From the IMG/VR virus record IMGVR_UViG_3300049740_003016, positions 1 through 64,000 of that record: a stretch of DNA of 64,000 bases; one strand, 5' to 3'. This DNA comes from a virus. The position numbers and the translations under genes are program-made. Shown in pieces: positions 1 to 64,000 of this stretch (the stretch's first letter is position 1; the number at the start of each line of letters is the position of its first letter). The notes beneath the pieces were generated by a model that was not told where the DNA came from, did no database searches, and saw only the letters and a program-made list of their open reading frames with translations.

Positions 1-159
1 ATGTATAATAGTAATAGTAATAGCTATACAAGTAATAGTAATGATAAAGTAGATAATATACGCATAATGCATAATAGTATAGGTAATAGTAATATAGGTA
101 ATATAAACAAAATAGTAATAGTATCGTCTAACCTGTCTATAAATGCTAAATGCGTATAA
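1..159 (+). other. Low-complexity ORF inside a repeat tract
   Basis: A 52-codon open frame starts at base 1 and may continue upstream of the window. Its product is Asn/Ser-rich because the DNA is built from AAT-AGT trinucleotide repeats. The reading frame is probably a by-product of the repeat, since stop codons are rare in that unit, so I do not call it a gene. There is no ribosome binding site to judge because the window starts here. Confidence 0.3.
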
Positions 160-860
160 CATCAGGCTAGTTGCCCCCACGCATCAACTGAGTATAATAT
201 TCATTATCATTCATATCATCAACTAACATCAATTATCATATACTTTGAATAACCTGATATAATAGTAATAATACGAGTATAGGTAATAGACGAACAAGAC
301 TTTATTTAGGTAGGGTTATATGTCCCCAAAAATACCTTTTAACCTTGTATGCATGATAAACCTTGTATTATAGGTGTCAAATGCGTTCTTGGTGTCAAGG
401 TGTATGTATTGATAGGTATATACATTTATTTATGTATAATATAATAGCTTACTGCTTACAAGAGGTGACAGCCTGCCATGCCCCCAAAAACAGCAAGGGG
501 TTTCTCGCAGAGGCAACCAAATTATGCCATAGCTACTCATAGCAAAAAACACTATTGCTGTCAAGCCATTTCATACACATCCCTTATTACTATTACTATT
601 ACTAATGATAATATGCATTGCCCCCACTAGCAACGGCCTGTATAAAGCAATTAGCACCTACGAAAAATAATTGCTGATATTCATTACCTACACAAAATAC
701 TGAATACTAGCAACTTACACAAGGCCGTTAAATATTTTTTCTAGGTGCATATTATTTGCAGTAGGTGCTGGTTGCTATTATACTATACTATTACTATGAT
801 GTACTTCATTACTATTACTATTACTTATAGCTTTACTATTATCATTATTATGAGTTGACT
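1..860. repeat. Non-coding repeat-rich region
   Basis: No convincing gene lies in the first ~890 bases. TAGTAA/AATAGT trinucleotide tracts occur at 1-120, and the same unit in reverse-complement orientation (ATTACT) occurs at about 585-605 and 800-830. TGCCCCCA occurs three times (172-179, 479-486, 619-626), which stands out in otherwise AT-rich DNA. Between 626 and 777 there are nested inverted repeats: TAGCAAC/GTTGCTA (628-634, 771-777), AGCACCTAC/GTAGGTGCT (653-661, 761-769), ACGGCC/GGCCGT (633-638, 723-728) and GCAATTA/TAATTGC (647-653, 668-674). ACTAGCAAC is also repeated directly (626-634, 706-714). An origin, a packaging site or a regulatory hub would each fit; the sequence does not decide. 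Confidence 0.6.
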
Positions 861-883
861 TTTCGCAAAAAATTTGGTACAAT
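855..883 (+). promoter_or_regulatory. Sigma-70-like promoter
   Basis: TTGACT (855-860), a 17-base spacer and TACAAT (878-883). It reads into the hydrolase gene. The -10 box ends 9 bases before an in-frame GTG at 893. Confidence 0.7.
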
Positions 884-946
884 CATGGGATTGTGGGAGG
901 GGCCAAAGCTACACCCAAAATAGACTTCATTTTTCTTGATAAATTT

Positions 947-955
947 ATATTTATA
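947..955 (+). promoter_or_regulatory. ATATTTATA box
   Basis: Exact ATATTTATA, three bases before the ATG at 959. It belongs to a motif seen at the same place before many genes on both strands, and it supports 959 as the true start. Confidence 0.5.
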
Positions 956-958
956 AAA

Positions 959-1666
959 ATGGACAATTACGAAAATGCAATGCAATATATTAACGAACAA
1001 GAAGCAACTGATATATCATATGTTAAAGTAGGTGATAATAACAAAAAACTGATCGTTTCCTTTGCAAGCAATGAACATCGTGGATTTGAAAGAAAAACCT
1101 CATTGATGACCTTGAAATACGAACACAATAACTTTGATGTATTGTATTTAAGAAATCAGTTTAAATGGTATCTCGATGGTTTAAACGGAATTGGAAAAAA
1201 CATTAATTGTACCATTGAGTTTCTTAAAAAAGAATTTAGTAAATACGATAAAGTTTGTTGTGTAGGTAATAGTGCAGGAGGTTTTGCAAGTTTATTATTT
1301 GGAAGTTTGCTGAATGCAAATAAAGTAATTACTGTTAGTGCTCAAACTGATGTGCAATATTGTGCTGATAATTTACCCAATGATGCATTCGGTAAAAGTA
1401 ACTTAATTAAAATATCCGAGAAATGTCCGATTACTTGGAATAAATACAATAAAATAGCAAGTGTATTAAACAATGCTATTACATATCATGTATATTATAG
1501 AGGTGATGCGTTTTGGAATAAACGGAATGAATTGAGAAATAGTCCTGAGCCTAAGGTTCTTCACGGAGACTATCACTACGACCTAATCAAACATTGTCCG
1601 AGTGTAAGTAAATTTGATTCGAAGCCGGATGTTCATCCACTTATAGAAAAGTTCCTCGAAGAATAA
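959..1666 (+). CDS. Alpha/beta-hydrolase-fold protein
   Basis: The product is 235 aa from the ATG at 959; the frame is open back to a GTG at 893. Residues 103-108 form a nucleophile elbow of the G-x-S-x-G type (GNSAGG), with Ser105 as the likely nucleophile. A His in an HGDYH stretch near the C-terminus could complete a triad. There is no signal peptide or membrane segment, so a cytosolic hydrolase or esterase is likely; the substrate is unknown. I chose 959 because of the ATATTTATA box, although the sigma-70-like promoter at 855-883 would also allow start at 893. The gene stands alone between the repeat region and a 340-base gap. Confidence 0.65.
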   Translation: MDNYENAMQYINEQEATDISYVKVGDNNKKLIVSFASNEHRGFERKTSLMTLKYEHNNFDVLYLRNQFKWYLDGLNGIGKNINCTIEFLKKEFSKYDKVCCVGNSAGGFASLLFGSLLNANKVITVSAQTDVQYCADNLPNDAFGKSNLIKISEKCPITWNKYNKIASVLNNAITYHVYYRGDAFWNKRNELRNSPEPKVLHGDYHYDLIKHCPSVSKFDSKPDVHPLIEKFLEE

Positions 1667-1682
1667 AGTTTTTATAATAATC

Positions 1683-1711
1683 TTGACAAATTATAAAAAC
1701 AACGTTACACT
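1683..1711 (+). promoter_or_regulatory. Sigma-70-like promoter
   Basis: TTGACA (1683-1688), 17-base spacer, TACACT (1706-1711). No convincing coding start lies just downstream. Confidence 0.6.
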
Positions 1712-1969
1712 CTAAGGAGTGGGAGGGTGGGTTACATATAAGTTATTCGGAAGTCAAAAAAAGTACCAAATGTTTTTGCAATGAATACGACAGTTGAAAA
1801 TCATCGCAAAGCATAACCATGTACTATATTACGCAAACTGGTGCATACGCACATTGTGAATTAAATTTTCAAATTAGAAATTATATTCTGGTTATTATAC
1901 TGGTTATAGCTCATATTCAAAATTGAAATTAAAAATGCTGTTGTGCTTCGTGTGCTCTGCATAAAGTAT

Positions 1970-1996
1970 TTGACTAATACCAATTTATATTATAAT
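1970..1996 (+). promoter_or_regulatory. Putative promoter of the 65-aa gene
   Basis: TTGACT (1970-1975) and TATAAT (1991-1996) with a short 15-base spacer. The -10 box ends 10 bases before the ATG at 2007. Confidence 0.5.
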
Positions 1997-2006
1997 ATAT
2001 AGTAAT

Positions 2007-2204
2007 ATGAAAAATGTGATATTAAATGTTTTAAAGAAATACTCGGATATGCAACTCAATTTAGAAAGCAAGGCTGCTCAACAGTTTCTGGCAAACAAAA
2101 TAAATGAAGCACTATTAACTGAGATTAGAAAACAAAAACCTAAAGAGTGTAATGTTGCTGATATAAACCATGAATCGTTAACGGATATGTTTCATCGTTC
2201 ATGA
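2007..2204 (+). CDS. Small unknown protein (65 aa)
   Basis: I do not recognise this protein. It is charged, mostly helical in appearance and has no membrane segment. It starts 10 bases after a TATAAT box and is followed by a cluster of very small membrane proteins on the same strand. Confidence 0.55.
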   Translation: MKNVILNVLKKYSDMQLNLESKAAQQFLANKINEALLTEIRKQKPKECNVADINHESLTDMFHRS

Positions 2205-2270
2205 TAACCTATTTTGCTATTGCTATGTGTGCTTTGATGTTGTGTTGTTTGGTGTACGATTTGTTTTTTC

Positions 2271-2438
2271 ATGATTGATTTTAGTGATCCGGTATTTTAC
2301 TGCATTATATTGCTGATGTGTGTGTATGCTTATATCGGAGGAAAATGGTTGGACAACCGTAATAAGATACATAACGATAAATTGAAAGAAGAAGAACGTA
2401 AAAATCGCATAAAAGAATTTAAGTCGGAAAAAATATAA
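2271..2438 (+). CDS. Small single-pass membrane protein (55 aa)
   Basis: The 55-codon frame from ATG 2271 to TAA 2436-2438 encodes a hydrophobic N-terminal segment (about residues 8-24) followed by a strongly charged Lys/Glu/Arg tail. That layout suggests one inner-membrane helix with a cytoplasmic tail. It is the first of several tiny membrane proteins in a row. No family is recognised; superinfection exclusion, holin-type or membrane-remodelling roles are all possible. Confidence 0.5.
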   Translation: MIDFSDPVFYCIILLMCVYAYIGGKWLDNRNKIHNDKLKEEERKNRIKEFKSEKI

Positions 2439-2470
2439 AGTACTGATAATACGCAACTTACGAAAAAAAC

Positions 2471-2959
2471 GTGAATTCTCCAAAAAAATTAAAAACGTAT
2501 AATATCACATATCGTGAACATGAACATAATCCAATTAGTAACAAAACGGTTACCTATAAAGCAAATACTGCACAAGAAGCAGAAGAACTTTTTTATGCTG
2601 ATTATCCTGAACAAAAAGAACGCACTTATATAGAAATACATTCTCCACTAAGCAATTACCAAATTGACCACGACAATGAAAAAATTGCGGAAATACCAAA
2701 AGATACTAACATGAAAAAAATTAATATACTAAACGTATTCAAAACTGTAAATGAGTATGTACAACAAATAACAATGCTTATTATAGGACTTATACCATTG
2801 CTATTATTAGGAGTCGTTATATTCGGTGATAATTTCTTTTTAGGCAATGTAGTAGTATATAACATACAGAACATACTAGATAGCATGGCTGGATTTGTAG
2901 GGTTAGTCACACTTATACTCATTGTATACTTTTATAGTCGCACTACCTCAAGCAAATAA
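2471..2959 (+). CDS. Two-TM membrane protein (162 aa)
   Basis: The protein has a soluble, charged N-terminal part of about 95 residues and two hydrophobic segments near residues 100-120 and 137-156, ending in a short polar tail. The start used is GTG at 2471; an internal ATG at 2711 would leave only the membrane part. The N-terminal half has a phage small beta-domain look, but I do not recognise it. It sits among tiny membrane-protein genes and could share a role at the host envelope. Confidence 0.55.
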   Translation: MNSPKKLKTYNITYREHEHNPISNKTVTYKANTAQEAEELFYADYPEQKERTYIEIHSPLSNYQIDHDNEKIAEIPKDTNMKKINILNVFKTVNEYVQQITMLIIGLIPLLLLGVVIFGDNFFLGNVVVYNIQNILDSMAGFVGLVTLILIVYFYSRTTSSK

Positions 2960-3046
2960 TCTCGCATACTCTTCCCACAAAATAAGTTATTATAATATTT
3001 ATAATAACAAGGTCATATACGGCCTGTTATTTGTGGGAGAAAAAAT

Positions 3047-3151
3047 GTGGAAGATCTAAAAGATACTTTAATAGGTATAGCTATATTCGTAGTAGGAATA
3101 CTAATCATCAATTATGTAGTTAAGTTCATAGGATTATTTATGTGCAACTAA
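3047..3151 (+). CDS. Tiny membrane peptide (34 aa)
   Basis: GTG at 3047 follows a purine-rich GGGAGAAAAA sequence that can act as a ribosome binding site. The product has a short acidic N-terminus and one hydrophobic helix of about 20 residues. A stop after three codons in the overlapping ATG frame (3046) makes GTG the only workable start. Confidence 0.45.
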   Translation: MEDLKDTLIGIAIFVVGILIINYVVKFIGLFMCN

Positions 3152-3199
3152 TCATTAGTATATATAATAGTATAATTTCTAGTAAAATTAGTTTTTATA

Positions 3200-3208
3200 A
3201 TATTTATA
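3200..3208 (+). promoter_or_regulatory. ATATTTATA box
   Basis: Exact ATATTTATA, three bases before the ATG at 3212. Confidence 0.5.
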
Positions 3209-3211
3209 GGT

Positions 3212-3331
3212 ATGCGTAACTATATAACACCAGTACAACAGCCATTACTAAATAAAAAAACACTAAAAGTAAGTAAAAAAGCACTATTAATAACAAGTGT
3301 ACTAGTAGTAGCAGTATTGTGTAGTGGATAA
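3212..3331 (+). CDS. Tiny membrane peptide (39 aa)
   Basis: The 39-residue product has a basic N-terminal half and a C-terminal hydrophobic stretch ending in Cys-Ser-Gly. An ATATTTATA box lies three bases upstream of its ATG, which supports expression. The C-terminal helix with a positive N-side predicts one membrane pass. Confidence 0.5.
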   Translation: MRNYITPVQQPLLNKKTLKVSKKALLITSVLVVAVLCSG

Positions 3332-3413
3332 TATAGGTATAATACTACTTAATACGATACTAATTTTTATTTTGCTTTATTCGGTTAGTGTTATAGTAGC
3401 ATTGGTATATTAG
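3324..3413 (+). CDS. Tiny hydrophobic peptide (29 aa)
   Basis: GTG at 3324 overlaps the end of the previous gene by eight bases. The product is almost wholly hydrophobic after the first few residues (Ile/Leu/Val-rich). The overlap suggests translational coupling. A chance frame cannot be excluded at this length. Confidence 0.35.
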   Translation: MDNIGIILLNTILIFILLYSVSVIVALVY

Positions 3414-3641
3414 TAGAACTACTAACATAAGTGGCTAACTTTTTTTTGTAACCAGAAAGCGAAACCGCCGAAAAACCGCCGGGCAGACCTACTCTTGTGT
3501 GGATGACCATTTTTTTGTCAGATCTTTACTATACAAAAAACGTGACATCTAAAAAATGTTTTTTTGCCCGAAAAACCAAAAAATTAAAATGATAAATTTT
3601 TTTCTGAGGAATTTACTATGTGATTATTCAAGAAAAAGTAA

Positions 3642-3650
3642 ATATTTATA
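3642..3650 (+). promoter_or_regulatory. ATATTTATA box
   Basis: Exact ATATTTATA, six bases before the ATG at 3657. The preceding 3414-3641 holds no supportable gene. Confidence 0.5.
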
Positions 3651-3656
3651 TACTAT

Positions 3657-3887
3657 ATGAAAAAATCGGAAAGTATAAATGAAGATTATGTAATGGTATT
3701 GCACAATCCCGAACAAAATACCTATGACTACTTAATATATCGTGTATTAGACATCAGTTATATCAATGACAACAAAGTAGTAAACATACAACATCGCACC
3801 AAGAACAATCAATTAAACCGTCTTATTATGCCGTATCATATTTTCTTGGGACTTATAGAAGAAGATATTCTAACCAGATTACAATAA
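3657..3887 (+). CDS. Unknown small protein (76 aa)
   Basis: I do not recognise this protein. It is a soluble, mixed alpha/beta-looking polypeptide with many Tyr, Asn and Ile residues. It is followed one base later by the next gene, so the pair is probably co-transcribed from the ATATTTATA box at 3642. Confidence 0.6.
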   Translation: MKKSESINEDYVMVLHNPEQNTYDYLIYRVLDISYINDNKVVNIQHRTKNNQLNRLIMPYHIFLGLIEEDILTRLQ

Positions 3888-3888
3888 T

Positions 3889-4284
3889 ATGAAGATATTA
3901 AACGGAAATAGGTACTTTGATAAAGACGATGTATCAGAACTCAAAAAGAAAAGCATTTATTTTGTGTCAAATAACCCGTCAAATGAGTATGATTTCATAT
4001 ATTCATTGGAAAAAGATGAATTAGATACCTTAATTGAAGGTATTACTGCAATGAATAACACTATAATGTGGGAATTTTTACAAGAAACTGCGATTAACAT
4101 GACTAAAATTGAGAAATGTTACAAAACTTTGCGTGTATATAGAACCAATAAAATATCATTTGACGAATTTAGAAACATACCAGCAGACCAAGTAACCAGT
4201 TATTGTGTAGCAAAATACGAAAATTGGTTAAAAAACATCGGACAAGACATTTTTCTCAACTTTTTTGTGGAATACAAAATATAA
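3889..4284 (+). CDS. Unknown protein (131 aa)
   Basis: This soluble protein shows no membrane segment or recognisable catalytic motif. Its ATG is one base after the previous stop codon, so the two genes form an operon. The coding assignment rests on ORF length, tight spacing and the amino-acid composition seen in neighbouring genes. Confidence 0.6.
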   Translation: MKILNGNRYFDKDDVSELKKKSIYFVSNNPSNEYDFIYSLEKDELDTLIEGITAMNNTIMWEFLQETAINMTKIEKCYKTLRVYRTNKISFDEFRNIPADQVTSYCVAKYENWLKNIGQDIFLNFFVEYKI

Positions 4285-4319
4285 GTTAAAAAAACTAATC
4301 TTACTTCATATATATATTT

Positions 4320-4640
4320 ATGATAAATTTACTTGGATTCGGTAAAAACAAACCCAAAGGCATCAAAGTGACGATTGAGTATTGTCCTAAGAATGTTACT
4401 TTACCGTATAAAGTAAAAAAGTTAATAAATCAAGCATCATTACAAGTTCCTTCTTCTAAAGTTGATAATTCTAAGAAAGATCCTTTTAATTTTGCCGAAA
4501 AGACTGTGCGTGTTGGTGAGTTTCTAAATGAATACCAAGTTCAGCATTTAGTTGATAAAGCACGTGAAAACACAAATGAGTTTGAAAGTATCGAGATAGT
4601 AGAAAGAGAATCATCAGGACCTGAAATTCTTATTGATTGA
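4320..4640 (+). CDS. Unknown protein (106 aa), possible third member of a small paralog family
   Basis: The start ATG overlaps an ATATTTATG box (4314-4322). The C-terminal half contains a V-x-VGE-x-L stretch followed by a helix, which resembles the VSVGD region of the next two genes and suggests a distant third copy. The function is unknown. The gene overlaps the longest possible frame of its neighbour by four bases. Confidence 0.6.
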   Translation: MINLLGFGKNKPKGIKVTIEYCPKNVTLPYKVKKLINQASLQVPSSKVDNSKKDPFNFAEKTVRVGEFLNEYQVQHLVDKARENTNEFESIEIVERESSGPEILID

Positions 4641-4645
4641 TTTTT

Positions 4646-4939
4646 ATGAATAAAATAGTAAAAGTACATCTTACCCGTTATGTAGGAGAACATCCTATTG
4701 CTATAAATACACCTGATCGTGTATATGAAATTGCGGAAATGGAAAATGCAGTAGTAGTTAATGTTAATAAACAAGCAAAACTGGAATACGGAGAAGGAAC
4801 TCAAATAGAAGTTAGTGTAGGAGATAGATTAAGTAAACAACAAGCAGTACAAATAGCGAATACTTATGAAACTACTTTAATTGCTATATCATCAGATAAT
4901 AATACTTCTACTGAGCATGGCTCATTATTAAAAGGTTAA
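4646..4939 (+). CDS. Unknown protein, tandem paralog A (97 aa)
   Basis: I place the start at ATG 4646; an in-frame TTG at 4637 would add three residues. The product shares an ordered series of motifs with the next gene: a basic K-x-H/Y-L-x-RYV-x-x-HP stretch near the N-terminus, a hydrophobic E-I/M-x-x-x-EN segment and VSVGDR followed by a helix. This indicates a tandem duplication. No known family is recognised; it reads as a compact beta-rich domain. Confidence 0.6.
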   Translation: MNKIVKVHLTRYVGEHPIAINTPDRVYEIAEMENAVVVNVNKQAKLEYGEGTQIEVSVGDRLSKQQAVQIANTYETTLIAISSDNNTSTEHGSLLKG

Positions 4940-4946
4940 ATAGTTA

Positions 4947-4975
4947 TTGACTAATTTTTGGGGACATTATATAAT
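4947..4975 (+). promoter_or_regulatory. Sigma-70-like promoter, near leaderless
   Basis: TTGACT (4947-4952), 17-base spacer, TATAAT (4970-4975). The -10 box ends eight bases before the ATG at 4984. The spacer contains ATTTTTGGGGACAT, whose exact reverse complement occurs at 320-333. Confidence 0.75.
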
Positions 4976-4983
4976 TCCCTATC

Positions 4984-5241
4984 ATGTTTAATAGTAAATC
5001 ATCAGAAGGCACTACATATGTGTATTTAAAAAGATATGTAAAAAGTCATCCTACTGCTATGCTGGCTAGTGATGCTCACTTTGAAATTATGAAAATTGAA
5101 AATGGTGTATGCTTTGAAATAAACAAAAACTCAGGATCAAAGCCTAAGATAGTTAGTGTAGGAGATAGAGTAAATATAAATCAAGCATATGAAATCTCTT
5201 TAGAAGCAAACTGCATTGTAGAACCTGTGTATCCTAACTAA
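4984..5241 (+). CDS. Unknown protein, tandem paralog B (85 aa)
   Basis: This is the second copy of the pair that starts at 4646. It keeps the RYV-x-x-HP, EN and VSVGDR motifs at matching spacing. Unlike copy A it has its own strong promoter immediately upstream, with an expected leader of only one or two bases, so the copies may be expressed at different times or levels. The function is unknown. Confidence 0.65.
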   Translation: MFNSKSSEGTTYVYLKRYVKSHPTAMLASDAHFEIMKIENGVCFEINKNSGSKPKIVSVGDRVNINQAYEISLEANCIVEPVYPN

Positions 5242-5324
5242 GTGGTATACATCAATTTTTTGGGGGAATATTTACCCAACCTACATAATAATTCTAAATT
5301 ATAAAAAAATTATAAAAATAGATG

Positions 5325-5353
5325 TTGACGTTGAGAAGGTATTATGGTAAGAT
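5325..5353 (+). promoter_or_regulatory. Sigma-70-like promoter of rIIA
   Basis: TTGACG (5325-5330), 17-base spacer, TAAGAT (5348-5353). It would give rIIA a leader of about 130 bases, one of the few long leaders in this window. The rest of 5242-5488 has no supportable gene. Confidence 0.65.
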
Positions 5354-5488
5354 GATATCATAATGAGAAATACGAGAGAGATAGAAAATCATTTTTTTCT
5401 AAGAACTATAATATAACTATAATAAATCGTAGACCTTATTCAGATTCTATTAAACCACTAACATATATTACATCAACTATCATCTATT

Positions 5489-7747
5489 ATGCAAGTTAAG
5501 ACAGCTCCTAACGTAGTAAGTAACACATTACCTAATACTACTCAGTATTCAATTAAAGCATCAGCAAAAGCATTTAAGATATTAAGTGATGGTTTATATA
5601 GTGACAAAATAGCTGCTCCTATTCGTGAGTTATCTACTAACGCATATGATGCTCACGTAGCCAAAGGTAATACTCATACACCTTTTGATGTACACCTGCC
5701 TTCTGTAGCAGAGCCTTGGTTTGCTATTAGGGATTATGGTATTGGTATGAGCAAGCAAGAACTTGAAACTACTTATACTACTTACTTTGATAGCAACAAA
5801 ACTCATAGCAACGACTTTGTGGGTTGTATGGGATTAGGAAGTAAAACTCCTTTTACTCTTAGTGATGCCTTTACGGTTACTTCTGTAAAAAACGGCAAGA
5901 AGACTACGGTTATCAATTACTTGGACGAGGATGTCCCAAATTTTTCTATCATCTCTGAGGAGAACACCGATGAAACATCTGGTACTGAAATCAAGTTTAC
6001 TCCTTCTGAAGCAAATACCTACGATAAACTTCGTGAGTCTGCACAACGCATTCTTGGTTACTTTGATGTAACTCCGAATCTCACTATCGGATCAACTAAA
6101 GAAGAAGTTAAAGTTCCTACCAAGAGACTTGAAGGAAAAGATTGGTATTATGTAGATTCACAACTTGCTTACTCTGATTCTATTATTCTTATGGGTAATG
6201 TTGCTTATCCTTTTAACTTCTCTGATGTTTCTGATGACTTTGAGAAAAAACACGGATGGAGCAACACTTACGAATATCGTAGACTGGTTAGCAATCTTGT
6301 ATTTCGTGTTCCTATCGGTAACTTGGATATTACCGCAAGTCGTGAAGAAATCGGTTGGACAAGTGAAGGTCGTGAATACATGGTTAATTTCGTTGAACGT
6401 GTTAACAACGAAATTAAGGATATAATGAACGAGCAATTAAATAAATGTGAGAACTTTTGGGATGCTCGTATTCTTTTTAATAGTATGGTTGGTTACAACG
6501 AAGAATACTACTCTGACATTGATCGTAACGGAAGTGGAAGCATTGGACACTTCAAGTGGACTGAACAACTATCGTGGAATGGAATAGATGTATCTGAACG
6601 ATACGGTGATGTTTCCAAGAATCCTAATCTTCAAAAAATGGAGTATCGTTTGTTTTGGTTGGGTTACGCAAAACGCAATCGGTATAGTAGTGGTGATAAG
6701 GTAAATCGTAGAAGTGATGTGAATGGTATTCTTCCGTTTGATGCCGAGGTTGAGTTTTTTCAAAATGATCTTCCGACTGGAAGTGTTAGTCGTGTAAATC
6801 ATTATGTTCGTGAGAACAATCAAAAAGTAGTTCTTGTGTTTGATAAGTTTTCCAACAAAGAACGTAAGTATCTGAAACTCATTGGTTATCCTTCTAAAGT
6901 TCGCAAAACTTCTGAATTAGAGAAACCTACGGTTAATCGTACTACATCCACTAAAACCAAAGGAACAATTATTGCTTGCAAGAAGATTGATGATTGTGGG
7001 TGGAATCATGCGTGTAATTTCTCATCTGATGAAGAACTTCTATTAAACTCAAAGAAAACCATTTATTATGTTCCGATTCGTAATTGGAAAATTATTCATA
7101 AGAACGATGAGTATCATAATTCTCGTCACCTTGAGCAACTTCTTAAAAGGGTTACTGGACAAGATGAAGTGGACATTTATGGAATTAAGATTGGGCAAAC
7201 CAAGAAATTATCCAAGTATGAAAACTTCAAGAATGTATTTGATGTAATTTCCGAATACATTGTTTCTTCGTTTGAAAACAAAACTGGTTCTCTTTATGAA
7301 AGTATTACCGCAAGAAAGTTTGATCACTTCAAAACTACACATTCTTACAAAACGGTACTTAATATCATTGATAATCGTGTTTTCAAACGAGTTTGTGTTC
7401 TTCTCAAGCAATCTGGTAACGATGAATTGGTAAAAGAACTTTTCAAGATTCGTAGAATTATATCTATCAATCGTGATGCTTCCAAGAATATATCTGAAGA
7501 AGATAATGGATTTGCCAATGACTTTGGAAACTTTGCAAGATACACTCGTAGTTTTGATGATAATAGTCTTACTTCATACTTTGCTTGTAAGGTGTCATAC
7601 GAACTCAAGAACATCTATTCTATGCTTTCTAAAGAGTATCCTATGGTAAGGTATATGGGAAATGCTTTAGAGGGTTCTGGTAACTACACCAACGCAATGA
7701 ACAATCTTGTAGAATACATGGAATTGATAAATTCCACTAAAAAGTAA
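5489..7747 (+). CDS. rIIA: RIIA-like GHKL ATPase-domain protein
   Basis: At 752 aa this is close to the length of T4 rIIA (725 aa). The N-terminal third carries a GHKL ATP-binding fold: an N-box RELSTNAYDAH with Asn51 and Asp54, a second motif RDYGIGM with Asp82, Gly84 and Gly86, and a lid motif GCMGLGSKTPF around residues 112-122. These align in order with the T4 protein. RIIA and RIIB are membrane-associated early proteins in T4 that stop Rex-type exclusion by the host prophage; their biochemical role is unsettled. Here rIIB follows about 500 bases downstream with two small basic genes in between, which supports the pairing. Confidence 0.9.
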   Translation: MQVKTAPNVVSNTLPNTTQYSIKASAKAFKILSDGLYSDKIAAPIRELSTNAYDAHVAKGNTHTPFDVHLPSVAEPWFAIRDYGIGMSKQELETTYTTYFDSNKTHSNDFVGCMGLGSKTPFTLSDAFTVTSVKNGKKTTVINYLDEDVPNFSIISEENTDETSGTEIKFTPSEANTYDKLRESAQRILGYFDVTPNLTIGSTKEEVKVPTKRLEGKDWYYVDSQLAYSDSIILMGNVAYPFNFSDVSDDFEKKHGWSNTYEYRRLVSNLVFRVPIGNLDITASREEIGWTSEGREYMVNFVERVNNEIKDIMNEQLNKCENFWDARILFNSMVGYNEEYYSDIDRNGSGSIGHFKWTEQLSWNGIDVSERYGDVSKNPNLQKMEYRLFWLGYAKRNRYSSGDKVNRRSDVNGILPFDAEVEFFQNDLPTGSVSRVNHYVRENNQKVVLVFDKFSNKERKYLKLIGYPSKVRKTSELEKPTVNRTTSTKTKGTIIACKKIDDCGWNHACNFSSDEELLLNSKKTIYYVPIRNWKIIHKNDEYHNSRHLEQLLKRVTGQDEVDIYGIKIGQTKKLSKYENFKNVFDVISEYIVSSFENKTGSLYESITARKFDHFKTTHSYKTVLNIIDNRVFKRVCVLLKQSGNDELVKELFKIRRIISINRDASKNISEEDNGFANDFGNFARYTRSFDDNSLTSYFACKVSYELKNIYSMLSKEYPMVRYMGNALEGSGNYTNAMNNLVEYMELINSTKK

Positions 7748-7811
7748 TATCAATGGATACTAACAAGTCGATGGAAAGTTTTTTTTGATTTCGCATGAAA
7801 TTAAAAAAAAG

Positions 7812-7840
7812 TTGACGAGAGACGTTTTATGAGGTATTAT
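7812..7840 (+). promoter_or_regulatory. Sigma-70-like promoter
   Basis: TTGACG (7812-7817), 17-base spacer, TATTAT (7835-7840). It reads into the small basic genes and rIIB. The leader of about 35 bases contains a Shine-Dalgarno-like AAAAGGA before the ATG at 7881. Confidence 0.65.
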
Positions 7841-7880
7841 TATAATAATTAAATTTAACTAAAAGGAAATATATATAATT

Positions 7881-8021
7881 ATGAAAGCATCACAACATTG
7901 GAAACATCGTTTAAAGAAAAAGTTTGGAATGGGAAAGCAAGCAAAACTTGCTAAGAAATACAAATATGTTCAAATTGAATCAACAAGAAGAATCAACGAA
8001 AGGGAAGCACAAGAACAATGA
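7881..8021 (+). CDS. Small basic protein (46 aa)
   Basis: The frame from ATG 7881 to TGA 8019-8021 encodes a very Lys/Arg-rich 46-residue protein with a helical look. A good ribosome binding site (AAAAGGA) lies upstream, and the stop overlaps the next start in an ATGA. The charge suggests binding to nucleic acid or to the ribosome. No family is recognised. Confidence 0.6.
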   Translation: MKASQHWKHRLKKKFGMGKQAKLAKKYKYVQIESTRRINEREAQEQ

Positions 8022-8239
8022 GTAAGAAAGCACGACTTAATCTACCTGATAAAGAAAAGCATCCACAACTTTATTCTATTGCAAAAAAAACCGGTCGAAG
8101 TTCCGGAGCATTGGTAAAAGGAATTTATGGAACTATGGTTACACCGAAAATGAATCGGGCGCAAATCGCAAATAAAAACAAAGCAAGAAAGAAGCATGGT
8201 CTTGCTCCTCTTGGAGAAGACGGTCAACCACAATCTTAA
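8018..8239 (+). CDS. Small basic protein (73 aa)
   Basis: The start overlaps the previous stop by four bases (ATGA), so translation is probably coupled. The protein is rich in Lys and Arg, with a Thr-Gly-Arg-Ser-Ser-Gly stretch in the middle and a polar C-terminus. It could be a nucleic-acid-binding early protein, but nothing in it is diagnostic. It lies between rIIA and rIIB in one transcription unit. Confidence 0.65.
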   Translation: MSKKARLNLPDKEKHPQLYSIAKKTGRSSGALVKGIYGTMVTPKMNRAQIANKNKARKKHGLAPLGEDGQPQS

Positions 8240-8260
8240 TTTAACTAAAAGGAATTAATT

Positions 8261-9871
8261 ATGCAAAGTATCATCACCGACTCAACTATTACACTAATCT
8301 CCGAAACGGGTCCTTCCGTTATCGGTAAAACGCATCCTAACTTCTACAAAATTAAAAAAGCATTGCTTCAAAAAAATTTCCTCGAAGTTGAAGATATGCT
8401 TGATGTCAAGGATGGATACAAAGAATTCTCCAATGGTCGTATTGCCGTTGATGGAGATAATCTTATTTATGATGGAGCAATCATTCACACTGTTCTTACA
8501 CAACGCATCGTAGAAATGATTCACAACGGAGACGAAGCAACACCTATGTTGAACTTCCTCGTTAATCTTATGGATAATCCCTCTGAAGGTAGCATAGATC
8601 AACTTTATACTTTCTTGGAGCATGAGAACCTTCCTATCACCGAAGACGGTTGTTTCCTTGCTTACAAAGCAATTAATCGTGATTATACCGACAAGTATAC
8701 TGGAAAGATTTCCAATAAAGTCGGTGATAAAGTAAAAATGCCTTATGAAGAAGTAACTGCTGATCCAACAAAACATTGTTCACGTGGTCTTCATTGTGGT
8801 AGCATTGATTATGTTCGTAGTTATGGAAACTTTCAAGTTAACGAAATTGGTGAACATACGGGTGATCGTCTTGTTACCGTTAAAGTTAATCCTAATGCGG
8901 TAGTTAGTGTACCGGAAGATAGTGATCGTCAAAAAGTTCGTGTTTATCGTTATGTTGTCCACGAAGAAATTGAAAATCCTTATGATTTAGTTCCTAAGTA
9001 CGAAGCACCTGTATATTATGATAGTGAAGGCAATGTATACGATGAAGATATATTTGGTGATGACGATTACGAAAATTATGAACATTGGGACGAAGATGAA
9101 TGGACACCGGTAGATGATGGTGTTGTACCAAATGGTCAATCTCAATACGATTGGGTGGGTGATCCATATAAAGATGAGTTAGGACCTGATGATTCTAATC
9201 TTTATTCCGAAAACGGAGTAGAAGGTGAACCTGGTAATCCAGTTGAAGGTCTTATTGATTTTGATGATGTTAAACGCAAAGAATCTATTATTGCCGGTTG
9301 TATTCGTCAAAGTACCGACAACCCATTGAAAAAAAATTCTTTCGAAACTAATAATATTGTTGGTGATGTAGATGTAGATATGTTTGATGCGATGTATAAT
9401 AACACCGATTATGCAACTGGACAAACGTCCGAAAAAAATTCTTTCGACGTTGTCGAAAAGACAAATGAATCGGATAGTAGTTTTACTTACGATTGGCACG
9501 GTGTTGCGAATACTGAGTGGGATGTTATTCATACAATCAATAATGATAACATACGTGAAGATATGCACCCCAAGGCACGTGAAATTTTTGAATACTACGA
9601 AAACAAGTATGGCAGGAACATTACTGATTGTGTGACCATTACTAGTGTAATTGATGATTTGAAAGATGCTGGATTTGATATGTCTGGAAATCCTCTTGAA
9701 GAATCTAATGATCAAAAAAATTTCCTTGATGAAATGTTCCAAGACGCATCTTGTTATGCAAAAAAGGATGCTGAAAAAAATTCCTTCGACGTTGTCGAAA
9801 AAGACTCTAACGAAGAAAGTGTTGTGAAAGTTGAAAAACCAAATAACATTATTCTTCCTGACAATAACTAA
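8261..9871 (+). CDS. rIIB: RIIB-like protein with long acidic C-terminal extension
   Basis: The first ~250 residues match T4 RIIB in motif order: a GRIAVDGDNLIYDG segment, a LENxSE-like LMDNPSEGSIDQLYTFL helix, ITEDGCFLAYKA, then CSRGLHCGS, VKVNPNAVVSVP and a final VHEEIE. The remaining ~285 residues are acidic, low in hydrophobic residues and not found in T4 RIIB (312 aa). This tail carries three copies of a KNSF(D/E) motif, two of them as EKNSFDVVEK. The gene has a clear ribosome binding site (AAAAGGA) and lies in the rIIA unit. The tail may recruit a partner protein; this is inference. Confidence 0.85.
   Translation: MQSIITDSTITLISETGPSVIGKTHPNFYKIKKALLQKNFLEVEDMLDVKDGYKEFSNGRIAVDGDNLIYDGAIIHTVLTQRIVEMIHNGDEATPMLNFLVNLMDNPSEGSIDQLYTFLEHENLPITEDGCFLAYKAINRDYTDKYTGKISNKVGDKVKMPYEEVTADPTKHCSRGLHCGSIDYVRSYGNFQVNEIGEHTGDRLVTVKVNPNAVVSVPEDSDRQKVRVYRYVVHEEIENPYDLVPKYEAPVYYDSEGNVYDEDIFGDDDYENYEHWDEDEWTPVDDGVVPNGQSQYDWVGDPYKDELGPDDSNLYSENGVEGEPGNPVEGLIDFDDVKRKESIIAGCIRQSTDNPLKKNSFETNNIVGDVDVDMFDAMYNNTDYATGQTSEKNSFDVVEKTNESDSSFTYDWHGVANTEWDVIHTINNDNIREDMHPKAREIFEYYENKYGRNITDCVTITSVIDDLKDAGFDMSGNPLEESNDQKNFLDEMFQDASCYAKKDAEKNSFDVVEKDSNEESVVKVEKPNNIILPDNN
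9431..9459. repeat. 29-base repeat, copy 1, inside rIIB
   Basis: This direct repeat of 29 bases recurs at 9773-9801 with one mismatch. Its core TTCGACGTTGTCGAA is a 6-bp inverted repeat with a 3-base loop. It encodes the EKNSFDVVEK motif, so selection may act on either protein or DNA. Confidence 0.6.
9773..9801. repeat. 29-base repeat, copy 2, inside rIIB
   Basis: This is the second copy of the repeat at 9431-9459, with the same palindromic core at 9785-9799. Confidence 0.6.
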
Positions 9872-9888
9872 AATATACATAAATATAT

Positions 9889-10089
9889 ATGAAAAGATAT
9901 AATAACCACGACCCTCAAACTGAAGTTTATGTGGTCACCCGCGATAGACGCAGAACTTCCGACCGAAATTTCATTAATGAAAATGATGCTAAAATTGAGG
10001 CTCAATACTGGATTGGAATTTGTAGAAACTATGATCCTTCTTCAAAGGTATCTATTGTTAGAACTAACAAACCTAGAAAGATTAGGTAA
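9889..10089 (+). CDS. Small basic protein (66 aa)
   Basis: The gene starts 15 bases after rIIB, behind an A/T-rich ATAAATATAT sequence. The product is Arg/Asn-rich with a central RDRRRTSDRNF stretch and no membrane segment. It is followed two bases after its stop by the ClpP-like gene, so the two are likely co-expressed. I do not recognise a family. Confidence 0.6.
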   Translation: MKRYNNHDPQTEVYVVTRDRRRTSDRNFINENDAKIEAQYWIGICRNYDPSSKVSIVRTNKPRKIR

Positions 10090-10091
10090 TT

Positions 10092-10745
10092 ATGTACGAT
10101 TGGAAATTTGAGAAAGCAAACGGTGAACCCACTTCTCCTAAAAAGAAAGTAACACCACCAAAAAAGAAAGTTACAGCAAAAAAGGCTGCTGATACTGGTT
10201 CTATGGACACGGTTGAAGGAGATGATAATATCATTTATTTTTATGCCGGTGTTTCTATGAAAGAAAACTTTACCCTCAACAAAGAGATTTCAAGACTTGA
10301 TCGTGAAATGCAAATGATCTCGATGAAACTTGGATTAAAAGTTCCAATTCCTATTCATTTGAGAATTAATAGTTATGGTGGTAGTGTATTCGCCGCATTT
10401 AGTAGTATTGATTACATGAACCAAAGCAAGACACCTATATATACGTATATTGATGGTTGTGCGGCTAGTGCAGGAACTATCATGAGTGTGTGTGGTGACC
10501 AAAGGTTTATTGGTGAAAATTCTTATATGCTTGTCCACCAACTTAGTTCTGGTATGTGGGGTAAATATCAAGAACTTCAAGATGATATGAAGAACTCTGA
10601 TAATTTGATGAAACGCATCAAAGAAATCTATGAATCAAAAACCAAGATTCCTAAAACGAAAATGGATGAGATACTCAAACATGACTTGTGGTGGGATGCA
10701 CGTACTTGTTTAAAGTATGGTCTTGTAGACGAAATTCTTACTTAA
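10092..10745 (+). CDS. clpP: ClpP-like serine protease subunit
   Basis: The 217-aa protein has the ClpP/crotonase-type protease core. The nucleophile sits in DGCAASAGT (Ser126), the catalytic His in MLVHQLSSG (His149), and the acid is probably Asp198 in a segment ending YGLVDEIL, which is the normal C-terminal ClpP signature. The substrate-binding strand with SYGGSV precedes the Ser. Unlike host ClpP it begins with a Lys-rich tail of about 35 residues (PKKKV repeated). No Clp ATPase is seen in the window, so it may use a host unfoldase, act alone, or mature virion proteins. It lies between rIIB and IF-1. Confidence 0.85.
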   Translation: MYDWKFEKANGEPTSPKKKVTPPKKKVTAKKAADTGSMDTVEGDDNIIYFYAGVSMKENFTLNKEISRLDREMQMISMKLGLKVPIPIHLRINSYGGSVFAAFSSIDYMNQSKTPIYTYIDGCAASAGTIMSVCGDQRFIGENSYMLVHQLSSGMWGKYQELQDDMKNSDNLMKRIKEIYESKTKIPKTKMDEILKHDLWWDARTCLKYGLVDEILT

Positions 10746-10756
10746 TAGATTTTCAT

Positions 10757-11065
10757 ATGTCTCGCAAAAATAATTCAGACATCATTGAGATGGAAGGTAT
10801 AGTTACAAAACTTCTTCCTGGAACAATGTTCGATGTAGAATTTCAACAAGGAGACGCAAAGGTTATGTTACTTTGTTCACTTGCCGGAAAACTTAAACAA
10901 CATTTTATTAAGTTGACGGTGGGTGACAAAGTTCTTGTTGAAATAAGCAAATATGATATGTCAAAAGGTAGAATTACATATCGTCTTAAAAACAAAACAA
11001 GTTACAATACATCAAATAAATCTGTACCAATCAAAAGTGGTGGTGTGGGTAAGAAAAAGAAATAG
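10757..11065 (+). CDS. infA: Translation initiation factor IF-1 homolog with C-terminal extension
   Basis: From ATG 10757 the product is 102 aa. Residues ~9-78 follow the IF-1 S1/OB-fold pattern: IEMEGIV, LPGTMFDVE, a short loop, GKLKQHFIKL, VGDKVLVE and YDMSKGRITYRLK. The last is close to the bacterial YDLSKGRI-x-x-R signature. Bacterial IF-1 is about 72 aa; here a polar, Lys-rich tail of about 25 residues is added. IF-1 occupies the ribosomal A site on the 30S subunit during initiation. A phage copy could adjust host ribosomes. The frame is open further upstream, but only this start gives a normal IF-1 N-terminus. Confidence 0.88.
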   Translation: MSRKNNSDIIEMEGIVTKLLPGTMFDVEFQQGDAKVMLLCSLAGKLKQHFIKLTVGDKVLVEISKYDMSKGRITYRLKNKTSYNTSNKSVPIKSGGVGKKKK

Positions 11066-11067
11066 AT

Positions 11068-12126
11068 TTATTTAGTCTTTCTATATAAGTCTAAAATACT
11101 TTTTTGTTCTAAACTTATATTCTTGGGAAATTTTGGTTTTATCATTACATACATATCACCTTTAGTACTTCCATTCCTAAGATTGGGCAATCCATAATTG
11201 TTAATTCTTAGAACCGACTCTGGTTGGGTACCTGCGGGTATCTTTAAATTTACTTTTCCGTATAATGAGTTTATTGTTTTTGTGTGACCTAATATCATAT
11301 CATAAAAATCTATGTGTTCTTCACAAACCAAATGGTCACCGTCTCTGTCAAAATACTCATCTTTTTTTACATATATTACTGCATACAAATCTCCAAATTC
11401 TCCACCCTTCGCATAATTTCCATAATTAGATACTCTTAATTTTACCCCGGAGTGACATCCCTTTGGAATTTTAATACGGGTTTCTACACTTTCACTTTGC
11501 ACTCCTTTTCCACTGCATTGAACACAACCTCCGTGCAATTCACTACCAGAACCTTCGCATACTGGACATATTTGTTCCATTTGCATGGGTCCCATTCTTC
11601 GGTAAACTGCACCTCTACCTCCACACTGTTTACATGATTTGTATGTAGAAGAACTTGTTTCACCAGTTCCATTGCAACTTCCACATTTTCCGTTTCTATT
11701 AAACTTAATTGTTCTATGAACATCATCTACGATCTCACTCAATTTTACTTCTATATCTATTTTTAAATCAGAACCTTGTGTTTGTCTTCTTCTTTTTCTG
11801 TTATCGGATGTAAAAAAACTATCAAAGTTCCCACCACCACCTCCGAAAAATGAATTAAACATATCAAACGGGTCAGAGTGAAATCCACCTCCTCCACCAC
11901 CTTGTTGGAAAGCCGCATGACCAAATTGATCATATTTTGCTCGTTTCGTGGTGTCTGATAAAATATCATATGCTTCTGAAATCTTTTTAAAGTGTTCTTC
12001 TGCATTAGCATCACCTTTATTTTTATCTGGATGCCACTTTATTGCTAGTTTTCTATATGCCTTTTTGATTTCATCTTGTGTAGCAGTTTTTGATACACTT
12101 AAAATATTGTAATAATCTTCACTCAT
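11068..12126 (-). CDS. dnaJ: DnaJ (Hsp40) co-chaperone
   Basis: The 352-aa protein has complete type I DnaJ architecture: an N-terminal J domain with the HPD tripeptide ([11 protein letters not shown]), a Gly/Phe-rich linker (about residues 73-105), a zinc domain with four C-x-x-C-x-G-x-G-like repeats (first C-G-S-C, last C-V-Q-C), and C-terminal substrate-binding domains. DnaJ stimulates DnaK ATPase and delivers clients; a phage DnaK lies at 16735-18666. The length is slightly below the E. coli protein (376 aa). The gene is convergent with IF-1, with only two bases between their ends. Confidence 0.95.
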
Positions 12127-12204
12127 GGTTTGACTTTATTTGTAATGTTTGTATATTATACTATTATTATTGATTACACAATTAAATAATTGTTGGTTTT
12201 TTCT

Positions 12205-12213
12205 ATATTTATA
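12205..12213 (+). promoter_or_regulatory. ATATTTATA box
   Basis: Exact ATATTTATA, three bases before the ATG at 12217. A TTGACT at 12130-12135 further upstream might belong to another promoter. Confidence 0.5.
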
Positions 12214-12216
12214 TAT

Positions 12217-12609
12217 ATGTTTACAAAATTAATTGCCAAGTTGCTGAAGAAAAAGTTATATAAATCTAAAATAACTATTCTTGGAGATGATTTCGTTGCT
12301 ACACACGATAGTAATTCTTTACTAGAATCATTAAAGTGGACATTACACGGAATCCATGAGGCTAATGCAACTCAACCAGAACATCATAAAAAAAGCATTT
12401 CAACTACCAATGGTATTTATGGTCATATATGTGAATTTAGATTATTTAATGTAACGAGATCGTCAATTACGATATGTGGATATAAAACACCTAAAAACGA
12501 AGATATTCTATTTATGACAGAGCAAATGGTTTATATTCCACAAAAAATTCTCAATACATTGCGAGAACAAGATGCTCACTTACAAGACTTGGAAATAATG
12601 ACTAAATAA
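12217..12609 (+). CDS. Unknown protein (130 aa)
   Basis: The protein starts with a short amphipathic, Lys/Leu-rich helix and continues as a soluble alpha/beta-looking domain. No catalytic motif or known family is seen. The ATATTTATA box three bases before ATG 12217 fixes the start. The gene overlaps the end of the convergent glutamate dehydrogenase gene by eight bases. Confidence 0.6.
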   Translation: MFTKLIAKLLKKKLYKSKITILGDDFVATHDSNSLLESLKWTLHGIHEANATQPEHHKKSISTTNGIYGHICEFRLFNVTRSSITICGYKTPKNEDILFMTEQMVYIPQKILNTLREQDAHLQDLEIMTK

Positions 12610-13945
12610 TTCCGTGGGCAACAGCTGCATTTGCTACTCTTAAAAACCCACCAACATTTGCTCCGAGAGTATAATCTCCTTCTGTTCCGTATTTCCTTGC
12701 ATTACGCAAACATGAAGCATGAATCTGCTTCATTATTTCTCGTAATTTATTATCGACTTGTGGCATACTCCACTTTTCCCATCCTGCGTTCTGACGCATT
12801 TCTAGTGCTGATACTGCAACCCCACCTGCGTTTACTGCTTTACTTGGTGCAACCACTACCAATTTATCATTAAATAACTTTATTGCGTCTTCTGTGCAAG
12901 GCATATTGGCTGCTTCTGCAACAAACTTACAATCATTATCAATAAGCATTTCCGCATCTTTTTCGTTTATTTCGTTTTGAATTGCACTTGGTATTGCTAT
13001 ATCACACGGAACTTCCCAAGGTTTTTTTCCTTTGATATAATCAACTCCGAATTTTTCTGCGAATGGTTTTACAATGTCTTTGTTACTTTCACGCAACACT
13101 TCCATATACGGAATCATATTCTTTTTAATTCCATTCTTCATGTGAACATATCCATCTGGACCAGAAATAGTAACTACTTTAGCACCCATTTCTACTGCTT
13201 TTTTTACAACACCAAATGCAACTTGACCAAATCCACTTACCGTAATAATTTTTCCTTTAATATTGGTGTGATGGTTTTTTAGCATTTCTTCTGTAAAATA
13301 AATTGTTCCGAATCCAGTTGCTTCTTTTCTTCCGTGTATACCTCCCCATGCAGGTGCTTTACCTGTAATAAGACCAGGTTCATATTTGCTATATAATGCT
13401 TTATATTGACCGAATAAATACCCTATCTCTTTATACCCAACTCCAATGTCACCCGCCGGTACATCTGTCTTGTGACCAAGGTGTTCATGAAGTTTAGTCA
13501 TAAACGACTGACAAAATCTCATAATCTCCAAATCTGTTTTTCCGTTAGGATCAAAATCACTTCCACCCTTTGCTCCTCCAATTTGTAAACCAGTTAATGA
13601 GTTCTTAAATGTTTGTTCAAATCCAAGAAACTTCATCGTTCCTAAATTCACACTTGGATGGAATCTCAATCCACCTTTGTATGGTCCTAGTACACTATTA
13701 AATTGAACACGATACCCACGATTAACATGAACATTTCCTATTTCGTCAATCCAAGGAACACTAAATATAATTTGTTTTTCTGGTTCTGCTAATCTTTCTA
13801 ATAGATTTACTTTCTTAAACTCAGAATGTTTATCTATGACAGTGTGTAAACTTGAGTATACTTCATTTACTGCCTGTATAAATGTTGGTTCAGAATGATT
13901 TCTTTCTTCTACCCGTTTTATTACATCATCAACATACTTGCTCAT
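12602..13945 (-). CDS. gdhA: Glutamate dehydrogenase, copy 1 (divergent)
   Basis: The 447-aa product (start at the ATG giving MSKYVDD) is a full-length hexameric-type glutamate dehydrogenase, converting glutamate to 2-oxoglutarate and ammonium with NAD(P). The core motifs [23 protein letters not shown] with the substrate-binding Lys, and PAGDIGVG with the catalytic Asp are all present. It differs from copy 2 at functional sites: the glycine-rich turn is GFGQVA, and the region before the nucleotide domain reads WGGIHGRKEATG rather than [12 protein letters not shown]. This suggests another cofactor or regulatory property. Phage-encoded GDH is unusual; a paralogous pair more so. Confidence 0.92.
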   Translation of the reverse strand: MSKYVDDVIKRVEERNHSEPTFIQAVNEVYSSLHTVIDKHSEFKKVNLLERLAEPEKQIIFSVPWIDEIGNVHVNRGYRVQFNSVLGPYKGGLRFHPSVNLGTMKFLGFEQTFKNSLTGLQIGGAKGGSDFDPNGKTDLEIMRFCQSFMTKLHEHLGHKTDVPAGDIGVGYKEIGYLFGQYKALYSKYEPGLITGKAPAWGGIHGRKEATGFGTIYFTEEMLKNHHTNIKGKIITVSGFGQVAFGVVKKAVEMGAKVVTISGPDGYVHMKNGIKKNMIPYMEVLRESNKDIVKPFAEKFGVDYIKGKKPWEVPCDIAIPSAIQNEINEKDAEMLIDNDCKFVAEAANMPCTEDAIKLFNDKLVVVAPSKAVNAGGVAVSALEMRQNAGWEKWSMPQVDNKLREIMKQIHASCLRNARKYGTEGDYTLGANVGGFLRVANAAVAHGII

Positions 13946-13964
13946 ATAGATATATATGTATTTA

Positions 13965-15387
<1,423 letters not shown>

Positions 15388-15398
15388 AATAAGTAATA

Positions 15399-15683
15399 AT
15401 GAAATACTATATAAAAGACTCAACACTTAAAGATTCTCCTGTTAAGTTGTTTGAATCCACCGAGTATGCGATAAACTATCTCAAGAGTATGGTTCAACGA
15501 AAGACAGGTATGAATTATGAACAATATTTAACACATCTTGCTGATTTAGGGCATTTTGGTTACGATGATCGTGAATTATACGAAAGTATGCGTGATTCAG
15601 TAGATATGGGTGTATTGCGAGGAGAACAATTTCTTCGTTGCAATATATACGAAGCAACAATCAATAAAGATGGAAGTGATTAA
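15399..15683 (+). CDS. Unknown protein (94 aa)
   Basis: This acidic, soluble protein has no recognised family. It starts 11 bases after a good -10 box and is followed six bases after its stop by the RecB-like nuclease gene, so it is likely the first gene of that unit. It may act with the nuclease, but this is only inferred from position. Confidence 0.65.
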   Translation: MKYYIKDSTLKDSPVKLFESTEYAINYLKSMVQRKTGMNYEQYLTHLADLGHFGYDDRELYESMRDSVDMGVLRGEQFLRCNIYEATINKDGSD

Positions 15684-15689
15684 TTTATT

Positions 15690-16628
15690 ATGACACAAGT
15701 AGCAGCTGGAGAAAAAAAAGAAGTAAAAGAAAAGAAGTTTAACAAGTATGTGAGTTTCTCACAATACTCAATGTATTACAAGTGTCCTCGTAGTTGGAAA
15801 CTTGCATATGTTGATAATCTTCGTAAGAAAGAAGCAAATATACATTTAGTATTTGGAACTTCTATGCACGAAACTATACAAGATTATCTTGAGATGTTAT
15901 ACAACCAACCACACCTTGATACTGAAAGTGTTGATTGGAAAGCAAAGTTATTGCAAATAATGACTGAACTTGCCGATAATGAACGTAATCTTATTGATGG
16001 TAAACGTTGTATGGACGATGCCACCTTCAATGAATTTATTCAAGATGGCAATGAAATACTTGATTATTTGCTTTCGGATGATATTCGCAGTAAATTCTTT
16101 TCAAAAACTCGTTATTCGTTATCTGGCATTGAAACTTCAATTGATTTAGAAGTTCGTAACAATGTTGGATACATTGGATTTCTTGACGTTGTGCTATTTG
16201 ATAAAATCAATCAAAAGTATAAAATCATTGACTTGAAAACATCTACACGTGGATGGAACAAGTGGCAAAAAGCAGATGAAAGTAAAACTCATCAATTGCT
16301 CTTGTATAAAGTATTTTATGCTAAAGAATTTAATGTACCCTTGGATAAAATAGAGGTTGAGTTTATTATTCTTAAACGTAAACACGATCCAGATGATCCT
16401 TGGGGTGGTGACCGTATTCAACGATTTATTCCACCTCACGGAACAATGAGTAGCAAAGAAGCATGGTCAAGTTTCAATAACTTTTTAAATGAATCATTTA
16501 CCAAACGTGGTGAATATAATATGGATTGTTCTTTCCCAAAAACACCTGGTAAAAACAAAAAGAATTGTCGTTATTGCGAGTTTGCAAAAAAGGCCGGAGG
16601 TCCGTGTGACGGAAAAGAAGGAGAATAA
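15690..16628 (+). CDS. RecB/Cas4-like PD-(D/E)XK nuclease with Fe-S-type cysteines
   Basis: The 312-aa protein shows the RecB-family exonuclease signature: a helix with FGTSMHE (55-61), GFLDVV with Asp166, IIDLKT with Asp181 and Lys183, and a QLLLY motif at 202-206. One cysteine near the N-terminus (Cys32) and three near the C-terminus (Cys293, Cys296, Cys306) match the C...C-x2-C-xn-C layout that binds a 4Fe-4S cluster in Cas4 and AddB-type nucleases. It probably digests DNA ends during recombination or host DNA breakdown. There is no adjacent helicase or CRISPR array. It lies directly upstream of dnaK. Confidence 0.85.
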   Translation: MTQVAAGEKKEVKEKKFNKYVSFSQYSMYYKCPRSWKLAYVDNLRKKEANIHLVFGTSMHETIQDYLEMLYNQPHLDTESVDWKAKLLQIMTELADNERNLIDGKRCMDDATFNEFIQDGNEILDYLLSDDIRSKFFSKTRYSLSGIETSIDLEVRNNVGYIGFLDVVLFDKINQKYKIIDLKTSTRGWNKWQKADESKTHQLLLYKVFYAKEFNVPLDKIEVEFIILKRKHDPDDPWGGDRIQRFIPPHGTMSSKEAWSSFNNFLNESFTKRGEYNMDCSFPKTPGKNKKNCRYCEFAKKAGGPCDGKEGE

Positions 16629-16659
16629 AAGTATTTTAGATTATATTTATATAAAGATA

Positions 16660-16719
16660 ATGCTCAACGGAGATTGTCTAGAATGCTCAAACGAGATTCA
16701 AACAAAACTAACAAAATAA
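16660..16719 (+). CDS. Candidate micro-ORF (19 aa)
   Basis: A 19-codon frame follows an ATATTTATA sequence by eight bases and lies just before the dnaK ribosome binding site. The product contains a C-x-x-C pair. It could be a leader peptide or a chance frame; only the upstream motif supports it. Confidence 0.25.
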   Translation: MLNGDCLECSNEIQTKLTK

Positions 16720-16734
16720 AAAGAGGAATAAAAA

Positions 16735-18666
16735 ATGGCTAAAGTAATTGGCATTGATTTAGGTACATCGAACAGTTGTGTTGCGGTGGTAGAAGCAGGA
16801 GAACCAAAAGTGATAACCAACTCAGAGGGAGCAAGAACTACCCCAAGTATAGTTGGATTTGCAAAAGACGGAGAAAGACTTGTAGGTCAATCCGCAAAAA
16901 GACAAGCAGTCACTAATCCAGAGAATACAATTTTTTCTGCGAAACGTTTAATCGGAAGAAAATACAAGGAAGTAAAAAACGAAGTTAAAAATCTTCCCTA
17001 TGAAGTTGTCTCGGGTAAAAACGGAGATGCTTATATTAAGTGTAAAGAAGGTGACGAAGAAAAAGAATATGCACCTGAATTCATTTCAAGTATCATTCTG
17101 AGTAAACTTAAAGCAGATGCAGAAGCATATCTTGGTGAGGAGGTAAAACAAGCAGTTGTTACAGTACCTGCTTACTTTAACGATTCACAAAGACAAGCAA
17201 CTAAAGATGCAGGTGAAATCGCAGGACTTGAAGTGTTGCGTATCGTCAACGAACCAACGGCTGCATCTCTTGCCTATGGATTAGAAAAAAAGAACGAAGA
17301 AACAATCGCAGTTTATGACCTCGGTGGTGGAACTTATGATGTTTCTATTTTAGAAATCGGAGACGGAGTATTTGAAGTTAAATCTACCAACGGTGACACT
17401 CAATTGGGTGGTGACAATTGGGATGAAACTCTTATTCAATATTTGTTAGATGAATTTAAAAAAGATTCTGGAATTGATTTAAGTGGTGACGGACAAGCAA
17501 TGCAACGTCTTAAAGAAGAAGCTGAAAAAGCAAAAGTTGCTTTATCGTCAAGTGCTTCCACCACAATTAATCTTCCGTTTATTACTGCGGATGCAAGTGG
17601 TCCTAAGCATTTGAATGTAGAAGTTACTCGTTCAAAGTTTGAACAAATTTGTGATCCTCTTTATACTCGCACAAAAGAACCATTTGAAAAATGTCTTGAT
17701 GATGCGGGTATCACAATGAGTGAAGTTAAAAATCTAATTCTCGTTGGTGGGATGACTCGTAGTCCTAAAGTTGTTGAGATAGCAAAAGAACTTGCAGGTG
17801 GTAATGATCCACACCAAGGAGTTAATCCAGATGAGGTAGTTGCTTTGGGTGCGGCTATTCAAGGTGCTATATTAGCAGGAGACGAGGGTGTAAGTGATGT
17901 TTTGTTGCTTGATGTAACTCCTCTTACTCTTGGAATAGAAACTGCCGGTGGAGTGTCTACACCGATGATTGAACGCAACACTACAATTCCAACAAAAAAG
18001 TCGCAAATATTTACAACCGCAGGTGATAATCAACCAGCAGTTGATATTGTAATTCTTCAAGGAGAACGAGCAATGTCTGTTGATAATAAAAAACTTGGTA
18101 CATTCAAGTTAGATGGAATTCAACCTGCACCAAGAGGTACTCCACAAATTGAAGTTACATTTGATATTGATGCAAATGGTATTCTTAATGTAAGTGCTAC
18201 TGATAAGGGTACAGGTAAAGATCAAAAGATTACAATTAGTGATTCTAGTGGTCTTGACAAAGAAGAAGTTGAACGCATGAAAGCAGATGCTGAAAAGTAT
18301 GCTGACGAAGATAAACAAAAGAAAGAAGGAATCGAACTTCGTAATCAAGTAGATTCCACCGTTTATCAAATTGAAAAAATTCTTGAGGAAAACAAAGAAA
18401 AGATTCCTGAAGAAGAATCAAAGCAAATAAGTGAACTTCTTGAAGATGTTAAAAAGCAACTTGAGAATACTTCACTTGAAAGTGATAAATTGAAAGAACT
18501 TAATTCTTCTTTGATGGAACAACTCCAAAAACTTGCTCCACATATGCAAGCAGAGCAAGAAAGTGCTACTCCGGAAGACGAACCATCTACTACTGAGTCC
18601 GAAGATGTAGTGGATGCTGACTTTGAAGTTGTTGATGAAGAAGAAAAGGAAGAAACTAAAAAGTAG
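16735..18666 (+). CDS. dnaK: DnaK (Hsp70) chaperone
   Basis: The 643-aa protein is a complete bacterial-type Hsp70. The N-terminal ATPase domain has the [13 protein letters not shown] phosphate loop, [14 protein letters not shown], the [13 protein letters not shown] loop and the LVGGMTRSP adenosine motif. The substrate-binding domain follows the [11 protein letters not shown] linker, and the lid ends in an acidic tail. A strong ribosome binding site (AAGAGGAAT) precedes ATG 16735 and a hairpin terminator follows the stop, so expression looks high and self-contained. With the phage DnaJ it could fold virion proteins; no GrpE is visible in the window. Confidence 0.97.
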
Positions 18667-18689
18667 TTTTTAGATAGTATTAGTAAATA

Positions 18690-18722
18690 AAAAAGGTGGA
18701 ATTTATTTCCACCTTTTTTTTA
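18690..18722 (+). terminator. Rho-independent terminator after dnaK
   Basis: AAGGTGGAA pairs with TTCCACCTT around a short loop and is followed by a run of at least eight T. It ends the dnaK transcript. Confidence 0.9.
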
Positions 18723-18742
18723 TAAAAACAGTTAGTTGCTTT

Positions 18743-18751
18743 ATATTTATA
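18743..18751 (+). promoter_or_regulatory. ATATTTATA box
   Basis: Exact ATATTTATA, three bases before the GTG start at 18755. Confidence 0.5.
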
Positions 18752-18754
18752 TGC

Positions 18755-18943
18755 GTGAAGAATGGTGAAGTAATTACAAGAATAAAAAAACGAGCCTATC
18801 AACTTAGGCATTTTCGCAAAGAAGGATTTGATGACTCACACTTGGATTCTAAGTGCATAATACACGAAATCAAGTTTCTTTTTAATATGCTATCTAAAAA
18901 AGAGCAAAGTGATATTCTAAATAAACCATGGCTAGACGATTAA
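18755..18943 (+). CDS. Small basic protein (62 aa)
   Basis: The GTG start at 18755 is three bases behind an ATATTTATA box. The overlapping ATG frame at 18751 stops after five codons, so GTG is preferred. The product is Lys/Arg-rich and helical, without a recognised family. It is 16 bases ahead of the cytidylyltransferase gene and is probably co-transcribed with it. Confidence 0.55.
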   Translation: MKNGEVITRIKKRAYQLRHFRKEGFDDSHLDSKCIIHEIKFLFNMLSKKEQSDILNKPWLDD

Positions 18944-18959
18944 TAAAACACTTACTATA

Positions 18960-19409
18960 ATGGAAAAAATAATTAAAGGATTTACGTGTGGGGCAATGGA
19001 TGTGTTTCATGCAGGCCATGTGCTTATGATGGAAGATTGTAAACGTCATTGTGATTATTTAATTGTGGGATTGCACACCAACCCGCAATTAGATAGAGCA
19101 GATAAAAACAAACCAGTTCAATCGGTTGTGGAAAGATATATACAGCTTCGTGGCAGTAAATTCGTTGACGAAATCATTCCATATGAAACTGAATCCGATT
19201 TATTAGAAATTTTAAAAGGCATTGATTATGATGTTCGTTTCGTTGGAGATGATTGGAAAGATAAACCATTTACTGGTCATGATCTTCCTGGACATTTAGA
19301 TAAAGTCCTGTACAATTCTCGTAAGCATGATTATAGTAGTTCTGCACTCAGACGAAGAGTTGCCGAAGGTGAGAAATTAGAAAAGAAAAATAAAACAAAG
19401 AGTAAATAA
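18960..19409 (+). CDS. tagD: Glycerol-3-phosphate cytidylyltransferase-like enzyme
   Basis: The 149-aa protein belongs to the nucleotidyltransferase superfamily of TagD-type enzymes. It has the N-terminal GAMDVFHAGH sequence with the H-x-G-H active site and the C-terminal YSSSALRRRV stretch that corresponds to the family's second nucleotide-binding motif. The expected reaction activates a phosphorylated polyol with CTP, giving for example CDP-glycerol. In a phage it could feed surface-polymer modification, or supply the glycerophosphate metabolism suggested by the GDPD fusion at 39393. The exact substrate cannot be read from the sequence. Confidence 0.8.
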   Translation: MEKIIKGFTCGAMDVFHAGHVLMMEDCKRHCDYLIVGLHTNPQLDRADKNKPVQSVVERYIQLRGSKFVDEIIPYETESDLLEILKGIDYDVRFVGDDWKDKPFTGHDLPGHLDKVLYNSRKHDYSSSALRRRVAEGEKLEKKNKTKSK

Positions 19410-19457
19410 AAATATATATTATATTTATATTCAAATAAAGGTTATATTCACTTATTG

Positions 19458-19940
19458 ATGAATTGTGATATGAACTTTATTTACTTTATATGTCCCGAAA
19501 CTCCCCAATTTGCAAAATATTGTGAGGGGTTCTATAACTACTTAACATATGGATACAAAAATTGGACACGTGACAGATATGTATCATCCAACCCAAAGGA
19601 TAAAGACGGAAGATCGAGAACTTTGATTTCAAAAAATGCTCCTGTTTCGGATGAAATGAAAACATCAGATTGGGTATTTGACAGAATATATCAAAAAGTA
19701 ATTACAAGTGATTGTTACACTCACACATATCAACAGATTACAAAAGAAGAAATAGAATCAAGTAAGCAGATAGTATTTATTACTTCAAACTCTAAACCAA
19801 GATCAATTCCATCGTATTTATATACAAAACACAATTCTGTAACTGTTTGGAAACTATCTAATATACACAAACACTCCGATGCAAAGTACTCATTACTTGA
19901 GTCTAAGTTAAGAGGTATGGCCAAACCTTATCAGTCGTAA
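19458..19940 (+). CDS. Unknown protein (about 160 aa)
   Basis: I do not recognise this protein. It starts with MNCDMNFIYFICPE, and either the first or second Met (19458 or 19470) could initiate. It is soluble and rich in Tyr, Ser and Lys, with no clear motif. The 3' end overlaps the end of the convergent triple-zincin gene by ten bases. Confidence 0.6.
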   Translation: MNCDMNFIYFICPETPQFAKYCEGFYNYLTYGYKNWTRDRYVSSNPKDKDGRSRTLISKNAPVSDEMKTSDWVFDRIYQKVITSDCYTHTYQQITKEEIESSKQIVFITSNSKPRSIPSYLYTKHNSVTVWKLSNIHKHSDAKYSLLESKLRGMAKPYQS

Positions 19941-22357
19941 AGATTTCCTACGACATCTCCGAAGTTACGCATAATAATACCAGCACACGCATTTGCTTCA
20001 TTCTCTATATCACTACCAGTTTCTCCACTATCTATTTCAAGTAGACCCAGTTCGTTTTGTTTTTGGTGAACCATTTCGTGTGCTATACTTCTACAAACAT
20101 CAGCAAATGCTCTTTCTTTTGTATATATAGAAATTTCATTGGTATTCGGATCATAACAAGCAGCCGTCATATGCTCATGTCGTTTCTCTAAAAGTTTTAC
20201 TGATACTTTTTCTTTTAATTGTAGTGCGTTTTTTGCAAATTTGATAAACTCTTGAACATTGTCTTTGTTCATTGCGACTTCGTTTAATGCTTTTTTATTA
20301 TTCATTATTTTAATTTCCTTGATAGTTGCTCCTCCTGTTCTAACGATTTCACGAAAGAACCAACGAGTCCATTCTCCTAATTTACCAGGACCTCTTATTA
20401 TATATAGTTTAAATGCTTCTGCAAATGCTTCTTCTGGATTTGTATTCCCGTAGTTAGTAATGTGTTCAATCGGAATTTCCTTACCAGGACCAACCCATCT
20501 ATCTGCTAATTTTGTTACAACTTCTTTTCTGTTCTCGGTTGACCAAACCGATGACATTTGCATTGCCTTGAACTTTGCTTTGGTCTCGACATTGTCTTCG
20601 TTTTTATCAATGACTTTTAATCCTGCTCGTCTTTTGTATATCTTGCTTCCATTCTTATCAAAATACTTTTCTACATAATCTTCTACATCTTTACGTTCAA
20701 TAGATACTTTCTTGCTTTTGATCGTATCTTGCCAATGCTTCTTTGCATTAGATGGAACATTACGATACCAAAAACGATGACCAAGTTCGTGAGTGAATGT
20801 ATCTTGGGTCATTCCACATCCGTACAACTTGAGCATATCTTTATTCATATAATACTCACCATTAACCATTTCTCCAGTATCTGCTGTTAATCCGAAGTCT
20901 AAATCAACGGTTAATCCTTCTATACACTTTCCGAAACCTGCTTTTTGAATTTTCTTTGACCAACTCTTAATTCCATTTACTAACTCATTGAAACTTTTTT
21001 CACGACTTGCTTCTCCTTGTTCTGTTCCACCTTTTCTTTTGAAGTTATGAATAACCAATTTGACAGGTCCTATTTGTGCTTGTTCAATTGGTTTCTCTCG
21101 TTCTTGATCACCTTCTATCGCAATGTACTGAAGAAGTGCTTTGATTCCCAAACGGAATTCTGCACGATACCTTCGAATGTTTGTTTCTCGTTCTCGTGCC
21201 AGTATTTGTGGACTTACACGATGCTTTTTATCTATAAAGTCCCACATCTCTGGAAAGTTACCACCAAGACTTGTAACTGCTCTCCAACATTTTTCACGAA
21301 CTTCTTTTTCTTCCCAGGTTTCCAGTTCCTTACCCTTCGCACCTGTATGTTTATACTGCAAAAAGAATTTGTAAACCCATTGTTCAAAGTTTTCTTGGAA
21401 TGTACCAAATGCTCTTCTTACTTTCTTAAAGTCTTTGATTGTCTGTGGGTCTTCACTGTTACCACCAATTGCTTTGTATGCTTTAGTAAGAACTCTTAAA
21501 TCCTTTGCCCACTTCTTTACTGAGTTGCTATCAACCTTTACTTTGCTTTCTGAAATGATTTCCGACAGATTACCTTTTTGTATATACATATATAAACCTG
21601 CTAATCGTTTCTTAAACTTTTTGAGATATTTACTGTTGATATATGTAAGAAAGTCTTTATCAAAAAACTCTACATCAATTGCCCAATCTTGAAATGATTT
21701 GTAACTTTCTAATTTCTTCTTTTTAAAGTCGGCAAGAAATTCCGGACGATGTGCAAACCGATCAGATAGATTTTTCCATACACGAACTATCTGAGATTGT
21801 CCTGCTTGATAATATGCATTAAATTCTTCTGGTGTGTTGTAGTATCCTTCTATATCTTGTGTATCTAAGTACTTGGCACTTGTTTTTCCTAAACCACGAC
21901 TACGATACCTTAAATGATCAAGAAAGTGTATATATTCGTGAATGAATGTATCTTTATCAAGACGAGTATCCATATACTTGCCATTGTAATCACCAATTAG
22001 ATTGGCATTTACAATTACACCTTTAAATGATATTCCCCCAACTTTCAAACTTTTGTTTGTAAAACCACCTGCGATTGTTACTCCACCACGTGATGAGCTT
22101 TTTGTTGGAATGAAAAATAATACTACCTCACTTAAAGACGGAAAGTTTTTATCTATGTCTGTTCCTCTAAGAGCAACACCTTTCCATTGTGTAAGTGGTA
22201 TAAATGGTTTGTTGACTATACTATTCTCACCTTCACCTTCTAATTTATCTTTATGTTTAGTTAAAAATCGCACCACTTTATCATATGCTTTTTCGGCAAT
22301 ACCTGTGTAATACATATCTTGCTCTACATTTGCTTCTTTTATATGGGTGCTATTCAT
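19931..22357 (-). CDS. Large protein with three HExxH zinc-metalloprotease motifs
   Basis: The ~808-aa product carries three separate HExxH motifs: HEYIH (about 141-145), HELGH (524-528) and HEMVH (761-765), numbered from the TTG one codon before the ATG at 22357. Each is followed by an acidic helix able to give the third zinc ligand: TPEEFNAYY near 166-174, PEEAFAEAF near 642-650, and ENEAN near 786-790. This points to three zincin domains joined by helical linkers. All three catalytic Glu residues are kept. No signal peptide is seen, so action in the cytoplasm or from the virion is possible. An ATATTTATA box lies four bases before the ATG. Confidence 0.75.
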   Translation of the reverse strand: MNSTHIKEANVEQDMYYTGIAEKAYDKVVRFLTKHKDKLEGEGENSIVNKPFIPLTQWKGVALRGTDIDKNFPSLSEVVLFFIPTKSSSRGGVTIAGGFTNKSLKVGGISFKGVIVNANLIGDYNGKYMDTRLDKDTFIHEYIHFLDHLRYRSRGLGKTSAKYLDTQDIEGYYNTPEEFNAYYQAGQSQIVRVWKNLSDRFAHRPEFLADFKKKKLESYKSFQDWAIDVEFFDKDFLTYINSKYLKKFKKRLAGLYMYIQKGNLSEIISESKVKVDSNSVKKWAKDLRVLTKAYKAIGGNSEDPQTIKDFKKVRRAFGTFQENFEQWVYKFFLQYKHTGAKGKELETWEEKEVREKCWRAVTSLGGNFPEMWDFIDKKHRVSPQILARERETNIRRYRAEFRLGIKALLQYIAIEGDQEREKPIEQAQIGPVKLVIHNFKRKGGTEQGEASREKSFNELVNGIKSWSKKIQKAGFGKCIEGLTVDLDFGLTADTGEMVNGEYYMNKDMLKLYGCGMTQDTFTHELGHRFWYRNVPSNAKKHWQDTIKSKKVSIERKDVEDYVEKYFDKNGSKIYKRRAGLKVIDKNEDNVETKAKFKAMQMSSVWSTENRKEVVTKLADRWVGPGKEIPIEHITNYGNTNPEEAFAEAFKLYIIRGPGKLGEWTRWFFREIVRTGGATIKEIKIMNNKKALNEVAMNKDNVQEFIKFAKNALQLKEKVSVKLLEKRHEHMTAACYDPNTNEISIYTKERAFADVCRSIAHEMVHQKQNELGLLEIDSGETGSDIENEANACAGIIMRNFGDVVGNLYD

Positions 22358-22361
22358 CAAG

Positions 22362-22370
22362 TATAAATAT
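22362..22370 (-). promoter_or_regulatory. ATATTTATA box
   Basis: ATATTTATA on the minus strand, four bases before the ATG of the triple-zincin gene. Confidence 0.5.
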
Positions 22371-22409
22371 TAACTAGCTATAAATATATACATTTTATAT
22401 AAGTACAAA

Positions 22410-22440
22410 AAAAGAACCAATCCGAAGACTGGTTCTTTTA
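22410..22440. terminator. Bidirectional-looking terminator hairpin
   Basis: AAAAGAACCA (22410-22419) pairs with TGGTTCTTTT (22430-22439) around a ten-base loop, and A/T runs flank both sides. It would end the minus-strand clamp-loader transcript. The short distance to the triple-zincin start fits a new transcript beginning there. Confidence 0.8.
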
Positions 22441-22459
22441 TACATAACCTTTTTTTGTG

Positions 22460-22564
22460 TTATTCGTTTCCAGTTAATATAAACCAAATCTGCAAACACA
22501 TAATAAAAGCAAATGCTACTATTCCACCTAGCAACTCGTATATTGCATATAGTCTTCTTTTCAC
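22460..22564 (-). CDS. Tiny membrane peptide (34 aa) coupled to the clamp loader
   Basis: A GTG codon overlaps the clamp-loader stop in a GTGA arrangement, giving a 34-residue peptide with a basic N-terminus and a single hydrophobic helix. The four-base overlap argues for real, coupled translation. In T4 the gene after gp44 is the other clamp-loader subunit gp62; this peptide is not a gp62 homolog by appearance. Confidence 0.5.
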   Translation of the reverse strand: MKRRLYAIYELLGGIVAFAFIMCLQIWFILTGNE

Positions 22565-23523
22565 TCTAGCATTTTTTCTAATATTTGAACAATTGTTGAT
22601 GCAAATGTGATTTCTTTATCGACAACTAAACTATCATGGTAGGTTTGTTGGTCAAGAATGACTACGACCTTTCCACTTTTACCGGGAGCATATTCGTCTA
22701 CATTATCAAACAAAAACTTGTATACATCTGTGAAATCGTTTATTTTTTCATTTGCAATAAGTTGACGGACATCTTTCCATGCTTTCTTGGGGTCTTTACT
22801 TGCATTCTTTAGAATTTCCAATAATTTCAACTTATAGTCACCTTCAATGAGGTCTTCTTTGACAACCTCAAGAGTACCATTGATACTATTTTGTTGTGCG
22901 TTGTTGATTACCTTACGAATATCAGGATATCCTTTATTCACCATCAATGCAATATCATCTGGTTGTGCTTTAACGGACTCCTTTGCAAGAATCTTAGCAA
23001 GATGAATTGCAACATCTTTACGATTGGGAGGAACGATGTTGAATGTTTGACAACGACTGACAATCGGTTCAATGATTTTTTCGTGGTAATTACAAGTAAG
23101 AATAAAACGAGTAGTGGCACTAAACTGCTCCATAAGATTTCTTAAAGCAGCCTGAGCATTACCTGTAAGAAAGTCACACTCATCAAGTAGAATAATCTTA
23201 AGGTCATTGAAACCCATACTACTTGCGAACGACTTAATCTTTGTACGAACGGTATCCACATTATTTTCATCACTCGCATTGATGTACAGATAATCACAAG
23301 GAACTTGTTTGGTAATCAACTTACCTAAAGTTGTTTTACCCGTACCTGCTTTACCATACAAAAGCAAATGAGGAATGTCCTTGGACTCAATCCAAGATGC
23401 AGCCCGTTTCTTTAAAGGTTCGTTTCCGATATAATCGGATAAGTCTTTGGGTCGATATTTCTCAACCCAAAGACTATTTTCCGATTCAACTGGAGACTTT
23501 GTTGCTTCTTCTAAGAAATTCAT
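22561..23523 (-). CDS. 44: Sliding-clamp loader AAA+ subunit (gp44-like)
   Basis: The 320-aa protein is an RFC-small-subunit/T4 gp44-type AAA+ ATPase. It has Walker A GKAGTGKTT (57-65 region), Walker B LLDECD with Asp114 and Glu115, and the arginine-finger SRC motif at 156-158. It would load the clamp encoded directly upstream onto primed DNA. The adenine of its ATG is the last base of the clamp stop codon, which indicates coupled translation. No clear gp62-like partner is seen nearby. Confidence 0.93.
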   Translation of the reverse strand: MNFLEEATKSPVESENSLWVEKYRPKDLSDYIGNEPLKKRAASWIESKDIPHLLLYGKAGTGKTTLGKLITKQVPCDYLYINASDENNVDTVRTKIKSFASSMGFNDLKIILLDECDFLTGNAQAALRNLMEQFSATTRFILTCNYHEKIIEPIVSRCQTFNIVPPNRKDVAIHLAKILAKESVKAQPDDIALMVNKGYPDIRKVINNAQQNSINGTLEVVKEDLIEGDYKLKLLEILKNASKDPKKAWKDVRQLIANEKINDFTDVYKFLFDNVDEYAPGKSGKVVVILDQQTYHDSLVVDKEITFASTIVQILEKMLE

Positions 23524-24248
23524 TAATCGGTTGTTTGAATTTCAACCAAGTAATAACTGCTACGGAAGTCACCGACTTCAAACTCAATGCTTGCAATTCC
23601 CTTGGAACTAACATTGAGGACACTCTTTTCAGAGTCACTGTTTGCATTAAGAATTTCCTTAAAATACTTTGAGGAAAAACTAATAGGATCTGTGATTGTA
23701 CTCTTACCTTCGGTGATCGCATTCAAAGAAACACGATTGCTATTGATAGTAGAATAACCAATTACCAACTGAATTCCGTCCTTAGACGGAACGATGGTAA
23801 AGGTATCACAATCACTCAATGCACTTGCTGAACGAACAAACTTCTTTGCGAAGTCGTTGCTAAAAGGAATTTGCAGATCAAAATCTGGCAAGTCCTTCAA
23901 TGCAGGTACATTAGGAATTACTGCTAAATCAGCAAGCATGAAGTTAACACTTGTTGTGTCATCTGAAACATTAATGCTGACATTCTTTTCGTTCTTTTCA
24001 ACGACCTCAACATTAATTTCGTCACCAACGACTGACAACAACTGCTTCAACTTTGCAGTATCATAAACACCAACTTCACCTTCTGTGAGTTCAAAGTCCT
24101 TTGCAGATACTTTGCCGAGAACACTTTTGTCATCGGTAATGAAGGTGGTTTCGCAAACGTTGTCTCCGTTAGTTTCCCACTTAACTGATTCTACGTTACC
24201 ATTAAGATTGTAACGAGAAATGAATTGTAGTACTTTATCTTTTTTCAT
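23523..24248 (-). CDS. 45: DNA polymerase sliding clamp (gp45-like)
   Basis: The 241-aa protein matches T4-type clamps in length (gp45 is 228 aa) and in its repeated beta-strand pattern. The identification rests on that pattern plus its position immediately before the clamp loader, as in T4. It would form a trimeric ring that tethers the DNA polymerase and, in T4, also activates late transcription. A sigma-70-like promoter lies seven bases before the ATG. Confidence 0.8.
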   Translation of the reverse strand: MKKDKVLQFISRYNLNGNVESVKWETNGDNVCETTFITDDKSVLGKVSAKDFELTEGEVGVYDTAKLKQLLSVVGDEINVEVVEKNEKNVSINVSDDTTSVNFMLADLAVIPNVPALKDLPDFDLQIPFSNDFAKKFVRSASALSDCDTFTIVPSKDGIQLVIGYSTINSNRVSLNAITEGKSTITDPISFSSKYFKEILNANSDSEKSVLNVSSKGIASIEFEVGDFRSSYYLVEIQTTD

Positions 24249-24255
24249 AGTTTAT

Positions 24256-24284
24256 ATATTATTATTTTAATTGTTAATTGTCAA
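24256..24284 (-). promoter_or_regulatory. Sigma-70-like promoter of the clamp, near leaderless
   Basis: On the minus strand: TTGACA (24284-24279), 17-base spacer, TAATAT (24261-24256), then seven bases to the ATG. Confidence 0.75.
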
Positions 24285-24293
24285 TATTTGTTT

Positions 24294-24545
24294 TCAGTCT
24301 TCTGGACTTTTTAGAATTTTCTCATAAGAAAAACCATCTTTATTTTTTGCACAATTTGTAACTAACTCTTGAACGTATTGTGATAATACCTGAGGTGATA
24401 CTTTCTTTATTTTCTTTTCAGTTTTTATCATATCTAAGAAAGCATCATTTACTTCAAACAACATATCAGGCACACCCTCGGAGGTTTCTGTTATGTCTAT
24501 TACTTCAATGTGTGGAGTTTTGCTTTTCTTATGATAATCGTCCAT
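24294..24545 (-). CDS. Unknown small protein (83 aa)
   Basis: This charged, soluble protein is encoded just upstream of the clamp promoter and overlaps the previous gene by 17 bases. Size and position next to the clamp recall small T4-type transcription cofactors such as gp33, but no diagnostic motif is visible, so I leave the function open. Confidence 0.6.
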   Translation of the reverse strand: MDDYHKKSKTPHIEVIDITETSEGVPDMLFEVNDAFLDMIKTEKKIKKVSPQVLSQYVQELVTNCAKNKDGFSYEKILKSPED

Positions 24546-24909
24546 CGGTAATCATGCTTCTTATTTGAACTGGTATTATTTCTATATCATTACCTTTTGT
24601 ATTTTTCAGTGTAATCGAATGATTGTTTAGTTTTGCTTCCATGAAACTTTCTATATCAAAGAAATATAATTTATCTTTGATTGAAATCTCCAAGATTCTA
24701 TCTGATGGTTTCATGCTTTTAATATCCAATAATGTATGATTGCAAATTTTATTATTAATTGTAATTGCATGGCATTCCATCAATGCAGAGTACATTGCAT
24801 AAAACTTTTTTTCTCGTTTCAATTCAAATATAGAACTAAATCCAGAAGCATATTTTTTATGTCTATCTGTATAATCTTCTTCTATATCAAATAAATCTTC
24901 GTAAAACAT
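24529..24909 (-). CDS. Unknown protein (126 aa)
   Basis: The product is a soluble mixed alpha/beta protein with a central beta-rich half and no recognised motif. It starts six bases after an excellent promoter (-10 TATAAT). It heads a transcript that continues into the 83-aa gene and probably into the replication genes. The function is unknown. Confidence 0.65.
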   Translation of the reverse strand: MFYEDLFDIEEDYTDRHKKYASGFSSIFELKREKKFYAMYSALMECHAITINNKICNHTLLDIKSMKPSDRILEISIKDKLYFFDIESFMEAKLNNHSITLKNTKGNDIEIIPVQIRSMITDGRLS

Positions 24910-24915
24910 GAATAT

Positions 24916-24944
24916 ATTATATTATATATGTATATATTCGTCAA
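24916..24944 (-). promoter_or_regulatory. Sigma-70-like promoter, near leaderless
   Basis: On the minus strand: TTGACG (24944-24939), 17-base spacer, TATAAT (24921-24916), six bases before the ATG of the 126-aa gene. Confidence 0.8.
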
Positions 24945-24947
24945 CCA

Positions 24948-26066
24948 TTATTTCAATAATTGATCGGGGTTGAGTGGAATTAAATCATTAACAACGAACT
25001 CTCCGTCTTTACGAATAAGTTCATCATCAAAGTAAATTTCACCTCCACCATAATCTGGTCGTTGAATCTTCACCATGTCCCAATGAACTTGTGAATCGTT
25101 TCCGTTGCTCGCATCGTCATAGCATTGTCCAGGTGTGAAATGAAAACTACCACCAATTTTTTCGTCAAATAAAATATCACGCATTGGATGTGTAACATAT
25201 GGATTGAATCCAATAGCAAACTCACCAATGTATCTTGCTCCATCGTCACTATCAAGAATTTCATTTAGTGCTTCGGTGCTTGAATTGCTATTTGCATAAG
25301 CATCAATAATCTTTCCTTTATTAAATTCTAACTTAATTCCGTCAAAGTCAATTCCACGATAAATTGTTGGGGCATTGAACTGAATGTGACCATATACACT
25401 ATCTTTAATTGGACAACTAAATACTTCTCCATCTGGTATATTATGAGTACCACCACAAGCAACTGCACCAATTCCCTTTATAGAGAATCGCAAATCTGTG
25501 TCATCACCTTTAATGTGAACTTTATCTGCGTTCTGCATTCTCTTTTGCAGATTGCTCATACCAGGATTAAATTTAGCATAATCAAATGTACAAACATCAA
25601 AGTAAAAGTTTTCAAATGCTTCGGTACTCATATTTGCTTGTTGTGCCATAGCAGGATGCGGCCATCTTAAAATACACCATTTGGTTTCGTTTACACGATA
25701 ATCAAGATAAGGTTTGGTAATCTTAGACATCATTGTTTTAATATCTGGATCAACATCACTTGTTTCGTATATATTATGAGAACCTGCGATAGCAATATAA
25801 GCATCCATTTCTTGAATCTTAGGCATACTGAACTTCATAAAGGTTTCCATTTGTTCTTTGGTTGCATGAAGCATAATTTCACGACCTATGCGACTTTGTG
25901 AGGTTTGTACAAAAGGAATTCCTCCATATTCACGAACTGCACGAACAAGTGCAATCGTCATATTCTCTGGTACTTCGGTGTTGTCTATTAAAACCTTTTC
26001 ACCTTTCTTTAAAGATACACTATGCCTTACAAGAAGGTCTGCTAATTTTGTATAGTTCTGTTCCAT
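24948..26066 (-). CDS. M29-family metallo-aminopeptidase (AmpS/PepS-like)
   Basis: The 372-aa protein has the layout of thermophilic-type M29 aminopeptidases. All five expected metal ligands can be placed: Glu214 in NIPDGEVF, Glu282 in [12 protein letters not shown], His309 in GGSFHF, His328 and Asp330 in VHWDM. The spacing agrees with the bacterial enzymes, so it should be active. M29 enzymes release N-terminal amino acids from peptides in the cytoplasm. As a phage gene it may recycle host peptides made by ClpP or other proteases. It is rare in phages as far as I know. Confidence 0.9.
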
Positions 26067-26106
26067 AATGATTTATATTTTATATATTTATGTATGTATA
26101 TACAAG

Positions 26107-27522
26107 TTAAAATGCAAAGAATTCTTTGCTTTTATTTTTTTCACTTGCTTGTGTAGGACTCTCTGCATCATTTACTCGTGTTTTGGCAATAATAGCATAA
26201 TCCTTTTCTTTTTCAATTCCGATATATTTTCTATCAAGCAGTTTGGCCGCAATACAAGTTGTTCCACTTCCAACAAACGGATCAACAACAACATCATTTT
26301 CACGACTTCCAAGTGTTACTAAATAACTCATAAGTTCAATAGGTTTGACAGTTGGATGAACGTTTTGTTTTTCCGTGACAAATCTACCGGTAACATCGTG
26401 GTCGATTTTGCTATTGCTCATATCTTCTGCATTTCTTCTTCCTGGCATTGATGAACTTTTCTTTTTGGGAAGATGTTCAAGACCTTTGTTTTTTTCTGCT
26501 TTGCTTGCTTTTGCGACAATCATAAAAGGAAATGTCTTTTGAACACTTTTGGGTAATTTATGTATTTGTGATTTCCACCAAGAATCCAAATCGTAAAAAC
26601 GAGAAAATGATCCTTCGTCTCCGTAAGTTCTTCCGGCAGGTTTGCCTGTACTTTCTTGCCAAATACCACCAGATGCACTTCCACTATCTGTGTGTTTTCC
26701 TTTGCTTCGTTTTACTCCATCATTAAGTACATCATCTTGTACAATCAAATTGGCTGCAAATCTTCCGTCTGGTTTGTCGTAACCAATTTGTTCCCCACTT
26801 GAATAAACTCCAGTATTTTCTCCGTGGAATCCACCACGATCATCACTTTGTTTATTTTGAGATTCGGATTGATCATCTTCGTTTTTGTAAGGAATTCTAC
26901 AATCGTCCAACCAAGTAATTCCTTTGCCATTTTTCATTGCTTGTTCAATGGTGGTTTTTTCTGTGATTGGTTTCATTGCAACAAGTACAACTTCTACCGC
27001 AGGTTTTGGTTGATAACCAACATAAGAACCTTCAAGTGCTTTTGCTTCATCGGATGCAGGTTCAGTTATATCGGGTGTTCTTCTTTCTTGCGTGTCACTA
27101 TCCTTCCAATTGTTATATGTAGTTAGTTCTTGGTTGCCTTCAGGAGTTTTGTATTTTCCAATAACTTTTCTTTTTTTACCAAGTTGCTTGTCCACCGTCT
27201 TTCCTACATTATGTGCTTTTGGAAATCCTGTTGCGTATGTCCAATAAATCGGAGTGAATCCGATATTGAATCCTGCATCTTCTAAACGAACCATCATACG
27301 ACTTTGTACATCTGAACGAGGTGCTGACATAACGAAGCAGAATCCTCCTGGTTTCAAAACTCGTAGACACTCTTGCCAAATTTCTAATGCAGGAACTGCT
27401 TTGTCCCAATCACGATTCATAAACGAATAACCATAAGGTGGGTCTGTGCAGATCAAGTCTACCGATTCATCCTCAAGTTTCTTGAGAACTTTCAAACTAT
27501 CTCCATTGATTATTTTATTCAT
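26107..27522 (-). CDS. DNA methyltransferase, N4/N6 type (DPPY first)
   Basis: The 471-aa product starts at the ATG giving MNKIINGDS. Motif IV (CTDPPYGYS) lies near the N-terminus and the SAM-binding motif (VDPFVGSGTT) near the C-terminus, the order of beta-class amino-methyltransferases. A long polar insert between them may be the target-recognition part. It overlaps the next methyltransferase gene upstream by eight bases. No restriction endonuclease is adjacent, so a solitary protective or regulatory methylase is likely. The target sequence is not readable. Confidence 0.88.
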   Translation of the reverse strand: MNKIINGDSLKVLKKLEDESVDLICTDPPYGYSFMNRDWDKAVPALEIWQECLRVLKPGGFCFVMSAPRSDVQSRMMVRLEDAGFNIGFTPIYWTYATGFPKAHNVGKTVDKQLGKKRKVIGKYKTPEGNQELTTYNNWKDSDTQERRTPDITEPASDEAKALEGSYVGYQPKPAVEVVLVAMKPITEKTTIEQAMKNGKGITWLDDCRIPYKNEDDQSESQNKQSDDRGGFHGENTGVYSSGEQIGYDKPDGRFAANLIVQDDVLNDGVKRSKGKHTDSGSASGGIWQESTGKPAGRTYGDEGSFSRFYDLDSWWKSQIHKLPKSVQKTFPFMIVAKASKAEKNKGLEHLPKKKSSSMPGRRNAEDMSNSKIDHDVTGRFVTEKQNVHPTVKPIELMSYLVTLGSRENDVVVDPFVGSGTTCIAAKLLDRKYIGIEKEKDYAIIAKTRVNDAESPTQASEKNKSKEFFAF

Positions 27523-28411
27523 AACTAAAAAACTTATTTGAGTTAACACGAAGCTCGTCTTGCTCACAATAATCGGGTATTTCATATTCACCTTTTTTGC
27601 GAAAAACCATAATATATTCGTGTATTTTACTTGTGTATCTTTTGCTTGCTACTTTCGCACATTGAACATAAGCAAACGGACTAAGATTCTTCATAATAAT
27701 TGTATCGTGGTGAATCATTCCTTCGTTTACAAATGCAGTAATCAAGTCCGAATGAAAACTACGAAGACCACTACCTGTCATATCTCTCCAATCTGAAACA
27801 ACCCATACGCAAAATGCTCCTGGTTTCAAAACACGATTTATATTTTTACCACACTTTTGAATTTGAGTCATAAAGTCTTCGTATGTTTCACATTCACTTA
27901 ATTGATTTTTTGCAGTTTCGTATTTTTCAAGATTGTGATACGGAGGACAAGTAAATACCAAATCAGCAGTTTCATTTCGTGTATATAACATCTCTGTTCC
28001 ATCACAATTAAAAAGTTTGGGTGATACCTTGAACTTTTTAAAATGTTTCATACAACGATCATATGTTTGCTTTGATACTTCGTAACCTTGATAGTTACGA
28101 CCAAGTTTACTTGCAACCATAGCACGTGTAGCACGACCTGAAAATGGGTCTACGATTACACTTCCACGCATACTCCAATAACGAAGAATTTGCTCTGCTA
28201 ATCCTGCGTGAAACTCACTGAATCTAAGACCAGGAAGATTCTCTGCATCTTTACTTCTTTTTGTTTCACGAATTCCATCATCAAGATATGCTTCCGGCCA
28301 TTGTTCACGGTGATCACGACTTGGTTCTAATACACTCAAAGGCAACCAACCGAATTGTTCGTCAATTCTACAATCTTTTCTGATTGGAAGTATTTGATTA
28401 TAGTTTGCCAT
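27515..28411 (-). CDS. DNA methyltransferase (SAM motif first)
   Basis: The 298-aa protein has the SAM-binding motif VDPFSGRATRAM before motif IV TCPPYHN, the reverse of its neighbour's order. The residues between include a GYEVS segment typical of the second SAM-contact strand. It shares one base with the DNA polymerase stop codon (TAATG), so the polymerase and both methyltransferases form one unit. The likely role is modification of newly made phage DNA. Confidence 0.85.
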   Translation of the reverse strand: MANYNQILPIRKDCRIDEQFGWLPLSVLEPSRDHREQWPEAYLDDGIRETKRSKDAENLPGLRFSEFHAGLAEQILRYWSMRGSVIVDPFSGRATRAMVASKLGRNYQGYEVSKQTYDRCMKHFKKFKVSPKLFNCDGTEMLYTRNETADLVFTCPPYHNLEKYETAKNQLSECETYEDFMTQIQKCGKNINRVLKPGAFCVWVVSDWRDMTGSGLRSFHSDLITAFVNEGMIHHDTIIMKNLSPFAYVQCAKVASKRYTSKIHEYIMVFRKKGEYEIPDYCEQDELRVNSNKFFSYE

Positions 28412-30918
28412 TAGAAAGCAAAAAACTTTTGAGCAGTTGCAAGATTCTCACTTGCAAAGTCCCAACTAAGTGCATCGTAAAAGTCACGCAACTTTCCTTC
28501 AAGTTCTCGTTCAAACAATTTATCTTTATCTGCATACTTCTCAATAAACTCCATAAGTTGTGGTGGGTCTTCATAACCACGAAACGCAAGTGCATCTAAA
28601 CCAAGTTCATTGTTCTTCAAATAAATCCACTTAATTTTTTCACCATTACGAATAGGTTCACTTTGTATTTTAAACTTTTTGAGAAACTGATTGTGAATGA
28701 TACTTGATTTAACGTGTGCGGGTGTACTTTTTGCACACTCACCCATAACTGCACCTTTATCCATCATCTTTACATACTTGGATATATTTTTAACTGCACT
28801 CGTCTTTGCAATATCATCAACCGACTCGTTCTTAACTTGCTTTTTGAGTGTAACAATCTTTTCATCAATTTCTTCTTTCGGTACATCCTTCAAAATATCT
28901 TTGAGGATTTCCGTCATAAACTTACGAAACCGAGTTGGAAAACTACTACGCACAACATCAAGACCTTTAACTTCCAATTCGTCACAAGTAACACCGTTGT
29001 TGTTGATAATCCATTGTGCATATCGTTTCTTTGCCAACCACATACTTGCTTTGGCAATCACTTCTTGTTTAATGTCATAACGATGCTCTTCAATGTTGAA
29101 GAAACGTTTTGCCATAACATCATAACTTTTATTGATGAAGTTTTGTACATCACCCGCAACTTCAAGAATTGCAGTTGCCATTTCGTCATCGTTCTTTACA
29201 TCAACGTGAGGCATCGTTTTTTCTACGATAGGCAATGCTGAAAAGAAAACCGAGTCGGTATCAATGTATATACAATGATCTTCTGTATCACCAAGTGTTT
29301 TATTGTAATAGTGATTCGCAATCTTGCGACTAAACTTAATCACGGACACACCTGTGGTCGTAACTGCTTCTGCATTGTCCACATCATAAAACCGAAAAAT
29401 AGGCAAACCAAGAACACCATACAACGAATTAAGAAGAATCTTTTGCACGTGCTGACGTCTTTTATAGAACACATACTTTGCATCGTCACCTGAGTTACCA
29501 TACTCTTTCATTTTGTTCTTGAACTCAACACGTTGGTTGAACCATTGATCAAGAATCGCAGGAATAAGTCCGACCTTATTCTTGGTATACATAACTCCGT
29601 TGCTACTGATAGAAAGATTGTTATCTTTTAGAAATGCCTTGAACTCATCTGCTGAATATGTTTCTCCACGAAATCCAACTTCGGTTTGTTCTCCGTCACA
29701 AAACTTCTCGGGACTCCAATTATCAACAACACCCACTTTGGTTTCTGGTGAAATATTCGTGGACATAATAATAGATGGATACAGAGAAGTTAAATCCAAG
29801 TCAAACACCCACTTGTATTTGCCAGGTGTCGGTGCAGCCACATATGCTCCACTAAACTTCTTGGATTCGTCACCTTTAATTTCATTGAATCGTTCACGAC
29901 CATTTGGGTCTTTATTTGGTGCGACAAGATTGTGTCTGCGAAGATAAGTAAGCAATGCACCTTCAAGATAACGAGACGAAAATAAAATGTCTTCATACGG
30001 AACGTGTCCAACGTGACAAATGCTACGAGTCAATTCAATGAGTTCCATCTTTCTATCAATCTCAACAACAATCTTTACGTCGTTCAAATTGTATTCAATG
30101 AACTTCTCAATATCTTGTGAAAACAAATCATCAAGATTACCTTCGTATTCAACTTTACCAATACCAACTTCTTTACGACCAATTGCATCCAAACGATAAC
30201 TTGGTTCAACACTAAATGTAAAGTTCTTGTATAACGCAAGATAATCCAAGCAACTAACACCTGCAATAACAATACGTTTCTTGAACTGATGATAATATGC
30301 GTGTCCAATAGGACTCAAACGATTTGCATCACCTTGCCCTAAAACTCTTGCGAGTCTACGATACAAATAAGGAACGTCAAAGTAATCAATGTTCCAACCG
30401 GTCAATATTGTCGGACTAATCTCTTGATAAAAATCAAGAAAGTGTTCAAGCATTGCTCGTTCTGTATCATAAGAATAAACCGAAACTTCATCATTAGAAT
30501 AGTCGGTGATTTTATCTTCCTTGTCTAAAACAAGAACCACATAGTTATTAGAACAACTATCGTGATACGCAATGGAAGTAATAGGATTGTTTGCTCGTTC
30601 TGTGTCAGGCAACTCTCCTTCCATACTAACCTCAATATCGAAGTTTAATACACAATGACCTGTACTTGGTTCATCGTCATCTTCGTACAAATCAATTAAA
30701 TTACGTGTTTCAATCGGAACATCTGATTCAAACAAACCTTCGTCTTCATAACGATACTTAGTTACCTTTTCTAACTTGTCACCATACATACTACGATACA
30801 TTCCGTTCGGAGACTTTCTGTATGCGTATGGTTTGTTTTTGTAGGTTACTAAACCTTGTTTATCATCCCACAAATAAATTGTGTTGTTCTTTTTGCTTAC
30901 GAATATATTTTGGTACAT
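28411..30918 (-). CDS. 43: Family B DNA polymerase (gp43-like)
   Basis: The 835-aa protein (T4 gp43 is 898 aa) has the 3'-5' exonuclease motifs LNFDIEV (Asp94, Glu96), GWNIDYFDVPY and YNLNDV. The polymerase motifs are DLDLTSLYPSII, KILLNSLYG and YIDTDSVF, the last holding the catalytic Asp pair. It is the main replicative polymerase with proofreading. A promoter overlaps the end of the upstream dUTPase gene and places the -10 box eight bases before the ATG. Confidence 0.97.
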   Translation of the reverse strand: MYQNIFVSKKNNTIYLWDDKQGLVTYKNKPYAYRKSPNGMYRSMYGDKLEKVTKYRYEDEGLFESDVPIETRNLIDLYEDDDEPSTGHCVLNFDIEVSMEGELPDTERANNPITSIAYHDSCSNNYVVLVLDKEDKITDYSNDEVSVYSYDTERAMLEHFLDFYQEISPTILTGWNIDYFDVPYLYRRLARVLGQGDANRLSPIGHAYYHQFKKRIVIAGVSCLDYLALYKNFTFSVEPSYRLDAIGRKEVGIGKVEYEGNLDDLFSQDIEKFIEYNLNDVKIVVEIDRKMELIELTRSICHVGHVPYEDILFSSRYLEGALLTYLRRHNLVAPNKDPNGRERFNEIKGDESKKFSGAYVAAPTPGKYKWVFDLDLTSLYPSIIMSTNISPETKVGVVDNWSPEKFCDGEQTEVGFRGETYSADEFKAFLKDNNLSISSNGVMYTKNKVGLIPAILDQWFNQRVEFKNKMKEYGNSGDDAKYVFYKRRQHVQKILLNSLYGVLGLPIFRFYDVDNAEAVTTTGVSVIKFSRKIANHYYNKTLGDTEDHCIYIDTDSVFFSALPIVEKTMPHVDVKNDDEMATAILEVAGDVQNFINKSYDVMAKRFFNIEEHRYDIKQEVIAKASMWLAKKRYAQWIINNNGVTCDELEVKGLDVVRSSFPTRFRKFMTEILKDILKDVPKEEIDEKIVTLKKQVKNESVDDIAKTSAVKNISKYVKMMDKGAVMGECAKSTPAHVKSSIIHNQFLKKFKIQSEPIRNGEKIKWIYLKNNELGLDALAFRGYEDPPQLMEFIEKYADKDKLFERELEGKLRDFYDALSWDFASENLATAQKFFAF

Positions 30919-30926
30919 TGAATACT

Positions 30927-30955
30927 ATCGTATCTTAATTTATATAAAAAGTCAA
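30927..30955 (-). promoter_or_regulatory. Sigma-70-like promoter of DNA polymerase
   Basis: On the minus strand: TTGACT (30955-30950), 17-base spacer, TACGAT (30932-30927), eight bases before the ATG. The -35 box overlaps the dUTPase stop region. Confidence 0.7.
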
Positions 30956-31479
30956 GCACCTGTGCTTCCAAAACCACCGTTTCCTCGGTCTGTCTCTGAC
31001 AATTCTTCTACGACTTCAAATTCAACTTTATGCGTTTCTGCAATTACAAGTTGTGCAATGCGTTCACCTTTTTTATATATCTTCTCCATATTAACATTTG
31101 TTAACATAGGAACTTGGGTACAATGACCTTTAATTTTTGCATAAATATCTTCTGGTTGAGTAATATACTTAAAACGAATAAGTAACTCTCCACGATAACC
31201 TGCATCAATCAATCCAATTGAATTCGCAAGCATAAGATTTTTATTGCTGATACTACTTCTTGGAAAAATATTAGTATGATAAACTTTATCATCAACACAC
31301 GGTTCTATATACAAGTCTGTGTGGTATTGTATATAATCTATTCGTGACCAAGCCTGTGCTTCTTCGTCATATTCACCAGAAATTGCTGGATGTGATGATG
31401 CAACTAAATCATAACCCACATCGTATTGCGTTAAATTTTTTGGTACAATAGTTCCAGTATTTTTTATCTTAATTTTCAT
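30952..31479 (-). CDS. dut: dUTP diphosphatase (trimeric)
   Basis: The 175-aa protein carries all five conserved dUTPase motifs in order: DVGYDL, PRSSISNKN, GLIDAGYRGEL, GERIAQLVI and the C-terminal RGNGGFGSTG that closes over the active site. It hydrolyses dUTP to dUMP, keeping uracil out of phage DNA and feeding dTMP synthesis. It overlaps the kinase-like gene upstream by 11 bases and is followed by DNA polymerase. Confidence 0.95.
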   Translation of the reverse strand: MKIKIKNTGTIVPKNLTQYDVGYDLVASSHPAISGEYDEEAQAWSRIDYIQYHTDLYIEPCVDDKVYHTNIFPRSSISNKNLMLANSIGLIDAGYRGELLIRFKYITQPEDIYAKIKGHCTQVPMLTNVNMEKIYKKGERIAQLVIAETHKVEFEVVEELSETDRGNGGFGSTGA

Positions 31480-31945
31480 TTAGATATAATACTGCATCTT
31501 CAAAGGTGTTGACAACCTTAATATTATTTTCTTTTGCTTCGTGTTCAAGCATCCCTCTCCAAAATTTAATTGTTGCCCACATATGATTCTGATTTATTTC
31601 CAACAAATTTTGCTTATGTCGTTCTTCATCAATAGTTACAAGAACATCAGGTTTAATAGACCATTCCCAAAAACTTCTTGCACTCCACACTTCTGGTATA
31701 CTTAAAATTACATCATTTTCATTTGTATAATTCTCAAGAACTTTCCAAGAATCACGTGAAAACTGAACTGCGAGTTCATGTTCATCAATTAAAGATGAAG
31801 AATATATTTTGTCGGAAAACTCTTTTTTGTCAAAATGAGATGGCCAACCAATTGCTTCTCCGATTATTTTATCACAATCTACGAAATTAAGTGATTTACT
31901 ATGATAGGTTTTTCCTGAATGTCTAACTGCTGATAATATTTTCAT
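31469..31945 (-). CDS. Small P-loop protein, possible nucleotide kinase
   Basis: The 158-aa protein begins with a shortened Walker A-like sequence, SAVRHSGKTYHSK, at residues 5-17. The first glycines of a usual P-loop are missing. The rest reads as an alpha/beta fold with a VLVTIDEERH segment. Position between DUF4326 and dUTPase suggests nucleotide metabolism, for example a (deoxy)nucleotide kinase-like activity, but substrate and activity are unproven. Confidence 0.55.
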   Translation of the reverse strand: MKILSAVRHSGKTYHSKSLNFVDCDKIIGEAIGWPSHFDKKEFSDKIYSSSLIDEHELAVQFSRDSWKVLENYTNENDVILSIPEVWSARSFWEWSIKPDVLVTIDEERHKQNLLEINQNHMWATIKFWRGMLEHEAKENNIKVVNTFEDAVLYLNEN

Positions 31946-32282
31946 CTGGGTAATATTTGTTTATTAATTTTACGATAATATCTCCGTGACAAGGTTTGGG
32001 TTTGCACCAGCATCCTAATCGTTTTCCTTTTAATCCTTTAAGTGCTTCTAATAGTTTAGGAGACGATTCTAAATATTCCTCGTAACTTTGTATTGCTTCT
32101 GATTTGCTTCTGACTAAATACTTGGCAAGAGTTCCTTTTTTTGAGGAATACGGATTACCCCACAAAGAAGGCCTTCCAATATAAACATCATATTCGGACT
32201 TTTTGCAATGTACTATTTGCGTTGTATTTGTTGTCGTTTCTAAGTTAGAATAAAATGATAAATTAACTGCTTTTTTTGTCAT
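31923..32282 (-). CDS. DUF4326-family protein
   Basis: The 119-aa protein shows the DUF4326 pattern: IGRPSLWGNPY, a helical middle with EAIQSYEEYL, then GKRLGCWCKPKPCHGD near the C-terminus. The family is common in phages and has no settled function; the conserved CWC and CHGD residues may bind metal or form an active site. It overlaps both neighbours by about 20 bases, in a nucleotide-metabolism stretch. Confidence 0.8.
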   Translation of the reverse strand: MTKKAVNLSFYSNLETTTNTTQIVHCKKSEYDVYIGRPSLWGNPYSSKKGTLAKYLVRSKSEAIQSYEEYLESSPKLLEALKGLKGKRLGCWCKPKPCHGDIIVKLINKYYPDENIISS

Positions 32283-32604
32283 CCAAATCTATATCAGTAT
32301 CTTTATCAAAATTTTCTATGTCGGTGAATAATTCTTTTACAAAATCAAACTCTAATTGCTGATTTTGGAATTCTGGTTGATTTACATCTGCGTAACTTGT
32401 ATTTGTTGGATTATTATTTTCATCAACAAATTCAAGGTGACCATCAAAATGAAATCCAGCACCTCTTAAAAACAATTCAAATGCATTTAATACTTCTCCA
32501 AGAGTTTCATCTGCGGTTGTATGTCTTGTTCTTGAAACAAGATTATCATCAGAATCTCTCCAAGTATAATCAAATGTGAATTTTGCTGTATTATCGTATT
32601 TCAT
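32263..32604 (-). CDS. Unknown protein (113 aa)
   Basis: The product is acidic and soluble, with an N-terminal beta-rich half and an Asp-rich tail. An ATATTTATG box lies five bases before its ATG, so it probably heads the transcript for DUF4326, the P-loop protein and dUTPase. No family is recognised. Confidence 0.6.
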   Translation of the reverse strand: MKYDNTAKFTFDYTWRDSDDNLVSRTRHTTADETLGEVLNAFELFLRGAGFHFDGHLEFVDENNNPTNTSYADVNQPEFQNQQLEFDFVKELFTDIENFDKDTDIDLDDKKSS

Positions 32605-32609
32605 ATATA

Positions 32610-32618
32610 CATAAATAT
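32610..32618 (-). promoter_or_regulatory. ATATTTATG box
   Basis: ATATTTATG on the minus strand, five bases before the ATG of the 113-aa gene. Confidence 0.45.
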
Positions 32619-32646
32619 ATACACAATAATACCAAACGTAAAGTCT

Positions 32647-32856
32647 TTATTTTTTAGGAATCGTATGAATTGTAGATGCCTTTATTATTAATTGCAAATA
32701 TAATTGCAAAAATGCTACACCTAACCAATTCCATAATGTATATTCAATGTTCAATTGAAAAACAATATTGACCGACCAAATAAATCCAAGTGGTAAAATA
32801 ATTAGACCAAGAATACCTGCAAGAAATGTTGCTAATTTAGTTGTATCTATTTCCAT
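32647..32856 (-). CDS. Small two-TM membrane protein (69 aa)
   Basis: Two hydrophobic segments (about residues 8-30 and 42-60) are separated by a short loop. The N-terminus is acidic and the C-terminus basic, which predicts both ends in the cytoplasm. It is five bases after the previous gene. A holin-like or envelope function is possible but not shown. Confidence 0.55.
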   Translation of the reverse strand: MEIDTTKLATFLAGILGLIILPLGFIWSVNIVFQLNIEYTLWNWLGVAFLQLYLQLIIKASTIHTIPKK

Positions 32857-32861
32857 CTGTA

Positions 32862-33152
32862 TTACTTTTTTATTTCACAAATTTTTTCATGCAACAATTT
32901 TACATCATCGCAAGTCATCCCAAATATTGCTTCAACCCCTTCGACCATTTTTGTAAAGTTTATGAGTGTACCAATTTCTCTTGGGTCACCTTCGGATTCT
33001 GTTATTTTGTATTTTAGGTCCAGTGTATCATCCTGAACTTCTTCAAGTTTACACAATGTCATATGCTCGTACAACGCAACAAAGTCATCAACGGAGCAAG
33101 TCGTTAAAAAGTCAAGAGACTCTTGTTCAATTCTATTTTCTTCGGAATCCAT
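32862..33152 (-). CDS. Unknown acidic protein (96 aa)
   Basis: This acidic, helical, soluble protein has no known motif. A TTGACA sequence near 33205-33210 on the minus strand may be part of its promoter, with an ATATTTATA-like sequence in between. It precedes the small membrane protein in the same unit. Confidence 0.55.
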   Translation of the reverse strand: MDSEENRIEQESLDFLTTCSVDDFVALYEHMTLCKLEEVQDDTLDLKYKITESEGDPREIGTLINFTKMVEGVEAIFGMTCDDVKLLHEKICEIKK

Positions 33153-33210
33153 TTTTATTTTCTAGTTAAGGTTATGTATTTATATAAATATATATTATAA
33201 TCAACAAATG

Positions 33211-34437
33211 TCAATTCTTTTTCCAAATCCAAATTGGTTCTGCGAATGCAACATCTTTATTTTCTTCGGTAATTTCTTTGAGGTCTTCCGAGAAATATTC
33301 ACTCTTGGCATTACCTGCTCCACCTGAATTAAATCGTTTCGTCATTTCCATTCCAACGCAACCAAGATATTCAAGACCTTGTGATTTAATAAAGTCATTC
33401 ATTGGATTTGTGATTTCAACATAGTCGTTGATAGGAGCATTGAATACATCTGCAATGTTGATGGCAAGAATACCATTCTTCTTTATTGCCGGAATTATCT
33501 TACCGAGGGTGGTGTGAAGAAACTTCTCGTTCCAATCATCTATCTTTTTATATCGTACCCAAGATTGCGTATCATCTTCTGAATACTTTTCTGTATTAAA
33601 ATAAGGTGGACTTGTAAACACCGTATCAAAGTAATTTTCATATTGGGAGTAATCTACGTCTTCGGCAGGACTTTCTATTAAGTCTGCTTTTCTATTCTGT
33701 TCAAAAAAGGTAGAATACTTTTCATAGAACTGAATTTGCTTTTGGTAATTAGGATGGTTAAGTGTATTGGGATCAATTCCAACATAATGCTCTGTGGTTT
33801 CACCTGTATAAAATCCCGCTAATCTATCTCCCCAACCTGCACTAAAGTCTAATACGTTCTTGCTTTGAAAGTGATCATAAAATGCTTTTGCTACTGCTGG
33901 TTTGAATTGTGATGCGACATACTTACGAAGGGTCGTAGCAACACGAAGAGTATTAACATCAACACGATTAAGAACTTTATCCAATGTCCAATAAGCACGA
34001 ACAATTGTTTTGATTCCTTTCACCGTCTGCCAAGTTTTCCAACCACTTGGTGTTCTTGTCCAGTCTACTTTCCAACGAGTTTCTACATGAAATGGATTAG
34101 AAGCATTGTTACCCGAGTTGTTTCTTTTCAATAGAAACTGAGAATCTTTGTAGTTAAGGTGGTAGTTGCTTTTTCTTTCATTGCGAGGAAACCACTTTTT
34201 TTCTACAAGCACATCATTGTGCTTTATTCCTTTTAACTTGTTCAAACTATCAAGAGTTTGCTTATCCGTAATCTCGGGTAAAGGAGCAGGATATGTGTGT
34301 AATACTTTAGCAAGTTCTTCTACAACATCTTCTTTATCATACTTTTGCATGATATCTTTCCATTCATCTTCTTCAATTAGAAGGTATGGTTTCATGTTGT
34401 AGAACTTTTTAAAATGTTCTTTTAAGTCAACACACAT
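33211..34437 (-). CDS. DNA methyltransferase-like protein, SAGWG type 1
   Basis: The 408-aa protein has a SAM-binding motif VLDFSAGWGDRLAGF (195-209), a following GIDPNT, and the catalytic TSPPYFN (275-281). A N-terminal region of about 190 residues precedes the catalytic core and may recognise DNA. The gene at 42593 encodes a relative with the same SAGWG, DPNT and SPPYFN motifs. The ATG comes directly after the stop of the upstream gene. It is probably an amino-methyltransferase acting on DNA; another nucleic acid target cannot be excluded. Confidence 0.8.
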   Translation of the reverse strand: MCVDLKEHFKKFYNMKPYLLIEEDEWKDIMQKYDKEDVVEELAKVLHTYPAPLPEITDKQTLDSLNKLKGIKHNDVLVEKKWFPRNERKSNYHLNYKDSQFLLKRNNSGNNASNPFHVETRWKVDWTRTPSGWKTWQTVKGIKTIVRAYWTLDKVLNRVDVNTLRVATTLRKYVASQFKPAVAKAFYDHFQSKNVLDFSAGWGDRLAGFYTGETTEHYVGIDPNTLNHPNYQKQIQFYEKYSTFFEQNRKADLIESPAEDVDYSQYENYFDTVFTSPPYFNTEKYSEDDTQSWVRYKKIDDWNEKFLHTTLGKIIPAIKKNGILAINIADVFNAPINDYVEITNPMNDFIKSQGLEYLGCVGMEMTKRFNSGGAGNAKSEYFSEDLKEITEENKDVAFAEPIWIWKKN

Positions 34438-35259
34438 TTAGTCAGAGTTTTCAATTTTATTTTGAGTAGACGTGACATCTGACTCCTTCAGTATTGATTC
34501 GGTTATCTCTTCAGGTTCGTCTTGGTGATCTGTGATTATAGTTTCGGAAAAACTTCCACTTGAATTTTTATCAGTACCCTGTTGTGCTTTTTTTAATTTA
34601 TTTTCGTTGTGTGCTTTTAGTTTCTGTGTAATATAGTCATCAACTTCATCGTTGTTGCCACCTGGCATACCATTTACACTTTCTCCATTGGCTGCTCTGA
34701 TTATCGCTTGTTGAGATAAACCATCAGAGGTTTGTGCTCGTTTATTCATTTCAGGATACTGATCACCATATCGTGTTCTATCTACTACTAAATCCTGTGG
34801 GGTGTTTTGTTTGGGTTTTATGTCGTTGGTTTTGTTTTTTGAATCTACTATCTGTACATTAGTTTGCTCTACAACTAAATTTGAGATTGGATTCTTTTCA
34901 ACTGACTTACTTTCTTCATTGATTGGTTCACTCTTTTTACTCAAGAGATCAGCAATTTCTTCTTTGGATACTTCGGATTTAGTAGAATCGTTTGATTTAG
35001 TTATTATGTCATTTGAAGTAACTGATATAGTATCAAACTCAGAACCATCTTTTATTCTTTCTTTTGTTGACTGCTCAAGTTTTTTTTGAAACATTGACAA
35101 AAGTCCAGATGTATCGTTGAAACTTTTTTCATACTTTTCTTTGTCTGAGTTATGCTGTTGTTGTGCGTGTTTCATTGCATCTTGCTCAACGGAACTCGTA
35201 TGCTCATTTTTATTTTGAGCAACTTTTTCAAAGTTTTGATCTAGGTTTTCAAATGACAT
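34438..35259 (-). CDS. Hydrophilic, probably disordered protein (273 aa)
   Basis: The product is very rich in Ser, Asn, Lys, Glu and Gln, with almost no hydrophobic stretches, and is predicted by eye to be largely disordered. A short segment with RTRYGDQYPEMNKRAQ near residue 160 may be the only folded part. It ends where the SAGWG methyltransferase begins, so the two are co-translated. The function is unknown; a scaffold or an anti-host factor would fit. Confidence 0.55.
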   Translation of the reverse strand: MSFENLDQNFEKVAQNKNEHTSSVEQDAMKHAQQQHNSDKEKYEKSFNDTSGLLSMFQKKLEQSTKERIKDGSEFDTISVTSNDIITKSNDSTKSEVSKEEIADLLSKKSEPINEESKSVEKNPISNLVVEQTNVQIVDSKNKTNDIKPKQNTPQDLVVDRTRYGDQYPEMNKRAQTSDGLSQQAIIRAANGESVNGMPGGNNDEVDDYITQKLKAHNENKLKKAQQGTDKNSSGSFSETIITDHQDEPEEITESILKESDVTSTQNKIENSD

Positions 35260-35263
35260 GGTA

Positions 35264-35272
35264 TATAAATAT
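35264..35272 (-). promoter_or_regulatory. ATATTTATA box
   Basis: ATATTTATA on the minus strand, four bases before the ATG of the 273-aa gene. Confidence 0.5.
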
Positions 35273-35298
35273 GTATATACAAATCAAATAATTTAGAA

Positions 35299-35556
35299 TT
35301 AATCAATTTTTTCAAATAGCAAAGTTGGTCTTCCAATTTCACCTTCTACTTTACCTGCTTGTTTTATTGTTCCGTTTTCCAATGCTTTTTTGACACGAAA
35401 TCTAAGAGTAATTGGAACTGCGGTAGGATGCGCCTTTTCTAAGTCGGCAATACTAAACTTACCAGTTGGCCAATTAACTATTAACTTCTTTTTCTTGGGA
35501 ATTGAAACAGTTGTTTCAACACTAATATTTCTTTTTACTTGGGTTTCGTCAGTCAT
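35299..35556 (-). CDS. Possible winged-helix protein (85 aa)
   Basis: A basic N-terminal segment (KKKKL) leads into a region with IADLEKAHPTAVPITLRFRV, a following KALENGTIKQAG turn and GRPTLLF. This reads like a winged-helix fold in which the last two strands form the wing. DNA binding and a regulatory role are plausible. It lies next to the histone-like gene. Confidence 0.5.
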   Translation of the reverse strand: MTDETQVKRNISVETTVSIPKKKKLIVNWPTGKFSIADLEKAHPTAVPITLRFRVKKALENGTIKQAGKVEGEIGRPTLLFEKID

Positions 35557-35571
35557 AATAACTCCGTTCTA

Positions 35572-35754
35572 TTATTGTTTAGATTCTTCAACAGATGCCT
35601 TACGATACTCGGTTGCGAGTTTCTTAATTTCACCAATTGCTTTTCTTGCCCGAGTACCAGATGCTTTGATACCTGATTCCACGTTCTTGTTGTGATTGTC
35701 CTCAAATGCTTCGTACAAAGCCTTGATTTGTTCATATAGTTCTTGTGATTTCAT
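35572..35754 (-). CDS. Hc1-like bacterial histone H1 homolog (60 aa)
   Basis: The 60-aa protein has the compact Hc1-type pattern: an N-terminal helix, then SGTRARKAIGEIKKLATEYR, closely resembling the GTRxRKxLQEIKxLAQEIR core of small histone-H1-like proteins in Bacteroidetes and Chlamydiae. It should bind DNA without sequence preference and compact it. It may condense phage DNA or displace host nucleoid proteins. No long Lys/Ala tail is present, unlike chlamydial Hc1. Confidence 0.75.
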   Translation of the reverse strand: MKSQELYEQIKALYEAFEDNHNKNVESGIKASGTRARKAIGEIKKLATEYRKASVEESKQ

Positions 35755-35828
35755 AATTTTTATTAGGGTTACTTTTATTGTTAAATAATATTATATTATA
35801 GTATTTTGAAATAGGTTGCAAGTTTTTT

Positions 35829-36248
35829 TTAAGCAAAGAATATTACATACTTATCATCCTCAACGGCAACTGACATATATCTGAATGCCCATTTTTCTTG
35901 TTGCATTCTATTGACAAACTCCATATATGCACTTTCTGTTTTATCAATTTTAAAAAACTGACCAGATACTACATTAGTTTCGTACTTCTGAATAAATGCA
36001 CGATAATCAATAGCATTTGGATGCTGACTTAAAAAGTTTTCTGTGAATTTAGAAACCGACTCTTTGTTTTCGTCATAAAATTTTATTATATCATTCCGAC
36101 AACTGCATCCGGGGTCAACCGAAAAACTCAAGACTTTATCTTCAATTGGTGGAAATGCTTTGATAAGTTCATTTAAATAATCTTCGGATTTCAAAATTAA
36201 TTCCAAAACTAAAATGCTTCCATATGAGGTTATTGTTTGATTGTTCAT
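35829..36248 (-). CDS. Unknown protein (139 aa)
   Basis: The soluble protein contains a C-x-C pair (GCSCRND) near residue 50 and a C-terminal beta-rich segment. No family is recognised. Its ATG lies six bases behind a promoter that stands back to back with the promoter of the HNH gene. Confidence 0.6.
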   Translation of the reverse strand: MNNQTITSYGSILVLELILKSEDYLNELIKAFPPIEDKVLSFSVDPGCSCRNDIIKFYDENKESVSKFTENFLSQHPNAIDYRAFIQKYETNVVSGQFFKIDKTESAYMEFVNRMQQEKWAFRYMSVAVEDDKYVIFFA

Positions 36249-36254
36249 TTTTTT

Positions 36255-36283
36255 AATTTACTGCAAATCATAATTTTAGTCAA
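36255..36283 (-). promoter_or_regulatory. Sigma-70-like promoter, near leaderless, divergent
   Basis: On the minus strand: TTGACT (36283-36278), 17-base spacer, TAAATT (36260-36255), six bases before the ATG. Confidence 0.7.
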
Positions 36284-36291
36284 CAATTATC

Positions 36292-36320
36292 TTGAAAAAC
36301 TCAAAAACATATTATATTCT
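36292..36320 (+). promoter_or_regulatory. Sigma-70-like promoter, near leaderless, divergent
   Basis: TTGAAA (36292-36297), 17-base spacer, TATTCT (36315-36320), six bases before the HNH ATG at 36327. Its -35 box is eight bases from the -35 box of the opposite promoter. Confidence 0.65.
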
Positions 36321-36326
36321 AAGTTC

Positions 36327-36935
36327 ATGTATCAATATGTAAGTGGTTCTGACAATCTTGTTCTTTTGCTTACGCACTACTGGACTCCATTAAATGTAAC
36401 CTCTGTAAAAGAGGGTTTGAAAAAGTTAATGGGTGCAAAAGAGAGATTTCACAAAACAAGGCCTAAGGTCGTTGCCGTGGCAAGTGATGGAAACACGTGT
36501 GACTGGGATACATGGATTGAATATAAACATGGATTTTATCCAGAACAACCATTTGTTCGTTCTGTTAATCACGTAATACCCGTTCCAACTATACTACTCA
36601 CTACCGCAAATTTTACATATAATACAAAAAAGAAACCTTCACTTAAATACCTTTACAAGAAATACGAAGGACGGTGTCAAATTTGTGGTGAACATTTTCC
36701 CCAAAACAAATTGACAATAGAACACATCAAACCAAAAAGCAAAGGTGGGGATAATGACTATTTCAATTTAACACTCACCTGTGTTAAGTGTAATTCAAGA
36801 AAAGGAAGTATATTTCCATACTACGATTATAAAGGAGATATTCTAAAAGCAAGTCCACCTAAACCATTTTATGAAGTTGGAAATGTAGTTCGTGAAGAGT
36901 GGAAACCATTTCTTTTTAAAAATTCCTCTTTTTAG
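36327..36935 (+). CDS. HNH endonuclease (McrA-like zinc type)
   Basis: The 202-aa protein holds a C-terminal HNH domain: CQICG zinc knuckle, LTIEHIKPKSKGGDN with the active His, NLTLTC and CVKCNSRKG. The preceding ~110 residues are unlike homing-endonuclease DNA-binding repeats. It could be a free-standing homing endonuclease, a packaging-associated nuclease or a host-DNA nuclease. The start at 36327 fits the promoter; the longer open frame upstream lacks support. Confidence 0.88.
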   Translation: MYQYVSGSDNLVLLLTHYWTPLNVTSVKEGLKKLMGAKERFHKTRPKVVAVASDGNTCDWDTWIEYKHGFYPEQPFVRSVNHVIPVPTILLTTANFTYNTKKKPSLKYLYKKYEGRCQICGEHFPQNKLTIEHIKPKSKGGDNDYFNLTLTCVKCNSRKGSIFPYYDYKGDILKASPPKPFYEVGNVVREEWKPFLFKNSSF

Positions 36936-36938
36936 TGT

Positions 36939-36967
36939 TTGACATTTATTATAATTTTTAATATATT
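36939..36967 (+). promoter_or_regulatory. Sigma-70-like promoter of the tRNA array
   Basis: TTGACA (36939-36944), 17-base spacer, TATATT (36962-36967), about 100 bases before the first tRNA. No gene is seen between. Confidence 0.75.
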
Positions 36968-37065
36968 ACAAACATAATTTATACTTCCTATGTAGAGAAC
37001 ATAGGCATAACGTCCAATAAGGGGTGTCCAAACCGTATAACGAGAGGGGCAAGTGTTTCTTTTAC

Positions 37066-37140
37066 GCATCGGTGGCGGAATGGTGACGCAAGGGACTGCA
37101 AATCCCTACCATGCAGGTTCGAGTCCTGTCCGATGCTCCA
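37066..37140 (+). tRNA. tRNA-Cys (GCA)
   Basis: Full cloverleaf: acceptor GCATCGG/CCGATGC, anticodon stem AGGGA/TCCCT with loop CTGCAAA (anticodon GCA), T-loop TTCGAGT, and an encoded 3' CCA. Confidence 0.95.
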
Positions 37141-37153
37141 TAATCAATTTATT

Positions 37154-37229
37154 GCCACCTTAGCTCAGCTGGTAGAGCACCTGATTTGTAATCAGGATGT
37201 CGTCGGTTCGATTCCGACAGGTGGCTCCA
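37154..37229 (+). tRNA. tRNA-Thr (TGT)
   Basis: Acceptor GCCACCT/AGGTGGC, anticodon stem CCTGA/TCAGG with loop TTTGTAA (anticodon TGT), standard D and T loops, encoded CCA. Confidence 0.95.
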
Positions 37230-37240
37230 TTTTAATGTGT

Positions 37241-37317
37241 CGGGATATAGCGTAGCCTGGTATCGCGCTTGCTTTGGGAGCAAGAGGTCGCAGGTTCAAA
37301 TCCTGCTATCCCGACCA
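37241..37317 (+). tRNA. tRNA-Pro (TGG)
   Basis: Acceptor CGGGATA/TATCCCG, anticodon stem CTTGC/GCAAG with loop TTTGGGA (anticodon TGG), T-loop TTCAAAT, encoded CCA. Confidence 0.95.
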
Positions 37318-37320
37318 AAT

Positions 37321-37397
37321 GTCCACATCGTCTAGTCAGGTCAGGACACCGGGTTTTCATCCCGGCAACCGGAGTTCGAGTCTCCGTGTGGATGCCA
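37321..37397 (+). tRNA. tRNA-Glu (TTC)
   Basis: Acceptor GTCCACA/TGTGGAT with a G-T pair at the end, anticodon stem CCGGG/CCCGG with loop TTTTCAT (anticodon TTC), G discriminator as usual for tRNA-Glu, encoded CCA. Only three bases separate it from tRNA-Pro. Confidence 0.95.
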
Positions 37398-37453
37398 ATT
37401 TTTTATATAAATGTATATGTATATAAATGCGTATATATACATACAATACTCTT

Positions 37454-37529
<76 letters not shown>

Positions 37530-37548
37530 ATTTTAAAGGGGCATCAAA

Positions 37549-37734
37549 ATGAAAGTAGAAATAGACAAAGAAACAAACGAAGTAATCATTCGTTTACCGA
37601 TAGAAAAGCAACCAAGAGATTCTGCAAGTGGTAAAACAAAAATCATTGCCAGTTCAAGTGGAAGAAACATTACAACCGAAACATATGACGGAAAACAGTT
37701 GATGGTAACTGCAAGTGTTTATTATAAACCATAA
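37549..37734 (+). CDS. Small unknown protein (61 aa)
   Basis: A clear ribosome binding site (AAAGGGG) precedes the ATG, 19 bases after the last tRNA, so it is probably transcribed with the tRNAs. The product is soluble, beta-rich and polar. No family is recognised. Confidence 0.6.
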   Translation: MKVEIDKETNEVIIRLPIEKQPRDSASGKTKIIASSSGRNITTETYDGKQLMVTASVYYKP

Positions 37735-37752
37735 CTTTTTTGTTATAGATAT

Positions 37753-37761
37753 ATATTTATC
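37753..37761 (+). promoter_or_regulatory. ATATTTATC box
   Basis: ATATTTATC, four bases before the ATG at 37766. Confidence 0.45.
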
Positions 37762-37765
37762 ATAC

Positions 37766-38689
37766 ATGAAGTCCGAAAATATCGTTTGTGAGGAGTGGAA
37801 AGGGTATAAACCTAATATGCCTGTTCAAGTTGTTGGTGTTAAAAACGGAAAAATTACTGGTAACGGTAGTGGAGTAGAAGTATTTAAAAACCTTAAAGAT
37901 GCACAAAGTAGATATGATGATCTTGATCCAGAAGAAAACTCAATGAGATTTACTTGGGTAACCAAAGGAGAAGTTAAAGGAAAAGATGCCGGACGATTTG
38001 AAACATGGAGAGCATATAAAATGTATTCTATGGAAGAGCAGATATTCCAAGATACAATGAAAGAAGCAAAATTTAATGCTCGTATTCTGCCTGCTAATTT
38101 AGAAGACCTTGAAATGAAAACTTTGATTGTTGCAATCGGTAGTACCGTTACTGGTTTGCTAGACAAAATCAAAAAGAACACAGGTTCTAATGCTAATCCA
38201 GTAAGTTTGCAAGTAATCAAAGGTGGAGATGCTATTAAGTCTGCCCTTAAAAGTCAAATGGATTTAAAAGGCAAAGAGGCACTTGTAGCATTTTTCAAAG
38301 AAACAAATAAACACTTTGCAGGCAACGCACCTGCATTATCTAGTATAGTAAGGAAATATAAATTGAAATCTGATAAATATAGTGGTAAGGTATTTGCAGA
38401 ACAAGAAACTAAATTACGTGAACTTGTTCGTGGTTATTTAAAAAATAAATTGAATATGAACGAAGCAAAGAAAAGCAAAATGATTCCTATGGAAAAATAT
38501 GGGGCTGCGTTCATGGTTGACAACGGACATCTTATGTCGGTTGCTATGAATCGTGACGGAAGTCTTGAAACGTTTGATGGTGATTTGGATTGGGGAGAAG
38601 TAACTGCTCCAGAATCTCAAAAGTTTCTTGATGACATTAATAAAAAGTTCAAGACGAAGTTCAAGATGGATGACTTTGCAGGTAGATAA
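37766..38689 (+). CDS. Unknown phage protein (307 aa)
   Basis: The start is set at ATG 37766 by the ATATTTATC box. The N-terminal part has a small alpha/beta look (QVVGVKNGKITGNGSGVEVF), the middle is helical and Lys-rich, and the last ~50 residues (MEKYGAAFMVDNGHLMSVAMN) form a separate small domain. I do not recognise the family; a modular virion or accessory protein is possible. Its stop shares a base with the SET gene start (TAATG). Confidence 0.65.
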   Translation: MKSENIVCEEWKGYKPNMPVQVVGVKNGKITGNGSGVEVFKNLKDAQSRYDDLDPEENSMRFTWVTKGEVKGKDAGRFETWRAYKMYSMEEQIFQDTMKEAKFNARILPANLEDLEMKTLIVAIGSTVTGLLDKIKKNTGSNANPVSLQVIKGGDAIKSALKSQMDLKGKEALVAFFKETNKHFAGNAPALSSIVRKYKLKSDKYSGKVFAEQETKLRELVRGYLKNKLNMNEAKKSKMIPMEKYGAAFMVDNGHLMSVAMNRDGSLETFDGDLDWGEVTAPESQKFLDDINKKFKTKFKMDDFAGR

Positions 38690-39018
38690 TGTATAAATTA
38701 GGTGAATCAAACATTCACGGACACGGTTTAATTGCCACCTACGATATAAAAGCAAATACTGATATTGGTTTAAGTCATATAGGGATTGGGTTTATAAACG
38801 AACGAGTTGTTGCAGGTGAAGCAACCGATATAGGCAACTTCCAAAATCATAGCAATACAAATAATTGTATTAATAAAATTGTCGGCAAAGATTTGCATAT
38901 GTTTACACTCAAAGATGTAAAGTGCGGTGAAGAACTTACAATTAACTTTCATGAAAATACAGACATCTGTGCTAACATTGAAAACTCAGAAAATTGGAAG
39001 AAAAGTCAGTTTTTATAA
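38689..39018 (+). CDS. SET-domain protein, putative lysine methyltransferase
   Basis: The 109-aa protein is a minimal SET domain. It has the N-terminal IHGHGLIATYDIKANTDI pattern, the central GNFQNHSNTNNC with the NHS/NC SAM-binding knot, and the C-terminal FTLKDVKCGEELTINF segment. The usual final catalytic Tyr of the D-Y motif is replaced around NFHEN, so activity is uncertain. SET enzymes methylate protein lysines, mainly in eukaryotes but also in some bacteria and viruses. Possible targets are the phage Hc1-like histone, ribosomal proteins or host regulators. Its gene is translationally coupled to the 307-aa protein. Confidence 0.8.
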   Translation: MYKLGESNIHGHGLIATYDIKANTDIGLSHIGIGFINERVVAGEATDIGNFQNHSNTNNCINKIVGKDLHMFTLKDVKCGEELTINFHENTDICANIENSENWKKSQFL

Positions 39019-39026
39019 TATTTATA
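39018..39026 (+). promoter_or_regulatory. ATATTTATA box
   Basis: Exact ATATTTATA, six bases before the ATG at 39033, overlapping the end of the SET gene. Confidence 0.5.
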
Positions 39027-39032
39027 GATACT

Positions 39033-39359
39033 ATGGTAAATAAAAAAGAATTTAAAGGAAAACCGTTTTCTGGAGAAGATAGAGAACAGGCAATAAAAGA
39101 CATTGTTCCATCTAATATGGATGATAAAAGAACCGTGTGTAATGTAGTTCGTTTGATATTTGAAAATGCCCAAGATGAAGCATATAATCTCGGAGCAATT
39201 CGTGAATTGGCATTAGAGGCACTGTGGATGGGTAAACGCATGAATGATAAACTTACTGAGTATCGTCAGAAGGAAATGTATGAAGAATATCTTGACCAAA
39301 AAGATAGTCATCTTAATTCCAACTACGATATGTATCCTGCTCAAGGAAATTGGGATTGA
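39033..39359 (+). CDS. Unknown protein (108 aa)
   Basis: The start at 39033 is fixed by the ATATTTATA box; an upstream in-frame start overlaps the SET gene. The product is helical and charged, with a Tyr/Asp/Asn-rich tail. No family is recognised. Confidence 0.6.
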   Translation: MVNKKEFKGKPFSGEDREQAIKDIVPSNMDDKRTVCNVVRLIFENAQDEAYNLGAIRELALEALWMGKRMNDKLTEYRQKEMYEEYLDQKDSHLNSNYDMYPAQGNWD

Positions 39360-39392
39360 TTTTGAATTCTATCCAATATATATTGTATTAGG

Positions 39393-40949
39393 ATGGAGTC
39401 ACAAAAATGCACACAAAAAAAATGTAAATATCCAATAAGTTGCAAGCATAACGATATGTGCATGGAAATTGAAATGCAAAAAAGTGTTTCATCAAAGAAA
39501 ATTAAAAAAACCTCAACTCAAAAAGTTGGGGTTATTTTGTGTCATGGTTTTTTATCAAAGCACGAACAAATGGTCCCACTTAGTGATTTTGTTTTTGAAA
39601 ATTTTGGTTGGGAAACTCATTTGGTAGAATTGAGTGGCCACGGATACGATTCTGATAATATTACAAAAGTAACTTGGAATGATTGGGTAGATGATGTAAA
39701 AAGTAAATATGAAAAAGTTTCCAAGGAGTGTGATAAAATTTACTTCATCGGATTTTCACTCGGTGGGTGTGTGGGTGCGTATGTGTCTACTTTAAAAAAT
39801 GTTAGATTCTCTGGTATGGTATTAATTAACTGTCCGTTTGGTGTCAAGAATGTATTCAACAAACTTTTACCAGGTGTCATGATTTACAATAAAATTTGTA
39901 AGAAATTGAATCTACAAAAAATAATGCTTGAGTGTATTACGAATCATAGTGAGATGCCTGAACTAAATCAACCATTAATTAATTTGTCGGCAACAAATGA
40001 ACTCCGTAAAATGTCTAATGTTTCTAAAACTATATTAGATAGAATTCTATGTCCTGTGTTTCAAATACAAGAATATAACGATCCAACTGTTTTTTATAGT
40101 AGTGGTGTTCGTGCTTTCAGAAAGATTGCGTCAACATATAAGAAATTATATACAACAAAATTAAATACACATCTTACGATTTACGACAAAGGATTAGAAT
40201 GTAGTGTATTTTGTAAAATAAAACAATTTCTTTCGGAAATAGAAGAGCATAAGTTTGTTAATATTGCTCACCGTGGTGCAAGTGGCACTTGTACGGAAAA
40301 TACACTTTCTGCGTTTGAAAAAGCAATTGAATATAATTGCGATATGGTTGAATTTGATGTTCAGTATATTGATAGAAAATTGTGCGTATTTCACGATTAC
40401 ACTGCAAATAGAATGTTTGGTGTAGATAAAAAAATGAGTGATTTAAATTCAGGTGAATTTGATAAATTAATTTATGCTAATTGTGAAAGAATTCCTACTT
40501 TACAACAAGCACTTGATTGTATAAATGGAAGGTGTGGTGTTAATATTGAAGTTAAGGATAGTAGCATTGCAACTAATATTGTTGCTATTGTTAGAGATTA
40601 TCAAAAAAAGAAACAATGGAGGAATGTTGATATTGTATTAAGTTCGTTTAGTTGTGCAACCGTCAATTTGATAAGACGAAGTGATTCCGATATTAATGTG
40701 TCCCAATTATTTCACGAAGATAATGTCACACTAAGAGACATAAAGAATTTTAAGAAAGACTACTTTGAAAAAAATATATATTCTGTAAATTTGTATGTAG
40801 AAGATATTACGCAACCTATCGTTGAGTATTGTAATGAAAATAGCATGAAAATATATGTATATACCGTAAATGAACTTCGTGCTATAAGATTTTTACGTGA
40901 ATTGGGTGTAAATGGTGTATTTACAGATTATCCCGAAAGAATACAATAA
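39393..40949 (+). CDS. Alpha/beta hydrolase fused to glycerophosphodiester phosphodiesterase
   Basis: The 518-aa protein joins two enzymes. Residues ~42-285 form a lysophospholipase-like alpha/beta hydrolase with CHGFLSKHEQM and the nucleophile elbow GFSLGG (Ser122); Asp230 and His260 could complete a triad. Residues ~288-518 are a GDPD domain with AHRGASGTCTENT (His293, Arg294, Glu302), EFDVQ (Glu320, Asp322), HDYTANR (His334) and IEVKD, ending FTDYPERI. Such a pair could deacylate a phospholipid and then split the glycerophosphodiester into glycerol-3-phosphate and an alcohol. Four Cys (C6, C11, C17, C23) at the N-terminus may bind metal. No signal peptide is present. Confidence 0.88.
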   Translation: MESQKCTQKKCKYPISCKHNDMCMEIEMQKSVSSKKIKKTSTQKVGVILCHGFLSKHEQMVPLSDFVFENFGWETHLVELSGHGYDSDNITKVTWNDWVDDVKSKYEKVSKECDKIYFIGFSLGGCVGAYVSTLKNVRFSGMVLINCPFGVKNVFNKLLPGVMIYNKICKKLNLQKIMLECITNHSEMPELNQPLINLSATNELRKMSNVSKTILDRILCPVFQIQEYNDPTVFYSSGVRAFRKIASTYKKLYTTKLNTHLTIYDKGLECSVFCKIKQFLSEIEEHKFVNIAHRGASGTCTENTLSAFEKAIEYNCDMVEFDVQYIDRKLCVFHDYTANRMFGVDKKMSDLNSGEFDKLIYANCERIPTLQQALDCINGRCGVNIEVKDSSIATNIVAIVRDYQKKKQWRNVDIVLSSFSCATVNLIRRSDSDINVSQLFHEDNVTLRDIKNFKKDYFEKNIYSVNLYVEDITQPIVEYCNENSMKIYVYTVNELRAIRFLRELGVNGVFTDYPERIQ

Positions 40950-40963
40950 ATCTATTTTGATAT

Positions 40964-40972
40964 ATATTTATT
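40964..40972 (+). promoter_or_regulatory. ATATTTATT box
   Basis: ATATTTATT, three bases before the GTG start at 40976. Confidence 0.5.
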
Positions 40973-40975
40973 GTC

Positions 40976-42592
40976 GTGGACATTATAGAGCATTATATAA
41001 AGAATTCATCTTTAGTTGATATCTCCAGTGATTTTGACGATGTATTATTTGAATCGACATTAAAAAATCATTTAGGAGATATGTTTAAAAGAAAAGACAA
41101 ATTTATAGACATAGTAGATAGTGCAATTGCAGGTGACATCAATTTACTTGATGGTAAGGGAAAGGAGTTAAAGAAACCAAATGCAGAGCTATGGAAAACC
41201 TTAAAAAAACAACTTCAAAATGCCAAGAGTATAGAGGATATTAAAACATGGTCTAATCCACCTGGTTCAGAAAAAGGTGAATTTGAAAAATTATTTGGAG
41301 TAATTCCTTCTAATTTTGGAAAGGATCTAAATGGTCTAACAGGTAAATCTGGTGAACCAACAGGTGCAGAGTGGGAGCATTTAATTACCTATCAATTTAA
41401 TAAGTTAGTTGGTGCATCTGATCACAAGGAGTCTACCAAAGTTGCATTAGGATTTCCTAATTATTTAGAAACTGCAAAGAACGTAGCAGAAAACCTAAAA
41501 AAGGAAAGTGCAGTTGGTAGTGGTCAAATGACACAATTTGGTGGTGGTAGTAGTTCAAGTAATTGTTCTACTTGGTGGATTAACCAAGGTGGTTCAAACG
41601 GAACACCAAAAGCAGATATGATTACAAGTTCATGTGGTATATCGTTAAAAAAGAAAGGTGGTTCTCAACTAATGTCTGCGGGTACAGGTGAAACTTTGGC
41701 AACATTTAATACAGCACTTGGTTGGTTTAGTGGCGATAATGACGGTATCAAGAAAGTAAATGACCTTATAAATAAAATAGAAGATAAATTTGATAAGATA
41801 ACAACCCACTTAGGCAAACGAGAACTTGATAAACTATCTAAATTACCCGAGGATCAATGGCCAGAAAAAAGCAAGTCATCCATCGAGAAATATATTGAAG
41901 TGGAAGCATACCACAAAGAAATTAATCAGACTATTAAGGATTTTGATTTTCATAGTAACAAAAAATTTAGAGATTTCTTTGTTTACGAAGCAATGTCAGG
42001 ACAAAGAAAATTTACAGGTGGGGAAAATGACGCAAGGGCAAGTTTGTGTGTAGAGTTTGATGGATCTACTGGTGCTTTATCAAAAGTTATTTCCACAACA
42101 TCAGATGGTAAAAAGAATTTCACCGACCCACCCAAGGTTTCTTCTGATATTAGTAAACTTGCTTCTGGTGCAAAATTTTATGTTGCTTGGAAAAGTTCAT
42201 CTGGTAATCCATATTCAACTTTTCGTGCAAATATATCCGAGGGACAAAATTCAACAATTGAAATTCCCACGATTTCGGAAATATTTAGAAAAACTTTAGC
42301 AGAAGACACTCTAATAATTGAATATAAGAAAAAACTTTTATCTGAAAATAAACAACTCAATGAGTTTCAGATACTAAAAAAGATGTGGTCTTCTGTAAAA
42401 GGTGCAGGTAAAAAGTTTCTGAATTGGATGCAGAGTATATACAAAAAGTTTTTGAAGAATATCAAAAAAACATTAAATAAAATTAAGAAACTTGGTAAAG
42501 ATGCGTTTAATGCTGTTTTAAAGTTTGCAGGTATTGAGATTTCATCTGTGAGAGCAGATATTCCAAAAGACGTAGAGCAATTTATGTATTGA
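40976..42592 (+). CDS. Large phage protein, possible PD-(D/E)XK nuclease core
   Basis: The 538-aa protein starts with GTG three bases after an ATATTTATT box. Near the middle it reads GTPKADMITSSCGISLKKKGG, an Asp followed by a Ser-Leu-Lys strand as in PD-(D/E)XK endonucleases; a Glu in GAEWEHLITYQF upstream could be part of the same site. The last ~100 residues are a Lys-rich amphipathic helix and a short tail. It might be a virion-associated or DNA-processing nuclease. The Ser/Gly-rich linker (GGGSSSSN) suggests separate domains. The assignment is inference. Confidence 0.5.
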   Translation: MDIIEHYIKNSSLVDISSDFDDVLFESTLKNHLGDMFKRKDKFIDIVDSAIAGDINLLDGKGKELKKPNAELWKTLKKQLQNAKSIEDIKTWSNPPGSEKGEFEKLFGVIPSNFGKDLNGLTGKSGEPTGAEWEHLITYQFNKLVGASDHKESTKVALGFPNYLETAKNVAENLKKESAVGSGQMTQFGGGSSSSNCSTWWINQGGSNGTPKADMITSSCGISLKKKGGSQLMSAGTGETLATFNTALGWFSGDNDGIKKVNDLINKIEDKFDKITTHLGKRELDKLSKLPEDQWPEKSKSSIEKYIEVEAYHKEINQTIKDFDFHSNKKFRDFFVYEAMSGQRKFTGGENDARASLCVEFDGSTGALSKVISTTSDGKKNFTDPPKVSSDISKLASGAKFYVAWKSSSGNPYSTFRANISEGQNSTIEIPTISEIFRKTLAEDTLIIEYKKKLLSENKQLNEFQILKKMWSSVKGAGKKFLNWMQSIYKKFLKNIKKTLNKIKKLGKDAFNAVLKFAGIEISSVRADIPKDVEQFMY

Positions 42593-44182
42593 TTACTTCT
42601 TGTAAAACACAAAGATAGGTTCGTATTTTTGCAACTCTCCGTTTATCTTGCAACAATTCTTAACCGTTTCTGCTTTAACACCACGCATTGTTGTCATAAG
42701 CATTTTAAGAGTTTCAACATACTCAAGTCCGTATTCCGCAAGAATATCACGACTATCTTTTTCTAATGGCATAAATCCATCTCCGTCTGCGATGTCTGCG
42801 ATATTCCAAAGCAAGTATCTATCGTTCTTTAAATACTCGGCAGCCGTCTTTAAAGTAGGACGAAGAAAGTTGTCTCTCCAATCTTCATACTCTGGAAACT
42901 TTTTGAAACTCTGAGATTCATCTGCTGAATATTGTTCACGATTAAAATATGGTGGACTCGTAAAAACTAAATCAAGTTTGCCTTTGTATTTTTGGAAACT
43001 TGGATTGTTGGAAATTTCTTCACTTCCGTTTTGATAAACATCATACGTGTTACGGTGACCAAAGAACGGATTGCCTCCGTTTGTTTTGTCATTAAAGAAG
43101 TCGGCAAGATATTCGTAACGACTTTGATTTAGTTCGTCTATATAATTATCTGTGTTTGGATCAGTTCCTATATAATGAATTTGACGGTCGTGTACTGACA
43201 TAGCACCAAGAATACGTCCACCCCAACCTGCACTTGGATCATATATATGAAGATTGCTTTTATCTTGAATGTGATCTGTGTACGTCTGATAAATATACTT
43301 TGCAGTCAACGGAGGAAAGTTTACTGCTGGTTGACTAAGACCAAGTTTAAATGCTTCCATTGCTGACGGAAAGATTCTTGAGTTCTTGTTGTAGTAACGA
43401 ATACTGAATTTGAATTGTACTTCTTTTTCGTCTTCGATAATTACATCATTTATATTTTCTATATCGTCACCGAAGTTTGCAGTTCTTTCTAAATTTCTAA
43501 TGTTGTTTAATTTAAGCAAACCTTCTTTGTATAATTTCTTGATTTGCTTTGCCGTTAACATTAAACTGCTTGCTTCATATGAATCAAACTTTTTTTCTGT
43601 AAATAATTCTATTATCCAAAAATCATTGTCTGGGTGAAGGTGTTTTTCTTTTACAAAGTTACGAATCCATTGCTCTCCGTTTTCCGTTGGACACGGAACA
43701 TCAAAATCATTTTTCTTTATTGTTTTTCCGTGGGCATAAAAAGAATCTCTACGAACTGTTCTTCTCATACAAGTATGAAAACTTTCACGTTTAGCAGGAT
43801 TGGCAAAGCAATCATAAACACTCCAAGATGTATGCTTACTTGAACCTATTTTAGTTTTAAGCATCGTTGGAAAGAACTGATCAACCACAGTTGCAAACTT
43901 ATTAAAGTTTTTGATGATAGTTTTTGTTCCATCCATTTCATCTGTATGTTGAAATTTGTAAACATCATAACCAGGCAACTTGTTAAAGTTTGCTATAATG
44001 TCTTTTTCGTTTTTACCTGTTCTTGGCGGAAGACCTTCATTGTCCCATGTTTCTACTATATAATTTCTAAGTTCATCAATCCACATTTCCAACTCTGCAC
44101 CATTCTTTTGTAGCAGTTCGTGGAATGTTATATTTACTTTACATTCTGCTAAATTGTTTTTTTCGTAGAAATATTTTTTCAT
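42593..44182 (-). CDS. DNA methyltransferase-like protein, SAGWG type 2
   Basis: The ~529-aa product has an N-terminal region of roughly 300 residues without known motifs, then YDPSAGWGGRILGA, GTDPNTDN and TSPPYFNREQ, matching the order and wording of the methyltransferase at 33211. The ATG at 44182 lies just behind the upstream stop (TAATATG); a GTG at 44191 is an alternative. It closes a four-gene unit with a PLP-enzyme-like protein, a C/H/D protein and a beta-hydroxylase-like protein, so methylation may be one step of a larger modification. Confidence 0.8.
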   Translation of the reverse strand: MKKYFYEKNNLAECKVNITFHELLQKNGAELEMWIDELRNYIVETWDNEGLPPRTGKNEKDIIANFNKLPGYDVYKFQHTDEMDGTKTIIKNFNKFATVVDQFFPTMLKTKIGSSKHTSWSVYDCFANPAKRESFHTCMRRTVRRDSFYAHGKTIKKNDFDVPCPTENGEQWIRNFVKEKHLHPDNDFWIIELFTEKKFDSYEASSLMLTAKQIKKLYKEGLLKLNNIRNLERTANFGDDIENINDVIIEDEKEVQFKFSIRYYNKNSRIFPSAMEAFKLGLSQPAVNFPPLTAKYIYQTYTDHIQDKSNLHIYDPSAGWGGRILGAMSVHDRQIHYIGTDPNTDNYIDELNQSRYEYLADFFNDKTNGGNPFFGHRNTYDVYQNGSEEISNNPSFQKYKGKLDLVFTSPPYFNREQYSADESQSFKKFPEYEDWRDNFLRPTLKTAAEYLKNDRYLLWNIADIADGDGFMPLEKDSRDILAEYGLEYVETLKMLMTTMRGVKAETVKNCCKINGELQKYEPIFVFYKK

Positions 44183-44183
44183 A

Positions 44184-45011
44184 TTATGCACCTACATTCC
44201 AAAATAAAGCACCTTCTTTTGCATATTCTTTTACAAACTTCCATGCTTTAGCATCATATGTTGGAGCAGATGGAAATGGTGGCATTTCATTTTCTTTTAT
44301 TGCTTTATCAAACTGATATTCTGATCTGTAATATTTTGCTCGTCCTATTTCTCTTTCATTCATTTTATGTCCAACAGATACTACATTAACAGGTATCTCA
44401 GGAAAAGCAAGTTGTAAACCACGACTAATCGTTCCACTTGACCCAACACTCCAAATTTCACTTGGTGGATTTTCGGATAAAGCATTTCTTGCAACTTTAA
44501 TAATACTTGCTACAACCGTTGGGTGTTCTAATCCGATTGGAAATTCCATTCTATTTTCTGGATCGTCTGCTACATATTTTTTTGCTCTTGATTTAGTAAC
44601 TGATAACATTCCCATATTTACCCACTCGTATATAGCACCCAAGTCCATTCCTCTTTTTTGATATTCATGATAGTTTTCTGGATTGCGTTTTGCCATAAAC
44701 AATACAACTTTTTTGTTGTATTTCTGTGCAACTGCCGGTAAAGATATTTGTGCGTAACCCGTTGCAGGACAACATCCAAATACAATTTCTTTTGCGGAAG
44801 TTTCACGAATGAGTTTATCTACGAAACGAATTTTACTTCCGTGGTTTAGTAGATCATCTCTAACCACATCAATTCCTTCGTAGTTCATAATAATCGGTTT
44901 TGGATTTGGGTCTTCCCAATCTTTAACCAAATCTAACAATTGATCTTCACTCCACATATTACCTGTGTTGTCTTCGTATACTGATTCTATAAATTTTGAT
45001 AACATTACCAT
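44184..45011 (-). CDS. Fold-type II PLP enzyme-like protein (275 aa)
   Basis: The layout resembles the small-molecule PLP enzymes of the tryptophan-synthase-beta/ACC-deaminase fold. A GSKIRFVDKLI helix holds the candidate PLP Lys, then GCCPATGYAQISLPAVAQKY, KKVVLFMAKRN, and a glycine/serine loop VGSSGTISRGLQLAFP that could bind phosphate. It is shorter than ACC deaminase (~330-340 aa). The reaction would be an elimination, deamination or replacement on an amino-acid-like substrate. Two starts (45011 or 45005) overlap the previous stop. Confidence 0.55.
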   Translation of the reverse strand: MVMLSKFIESVYEDNTGNMWSEDQLLDLVKDWEDPNPKPIIMNYEGIDVVRDDLLNHGSKIRFVDKLIRETSAKEIVFGCCPATGYAQISLPAVAQKYNKKVVLFMAKRNPENYHEYQKRGMDLGAIYEWVNMGMLSVTKSRAKKYVADDPENRMEFPIGLEHPTVVASIIKVARNALSENPPSEIWSVGSSGTISRGLQLAFPEIPVNVVSVGHKMNEREIGRAKYYRSEYQFDKAIKENEMPPFPSAPTYDAKAWKFVKEYAKEGALFWNVGA

Positions 45012-45475
45012 GATTTTGTATTTACTTTAATTGCTCGTTCTTCTGATAACTCATATCCCATGAGTTCTGCTAAAATTCTTGTTCGTTTTGATGGTCCGGG
45101 TACTCCGAATGTATTCACCATGAAATAGCATTTTTTTGCTTTTGTATAATCCACATCTTCAAAGTTGGGAAATTGATCAACTGCCAAATCAACAACAGAA
45201 TAATCTGGCCACATAATAAACCTATGCAATCCATCGTCTCCAGGTATGCCAGGTAACTTATATGGTTTAGAACCACGTGGTGATAAATAATAATAAACAA
45301 ATTCTGCAATTACATAACAATAGTTTTTAGTTGGATTGTCGTGTGTCCACCCTTCTTTCATTAACTTTGTTTTTAGATGCTTTTTTCCCATAACACGAAG
45401 TGCATCATGTAAAGTTTGTTTATTGACACCTGCTAACTCATACATAGCTTGCAGTCGTTCTTCTGAGATTTTCAT
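45005..45475 (-). CDS. Unknown protein with possible Cys-His-Asp triad (156 aa)
   Basis: The protein contains NYCYVIAEF, GLHRFIMWPD and VVDLAVDQFP in order, so Cys53, a His near 84 and an Asp near 95-99 could form a papain- or transglutaminase-like triad. Similar short proteins occur in phages without a settled role. It overlaps the upstream hydroxylase-like gene by four bases (ATGA) and the downstream PLP-like gene, so all are co-translated. Confidence 0.5.
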   Translation of the reverse strand: MKISEERLQAMYELAGVNKQTLHDALRVMGKKHLKTKLMKEGWTHDNPTKNYCYVIAEFVYYYLSPRGSKPYKLPGIPGDDGLHRFIMWPDYSVVDLAVDQFPNFEDVDYTKAKKCYFMVNTFGVPGPSKRTRILAELMGYELSEERAIKVNTKSW

Positions 45476-46758
45476 TCAATATAATCGTCGGCATCTTTGG
45501 TGGGTGGATACAATGTACTACTTTCAACCAACCAGTCTCTAAAGTTTTGATTTGCTTTTAAATCAACAACCAGATGATAACGATCCTGTGATCCACCGTT
45601 AAATGCAGTATGTGGTTTCCTCATATCAAGATACCACAATTCTCCTTCTTTCATTTTATCAACCGTTTTTGTTCCGTCTGTGTTCCAAAGTGTGAATTGT
45701 ACTTTTGGATTTGTTTGAATTGGGAAGTGAACTCTTGCCCATTGATTATCTGAAATACCTGCTTCTTTGTCTTGACGGTCTGTGTGACGTTGTAACTCTC
45801 CTTCGCCACCCGCAAGTTTAAGAATTCTGATTCTTTCAAATTCATAAGGAAGAAGTTTTAAATATTCTTCTACTGCTGGTAGTTTTGCACGAAGTGGAGT
45901 ATCTTCTACTTTCCATTTTAATTTTTCTGGATTATTCTTTTTCCACTTGTTGTTCATTTCACTTGGTTTGATAATGAAATCCCACTCACCTCCATAACCA
46001 GATACTGTTACTCCTGACCATGAATCACTTTTATTGTAATTTGAATAATGATTAGAAAACTCGGAACTTACTTTATTTAATTGTTCCATGATTTTTTTAG
46101 GATTAGGAACACCTGGCATTGCTAATCTTTGTAAGGCAATTTCTTGTGCAGGGTCTATTTGTGAGTGTTCACCACCTTTAAACCAAAATCCATACATATC
46201 TGCGAAACTGCTTATAAGATTATCTTTTCTTGTATAACCAATAGATGCAAGAAGTTCACGAATTCTTTTGAGTTGCATATCACATTCAATGACTGTAACT
46301 CCTTCTTCAAAGAAGTTTCCTTTTGCTTCGTGCTTTTCAATTAGTTTACCTAACCATTCTTCGTAACCAGGATAACAAGCAACTTCTTGAATATAAGCAT
46401 CATTTGAACTTAAAGTAATTTCACGACCTGTAAAACTTACTATCTTCTTTTTCTTGGAGTGCATTTTTGGAATATCAAAATATAAAATACACGCACGAAT
46501 AATTCCATTTTCATCTTCCACCCAATCAACTTTTTCATATGTATCTTCTTTATGACCAAGAAGTTTCTGATTCGTCATATTGTTTATTTTTCTAAACGGA
46601 TCACGTAATCTAGGTGAATCTTTATACGAGTCTTCTGGATGTTGTGTTTCCCAAAAGCAATTTAATAAGTTGTCGTAAATTGGACTATCCTCATAGACCC
46701 ACTTCTTTCCGTTGTGAAACGGCTTAGGATATTCAAGTTCAACATTTCTAAAATTCAT
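45472..46758 (-). CDS. Aspartyl/asparaginyl beta-hydroxylase-like 2OG-Fe(II) protein (428 aa)
   Basis: The C-terminal ~120 residues have the beta-hydroxylase pattern: ELQRHTDRQD with His325 and Asp327 as iron ligands, VHFPIQTNP, GELWYLDMRKPH with His383 as the third ligand, and DRYHLVVDL with Arg393 to hold 2-oxoglutarate. The first ~300 residues are unlike known hydroxylases and may bind the substrate. It leads a four-gene unit from a strong promoter six bases before its ATG. Hydroxylation of a protein, a peptide or a modified base is possible. Confidence 0.75.
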   Translation of the reverse strand: MNFRNVELEYPKPFHNGKKWVYEDSPIYDNLLNCFWETQHPEDSYKDSPRLRDPFRKINNMTNQKLLGHKEDTYEKVDWVEDENGIIRACILYFDIPKMHSKKKKIVSFTGREITLSSNDAYIQEVACYPGYEEWLGKLIEKHEAKGNFFEEGVTVIECDMQLKRIRELLASIGYTRKDNLISSFADMYGFWFKGGEHSQIDPAQEIALQRLAMPGVPNPKKIMEQLNKVSSEFSNHYSNYNKSDSWSGVTVSGYGGEWDFIIKPSEMNNKWKKNNPEKLKWKVEDTPLRAKLPAVEEYLKLLPYEFERIRILKLAGGEGELQRHTDRQDKEAGISDNQWARVHFPIQTNPKVQFTLWNTDGTKTVDKMKEGELWYLDMRKPHTAFNGGSQDRYHLVVDLKANQNFRDWLVESSTLYPPTKDADDYIE

Positions 46759-46764
46759 CTATAT

Positions 46765-46793
46765 ATTATATAAACAAATTTATTTGGCGTCAA
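46765..46793 (-). promoter_or_regulatory. Sigma-70-like promoter of the four-gene cassette
   Basis: On the minus strand: TTGACG (46793-46788), 17-base spacer, TATAAT (46770-46765), six bases before the ATG at 46758. Confidence 0.8.
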
Positions 46794-47685
46794 CTATTTT
46801 TTTGATATAATCTTCTAGTTTAATTTTTGCGTTCCAACCAAGATGTTGGTAGGTTAGAGATGGAATTGCTTTTCCGTAGAATCTTTCACCACGTCTTTCT
46901 GGAATCATAATATGTTTATGATTAAACATTTTTGCTACATCAATTATTTTATGTGGAATTCCTGTGCCAAGTGGGTATTCTCCTTGTTGTCCTTTTGTGG
47001 CTGCCAATACAACCCCATTTACAATATCGTCTATATGTGTAAAATCTCTTGACTGATTACCCGGTTCTACGACAGTGAGTGGTTCTCCTTTGGAATATTG
47101 TTCTTCAAATATACCAATAACGGTTGCGTAATCACCCGTTCTTACTTGTCCTGGACCATAAGCATTATAGAAATAAGTGATTTCAAATTTAAGATTAAAC
47201 CATTCTGCATAATTGTTGATTAGTTCAACCATTTTTGCTTTCATCCACGCATACGGAGAAAGATTTTCGTCTTTACCATCATTACCAAATTTACTTGAAC
47301 TTGCTGAATAAACTAACTTTGCTTTTTTTGCGACACAATAATCAAGAACCATTTTAGTTCCTTGCATATTATAGTCCCAACAATTATCAAACGAATCAAA
47401 ACTTGTTACGATTCTTGAAAACTCACCAAAGTGGAAAACAACATCTGGTTCGAAGGCATCTGCAATATCCATCTTGGTATTGGTTACGTCAAATTTTTTC
47501 GGAATTAAAGTTTGAGTATCTTTATTAAGATAAGTTACTTTTTTACTTTTAATATGATTGCTTTCAAATCCACTACTATAATTGTCAATGCTTATAATCT
47601 GAATGTTCTTATATTTTCGTATAAGTTTGCGTATAAGTGCAGTACCAACAAAACCTGCACCACCTGTTATCAAGACTTTATTCAT
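46780..47685 (-). CDS. NAD-dependent sugar epimerase/dehydratase
   Basis: The 301-aa extended SDR protein has the nucleotide motif GGAGFVG at residues 8-14, the catalytic Tyr-x-x-x-Lys in YAWMKAK, a preceding Ser in SASSS, and FYNAYGPGQ and SRDFTHIDDI as in GalE/RmlB-type enzymes. It would epimerise or dehydrate a nucleotide sugar. It is the last gene of the sugar-nucleotide group, and its 3' end overlaps the promoter of the next cassette. Confidence 0.9.
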   Translation of the reverse strand: MNKVLITGGAGFVGTALIRKLIRKYKNIQIISIDNYSSGFESNHIKSKKVTYLNKDTQTLIPKKFDVTNTKMDIADAFEPDVVFHFGEFSRIVTSFDSFDNCWDYNMQGTKMVLDYCVAKKAKLVYSASSSKFGNDGKDENLSPYAWMKAKMVELINNYAEWFNLKFEITYFYNAYGPGQVRTGDYATVIGIFEEQYSKGEPLTVVEPGNQSRDFTHIDDIVNGVVLAATKGQQGEYPLGTGIPHKIIDVAKMFNHKHIMIPERRGERFYGKAIPSLTYQHLGWNAKIKLEDYIKKIVDAK

Positions 47686-47708
47686 ATAAATAAATAAATA
47701 GATTGAAA

Positions 47709-48116
47709 CTACTTCTTTTCTTTTAATCCAGTTAAATCACTTGAACTGCGTATTTTGTCACCGAGACCATCAACCATTTCAATGTTATGTTTTTTACAAA
47801 CAACACTTTCAGGGACTTCTCCGGTGCTTCTGTCTCCACCATTTGCAAAAATGTCTGGTTTGATTGCATCGAGAGAAGCACACACACTTTTGTCTTCATC
47901 AATGCTGAGAAATGCTTCATCAACAATTCCAAGTGCTTCTACGATTTTTACTCGGTCTACTTCGTCCATAAATGGTTTGCCCTTTTTAAGAACACATTGA
48001 TGATTGTTGTTTACGATAACAACAAGACGATCACCAAGTTTCTTTGCTAATTCAAGATATTCCAAATGCCCCACGTGAATTGGGTCAAAGTATCCACTAA
48101 CTGCTACTGTTTTCAT
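47709..48116 (-). CDS. RfaE/TagD-type sugar-phosphate nucleotidyltransferase
   Basis: The 135-aa protein (start at the ATG giving MKTVAVSGYF) has GYFDPIHVGHLEYL with the H-x-G-H active site, NNHQCVLKKGKPFM, NGGDR and a C-terminal KIRSSSDL. It fits the ADP-heptose synthase C-terminal domain or a related cytidylyltransferase. It would activate a sugar phosphate with ATP or CTP for the glycosyltransferases encoded upstream. It differs from the TagD-like enzyme at 18960. Confidence 0.85.
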   Translation of the reverse strand: MKTVAVSGYFDPIHVGHLEYLELAKKLGDRLVVIVNNNHQCVLKKGKPFMDEVDRVKIVEALGIVDEAFLSIDEDKSVCASLDAIKPDIFANGGDRSTGEVPESVVCKKHNIEMVDGLGDKIRSSSDLTGLKEKK

Positions 48117-48120
48117 TATG

Positions 48121-48492
48121 TTACTCCGATTCGTGTTTTTCTGGACGATCATAATCGTCTTGGACTCTTACAATGTCATCTTCACCAAAATAAGTTCCTG
48201 TTTGAACCTCCACCAAAATCATATCTTCTGAATCACTTGGGTTTGCCATACGATGTTTTGCTCCGAGTGGAATCAATACGGTTTCACCTGGTTTGTAATC
48301 TTCCGTGACATCATCTAAGGTTATTCTTGCCACACCACTAACAATTGTCCATGCTTCTTGTCGTTTGTGATGATACTGATAACTTAGTCTTTGTCCTGGT
48401 TTTACAAAGATGCGTTTAACTTTGCAATATTCTGCGTCTAAAAGGATTTCGTAATTTCCCCACGGTCTTATACTTTCGTCTTGTTTGCTCAT
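48121..48492 (-). CDS. Mannose-6-phosphate isomerase-type cupin
   Basis: The 123-aa protein is a stand-alone version of the C-terminal cupin of bifunctional ManC/AlgA enzymes: RPWGNYEIL, VKPGQRLSYQYHHKRQEAW with metal-binding His and Glu, and IPLGAKHRMANP. It should convert fructose-6-phosphate and mannose-6-phosphate or a similar sugar phosphate. It lies between the nucleotidyltransferase and a small unknown gene. Confidence 0.88.
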   Translation of the reverse strand: MSKQDESIRPWGNYEILLDAEYCKVKRIFVKPGQRLSYQYHHKRQEAWTIVSGVARITLDDVTEDYKPGETVLIPLGAKHRMANPSDSEDMILVEVQTGTYFGEDDIVRVQDDYDRPEKHESE

Positions 48493-48496
48493 AATT

Positions 48497-48628
48497 TTAT
48501 CCCCATCTGTCTGCTAAATCTTGTTCTGATATTTTATGTTTTTTTGGTTGTATGTATTTTATTGATTTGTTCAATATGATTATACTATGTTTTTTTGTTT
48601 TAATAAATACTTTTTTTAGATTATCCAT
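48497..48628 (-). CDS. Small basic protein (43 aa)
   Basis: The ATG overlaps the DHH gene stop by eight bases and the stop lies four bases before the cupin start, filling the gap exactly. The product is Lys/Ile-rich with a charged C-terminus ending DLADRWG. The close fit between two genes argues that it is real; the function is unknown. Confidence 0.45.
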   Translation of the reverse strand: MDNLKKVFIKTKKHSIIILNKSIKYIQPKKHKISEQDLADRWG

Positions 48629-49577
48629 TTCCATATATATCTTCAAACTTATCAATAAATTTTTTAAGTTCTGTTTTTGGTAATTCATTTATACCGGCTG
48701 CTTTTTCACGACCACCACCTGTTGGGAAACTTAAAGCAAGTTTACTCGCACCTACTGGATTGTCTTTTGGGGAACGAATGCTAATACGATAATCATCTTC
48801 ATTGATATTTGTTAAAATTGCAAATGCTTTGCTTGGATTGTCTGTGGTCTGCTTGTTACTATATATACCCGAGTATCTGACGGATGCTTTTGTGTCTGGG
48901 AGTAAAATTATGCTTCCGGTGTCCGATGAGTATAATACTTCTGAGGAATTTAGTTCCTGCTCATCCAACTTCATCTGTGAGTTTATTTTGTTATATAGTT
49001 CAGATTTTTTTCTATATTCAAACGGAGATTCATAATCCTTTATGTCAAGATATACATCTTTAGGGTGAGCAGTTAAGTCTGACTCTTGATTTCCATACCC
49101 ATTGTAATTCAATGTTTCTCCAATTTCTTTTAAATAACTCATGTATACTTCATTAAAACATGGATTTAGTTTTTCTGCTTGTTCGTGTAAGTTATCTCCG
49201 TATGCTCCACATATTGTCCAAGGACGATGTAACCCATCAATATATTTGTCCACCAAAATGTTGGTACAACAATTTGGGTTTGTATCTACAAATATTTCAA
49301 AGTTGTCTCCGAGTTTAGTTTCACCGGGTTCGTGATGATCAAACCAACGAATTGTATTTCCGTTACTTAAAATTTTATTAACATGATCTTTGTTTGATAA
49401 TAACGATACATCAAATACGGTAAACTTTGATTTTTTTATGTCGGTGCAATGTCTCAGCAACTCAACATCTCGTTTGACTCCGGTAAATACTTCCGAGTTT
49501 TGTGGATAGTGCATTCTATACTGATGTAGACTTATTATTCCGTCTGCATCTCCGTTGAAAAAATCAAAGTATTTCAT
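48621..49577 (-). CDS. DHH-family phosphoesterase-like protein
   Basis: The 318-aa protein begins NGDADGIIS (DHH motif I), has FDVSLL, then WFDHHEPG with the defining Asp-His-His, a GAYGDN motif, and a C-terminal GGGREKAAG that matches the DHHA1 substrate loop. DHH enzymes cut phosphodiester bonds in single-stranded DNA, oligoribonucleotides or cyclic dinucleotides. Size and layout are nearer to NrnA-type nanoRNases than to RecJ. Placement among sugar genes is unexpected. The start overlaps the dehydrogenase stop by four bases. Confidence 0.85.
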   Translation of the reverse strand: MKYFDFFNGDADGIISLHQYRMHYPQNSEVFTGVKRDVELLRHCTDIKKSKFTVFDVSLLSNKDHVNKILSNGNTIRWFDHHEPGETKLGDNFEIFVDTNPNCCTNILVDKYIDGLHRPWTICGAYGDNLHEQAEKLNPCFNEVYMSYLKEIGETLNYNGYGNQESDLTAHPKDVYLDIKDYESPFEYRKKSELYNKINSQMKLDEQELNSSEVLYSSDTGSIILLPDTKASVRYSGIYSNKQTTDNPSKAFAILTNINEDDYRISIRSPKDNPVGASKLALSFPTGGGREKAAGINELPKTELKKFIDKFEDIYGNG

Positions 49578-50452
49578 TTCTTTGTTTTCTTTTCTAACCC
49601 AACATCCGCAGAAACTGCACGTCCTTTATCTGCCATCCAATCTTTTTCTGGACGATCAAGTTCTTCGTTTCTTTTTATTACCGCATCAAGTATAGGAGTT
49701 GGTATTGAATTATCTTCTGCAAATTTTGCCAAAGCATTTGTGTCTTTTGGAAAGCAGGTTCCTCCAAATCCACGATGACCATCGTGACCAGGAACTTTAG
49801 TATGACCAGTTCCGATTCTTTTATCTTGTGTTGCAATGCAACGCACGTTTTCATAATCAATGTCAAGTTCTGAGCATATTGATTCAAGTTCGTTAAAGAA
49901 ACCAACCTTTACACTTAGAAATACATTTTTTAAATACTTTATCATTTCCGCTTCACTCGGTTTGCACTGAATTACATCTTTGTTTACTACCGAACCACTT
50001 CCGTTATTATATGCAAGTTCAAACATACGTTTCATTTTTTCATATAAAAAAACATCCGTTGAACCAAGTATCCATTGGTCGCAATTTTTAAAATCTTCTT
50101 TCCAGTTTTTTTCAGTAAGAAATTCGGGCATAAATGCAACATCAAGTTCCTCACTTGTTCCAGGTGGAATAGTAGAACGAAGTACAATATATTTTGAGTC
50201 ATCAATTTCTTGAATTTCTTCGCAAACAGAACGCACAATGTCAAGATTTGCACTTCCGTCTGAATTCATTGGAGTAGGAACTGCAACGAAAATAATTTCG
50301 GACTCCTCCACAAATGTTTCTATATCCAATGTTTTTGGATCTCTCTTTTCGGGAACCAAATCCCATACTAATACTTCTACGTGTGGTCTAAGCAATGTCA
50401 TCGCATGACCCACGAAACCATTTCCAACAACTCCAATCTTCATATAACGCAT
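49574..50452 (-). CDS. ugd: UDP-glucose/GDP-mannose dehydrogenase, short form
   Basis: The 292-aa protein has the Rossmann motif VVGNGFVG, the VPTPMNSDGSANL loop, STIPPGT, a KNVFLSVKVGFFNEL helix, and the catalytic Cys in GFGGTCFPKDTNAL. Family members are usually 390-450 aa; the C-terminal UDP-binding domain is missing here. It may still oxidise a small nucleotide sugar or act as a dimer of reduced type. A second Met three codons in (50443) is an alternative start. Confidence 0.85.
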   Translation of the reverse strand: MRYMKIGVVGNGFVGHAMTLLRPHVEVLVWDLVPEKRDPKTLDIETFVEESEIIFVAVPTPMNSDGSANLDIVRSVCEEIQEIDDSKYIVLRSTIPPGTSEELDVAFMPEFLTEKNWKEDFKNCDQWILGSTDVFLYEKMKRMFELAYNNGSGSVVNKDVIQCKPSEAEMIKYLKNVFLSVKVGFFNELESICSELDIDYENVRCIATQDKRIGTGHTKVPGHDGHRGFGGTCFPKDTNALAKFAEDNSIPTPILDAVIKRNEELDRPEKDWMADKGRAVSADVGLEKKTKK

Positions 50453-50508
50453 TCTCCGTTTTTTAAGTGCGATATAACCTTTTATTATAAATATAAAAAA
50501 AGATATTA

Positions 50509-51318
50509 TTACTTAAATTTTCTTTTAATTCTATCGATTGCGTTTTTGTCGGAAACATTTGTGGAATTACCTAATGATGAACCAAATATTTTTAAAATTT
50601 CGTTTTTACTAAATTTCTTTTCGTCATCTGCTGAACGGATTTTTTCTTTTGCATCATGAACTCCTTTAATTATATTTGATGTCATTTGACTGCTTGTAAT
50701 TCCTAACCAAGTAATAAGTCCTGGTATTTTACTTACGATCCAACCAATAAGTTGTGTAATTATCGGAAGAAGTGCAGGTCCTGCGATTACTAAAACTGCA
50801 ATTGCACCGACAATTCCAAACGTTGCAGTTAACCATCCCCAGAAAGAATCAAAGAATCCTTCTTTTTGTTCTTTTGCTTTTAATTCTCCTAAACTAATTA
50901 GTTTTTCTTCTGTATCCTTTAGGTCATGACCAAGCATTTGTTTTCTTCGTGCAAGTTTTATTACATCTTCTTCTCGGTCTGTCAAATTTTTTACTGCTAT
51001 TTCGTTTTCATTTACAACATCTTCAATGTGAATTTTATCTCCTGGTTGTGGAAGACCTACAATTTCCTGTGCCTTTCGTGTAAGATTAAGTGCAACTAAG
51101 TCTTCTTTTGATTTGTTTTCTGACAAAGAAAGTGCGTCAACTGCACCTGATATATATGCACTTGTGTGACGATCAAGTTCTGATTCTTTTCTTGATATTT
51201 CCCCTGCAATTTCTTGTCTATCTTGTTTAAGTCCCCAATTTGAAATCGTAAGGCATCCACTTGTAGAAAATGATAATATTAAAACAGAGAATACAACAAC
51301 AATTTTTTTATAATCCAT
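50509..51318 (-). CDS. Lipoprotein with C-terminal membrane segments (spanin-like topology)
   Basis: From ATG 51318 the 269-aa product starts with a signal peptide and a lipobox-like STSGC with Cys22. A long charged, partly coiled-coil region follows, then hydrophobic segments near residues 150-195 and a polar tail of about 70 residues. A lipid anchor at one end and a membrane anchor toward the other is the layout of unimolecular spanins, which bridge outer and inner membranes at lysis. The size is larger than known u-spanins, and two hydrophobic segments rather than one are seen. An ordinary phage lipoprotein is the alternative. Confidence 0.6.
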   Translation of the reverse strand: MDYKKIVVVFSVLILSFSTSGCLTISNWGLKQDRQEIAGEISRKESELDRHTSAYISGAVDALSLSENKSKEDLVALNLTRKAQEIVGLPQPGDKIHIEDVVNENEIAVKNLTDREEDVIKLARRKQMLGHDLKDTEEKLISLGELKAKEQKEGFFDSFWGWLTATFGIVGAIAVLVIAGPALLPIITQLIGWIVSKIPGLITWLGITSSQMTSNIIKGVHDAKEKIRSADDEKKFSKNEILKIFGSSLGNSTNVSDKNAIDRIKRKFK

Positions 51319-52195
51319 GATTATATATAGTGTCGTTAATCTTTTTTTTAAAAAAACCAAGTTCCATATAAAAGTGTTTATTTGCGTTTTCTCTGAAGTT
51401 AATGATATTGTTTTTTAAAGATGAATCTGGTTGTTGGTAAAATCTATCCTCAACAACAACCATGTTTTTTAAAATGTATTGTTGTACATTCATGTTTTTT
51501 GATTTCATATATTTACAACATTCCATCACAAATGTATCATCGGGTCCATACCCTTTAAATGTATTTGGTATTCCAATGAGTTTCAATAAATTTGCGGATA
51601 TAACATTGAACCACCCACCTCCCCATTTGAATGTGTTACAGGATGTAAGTTTTACATCTCCATGATTTTTTTGTATAATCTTATTTGGATTGACTTTCTT
51701 ATAGAAGTTATGAGATTTATTTAAATAAGTTTCATTTACGATACAATCCCATGTTGTGTCCCATAGTTTTACAACCTGTGGTGATATTACAAAAAAATCA
51801 CTATTTTGTCCTACGAGCTCAATAGCATTAATTTGATTTGCTAATATTTTTTTATCAAAATACAAGTCACAGTCTAAAAATAATATATAGTCAGATTGCT
51901 TTGCTGTTGAAATTGTGCTTCTTCTGTGCTCATTGACTCCTAGAAAATTTTTATCACTGATTATTTTAAAATTAGGTTTTATCTTTGAGTTTAATTCACA
52001 CTTAGAAAAAATGCTTATTAGATTTGATATATCAATTGATTTCATATTAACAATCTCTGTATTGATATTCAAGGAAACATCAAGTATTATTTCTTCTAAA
52101 TTTTTAACAAAATATGTGGCATCATTCAAACTCTCTACGATGCGTTGAAAGTTTTTAATTTCATGTGGAAATAAATGAATAGATATAAAAATCAT
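51308..52195 (-). CDS. GT-A glycosyltransferase (295 aa)
   Basis: The start is the ATG in the ATGA overlap with the upstream gene. The protein has a GT-A core with the nucleotide/metal motif FLDCDLYFD, a middle acceptor region with GGGWFNVIS, and GYGPDDTFVM near the C-terminus, as in galactosyltransferase-like families. The sugar donor and acceptor are unknown. It acts in the cytoplasm, probably after the two glycosyltransferases encoded ahead of it in the same unit. Confidence 0.8.
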   Translation of the reverse strand: MIFISIHLFPHEIKNFQRIVESLNDATYFVKNLEEIILDVSLNINTEIVNMKSIDISNLISIFSKCELNSKIKPNFKIISDKNFLGVNEHRRSTISTAKQSDYILFLDCDLYFDKKILANQINAIELVGQNSDFFVISPQVVKLWDTTWDCIVNETYLNKSHNFYKKVNPNKIIQKNHGDVKLTSCNTFKWGGGWFNVISANLLKLIGIPNTFKGYGPDDTFVMECCKYMKSKNMNVQQYILKNMVVVEDRFYQQPDSSLKNNIINFRENANKHFYMELGFFKKKINDTIYNHGL

Positions 52196-53883
52196 GATAA
52201 CAAAAGTTGCCAAGAATATAAAAGATATATTGCTTCCTCACACTTTCCATTATTGTTTGAAACGGATGCAAGGAGAGATTTGTATTTTTTAAGAGGATTT
52301 TTTAATATTACATTTTTACCGACATAAAAGCATTGCTTCGGATCATAGTCAACTGGTTTGGATGAATGATTCCATATATTATATCCATCCGTTGTTTTCT
52401 TATACTCAATTGTATGATTTCCTATATATCGTTTTTGCCATGTGTCAAATGAATAATTTGAAAATTTGATCTCATTTTTTCGTGTGATATGCTTATGTGG
52501 ATTAAGTTTAATTGTGTTTCGTGTTTTTTCAAAAGGTGTATACTTGCATTCATCGTTTAAAGAATTAGTTTCGTTTGTTAGGTAATTGACTTGATCAAAA
52601 TATTTTTTGTATACAAGTTCGTTTACAAAGAAAACTACATCTGGTAAATTTTCGTAATTTTCTATAATATAGTTCAAATAAAACTTTCCGTAATTGTAGT
52701 GTTTTTCTTTTTTTATATTGTCGTATAAGTGTGTTTCACATTTTATCTTTTTTAAATTAAAACTTTTGTTAAAAAATCTAACACCACACACCGAGAATTC
52801 ACCATTTTTTTTAGTCAATTCTTTTTTTGATTTGGGTTTTATGTTTTTTAACTTATTTACAAAATCAAATGAATTGTCATTAATTGAAAACTCACGATAA
52901 TATTTCTTTATGAGCACAAGAATTTTGTTTTTAAAATGATAATTTTCTAAACTATTTTGTAAGTGATCATCTTCTTTCCGTGAATAGAAATAGTTTTTAA
53001 GTAGTTCAAGTAGTTTTTTGTTTTTAATTTTATATAATGTTTTGGTTTCTTCTAAATCACAACTTGGATTATACTTAGATGCCCTCAGTAAATGCTCACG
53101 ACTTGAATACTGACGATTTATAAAATTTCCATGATATCCAATTTCAAACTCAACGCCAAGTGGTTCTATGCTTATTACCTTTTTTGTTGTGTGTCTCCAT
53201 TTAATAAAATCTTTTTTAAATTCGTCCAATTCTTTAAAGAATCTATCATCTGATATAAATTGTGTAAATTCTTTAAATTCCAAATAGCCAATGAAGTTGA
53301 GGAAATCTCCTGAACCAAAGACTGCCTTGTCATATAAAGGTTTGTCTGTATCTTTAAATAGTTTGCTTGGGTATATATAGCCATAACCCGGTTCCCCTTT
53401 TCTGTATAATAATATGTCATATAGCGAATGCTCGTTTCTTGATATAAAATATGACATTGAACAATCAAGAGCATAATCACCAAAGTGATTTTTATGCTTT
53501 CTCATAGTGGAGCAAATTTGTACGATTTTATTTTCATTTAGTGTAGATTTAAGTTTATCAAACCAATTTGGGTTAACCGGAACTATGTCTGCATCTACCC
53601 ACCCCACAAAATCATATTTATTTTTTATTTTATTCAATCCGATGTTAAGTAGTTGTTCCTTTTGCCAAAATATTTGAGTTGATTTTATGCTTGTAATATT
53701 GTGACAATTTTTATTTACTCTGTAAATTGAATTGTCTTGATATGCTTCAATTACATATAAATCATAAAGTTCATCTTTATTCATTTTGTCGTAAAACATC
53801 AAAAAGTTTATATATTTTGATAGATAGTTACACGGGTTGAAATAACAACAAACCAAAGCAATCTTATTTTTTAATACTTCCAT
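52192..53883 (-). CDS. Two-domain glycosyltransferase (563 aa)
   Basis: The N-terminal ~300 residues form a GT-A fold with a WVDADIVPVNP metal-binding motif and a GSGDFLNF segment. The C-terminal ~200 residues contain NYENLPDVVFFVNE, resembling DUF3431-type domains found with glycosyltransferases. The protein therefore may carry two activities or one catalytic and one acceptor-binding domain. Coding is very AT-rich here. It overlaps its neighbours at both ends. Confidence 0.75.
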   Translation of the reverse strand: MEVLKNKIALVCCYFNPCNYLSKYINFLMFYDKMNKDELYDLYVIEAYQDNSIYRVNKNCHNITSIKSTQIFWQKEQLLNIGLNKIKNKYDFVGWVDADIVPVNPNWFDKLKSTLNENKIVQICSTMRKHKNHFGDYALDCSMSYFISRNEHSLYDILLYRKGEPGYGYIYPSKLFKDTDKPLYDKAVFGSGDFLNFIGYLEFKEFTQFISDDRFFKELDEFKKDFIKWRHTTKKVISIEPLGVEFEIGYHGNFINRQYSSREHLLRASKYNPSCDLEETKTLYKIKNKKLLELLKNYFYSRKEDDHLQNSLENYHFKNKILVLIKKYYREFSINDNSFDFVNKLKNIKPKSKKELTKKNGEFSVCGVRFFNKSFNLKKIKCETHLYDNIKKEKHYNYGKFYLNYIIENYENLPDVVFFVNELVYKKYFDQVNYLTNETNSLNDECKYTPFEKTRNTIKLNPHKHITRKNEIKFSNYSFDTWQKRYIGNHTIEYKKTTDGYNIWNHSSKPVDYDPKQCFYVGKNVILKNPLKKYKSLLASVSNNNGKCEEAIYLLYSWQLLLS

Positions 53884-54496
53884 CTGAATTGTAATTGCTT
53901 GAATATAAACTATTATTATACTCTTGTTTTTGTATACCCTTAATATGCATTAGATCAAGGCCAACATCTTTTGGCAAATTTGTTGAGGATGTGTGTCCGG
54001 AGATATATTCATGAACTGGACGAGTCCATCTTATAGACTTTTTGTTTTTAAAAATTCTTGTTTGATAATCTGGATAATTAATTCTACTCTGTGTGTCAAT
54101 TTTCCAATTCCACTTTTTAATATGATGTGTTTGAATTCCTTTTACGAAGTTAATTCGTGGAACTCTAAATAATTCTATTTCGTTATTTGCTATCAATATT
54201 TTTTTAATGTTCAATAGAAGTAGTTCACTTGGATATTCATCTGCATCAATTTGAAATATATATTCACCGTTACACCTCTCTATTAAATAATTTTTATGCT
54301 TTGCATAGTCTTTGTTTAATTTATGATAATATACATTTTCATGCTTTTCTAAAATATTTTTCGTTTCATCGTTAGTTGAATAATCGTCTAAAATTACTAC
54401 TTCATCATTTAAATCTTTTTTTGAATTTAGTAGTTTTAAAAGTTGATCTAAGCACTCAACCTCGTTATGTGTGCAGATTGCGTATGATATATTCAT
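53864..54496 (-). CDS. Family 2 glycosyltransferase
   Basis: The 210-aa protein is a short GT2: an N-terminal YAICTHNE, VVILDDYSTNDET, KHKNYLIERCNGEYIFQIDADE with the D-x-D metal motif, and a C-terminal RIFKNKKSIRWTRPVHE. It would transfer a sugar from a nucleotide donor. It overlaps the upstream gene by four bases (ATGA) and the downstream transferase by 20, so all are co-translated. Confidence 0.88.
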   Translation of the reverse strand: MNISYAICTHNEVECLDQLLKLLNSKKDLNDEVVILDDYSTNDETKNILEKHENVYYHKLNKDYAKHKNYLIERCNGEYIFQIDADEYPSELLLLNIKKILIANNEIELFRVPRINFVKGIQTHHIKKWNWKIDTQSRINYPDYQTRIFKNKKSIRWTRPVHEYISGHTSSTNLPKDVGLDLMHIKGIQKQEYNNSLYSSNYNSDGSIKK

Positions 54497-55197
54497 TTTT
54501 CTTCTATGGGTGGTATTTCCGAAGAAGTTGCTTCTGCGTCTTTTACGAAATCTTCAACTTCTCTAAATACTTTTACAAAGGTATTCACATCACCAAATCT
54601 TTCTAATACAACACTTTTAAATTTTTTATCGGATATTTTATCTAACTTAAACCCCAAGGCCTCTTCAACTATCTTCTTCTCTCTCTGCAATTCATTGATA
54701 TTATCTTGTCTACTTATTAATGTTTGTTGCATATCTTTTTTACCAGAAAACAACTTTGAGAAATCTAGATATCCAAGTTTTATTTGAGTCATGTTTGTTG
54801 TAATATAAGTACGATAACATTCCCTTTTTTGCAGTATCCTTTTTATCGTGGACGAATAAAATGGTTGAGGTCGATTTATTATTTCTTTGACTGGTGATTT
54901 TATTTCATATCTTCTTTTTAGCAAACTGATAGTATCTGTAACCAGTATGTTATTTAAAAAAGTTTTAAATTCTGTCCAAGGTAATATCTCTAAATTTAAT
55001 CCGTGTAATTTAAGTGATTTTTGATCACGATATGTATTCAGTACAAAAACAATCCTAAAAAGTTTTCTTCGTGTCGTTTTATCTTCATCGGATGGGTTGT
55101 ATTTAAATGTAATAACTTGTCCAGGTTTTATTCTGGCTACATTTGTGTTTTTAAAACCACCAACTAATCTTGTTAAATATGCTCTGTAAAAACTCAT
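54493..55197 (-). CDS. Unknown phage protein (234 aa)
   Basis: The N-terminal ~130 residues are beta-rich and basic (KPGQVITFKYNP, HGLNLEILPW), the middle has a YRTYITTNMTQI segment, and the C-terminal part is helical and acidic. I think of phage structural or end-protection proteins, but cannot name one. It starts six bases after an ATATTTATA box and is inserted inside the glycosyltransferase unit, which is odd. Confidence 0.55.
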   Translation of the reverse strand: MSFYRAYLTRLVGGFKNTNVARIKPGQVITFKYNPSDEDKTTRRKLFRIVFVLNTYRDQKSLKLHGLNLEILPWTEFKTFLNNILVTDTISLLKRRYEIKSPVKEIINRPQPFYSSTIKRILQKRECYRTYITTNMTQIKLGYLDFSKLFSGKKDMQQTLISRQDNINELQREKKIVEEALGFKLDKISDKKFKSVVLERFGDVNTFVKVFREVEDFVKDAEATSSEIPPIEEK

Positions 55198-55203
55198 TGC
55201 ATA

Positions 55204-55212
55204 TATAAATAT
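55204..55212 (-). promoter_or_regulatory. ATATTTATA box
   Basis: ATATTTATA on the minus strand, six bases before the ATG of the 234-aa gene. Confidence 0.5.
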
Positions 55213-55218
55213 ATAGAA

Positions 55219-56454
55219 TTAGGATATATCAGGTAAGTCTAATTCAACTTCTACTGGAATATTTTCTATCTCCGGAATTATTAGTTCTTCATATTGCTTG
55301 AACACAGACTCTTTAGAAAACTTCTTTAGATTTGTTTTCTGCAATAGAACTGCCTGTTTTTTATGAGTATCATAATCATCAAATATTTTTTTCATAGAAT
55401 TGGCAGAATCTGTTTCGTTTATATTTGCCCAAGTTGAATCTTCGCAAAATAAGTCGTTGCTTATTCCCACCTTTATTTGAGAGCAGTTTACTAACTCGGA
55501 TTTGTCACTATCAAGAAAGTCTAAATGACCAGACCAGTTTGGTGCTATTACGGGACATCCACACAAAGTTGCTTCTAATATGGGTCTTCCAAATCCCTCA
55601 CCCCGGGTGTGTGTTACGAATGCTTTTATTTTATCATGTGAGTATAAACTCTTTAATTCGGCTGCATTTAATTCACCATGTAAAAGATAAACATTGGGAC
55701 GTGCTTCTGGAGTAAAGTTATCAAGTTGTTCTTTGATTTTATCCTGAATATCATAATAGTCAGATGTACTGAAGTTTGTTCCGTTAGTTTTTAGAACTAG
55801 TGCAGGTCGTTTATCGTATGATGCAAATGCAGTTCCGAATGATTTTATTAAAGATGATATATTCTTTCTACCACCATCGTCTGTTGGTGATGATGTCCAT
55901 TGTCCCACAAATAAAAAACAAAAGTCTTCGTTTATTTCGTCAAGTTCCTTTACGGGTACATCTGTGGTTGTTTCATAAAAAGAACCAACTGCGTATTCAG
56001 GTACTACATCTATGTTGGTTTCTAGCTTTATATTCTCTTTTTCGTATATAGAGTTCTCGAATGACTCTTTTGTAAATGTAGATGGAACTATCACTTTGTC
56101 CATTTGGTTACATCCACGAATGAACGGCAAGTTTACTTTTGATGTTTCAACTCCGGCAGTTATTCCAATGTTATATGTACCCAATCGTTTGAATTCTGGC
56201 GGGAGACCTAATTGAATATATACATCATAAAAGTCATATACATCTTTTGAGTCAACAAACATATTTTTAAGTTTGTCGTTTAATTCTTCGTTTGCTTGTA
56301 AACCAGTCTGTGGATTGTGACCCCACGGAGTTCCAATCATGTGTATTTCGTAATCATCTGCGTAGTTGGTTAAAAACTCGGCAAACTCTCTCGCATGATC
56401 ACCGTACCCACTTCGTGATAAAATTGGAGAGACATATAATAATTTTTTTTTCAT
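55219..56454 (-). CDS. GT-B glycosyltransferase (GT1/GT4 superfamily), 411 aa
   Basis: The C-terminal half has the retaining GT-B donor site: FVTHTRGEGFGRPILEA and CPVIAPNWSGHLDF. The N-terminal half starts LLYVSPILSRSGYGDH, typical of the acceptor-binding domain. It would add a sugar to a glycan, lipid or protein. One base separates its start from the previous glycosyltransferase stop. Confidence 0.88.
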   Translation of the reverse strand: MKKKLLYVSPILSRSGYGDHAREFAEFLTNYADDYEIHMIGTPWGHNPQTGLQANEELNDKLKNMFVDSKDVYDFYDVYIQLGLPPEFKRLGTYNIGITAGVETSKVNLPFIRGCNQMDKVIVPSTFTKESFENSIYEKENIKLETNIDVVPEYAVGSFYETTTDVPVKELDEINEDFCFLFVGQWTSSPTDDGGRKNISSLIKSFGTAFASYDKRPALVLKTNGTNFSTSDYYDIQDKIKEQLDNFTPEARPNVYLLHGELNAAELKSLYSHDKIKAFVTHTRGEGFGRPILEATLCGCPVIAPNWSGHLDFLDSDKSELVNCSQIKVGISNDLFCEDSTWANINETDSANSMKKIFDDYDTHKKQAVLLQKTNLKKFSKESVFKQYEELIIPEIENIPVEVELDLPDIS

Positions 56455-56455
56455 T

Positions 56456-57715
56456 TTATATTTTCTTTAATTTAATTTTATTCACTGGTTTAAATTTTTT
56501 GATTGTAGATTTGAGTATATTTGCAATTCCATTTGTCATTCGTTCCATCGGAAATGTTTTCTCAACAAACTCTCTTCCACGTTTACCCATACCCAAACGA
56601 TCCATTTTATTCAACGAATAAATTGATATAAGTGCTTTAGCAACATCGTCTGATGATATAAAGTCTTCATAAATAAACGGAGTTGATTCGTCACCCGACA
56701 ACTTTCTAACACTTGGTTCAATGTGAATTCCCCAATCATTGTTTTTTACAATTTGTGATGAAAGTCCACCTGTATTTGTACAAATTATTGGTGTTCCGGC
56801 TGCAAGTGACTCAAGTGTCGTTAATCCAAAACCTTCGTTACTGGCCGTATTTACAGTTACATCAAATGTATTGTACATTCTATTTAATATAGTTTCTTCA
56901 ACCTTTGCATTAGAAAACAGTATATTTCTATTGGGGTACAATTGCTCTGAGAGTTTTACTATATCGTGATTTCCTTCACCTACTCTGTTTGTATGAATCA
57001 TTAAAACTGTTTTGTCTGCCTGATTCGGTTTAAGTAGACTGCAAAACTTATCATACGACTCCATCAATAAAGGTAGTTGCTTTCGTCTCATATTTGCGTT
57101 ATTGCAGAATATTGCAAACTCACAACCTTCACTTAATAAATTATATTTACTTTCGGCTATGTGCTTTTCCGAAAGTTTATTAAATACATCAAGGGCAACT
57201 CCATGTGGAACATATTCACATATAATTTTGTTGGTATCAATTAATTCTGATATGAGGTTGTAAGTTAATTCACTTATACAAGCAATTCCATCGCAACTAT
57301 CATAGTATTTTTTATTAAATATTGGTAGTGGATCGTTGTCCCATACATGATAATAAATCATGGGACATATTTGACGAACTTGATTGTCTAACGCAAACAA
57401 CCACTTATAATACCTCGGATCGGTCATAAATAATATTGCATCAGGTTTTTCGTTTTCTAGTATTTTAAATAGCAACTCTTCATTGCCATAACCAGATGTG
57501 CAATATAATCTAACATACACATCGTTAATGTTGCAAAGTTTTTCTATTGACTGCGATACATCAATTATACTTCCCGACTCTGGATGTTTTTTTCTGGCTG
57601 CAATTTGAATCCAATCAAACTCTTCTGCGTTATTTAGTATAATGTTTTTACAAACATTCGCAACACCAGACGGATACCTTATGTCATCCCCTATAAGTAA
57701 TATTTTAGACTTCAC
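56456..57715 (-). CDS. GT-B glycosyltransferase (GT4-type), 419 aa
   Basis: The N-terminus reads LLIGDDIRYPSGVANV and the donor-site motif is NTASNEGFGLTTLESLAAGTP, the E-x7-E arrangement of GT4 enzymes. The start is a GTG at 57715. A TTGACA (minus strand, 57750-57745) lies just upstream, though its -10 partner is weak. It is the first of at least five glycosyltransferases in this island. Confidence 0.88.
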   Translation of the reverse strand: MKSKILLIGDDIRYPSGVANVCKNIILNNAEEFDWIQIAARKKHPESGSIIDVSQSIEKLCNINDVYVRLYCTSGYGNEELLFKILENEKPDAILFMTDPRYYKWLFALDNQVRQICPMIYYHVWDNDPLPIFNKKYYDSCDGIACISELTYNLISELIDTNKIICEYVPHGVALDVFNKLSEKHIAESKYNLLSEGCEFAIFCNNANMRRKQLPLLMESYDKFCSLLKPNQADKTVLMIHTNRVGEGNHDIVKLSEQLYPNRNILFSNAKVEETILNRMYNTFDVTVNTASNEGFGLTTLESLAAGTPIICTNTGGLSSQIVKNNDWGIHIEPSVRKLSGDESTPFIYEDFISSDDVAKALISIYSLNKMDRLGMGKRGREFVEKTFPMERMTNGIANILKSTIKKFKPVNKIKLKKI

Positions 57716-57750
57716 CCATCTACTATTACTTTTTTTTATTAAAATGTCAA

Positions 57751-57948
57751 CTAATATTTTTTATTATCAGTAATTGGTGTAGCTGCGTCAATAGTCTTTT
57801 TAAATTCAGAATCAGTCAGATACAAATGAATTGCTCTATTTACGAGTTTTTGCAGAGTCATATCTGAATTCAAAGTCTCCATTTTAAATTCTTTGTATTT
57901 GTCCGAAAGGACTTTTACAGTTGTAAGTTTGTAATTTGCATCATTCAT
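57751..57948 (-). CDS. Ribbon-helix-helix-like small DNA-binding protein (65 aa)
   Basis: The layout fits a CopG/Arc-type fold: a beta strand KLTTVKVL, a helix SDKYKEFKMET, a turn, then MTLQKLVNRAIHLYL. The conserved first strand would insert into the DNA major groove as a dimer. An ATATTTATA box lies five bases before the ATG. It may regulate its own promoter or the glycan genes that follow. Confidence 0.65.
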   Translation of the reverse strand: MNDANYKLTTVKVLSDKYKEFKMETLNSDMTLQKLVNRAIHLYLTDSEFKKTIDAATPITDNKKY

Positions 57949-57953
57949 TTGAA

Positions 57954-57962
57954 TATAAATAT
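57954..57962 (-). promoter_or_regulatory. ATATTTATA box
   Basis: ATATTTATA on the minus strand, five bases before the ATG of the RHH-like gene. Confidence 0.5.
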
Positions 57963-58005
57963 ATCGTAAAAAAGTTTTAATACTAAAAAAATTATAAAAA
58001 CTATT

Positions 58006-58704
58006 TTACCACTTGGGGGGATTGAGTGGGCAACGACTACTTGACAATAGCAATTTTCCACTACCACAACCACACTTTGTACACTTAGCATGATTGGATG
58101 CTTGATTTTCTACCCAATATGAACAAGACCTACACGTATTAATTCTGTTATTCCATTCAGATGCATTCACAACAGGACGACCTGTTTTTCTCCATGACAT
58201 CAATGAATGTGCGAGATTCTTGGGTAAATTCTTGAATCCAAGTTTCTCTGCTTCTTGTTCATAACTTTCTTTAAACGGTAGTTCACTTTCATTGTGATTG
58301 GTTACAGATTGTGAAATCTGACGATTAGGTTCATTTGGTACTTCTGTCTGAGTTTGCTTTGTGAGTGAATCATAGTTTTGTTCATCTATATAAGACTTTA
58401 AATGGTCTTTAAACTCCGTTGGTACATTAAAACGTGGATCATCTAAATCACCCAACGGAGTCTCTTGACTTGATAATTGTTCATCTATACTCGGTGGATT
58501 GTGTGCATCAACCTTATCCTTATCAAGTAGATTATGTGAATCTCGTTTTGCGACAGATTCTAATTGCAGTTGATTATCTTGGCCAATACTTGGTGCAACA
58601 TCTTCAATATCATCTGATGTTTTTTCTACTTCTACATACTCTGCCTTTTCAAAGTCTGAGACTTGACGACCGTTACGTTTGTACCTTTGATATAACTTTC
58701 CCAT
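58006..58704 (-). CDS. Protein with disordered N-terminus and C-terminal cysteine zinc cluster (232 aa)
   Basis: The first ~150 residues are polar and low in hydrophobics. The C-terminal ~50 residues contain C-R-S-C, then C-T-K-C-G-C and a final C-P near the end, a compact zinc-binding pattern seen in phage and bacterial proteins near virion assembly genes. A SLMSWRKTGRPVVNASEWNNR helix precedes it. The function is unknown. The gene is divergent from the PhoH-side genes. Confidence 0.6.
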   Translation of the reverse strand: MGKLYQRYKRNGRQVSDFEKAEYVEVEKTSDDIEDVAPSIGQDNQLQLESVAKRDSHNLLDKDKVDAHNPPSIDEQLSSQETPLGDLDDPRFNVPTEFKDHLKSYIDEQNYDSLTKQTQTEVPNEPNRQISQSVTNHNESELPFKESYEQEAEKLGFKNLPKNLAHSLMSWRKTGRPVVNASEWNNRINTCRSCSYWVENQASNHAKCTKCGCGSGKLLLSSSRCPLNPPKW

Positions 58705-58751
58705 AATTTATGTTCCAAAAATAATTTTTACCTTAAATACTTATATAGTAC

Positions 58752-59054
58752 ATGGATTCAAATATAATTAAAATTCCAAGCACAAATAGTGAACTTGATG
58801 CTGACTTGTCTAAGAATAAAGAAAAATATATGGACTTCATTTATGAAAAATTTATAGAGATTTTAAAAATAAATGATATTCCAACACAAGTCAAGATTTT
58901 TAACTTTGAAAAAACCGACCTACAAGTCATTGTTAAATATCCTAATTACATATCTAACATTGACAATCTCTTAAACTATTATATAAACAAGGAGGAATAT
59001 GAAAAATGTAATAAGCTAGCTAAATTAAAAAATAGAATAGTGGATACTAATTAG
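58752..59054 (+). CDS. Unknown protein (100 aa)
   Basis: The protein is soluble with a helix-strand-helix look and is lysine- and asparagine-rich. It lies 47 bases upstream of phoH on the same strand, so the two may share a transcript. No family is recognised. Confidence 0.6.
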   Translation: MDSNIIKIPSTNSELDADLSKNKEKYMDFIYEKFIEILKINDIPTQVKIFNFEKTDLQVIVKYPNYISNIDNLLNYYINKEEYEKCNKLAKLKNRIVDTN

Positions 59055-59101
59055 TAGTAGTAGTATATAGCATTATAAACAATTTAACAGGGGGAAATAC
59101 G

Positions 59102-59845
59102 ATGTCAAGCAAAAAGAACGAATCAAGTTCAAATGGATATAAATCGGACTCACAACTCCAAGAAAAAATCAGAAACAACGAGAAACCAAGAACATTAAAA
59201 ATCAAACACAAAAAATTTACTGACAAGCAGAAAAATTTTGTAGAAATTGGTTTGGCAGAAAATACAAATTTAATGTTCATAAACGGGCCAGCCGGTAGTG
59301 CCAAGACATATATTAGCATTTATTGTGGTCTTAAATTATTATCAGAACAAAAAGTAGAAGAACTTGTCTATATAAGAAACGCAGTAGAAAGTTCTGATCA
59401 CAAATTAGGTTTTTTACCAGGTGCACAGGATGATAAAATGGCTCCTTACCTCGAACCTCTTAAAGATAAATTAGAAGAATTTCTTAGTATAGTTGACATA
59501 AAGTATTTACAGGAAGAACAACGTATATACGGAGTACCTGTTGGATTTTTGCGTGGAGCAAGTTGGATTGACAAATTTGTTGTTGTAGACGAGGCACAAA
59601 ACATGACAGAAAAAGAACTTATCACTATAATGACACGGGTCGGTGAAAATACACGGGTATTTATATGTGGTGACACCATGCAAAGTGACATCGGAAATAA
59701 ATCTGGTTTTGCTAATATACAGAATTTATTTAATGACCAAGCATCGAAAGAGCAGGGAATTCACACTTTTGAGTTTGACGAAAACGATATTATACGCAGT
59801 GAACTCGTTAAATTCATAGTTAGAAAGATAAAAAGTTTAAGATAA
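59102..59845 (+). CDS. phoH: PhoH-like P-loop ATPase
   Basis: The 247-aa protein has a clear PhoH domain: Walker A GPAGSAKT (62-69), VYIRNAVESSDHKLGFLPG, Walker B KFVVVDEAQN, TRVFICGD and an Arg-rich C-terminus. A polar N-terminal extension of about 35 residues precedes the domain. PhoH is widespread in marine phages; it is thought to be an RNA-linked ATPase and its role in infection is not settled. A strong Shine-Dalgarno (AGGGGGA) precedes the ATG. Confidence 0.95.
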   Translation: MSSKKNESSSNGYKSDSQLQEKIRNNEKPRTLKIKHKKFTDKQKNFVEIGLAENTNLMFINGPAGSAKTYISIYCGLKLLSEQKVEELVYIRNAVESSDHKLGFLPGAQDDKMAPYLEPLKDKLEEFLSIVDIKYLQEEQRIYGVPVGFLRGASWIDKFVVVDEAQNMTEKELITIMTRVGENTRVFICGDTMQSDIGNKSGFANIQNLFNDQASKEQGIHTFEFDENDIIRSELVKFIVRKIKSLR

Positions 59846-59909
59846 GTCATATTTATTGAAATATAAAAAATATATGTATATTTATTTATAGACAACGATT
59901 TCTTGAAAA

Positions 59910-61649
59910 ATGGCCAACCAAAAGATAACAGATTTAAACAAGCACGACAAACTAAGTGGTGATGACTTATTTATTGTAGTTGATAAAGACGAATACGGAA
60001 CATCACCAACAGGTGAAACAAAATCTATAAATGCAAAGACCTTAGCCGAGCAACTTGCGGAAATAAAACACTCAGATGTTGGAATTAGATTTAGTGAACT
60101 ATCAGATGTACCAAATGAGTATACTGAAAGTGCAGGTTCTTTTGTAAAAATAAATGATAGTGGAGATGGGGTATCATTTACAGAGTCACCTGGTCACTCT
60201 GAAATAACAATTAATTTTGAAGAGTTATTTCAAAATATAGAAAGCAATCAGATAATTCTATATAGAGTTGGTGATGTTTTAATGAGAGACCCCTCCACAA
60301 ATACATTCAAACACGCATCATCTGACAATCCAGACTCTTCTGAAGTAGTGGGTATTATCAGAAAGATTAAAAAAGATATAGACGGTGAAGTGTTAAGTGT
60401 CAATATTGCATTTGGTGGTCATGTTACATTTGAAGAACCTGTTCATGTTGAGAAAAGTCAAATTGATGCAACGAAGGCAGTAGCAACCGAATCTGTTTTA
60501 GTCGGTGGTAAAACCTATTTCTTAGGAAGAATAGGTAAACTTGCAGACTACGATCCATCTATCCAGGTAAACGATAGTGATCCACACGTTTCTAAACCTT
60601 TGTTAATAGCAACAGGTCCTCAATCGGGTGTATTTGTAAACTATCGTGGATTGCTTTCGGAGAAGACAGACGAACCACATAAGTTTGTAATTGAATATAG
60701 TGCAAGTTGTTCCAAAATAAAAGTTGGGGATATAGTACGAGTTCGTAGAAGAATAAAACGAAATGTGAATGGAGGTTTTGGTAGTGCAATTGAAAGTGGT
60801 GACAATGCGTTTGAGGGTTTGCCTGAAAACATTAGACCTGCGTTTTTAGATTTTGAAAGTGGGGAATCTCCTTATGTTTTGGCAAATTCTGCGTCACAAC
60901 AAGCAGAATTGGAATCTGAAGATGCGTATGCTTGTGATTTTGTCGGAATTGTAACCATTGCATCATCAGACTATTTTCAAGTTCAAACAAGTGGAATGAT
61001 TACGTTTGAAATGCCAAGCACAATTGTTTCGGATGATTCGTCAGTCATTGAGAAATCAAATGCGATATTTAAAAGAGGATACACATATTATTTAGAATCA
61101 TTTGATGTAAATTCCGACCAAAATACTAATATATACACAAAGAGACTGCGTAGAACAATTTATGATTACAATATAGAAGAAATAAACGACTTCTACGGAA
61201 ATAACATAGTAGACTCAAACATAGAGGACGTGGTTACTGGAGTTTCACCTTTTAGAAATACAACCATTGATAATCCTTTTAAAAGAGATCCTGAAACACA
61301 AAAAGTAACTGCATATTGCAAACCAGTTTTTTATGCAGTTTCCGAAAATCAAATCCTTTTATTAAATCACCCTGTTTACCCACAACCATTTGATGCGTGT
61401 AACGCAATAAACCCAACAGTAAACCAACCATGTCGTGAATTGCAGACCACTAAAAGTTTCGTAGTAAACCAAAACACAACAGATGTAAATGAGTATTTAA
61501 ACGAACGATGGAAAGATGCAAATAAAGGTGACCTGGCAGAGATGAGTCGCATTGACTTTAGTTCTAATGAAATAATAAATGAAGTGTGGAGAAAACTTGA
61601 AGAAGGAAACGTTGGTGGTATGTGGCAAATGATAGAAGGAGAAGAATAA
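59910..61649 (+). CDS. Virion structural protein (579 aa)
   Basis: The first ~45 residues read like the start of many marine phage structural proteins (KITDLNKHDKLSGDDLFIVVD). The rest is beta-rich with repeated short domains around VGDVLMRD, VGGKTYFLG and VGDIVRVR that look like repeated modules of a fibre or tail-associated protein. It precedes two further genes of the same type with a shared stop/start (TAATG), indicating one late operon. A long A/T-rich leader includes an ATATTTATTT sequence about 30 bases upstream. Confidence 0.75.
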   Translation: MANQKITDLNKHDKLSGDDLFIVVDKDEYGTSPTGETKSINAKTLAEQLAEIKHSDVGIRFSELSDVPNEYTESAGSFVKINDSGDGVSFTESPGHSEITINFEELFQNIESNQIILYRVGDVLMRDPSTNTFKHASSDNPDSSEVVGIIRKIKKDIDGEVLSVNIAFGGHVTFEEPVHVEKSQIDATKAVATESVLVGGKTYFLGRIGKLADYDPSIQVNDSDPHVSKPLLIATGPQSGVFVNYRGLLSEKTDEPHKFVIEYSASCSKIKVGDIVRVRRRIKRNVNGGFGSAIESGDNAFEGLPENIRPAFLDFESGESPYVLANSASQQAELESEDAYACDFVGIVTIASSDYFQVQTSGMITFEMPSTIVSDDSSVIEKSNAIFKRGYTYYLESFDVNSDQNTNIYTKRLRRTIYDYNIEEINDFYGNNIVDSNIEDVVTGVSPFRNTTIDNPFKRDPETQKVTAYCKPVFYAVSENQILLLNHPVYPQPFDACNAINPTVNQPCRELQTTKSFVVNQNTTDVNEYLNERWKDANKGDLAEMSRIDFSSNEIINEVWRKLEEGNVGGMWQMIEGEE

Positions 61650-61999
61650 TGGGATCGTTATACGACATAGGAAATTTTAGATATAAGCATTTTACATTTT
61701 ATTCACCATGTGAAGGTCAAGTTGATTGTTTTCCGTTTGAGAACCAATCTGCACTAATTGATACTGAAATAAAAAACTTTTTAAATAAAGTGTGGCCATA
61801 TCGTGGAGTTTTAATAGGAGATTCTTCAGAAGGAGATTATGCGTTTGTTACTTACATACACAAAGAAGTTGACTCACAACAAAATCCAACTCAGATTGTA
61901 GATAATATATACACATATACTCGCATACAACTTGGAAGTGGTGAACCACAATGGGTACAAGCAACAACTCCAAAAAAGACATTAGAAAGAACATCATAG
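61649..61999 (+). CDS. Probable virion protein (116 aa)
   Basis: The ATG at 61649 overlaps the previous stop (TAATG). The protein is beta-rich and aromatic, with FYSPCEGQVDCFPF near the N-terminus. Its position between two structural genes suggests a small virion or assembly protein. No family is recognised. Confidence 0.65.
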   Translation: MGSLYDIGNFRYKHFTFYSPCEGQVDCFPFENQSALIDTEIKNFLNKVWPYRGVLIGDSSEGDYAFVTYIHKEVDSQQNPTQIVDNIYTYTRIQLGSGEPQWVQATTPKKTLERTS

Positions 62000-62003
62000 A
62001 AAA

Positions 62004-64000
62004 ATGGCTACACTACAACACAGATCAGCATTTAATTTAAGAGGAAGTCTTCCATTGGGAGGAAGTGCAGTTCAGTCAACAGACTCTGGATGTGACGCAG
62101 AAGTTTTGGAAAACATACACGAACAAGTTCGTAAGGCTGCAAACGACTACACATGGGAAGCAAATCGCATAGCAATAAAAGCAAAACTAAAATATACCTG
62201 CCCAAAAGTAGGAGATGCTGTAAGATGGGACCCGTCTATAAACGGATATAACTTATCATATGCTATGTTTGACACAAACAATCCGTTTGACCAAGAACAT
62301 CTAGTTGAAGTGGTTGGTGTTGTTGAATCAGTCACAACAGACTGTACAGGTGACGGAGTTGACTTTACCGATGATGAAACAGAAACAAATGCGGTAATTG
62401 TATTAAGTGGTCAGATTTCGTTTGACTCTCTTCCAAATGAGTCGGCATTAAGTCCGGGTGTAGTTTATTATTTATGGGATAAAGGAAATCCTCAAAATCT
62501 TGCACTTGGAAACAATGTGGTCAATGACACAAACGAACCGGTAATAAGTAAACCTTTATTTTTATCAACGGGAACTCACTCTGCGGTTGTTCTAACATAT
62601 AGACCTCTCACAGGTTCACCAACTGGTGGAAAACCCCGTTCCGAGACATATGACATTGAAGTTAAGAACATTCCAAGTGGTTGGAGAGTTCGTGTAAAAA
62701 ATACATCAGTTGTTTCGTCAAAGCACCCACTTGTAGTACAATTGGATTATGATAGAGCAATCGGTCCACGTGATAATCTTAACGGAAACGAAGTTTACTC
62801 TATGTTTAAGCACATTGGAATCTTACATGATCAAGTTGTAGCAAGTACAACGGTTGATGAAAATGGCATGACAACATTATTAAACGAAATCACATTTGAT
62901 GTAGATATTAATTCGGAGTTTGGTATAAGTGGTGGAATTGCAGGTAATGCAGAAAATGGAGTAAACGGAGTTGGTCGTTTAACGGTTTCTTTGAAATCTA
63001 ACACAACAGGATCAATGAGCACAAGTGCGTTGGCATCACTCATATCAATGCAGACTACACCGAGATATATTCGCAAACCATCTGTTAAAATTTCAACAAA
63101 GTGTAACGATACAAATGCACTCGGCAACATCACAACAAACGATCCAGACATCCGTGACTTAAAAGTCACACCTGACGGAACAACTCAAAATGATATTCAA
63201 GAGGGAATTGTTTATGAAATTGAACTTCTTGAGGCAGGTGGGAATTGGGTATACAACGGTGATGAAAATGCAAAGAATTATATTGAAATGTCAGAACCAC
63301 TTCACTTTGAAATTAGTAGTTCTGCACTAGAAAAACCGATTAGAAGTTCAATTGAACTGCACCATCCAGATAAAACAAACGGAAACGGTGCGGCGGTAGA
63401 AATAATACCAGTTAATGATTCTGGAAAGGGAGTAACCAAAAGTAAAGTTTTCCTCAAGTTTATAAATGCAGACGGAACGGACTTACACAAAAACCATTGG
63501 GCATATTCACTCGGAGTTGCGGGTCGTTCGTGTGACGATAAGATATGTTGCGATACTACCACACATATGAATATTGATGTAGAACGCATTGGTCTTACCA
63601 ATCCAGATGCTCCATTGAGTGACCTACTTGAAACCGATGATTCATACATGAACAACGTTGGTGGTGCGAGACTATACACACTCGACCCTGATAAAATACC
63701 TGCACTTACAAACTTTGCATCACCGAACACTCTCATTGCATCTTTCAAGAACACAAGAGAAGGAACGGTATTGTGCTACTCAGCAGATATTCAGTCCGGA
63801 AGTGAACCAAGGTTTATGGCAATTTACTTTAATGACGCAAAACGCACACCTTCACTTGACAGAACATCAAAGGCATATGACCCAAGATATGTTTGCATTG
63901 AAATTGGAGGTCAGGAAACATTACAAGACCAAGTGATGACCCTCACATTAAAACGTGATACGGACGATCAAGTATGTGTAGAATTTATTTTCGATGGTAG
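62004..64000 (+). CDS. Large virion protein, partial (runs off the end)
   Basis: The frame from ATG 62004 is open to the end of the window, giving at least 665 residues. It shares modules with the 579-aa protein: VGDAVRWDPS (compare VGDVLMRDPS), a GVVYYLWD segment and KPLFLSTGTHSAVVL (compare KPLLIATGPQSGVFV). It is therefore a paralog or a multi-domain fibre/baseplate-type protein. The C-terminal part seen so far is Thr/Asn/Asp-rich and beta-like. The start is 4 bases after the previous stop. Confidence 0.8.
   Translation, partial: MATLQHRSAFNLRGSLPLGGSAVQSTDSGCDAEVLENIHEQVRKAANDYTWEANRIAIKAKLKYTCPKVGDAVRWDPSINGYNLSYAMFDTNNPFDQEHLVEVVGVVESVTTDCTGDGVDFTDDETETNAVIVLSGQISFDSLPNESALSPGVVYYLWDKGNPQNLALGNNVVNDTNEPVISKPLFLSTGTHSAVVLTYRPLTGSPTGGKPRSETYDIEVKNIPSGWRVRVKNTSVVSSKHPLVVQLDYDRAIGPRDNLNGNEVYSMFKHIGILHDQVVASTTVDENGMTTLLNEITFDVDINSEFGISGGIAGNAENGVNGVGRLTVSLKSNTTGSMSTSALASLISMQTTPRYIRKPSVKISTKCNDTNALGNITTNDPDIRDLKVTPDGTTQNDIQEGIVYEIELLEAGGNWVYNGDENAKNYIEMSEPLHFEISSSALEKPIRSSIELHHPDKTNGNGAAVEIIPVNDSGKGVTKSKVFLKFINADGTDLHKNHWAYSLGVAGRSCDDKICCDTTTHMNIDVERIGLTNPDAPLSDLLETDDSYMNNVGGARLYTLDPDKIPALTNFASPNTLIASFKNTREGTVLCYSADIQSGSEPRFMAIYFNDAKRTPSLDRTSKAYDPRYVCIEIGGQETLQDQVMTLTLKRDTDDQVCVEFIFDG

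Follow-up and report, generated by a model that had tools for sequence, protein, structure and literature searches.

Gene order, promoter and surroundings of the four-gene block

The window, i.e. the whole stretch of 64,000 nucleotides analysed here, comes from a viral record of 161,235 bases that is possibly incomplete or a fragment. The phage is marine and T4-like, the latter affiliation being pointed to by RIIA/RIIB-like genes, a clamp loader and a DNA polymerase predicted in the record. Running from 46758 down to 42593 on the minus strand are four open reading frames, termed A, B, C and D, tightly coupled by stop/start overlaps or near-overlaps. Genes A and B are joined by an ATGA overlap and genes B and C by TAATG, both junctions as described in the original prediction of an overlapping four-gene cassette, and the reading frames lie exactly where that prediction placed them. 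The junction of C and D reads TAA-T-ATG with D starting at the conserved ATG at 44182, which is probably its start, and is an 8-nt overlap with the listed GTG at 44191.

Directly before gene A a scan located the promoter-like sequence TTGACG-N17-TATAAT (46765-46793, minus strand), which matches at 11/12 positions, is the best promoter match of the region and overlaps the last codons of an epimerase gene. Promoter-like matches as a class were not in excess across the region (24 observed versus 25.5 +/- 4.9 by chance). Both hexamers are nevertheless conserved in 5/5 relatives that share the order A-B-C-D (L001-L005), with the spacer altered in L003-L005. Because the promoter abuts the conserved start codon (ATG) of A, a leaderless transcript is to be expected.

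Sugar-nucleotide and glycosyltransferase genes lie directly upstream of the cassette (46780-57715, minus strand), in a run comprising an epimerase, a cytidylyltransferase, a mannose-6-phosphate isomerase-like cupin, a UDP-glucose dehydrogenase and several glycosyltransferases, which could have a role in tail or envelope sugars, or in DNA. Elsewhere on the minus strand a tandem pair of Glu/Leu/Phe/Val dehydrogenase-family genes (12602-15347; both domains, E < 1e-47) was found, two glutamate-dehydrogenase-family genes being unusual auxiliary metabolic genes for a T4-like phage, and an M29-family, aminopeptidase-like metallopeptidase (24948-26066; 1.9e-51) is also encoded within the phage genome.

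Family assignment of the four proteins

Searches with single window proteins against Pfam, PHROGs, NCBIfam and PADLOC gave no curated name for B or C, and the naming of these two proteins rested on family alignments. The PADLOC models, which cover known anti-phage defence, returned weak MTase_II matches to D and nothing else for the cassette proteins.

Gene A (45472-46758, minus strand; 428 aa) encodes an N-terminal domain followed by an AspH-type 2-oxoglutarate/Fe(II) oxygenase, as assigned by PF05118, alignment and AlphaFold/Foldseek. The protein matches Asp_Arg_Hydrox (PF05118) at 1.1e-9, above the cut-off, and carries the HxD...H plus Arg signature of the AspH family, with H325xD327, H383 and the 2-oxoglutarate-binding R393 invariant in the alignment. 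Its AlphaFold model, built on six sequences only and with a mean pLDDT of 75, matched proline cis-4-hydroxylase (4p7w, 2e-9) and also AspH in Foldseek. The best-known substrates of AspH-type enzymes are proteins, free amino acids and lipids. The N-terminal domain is possibly GNAT-like; a GNAT identity, suspected from the order of secondary-structure elements, received no profile support (RimI, E 0.63).

Gene B (45005-45475, minus strand; 156 aa) was placed in the YunG family by profile match and alignment, with C53, H84 and D96 invariant across the aligned proteins. The window protein reaches YunG (PF24585) at E 0.01 and 16.5 bits against a curated cut-off of 27, and its relative in viral locus L059 does so at 6e-7 and 30 bits, above the cut-off. 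An assigned function was looked for in the YunG family and none was found.

Gene C (44184-45011, minus strand; 275 aa), whose conserved start is probably the ATG at 45005, was identified by profiles and alignment as a member of phrog_7093 (9.8e-40) and, at the level of its family, is a predicted fold-type II pyridoxal phosphate (PLP) enzyme of the tryptophan synthase beta/ACC deaminase superfamily (PALP). The PALP profile (PF00291) is matched by 20/41 C-family members, at best with 5.1e-12, and the window protein alone gave no match; a profile of the C family run against the PDB retrieved tryptophan synthase beta (2.7e-4) and also cysteine synthase and ACC deaminase. Across 41 diverse family members K60, R62, S192 and G193 are invariant and, from alignment to ACC-deaminase-type enzymes, K60 would be the Schiff-base lysine and S192/G193 part of the phosphate-binding loop. 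The lysine motif is present in 154/162 distinct C proteins. Cellular genomes almost lack the family (10 loci among 84,980 species), which is all but confined to phages; a scan of viral contigs yielded at least 554 confirmed relatives. An identity as a metabolic dehydratase was rejected, no curated model being reached: the window protein did not match the NCBIfam curated metabolic dehydratase models, and the relative in Erythrobacter phage ZS04 scored 28.7 bits with the NCBIfam serine/threonine dehydratase model against a cut-off of 331.

Gene D (42593-44191, minus strand; 532 aa) encodes a predicted amino-type (N4/N6) DNA methyltransferase with an N-terminal extension of ~260 residues, on the basis of PF01555, alignments, AlphaFold and Foldseek. 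Motif I (DPSAGWGG) and motif IV (TSPPY) are invariant or nearly so, whilst the match to N6_N4_Mtase (PF01555) is weak, falling just below the cut-off in one search and just above it in another. The closest viral structures to the AlphaFold model (pLDDT 86) in Foldseek are N4-cytosine-type methyltransferases of giant viruses (best 1.1e-13), with Bacillus phage G and a mycobacteriophage among the other matches; profile searches of the PDB with D gave nothing useful, and Foldseek against the PDB gave generic SAM methyltransferases. The group that D transfers might be a plain methyl. Taken together, the match of A to PF05118, the C53/H84/D96 set of B, the family-level PALP assignment of C and motifs I and IV of D agree with the gene content originally proposed, namely a hydroxylase-like protein, a possible Cys-His-Asp enzyme, a PLP-like enzyme and a methyltransferase.

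Four more DNA methyltransferases are encoded at 33211-34437, 27515-28411 and 26107-27591 (all minus strand) and at 149207-149872 of the full record. Those at 33211-34437 (SAGWGD/TSPPYF), which has a shorter N-terminus, and 27515-28411 (TCPPY) belong to the broad family of D. In L003-L005 (8821-11990) a tandem second D, 70% identical to window D, directly follows the first. A Satyrvirus protein named glutathione synthase (A0A3G5AD75) shows a match of 581 alignment columns to the D model and may be a D-like methyltransferase fused to an ATP-grasp ligase, an arrangement in keeping with amino-acid loading.

Recurrence of the block and pairing of C with methyltransferases

The original prediction had treated the four genes as one set, and their homologues do occur together in other genomes, in the order A-B-C-D in the uncultured viral contigs L001-L005 (with the second D in L003-L005) and in the order D-A-B-C in L006, L007, L009, L010 and L011; the outcome that the prediction itself had named as refuting it, homologues that are not seen together, thus did not arise. 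Across these relatives identity to the window is 74-99% for C and 45-97% for D, and the block is flanked by sugar-nucleotide genes in the A-B-C-D group and by structural (tail-type) genes in the D-A-B-C group. A search with B recovered 21 viral loci, of which 21/21 contain C and 21/21 a relative of A and/or D nearby; locus L059, recovered by the search with C, has B and C with neither A nor D within the available stretch, and the dependence of B on A/D partners is strong, not absolute. Genes A and D occur without B and C at nine loci. Gene D is often found without C, which lies within 6 kb at 23/80 D loci, flanks often being incomplete, so that D has some role independent of C. Partial nesting of this kind suggests D as the first to act, with the other proteins elaborating its product. 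Co-occurrence of the cassette genes is far beyond chance.

The core of the cassette is C together with D. Contig ends truncated 14 of the 110 non-redundant C loci, which left 96 informative ones. Methyltransferases were called from motifs I and IV or from the D profile, so that the pairing counts are approximate: a methyltransferase lies within 60 nt of C at 57 of the informative loci, within 3 kb at a further 21 and further away at 2, is fused to C at 5 and is missing at 11, all of which have room on both sides. A methyltransferase within 60 nt was found for 50% of C genes versus 9.5% of other genes of 200-450 aa in the same, redundant loci.

A ParB-methyltransferase chain with the PLP domain inserted in it is encoded by Erythrobacter phages ZS04 and R6L and by the uncultured L105-L108, the insertion falling after DPFAGGS...YTGIDLR..Q..ANR and before W..GDS...CPPY. 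The insert lies between motifs II and III and not exactly at the target-recognition position of alpha-class enzymes. Microcystis phage Mae-JY30 has this methyltransferase without the insert, between a ParB gene and a PLP gene. Apparent fusions in L114 and L134/L136 were discarded as probable long GC-rich read-through frames. Delivery of O-phosphoserine to C by a ParB domain, in the manner of SbnI, was discarded for this phage, no ParB domain being detected in it. A PLP domain within, or paired with, phage DNA methyltransferases was not described in the open literature searched.

Relation to known DNA hypermodification and a proposed role

In thymidine hypermodification pathways the substrates of the PLP enzymes are amino acids that are already DNA-bound. 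The PLP enzyme of phages M6, YuA and SN1 is a homologue of C, and the cassettes of M6, YuA and Sphaerotilus phage SN1 (5-NedU) resemble that of the window in having a phrog_7093 PLP enzyme amid base-modifying enzymes; window C is, however, only ~26% identical and is paired with an amino-methyltransferase. More distant C relatives in Pam3 and Bordetella phages adjoin genes annotated as aGPT-Pplase, DNA repair photolyase and thymidylate synthase. To our knowledge, the traceable phage DNA hypermodifications of the amino-acid type all start from 5-hydroxymethyl pyrimidines. In SN1 the PLP gene is listed as part of the cassette for thymidine modification, together with aGPT-Pplases, a nucleotide kinase, a radical SAM protein (rSAM) and Nmad5 (PMC9476957).

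The thymidylate-synthase family that includes dUMP hydroxymethylase (PF00303) was detected in 9 control genomes and not in the 161-kb record, which may be a fragment; Thy1 and ParB were likewise not found in the record. Pam3 aGPT-Pplases 1/2 and radical SAM, used as queries in a search of the possibly incomplete record run without a control, gave no match there, and the same queries do match the CN1 homologues. With its entry-route enzymes not found in this possibly incomplete record, the cassette was not assigned to the M6-type pathway, although C may work like one part of it. Since the M6 entry route was not found in the 161-kb record, the entry step is probably taken by D on an amino group of a cytosine or adenine base. 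The original remark that this gene set matches no described phage system holds within the literature searched, with the qualification that the PLP family itself already belongs to a described phage hypermodification pathway.

A glycosyltransferase-like gene and TAGT come after C in L126-L128, L139 and L164; the TAGT matches reach 4e-14 and pass the curated threshold in L126, L127 and L139. The top PDB match of the glycosyltransferase-like family profile is T4 DNA beta-glucosyltransferase (BGT), at a non-significant E of 0.05. In T6-like phages, the attachment of a second glucose to cytosine that already bears one is attributed to TAGT, a family of DNA-base glycosyltransferases; these sister cassettes share with T4/T6-type glucosylation both TAGT and a BGT-like gene (PMC13390438). 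That system starts at hydroxymethylcytosine, whereas no TAGT and no thymidylate-synthase-type enzyme was found in the whole record of our phage, and the BGT-like gene is absent from the window cassette. The C relatives in the Erythrobacter phages and Mae-JY30 are of the type described as ParB-CTPase-methyltransferase phage fusions, in which an inserted PLP domain goes unmentioned (PMC12704722); the window phage differs in having no detected ParB domain and a different N-terminus on D. A DNA methyltransferase relative that transfers a handle larger than methyl, as proposed below for D, is found in the CmoX/CmoA carboxymethylcytosine system of Synechococcus phage S-B43, but CmoX is a C5-cytosine enzyme using Cx-SAM with no PLP enzyme reported (PMC12783734), and D is of the amino type (SPPY).

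We propose, with a probability of about 0.68, that the cassette encodes a pathway of post-replicative phage DNA hypermodification, probably of a new variety. DNA as the substrate is strongly suggested by the PLP domain within methyltransferase chains, the homology between C and the PLP enzyme of the M6 type, and the relatives of DNA glycosyltransferases beside C. The same reading is favoured by the recurrence of the block in two permuted orders with differing surroundings, the pairing of C with methyltransferases, the N4-cytosine-type viral structures nearest to D, the near-absence of C from cells and the conserved catalytic residues of A, B and C; it is weakened by the chance that D moves no more than methyl groups, the frequent occurrence of D without C, the usual substrates of AspH-type enzymes, the failure to find an assigned function for the family of B, the lack of TAGT and BGT-like genes in the window cassette and the 11 C loci without a methyltransferase.

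We infer an order of steps, their chemistry, a product and a protective role as follows, the reactions of C, A and B and the group moved by D (methyl or aminocarboxypropyl) being guesses. D would bind phage DNA and alkylate an exocyclic amino group, N4 of cytosine or, less likely, N6 of adenine, with a group probably larger than methyl and bearing an alpha-amino acid, e.g. the 3-amino-3-carboxypropyl arm of SAM. Positioned next to the active site of D, and in some phages part of its chain, C would then perform PLP chemistry on the DNA-bound amino acid, by decarboxylation, elimination or replacement; A would hydroxylate the resulting side chain, B would trim by hydrolysis, or transfer, an amide or acyl group, and in sister phages glycosyltransferases would cap the product. 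DNA modified in this way would resist host nucleases, probably by being hidden from bacterial enzymes. The specific scheme in which D loads an amino acid such as the SAM aminocarboxypropyl arm onto an exocyclic amine, the fold-type II PLP partner or domain acts on the base, and hydroxylation and, in sister phages, glycosylation follow is a tentative one that we consider possible rather than probable.

Peptide modification and chemical attack on a host target had been raised originally on a par with DNA hypermodification, which is now much the best supported of the three, the other two having gained no positive evidence here. A cassette acting on a protein or peptide, whether a host target or a phage protein, would have A hydroxylating Asp, Asn or Pro, B serving as a cysteine protease or transglutaminase-like enzyme, C dehydrating side chains and D methylating. 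AspH-family enzymes do act on peptides, and the Cys-His-Asp set of B is typical of papain or transglutaminase-like enzymes, but the motifs of D are those of a nucleic-acid amino-methyltransferase, the overlapping genes leave no space for a precursor gene and the partners of C are ParB-methyltransferase proteins and relatives of DNA glycosyltransferases, so that we regard this reading as highly improbable. Slightly more remote still is the view of C as a non-enzymatic PALP-fold accessory domain, for target recognition or structure, of a conventional methyltransferase; its insertion beside the catalytic motifs does resemble a target-recognition insert, yet the putative Schiff-base lysine and phosphate-loop residues are retained without exception in the 41 diverse members, and the lysine motif in nearly all distinct C proteins.

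It is also unlikely, if somewhat less so, that D is an orphan DNA methyltransferase accompanied by unrelated auxiliary metabolic genes, C being a serine/threonine dehydratase or D-cysteine desulfhydrase that serves host nitrogen or sulfur metabolism and A a hydroxylase of free amino acids. Several phages have C annotated as threonine dehydratase, among solved structures the nearest relative of A hydroxylates free proline, and the phage has other metabolic genes, e.g. the glutamate-dehydrogenase-family pair. Against this, C occurs inside methyltransferase chains, accompanies methyltransferases in varied arrangements and adjoins relatives of DNA glycosyltransferases, is almost confined to phages and falls below every curated metabolic-enzyme cut-off.

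The fused form is present in isolated phages, which makes DNA hypermodification open to direct testing. If the proposal is true, a widespread marine module in which a PLP enzyme is paired with an amino-methyltransferase would give DNA hypermodification a chemically different point of entry; with it would come nucleosides not yet known, new ways for abundant ocean phages to evade restriction and new enzymes acting on DNA.
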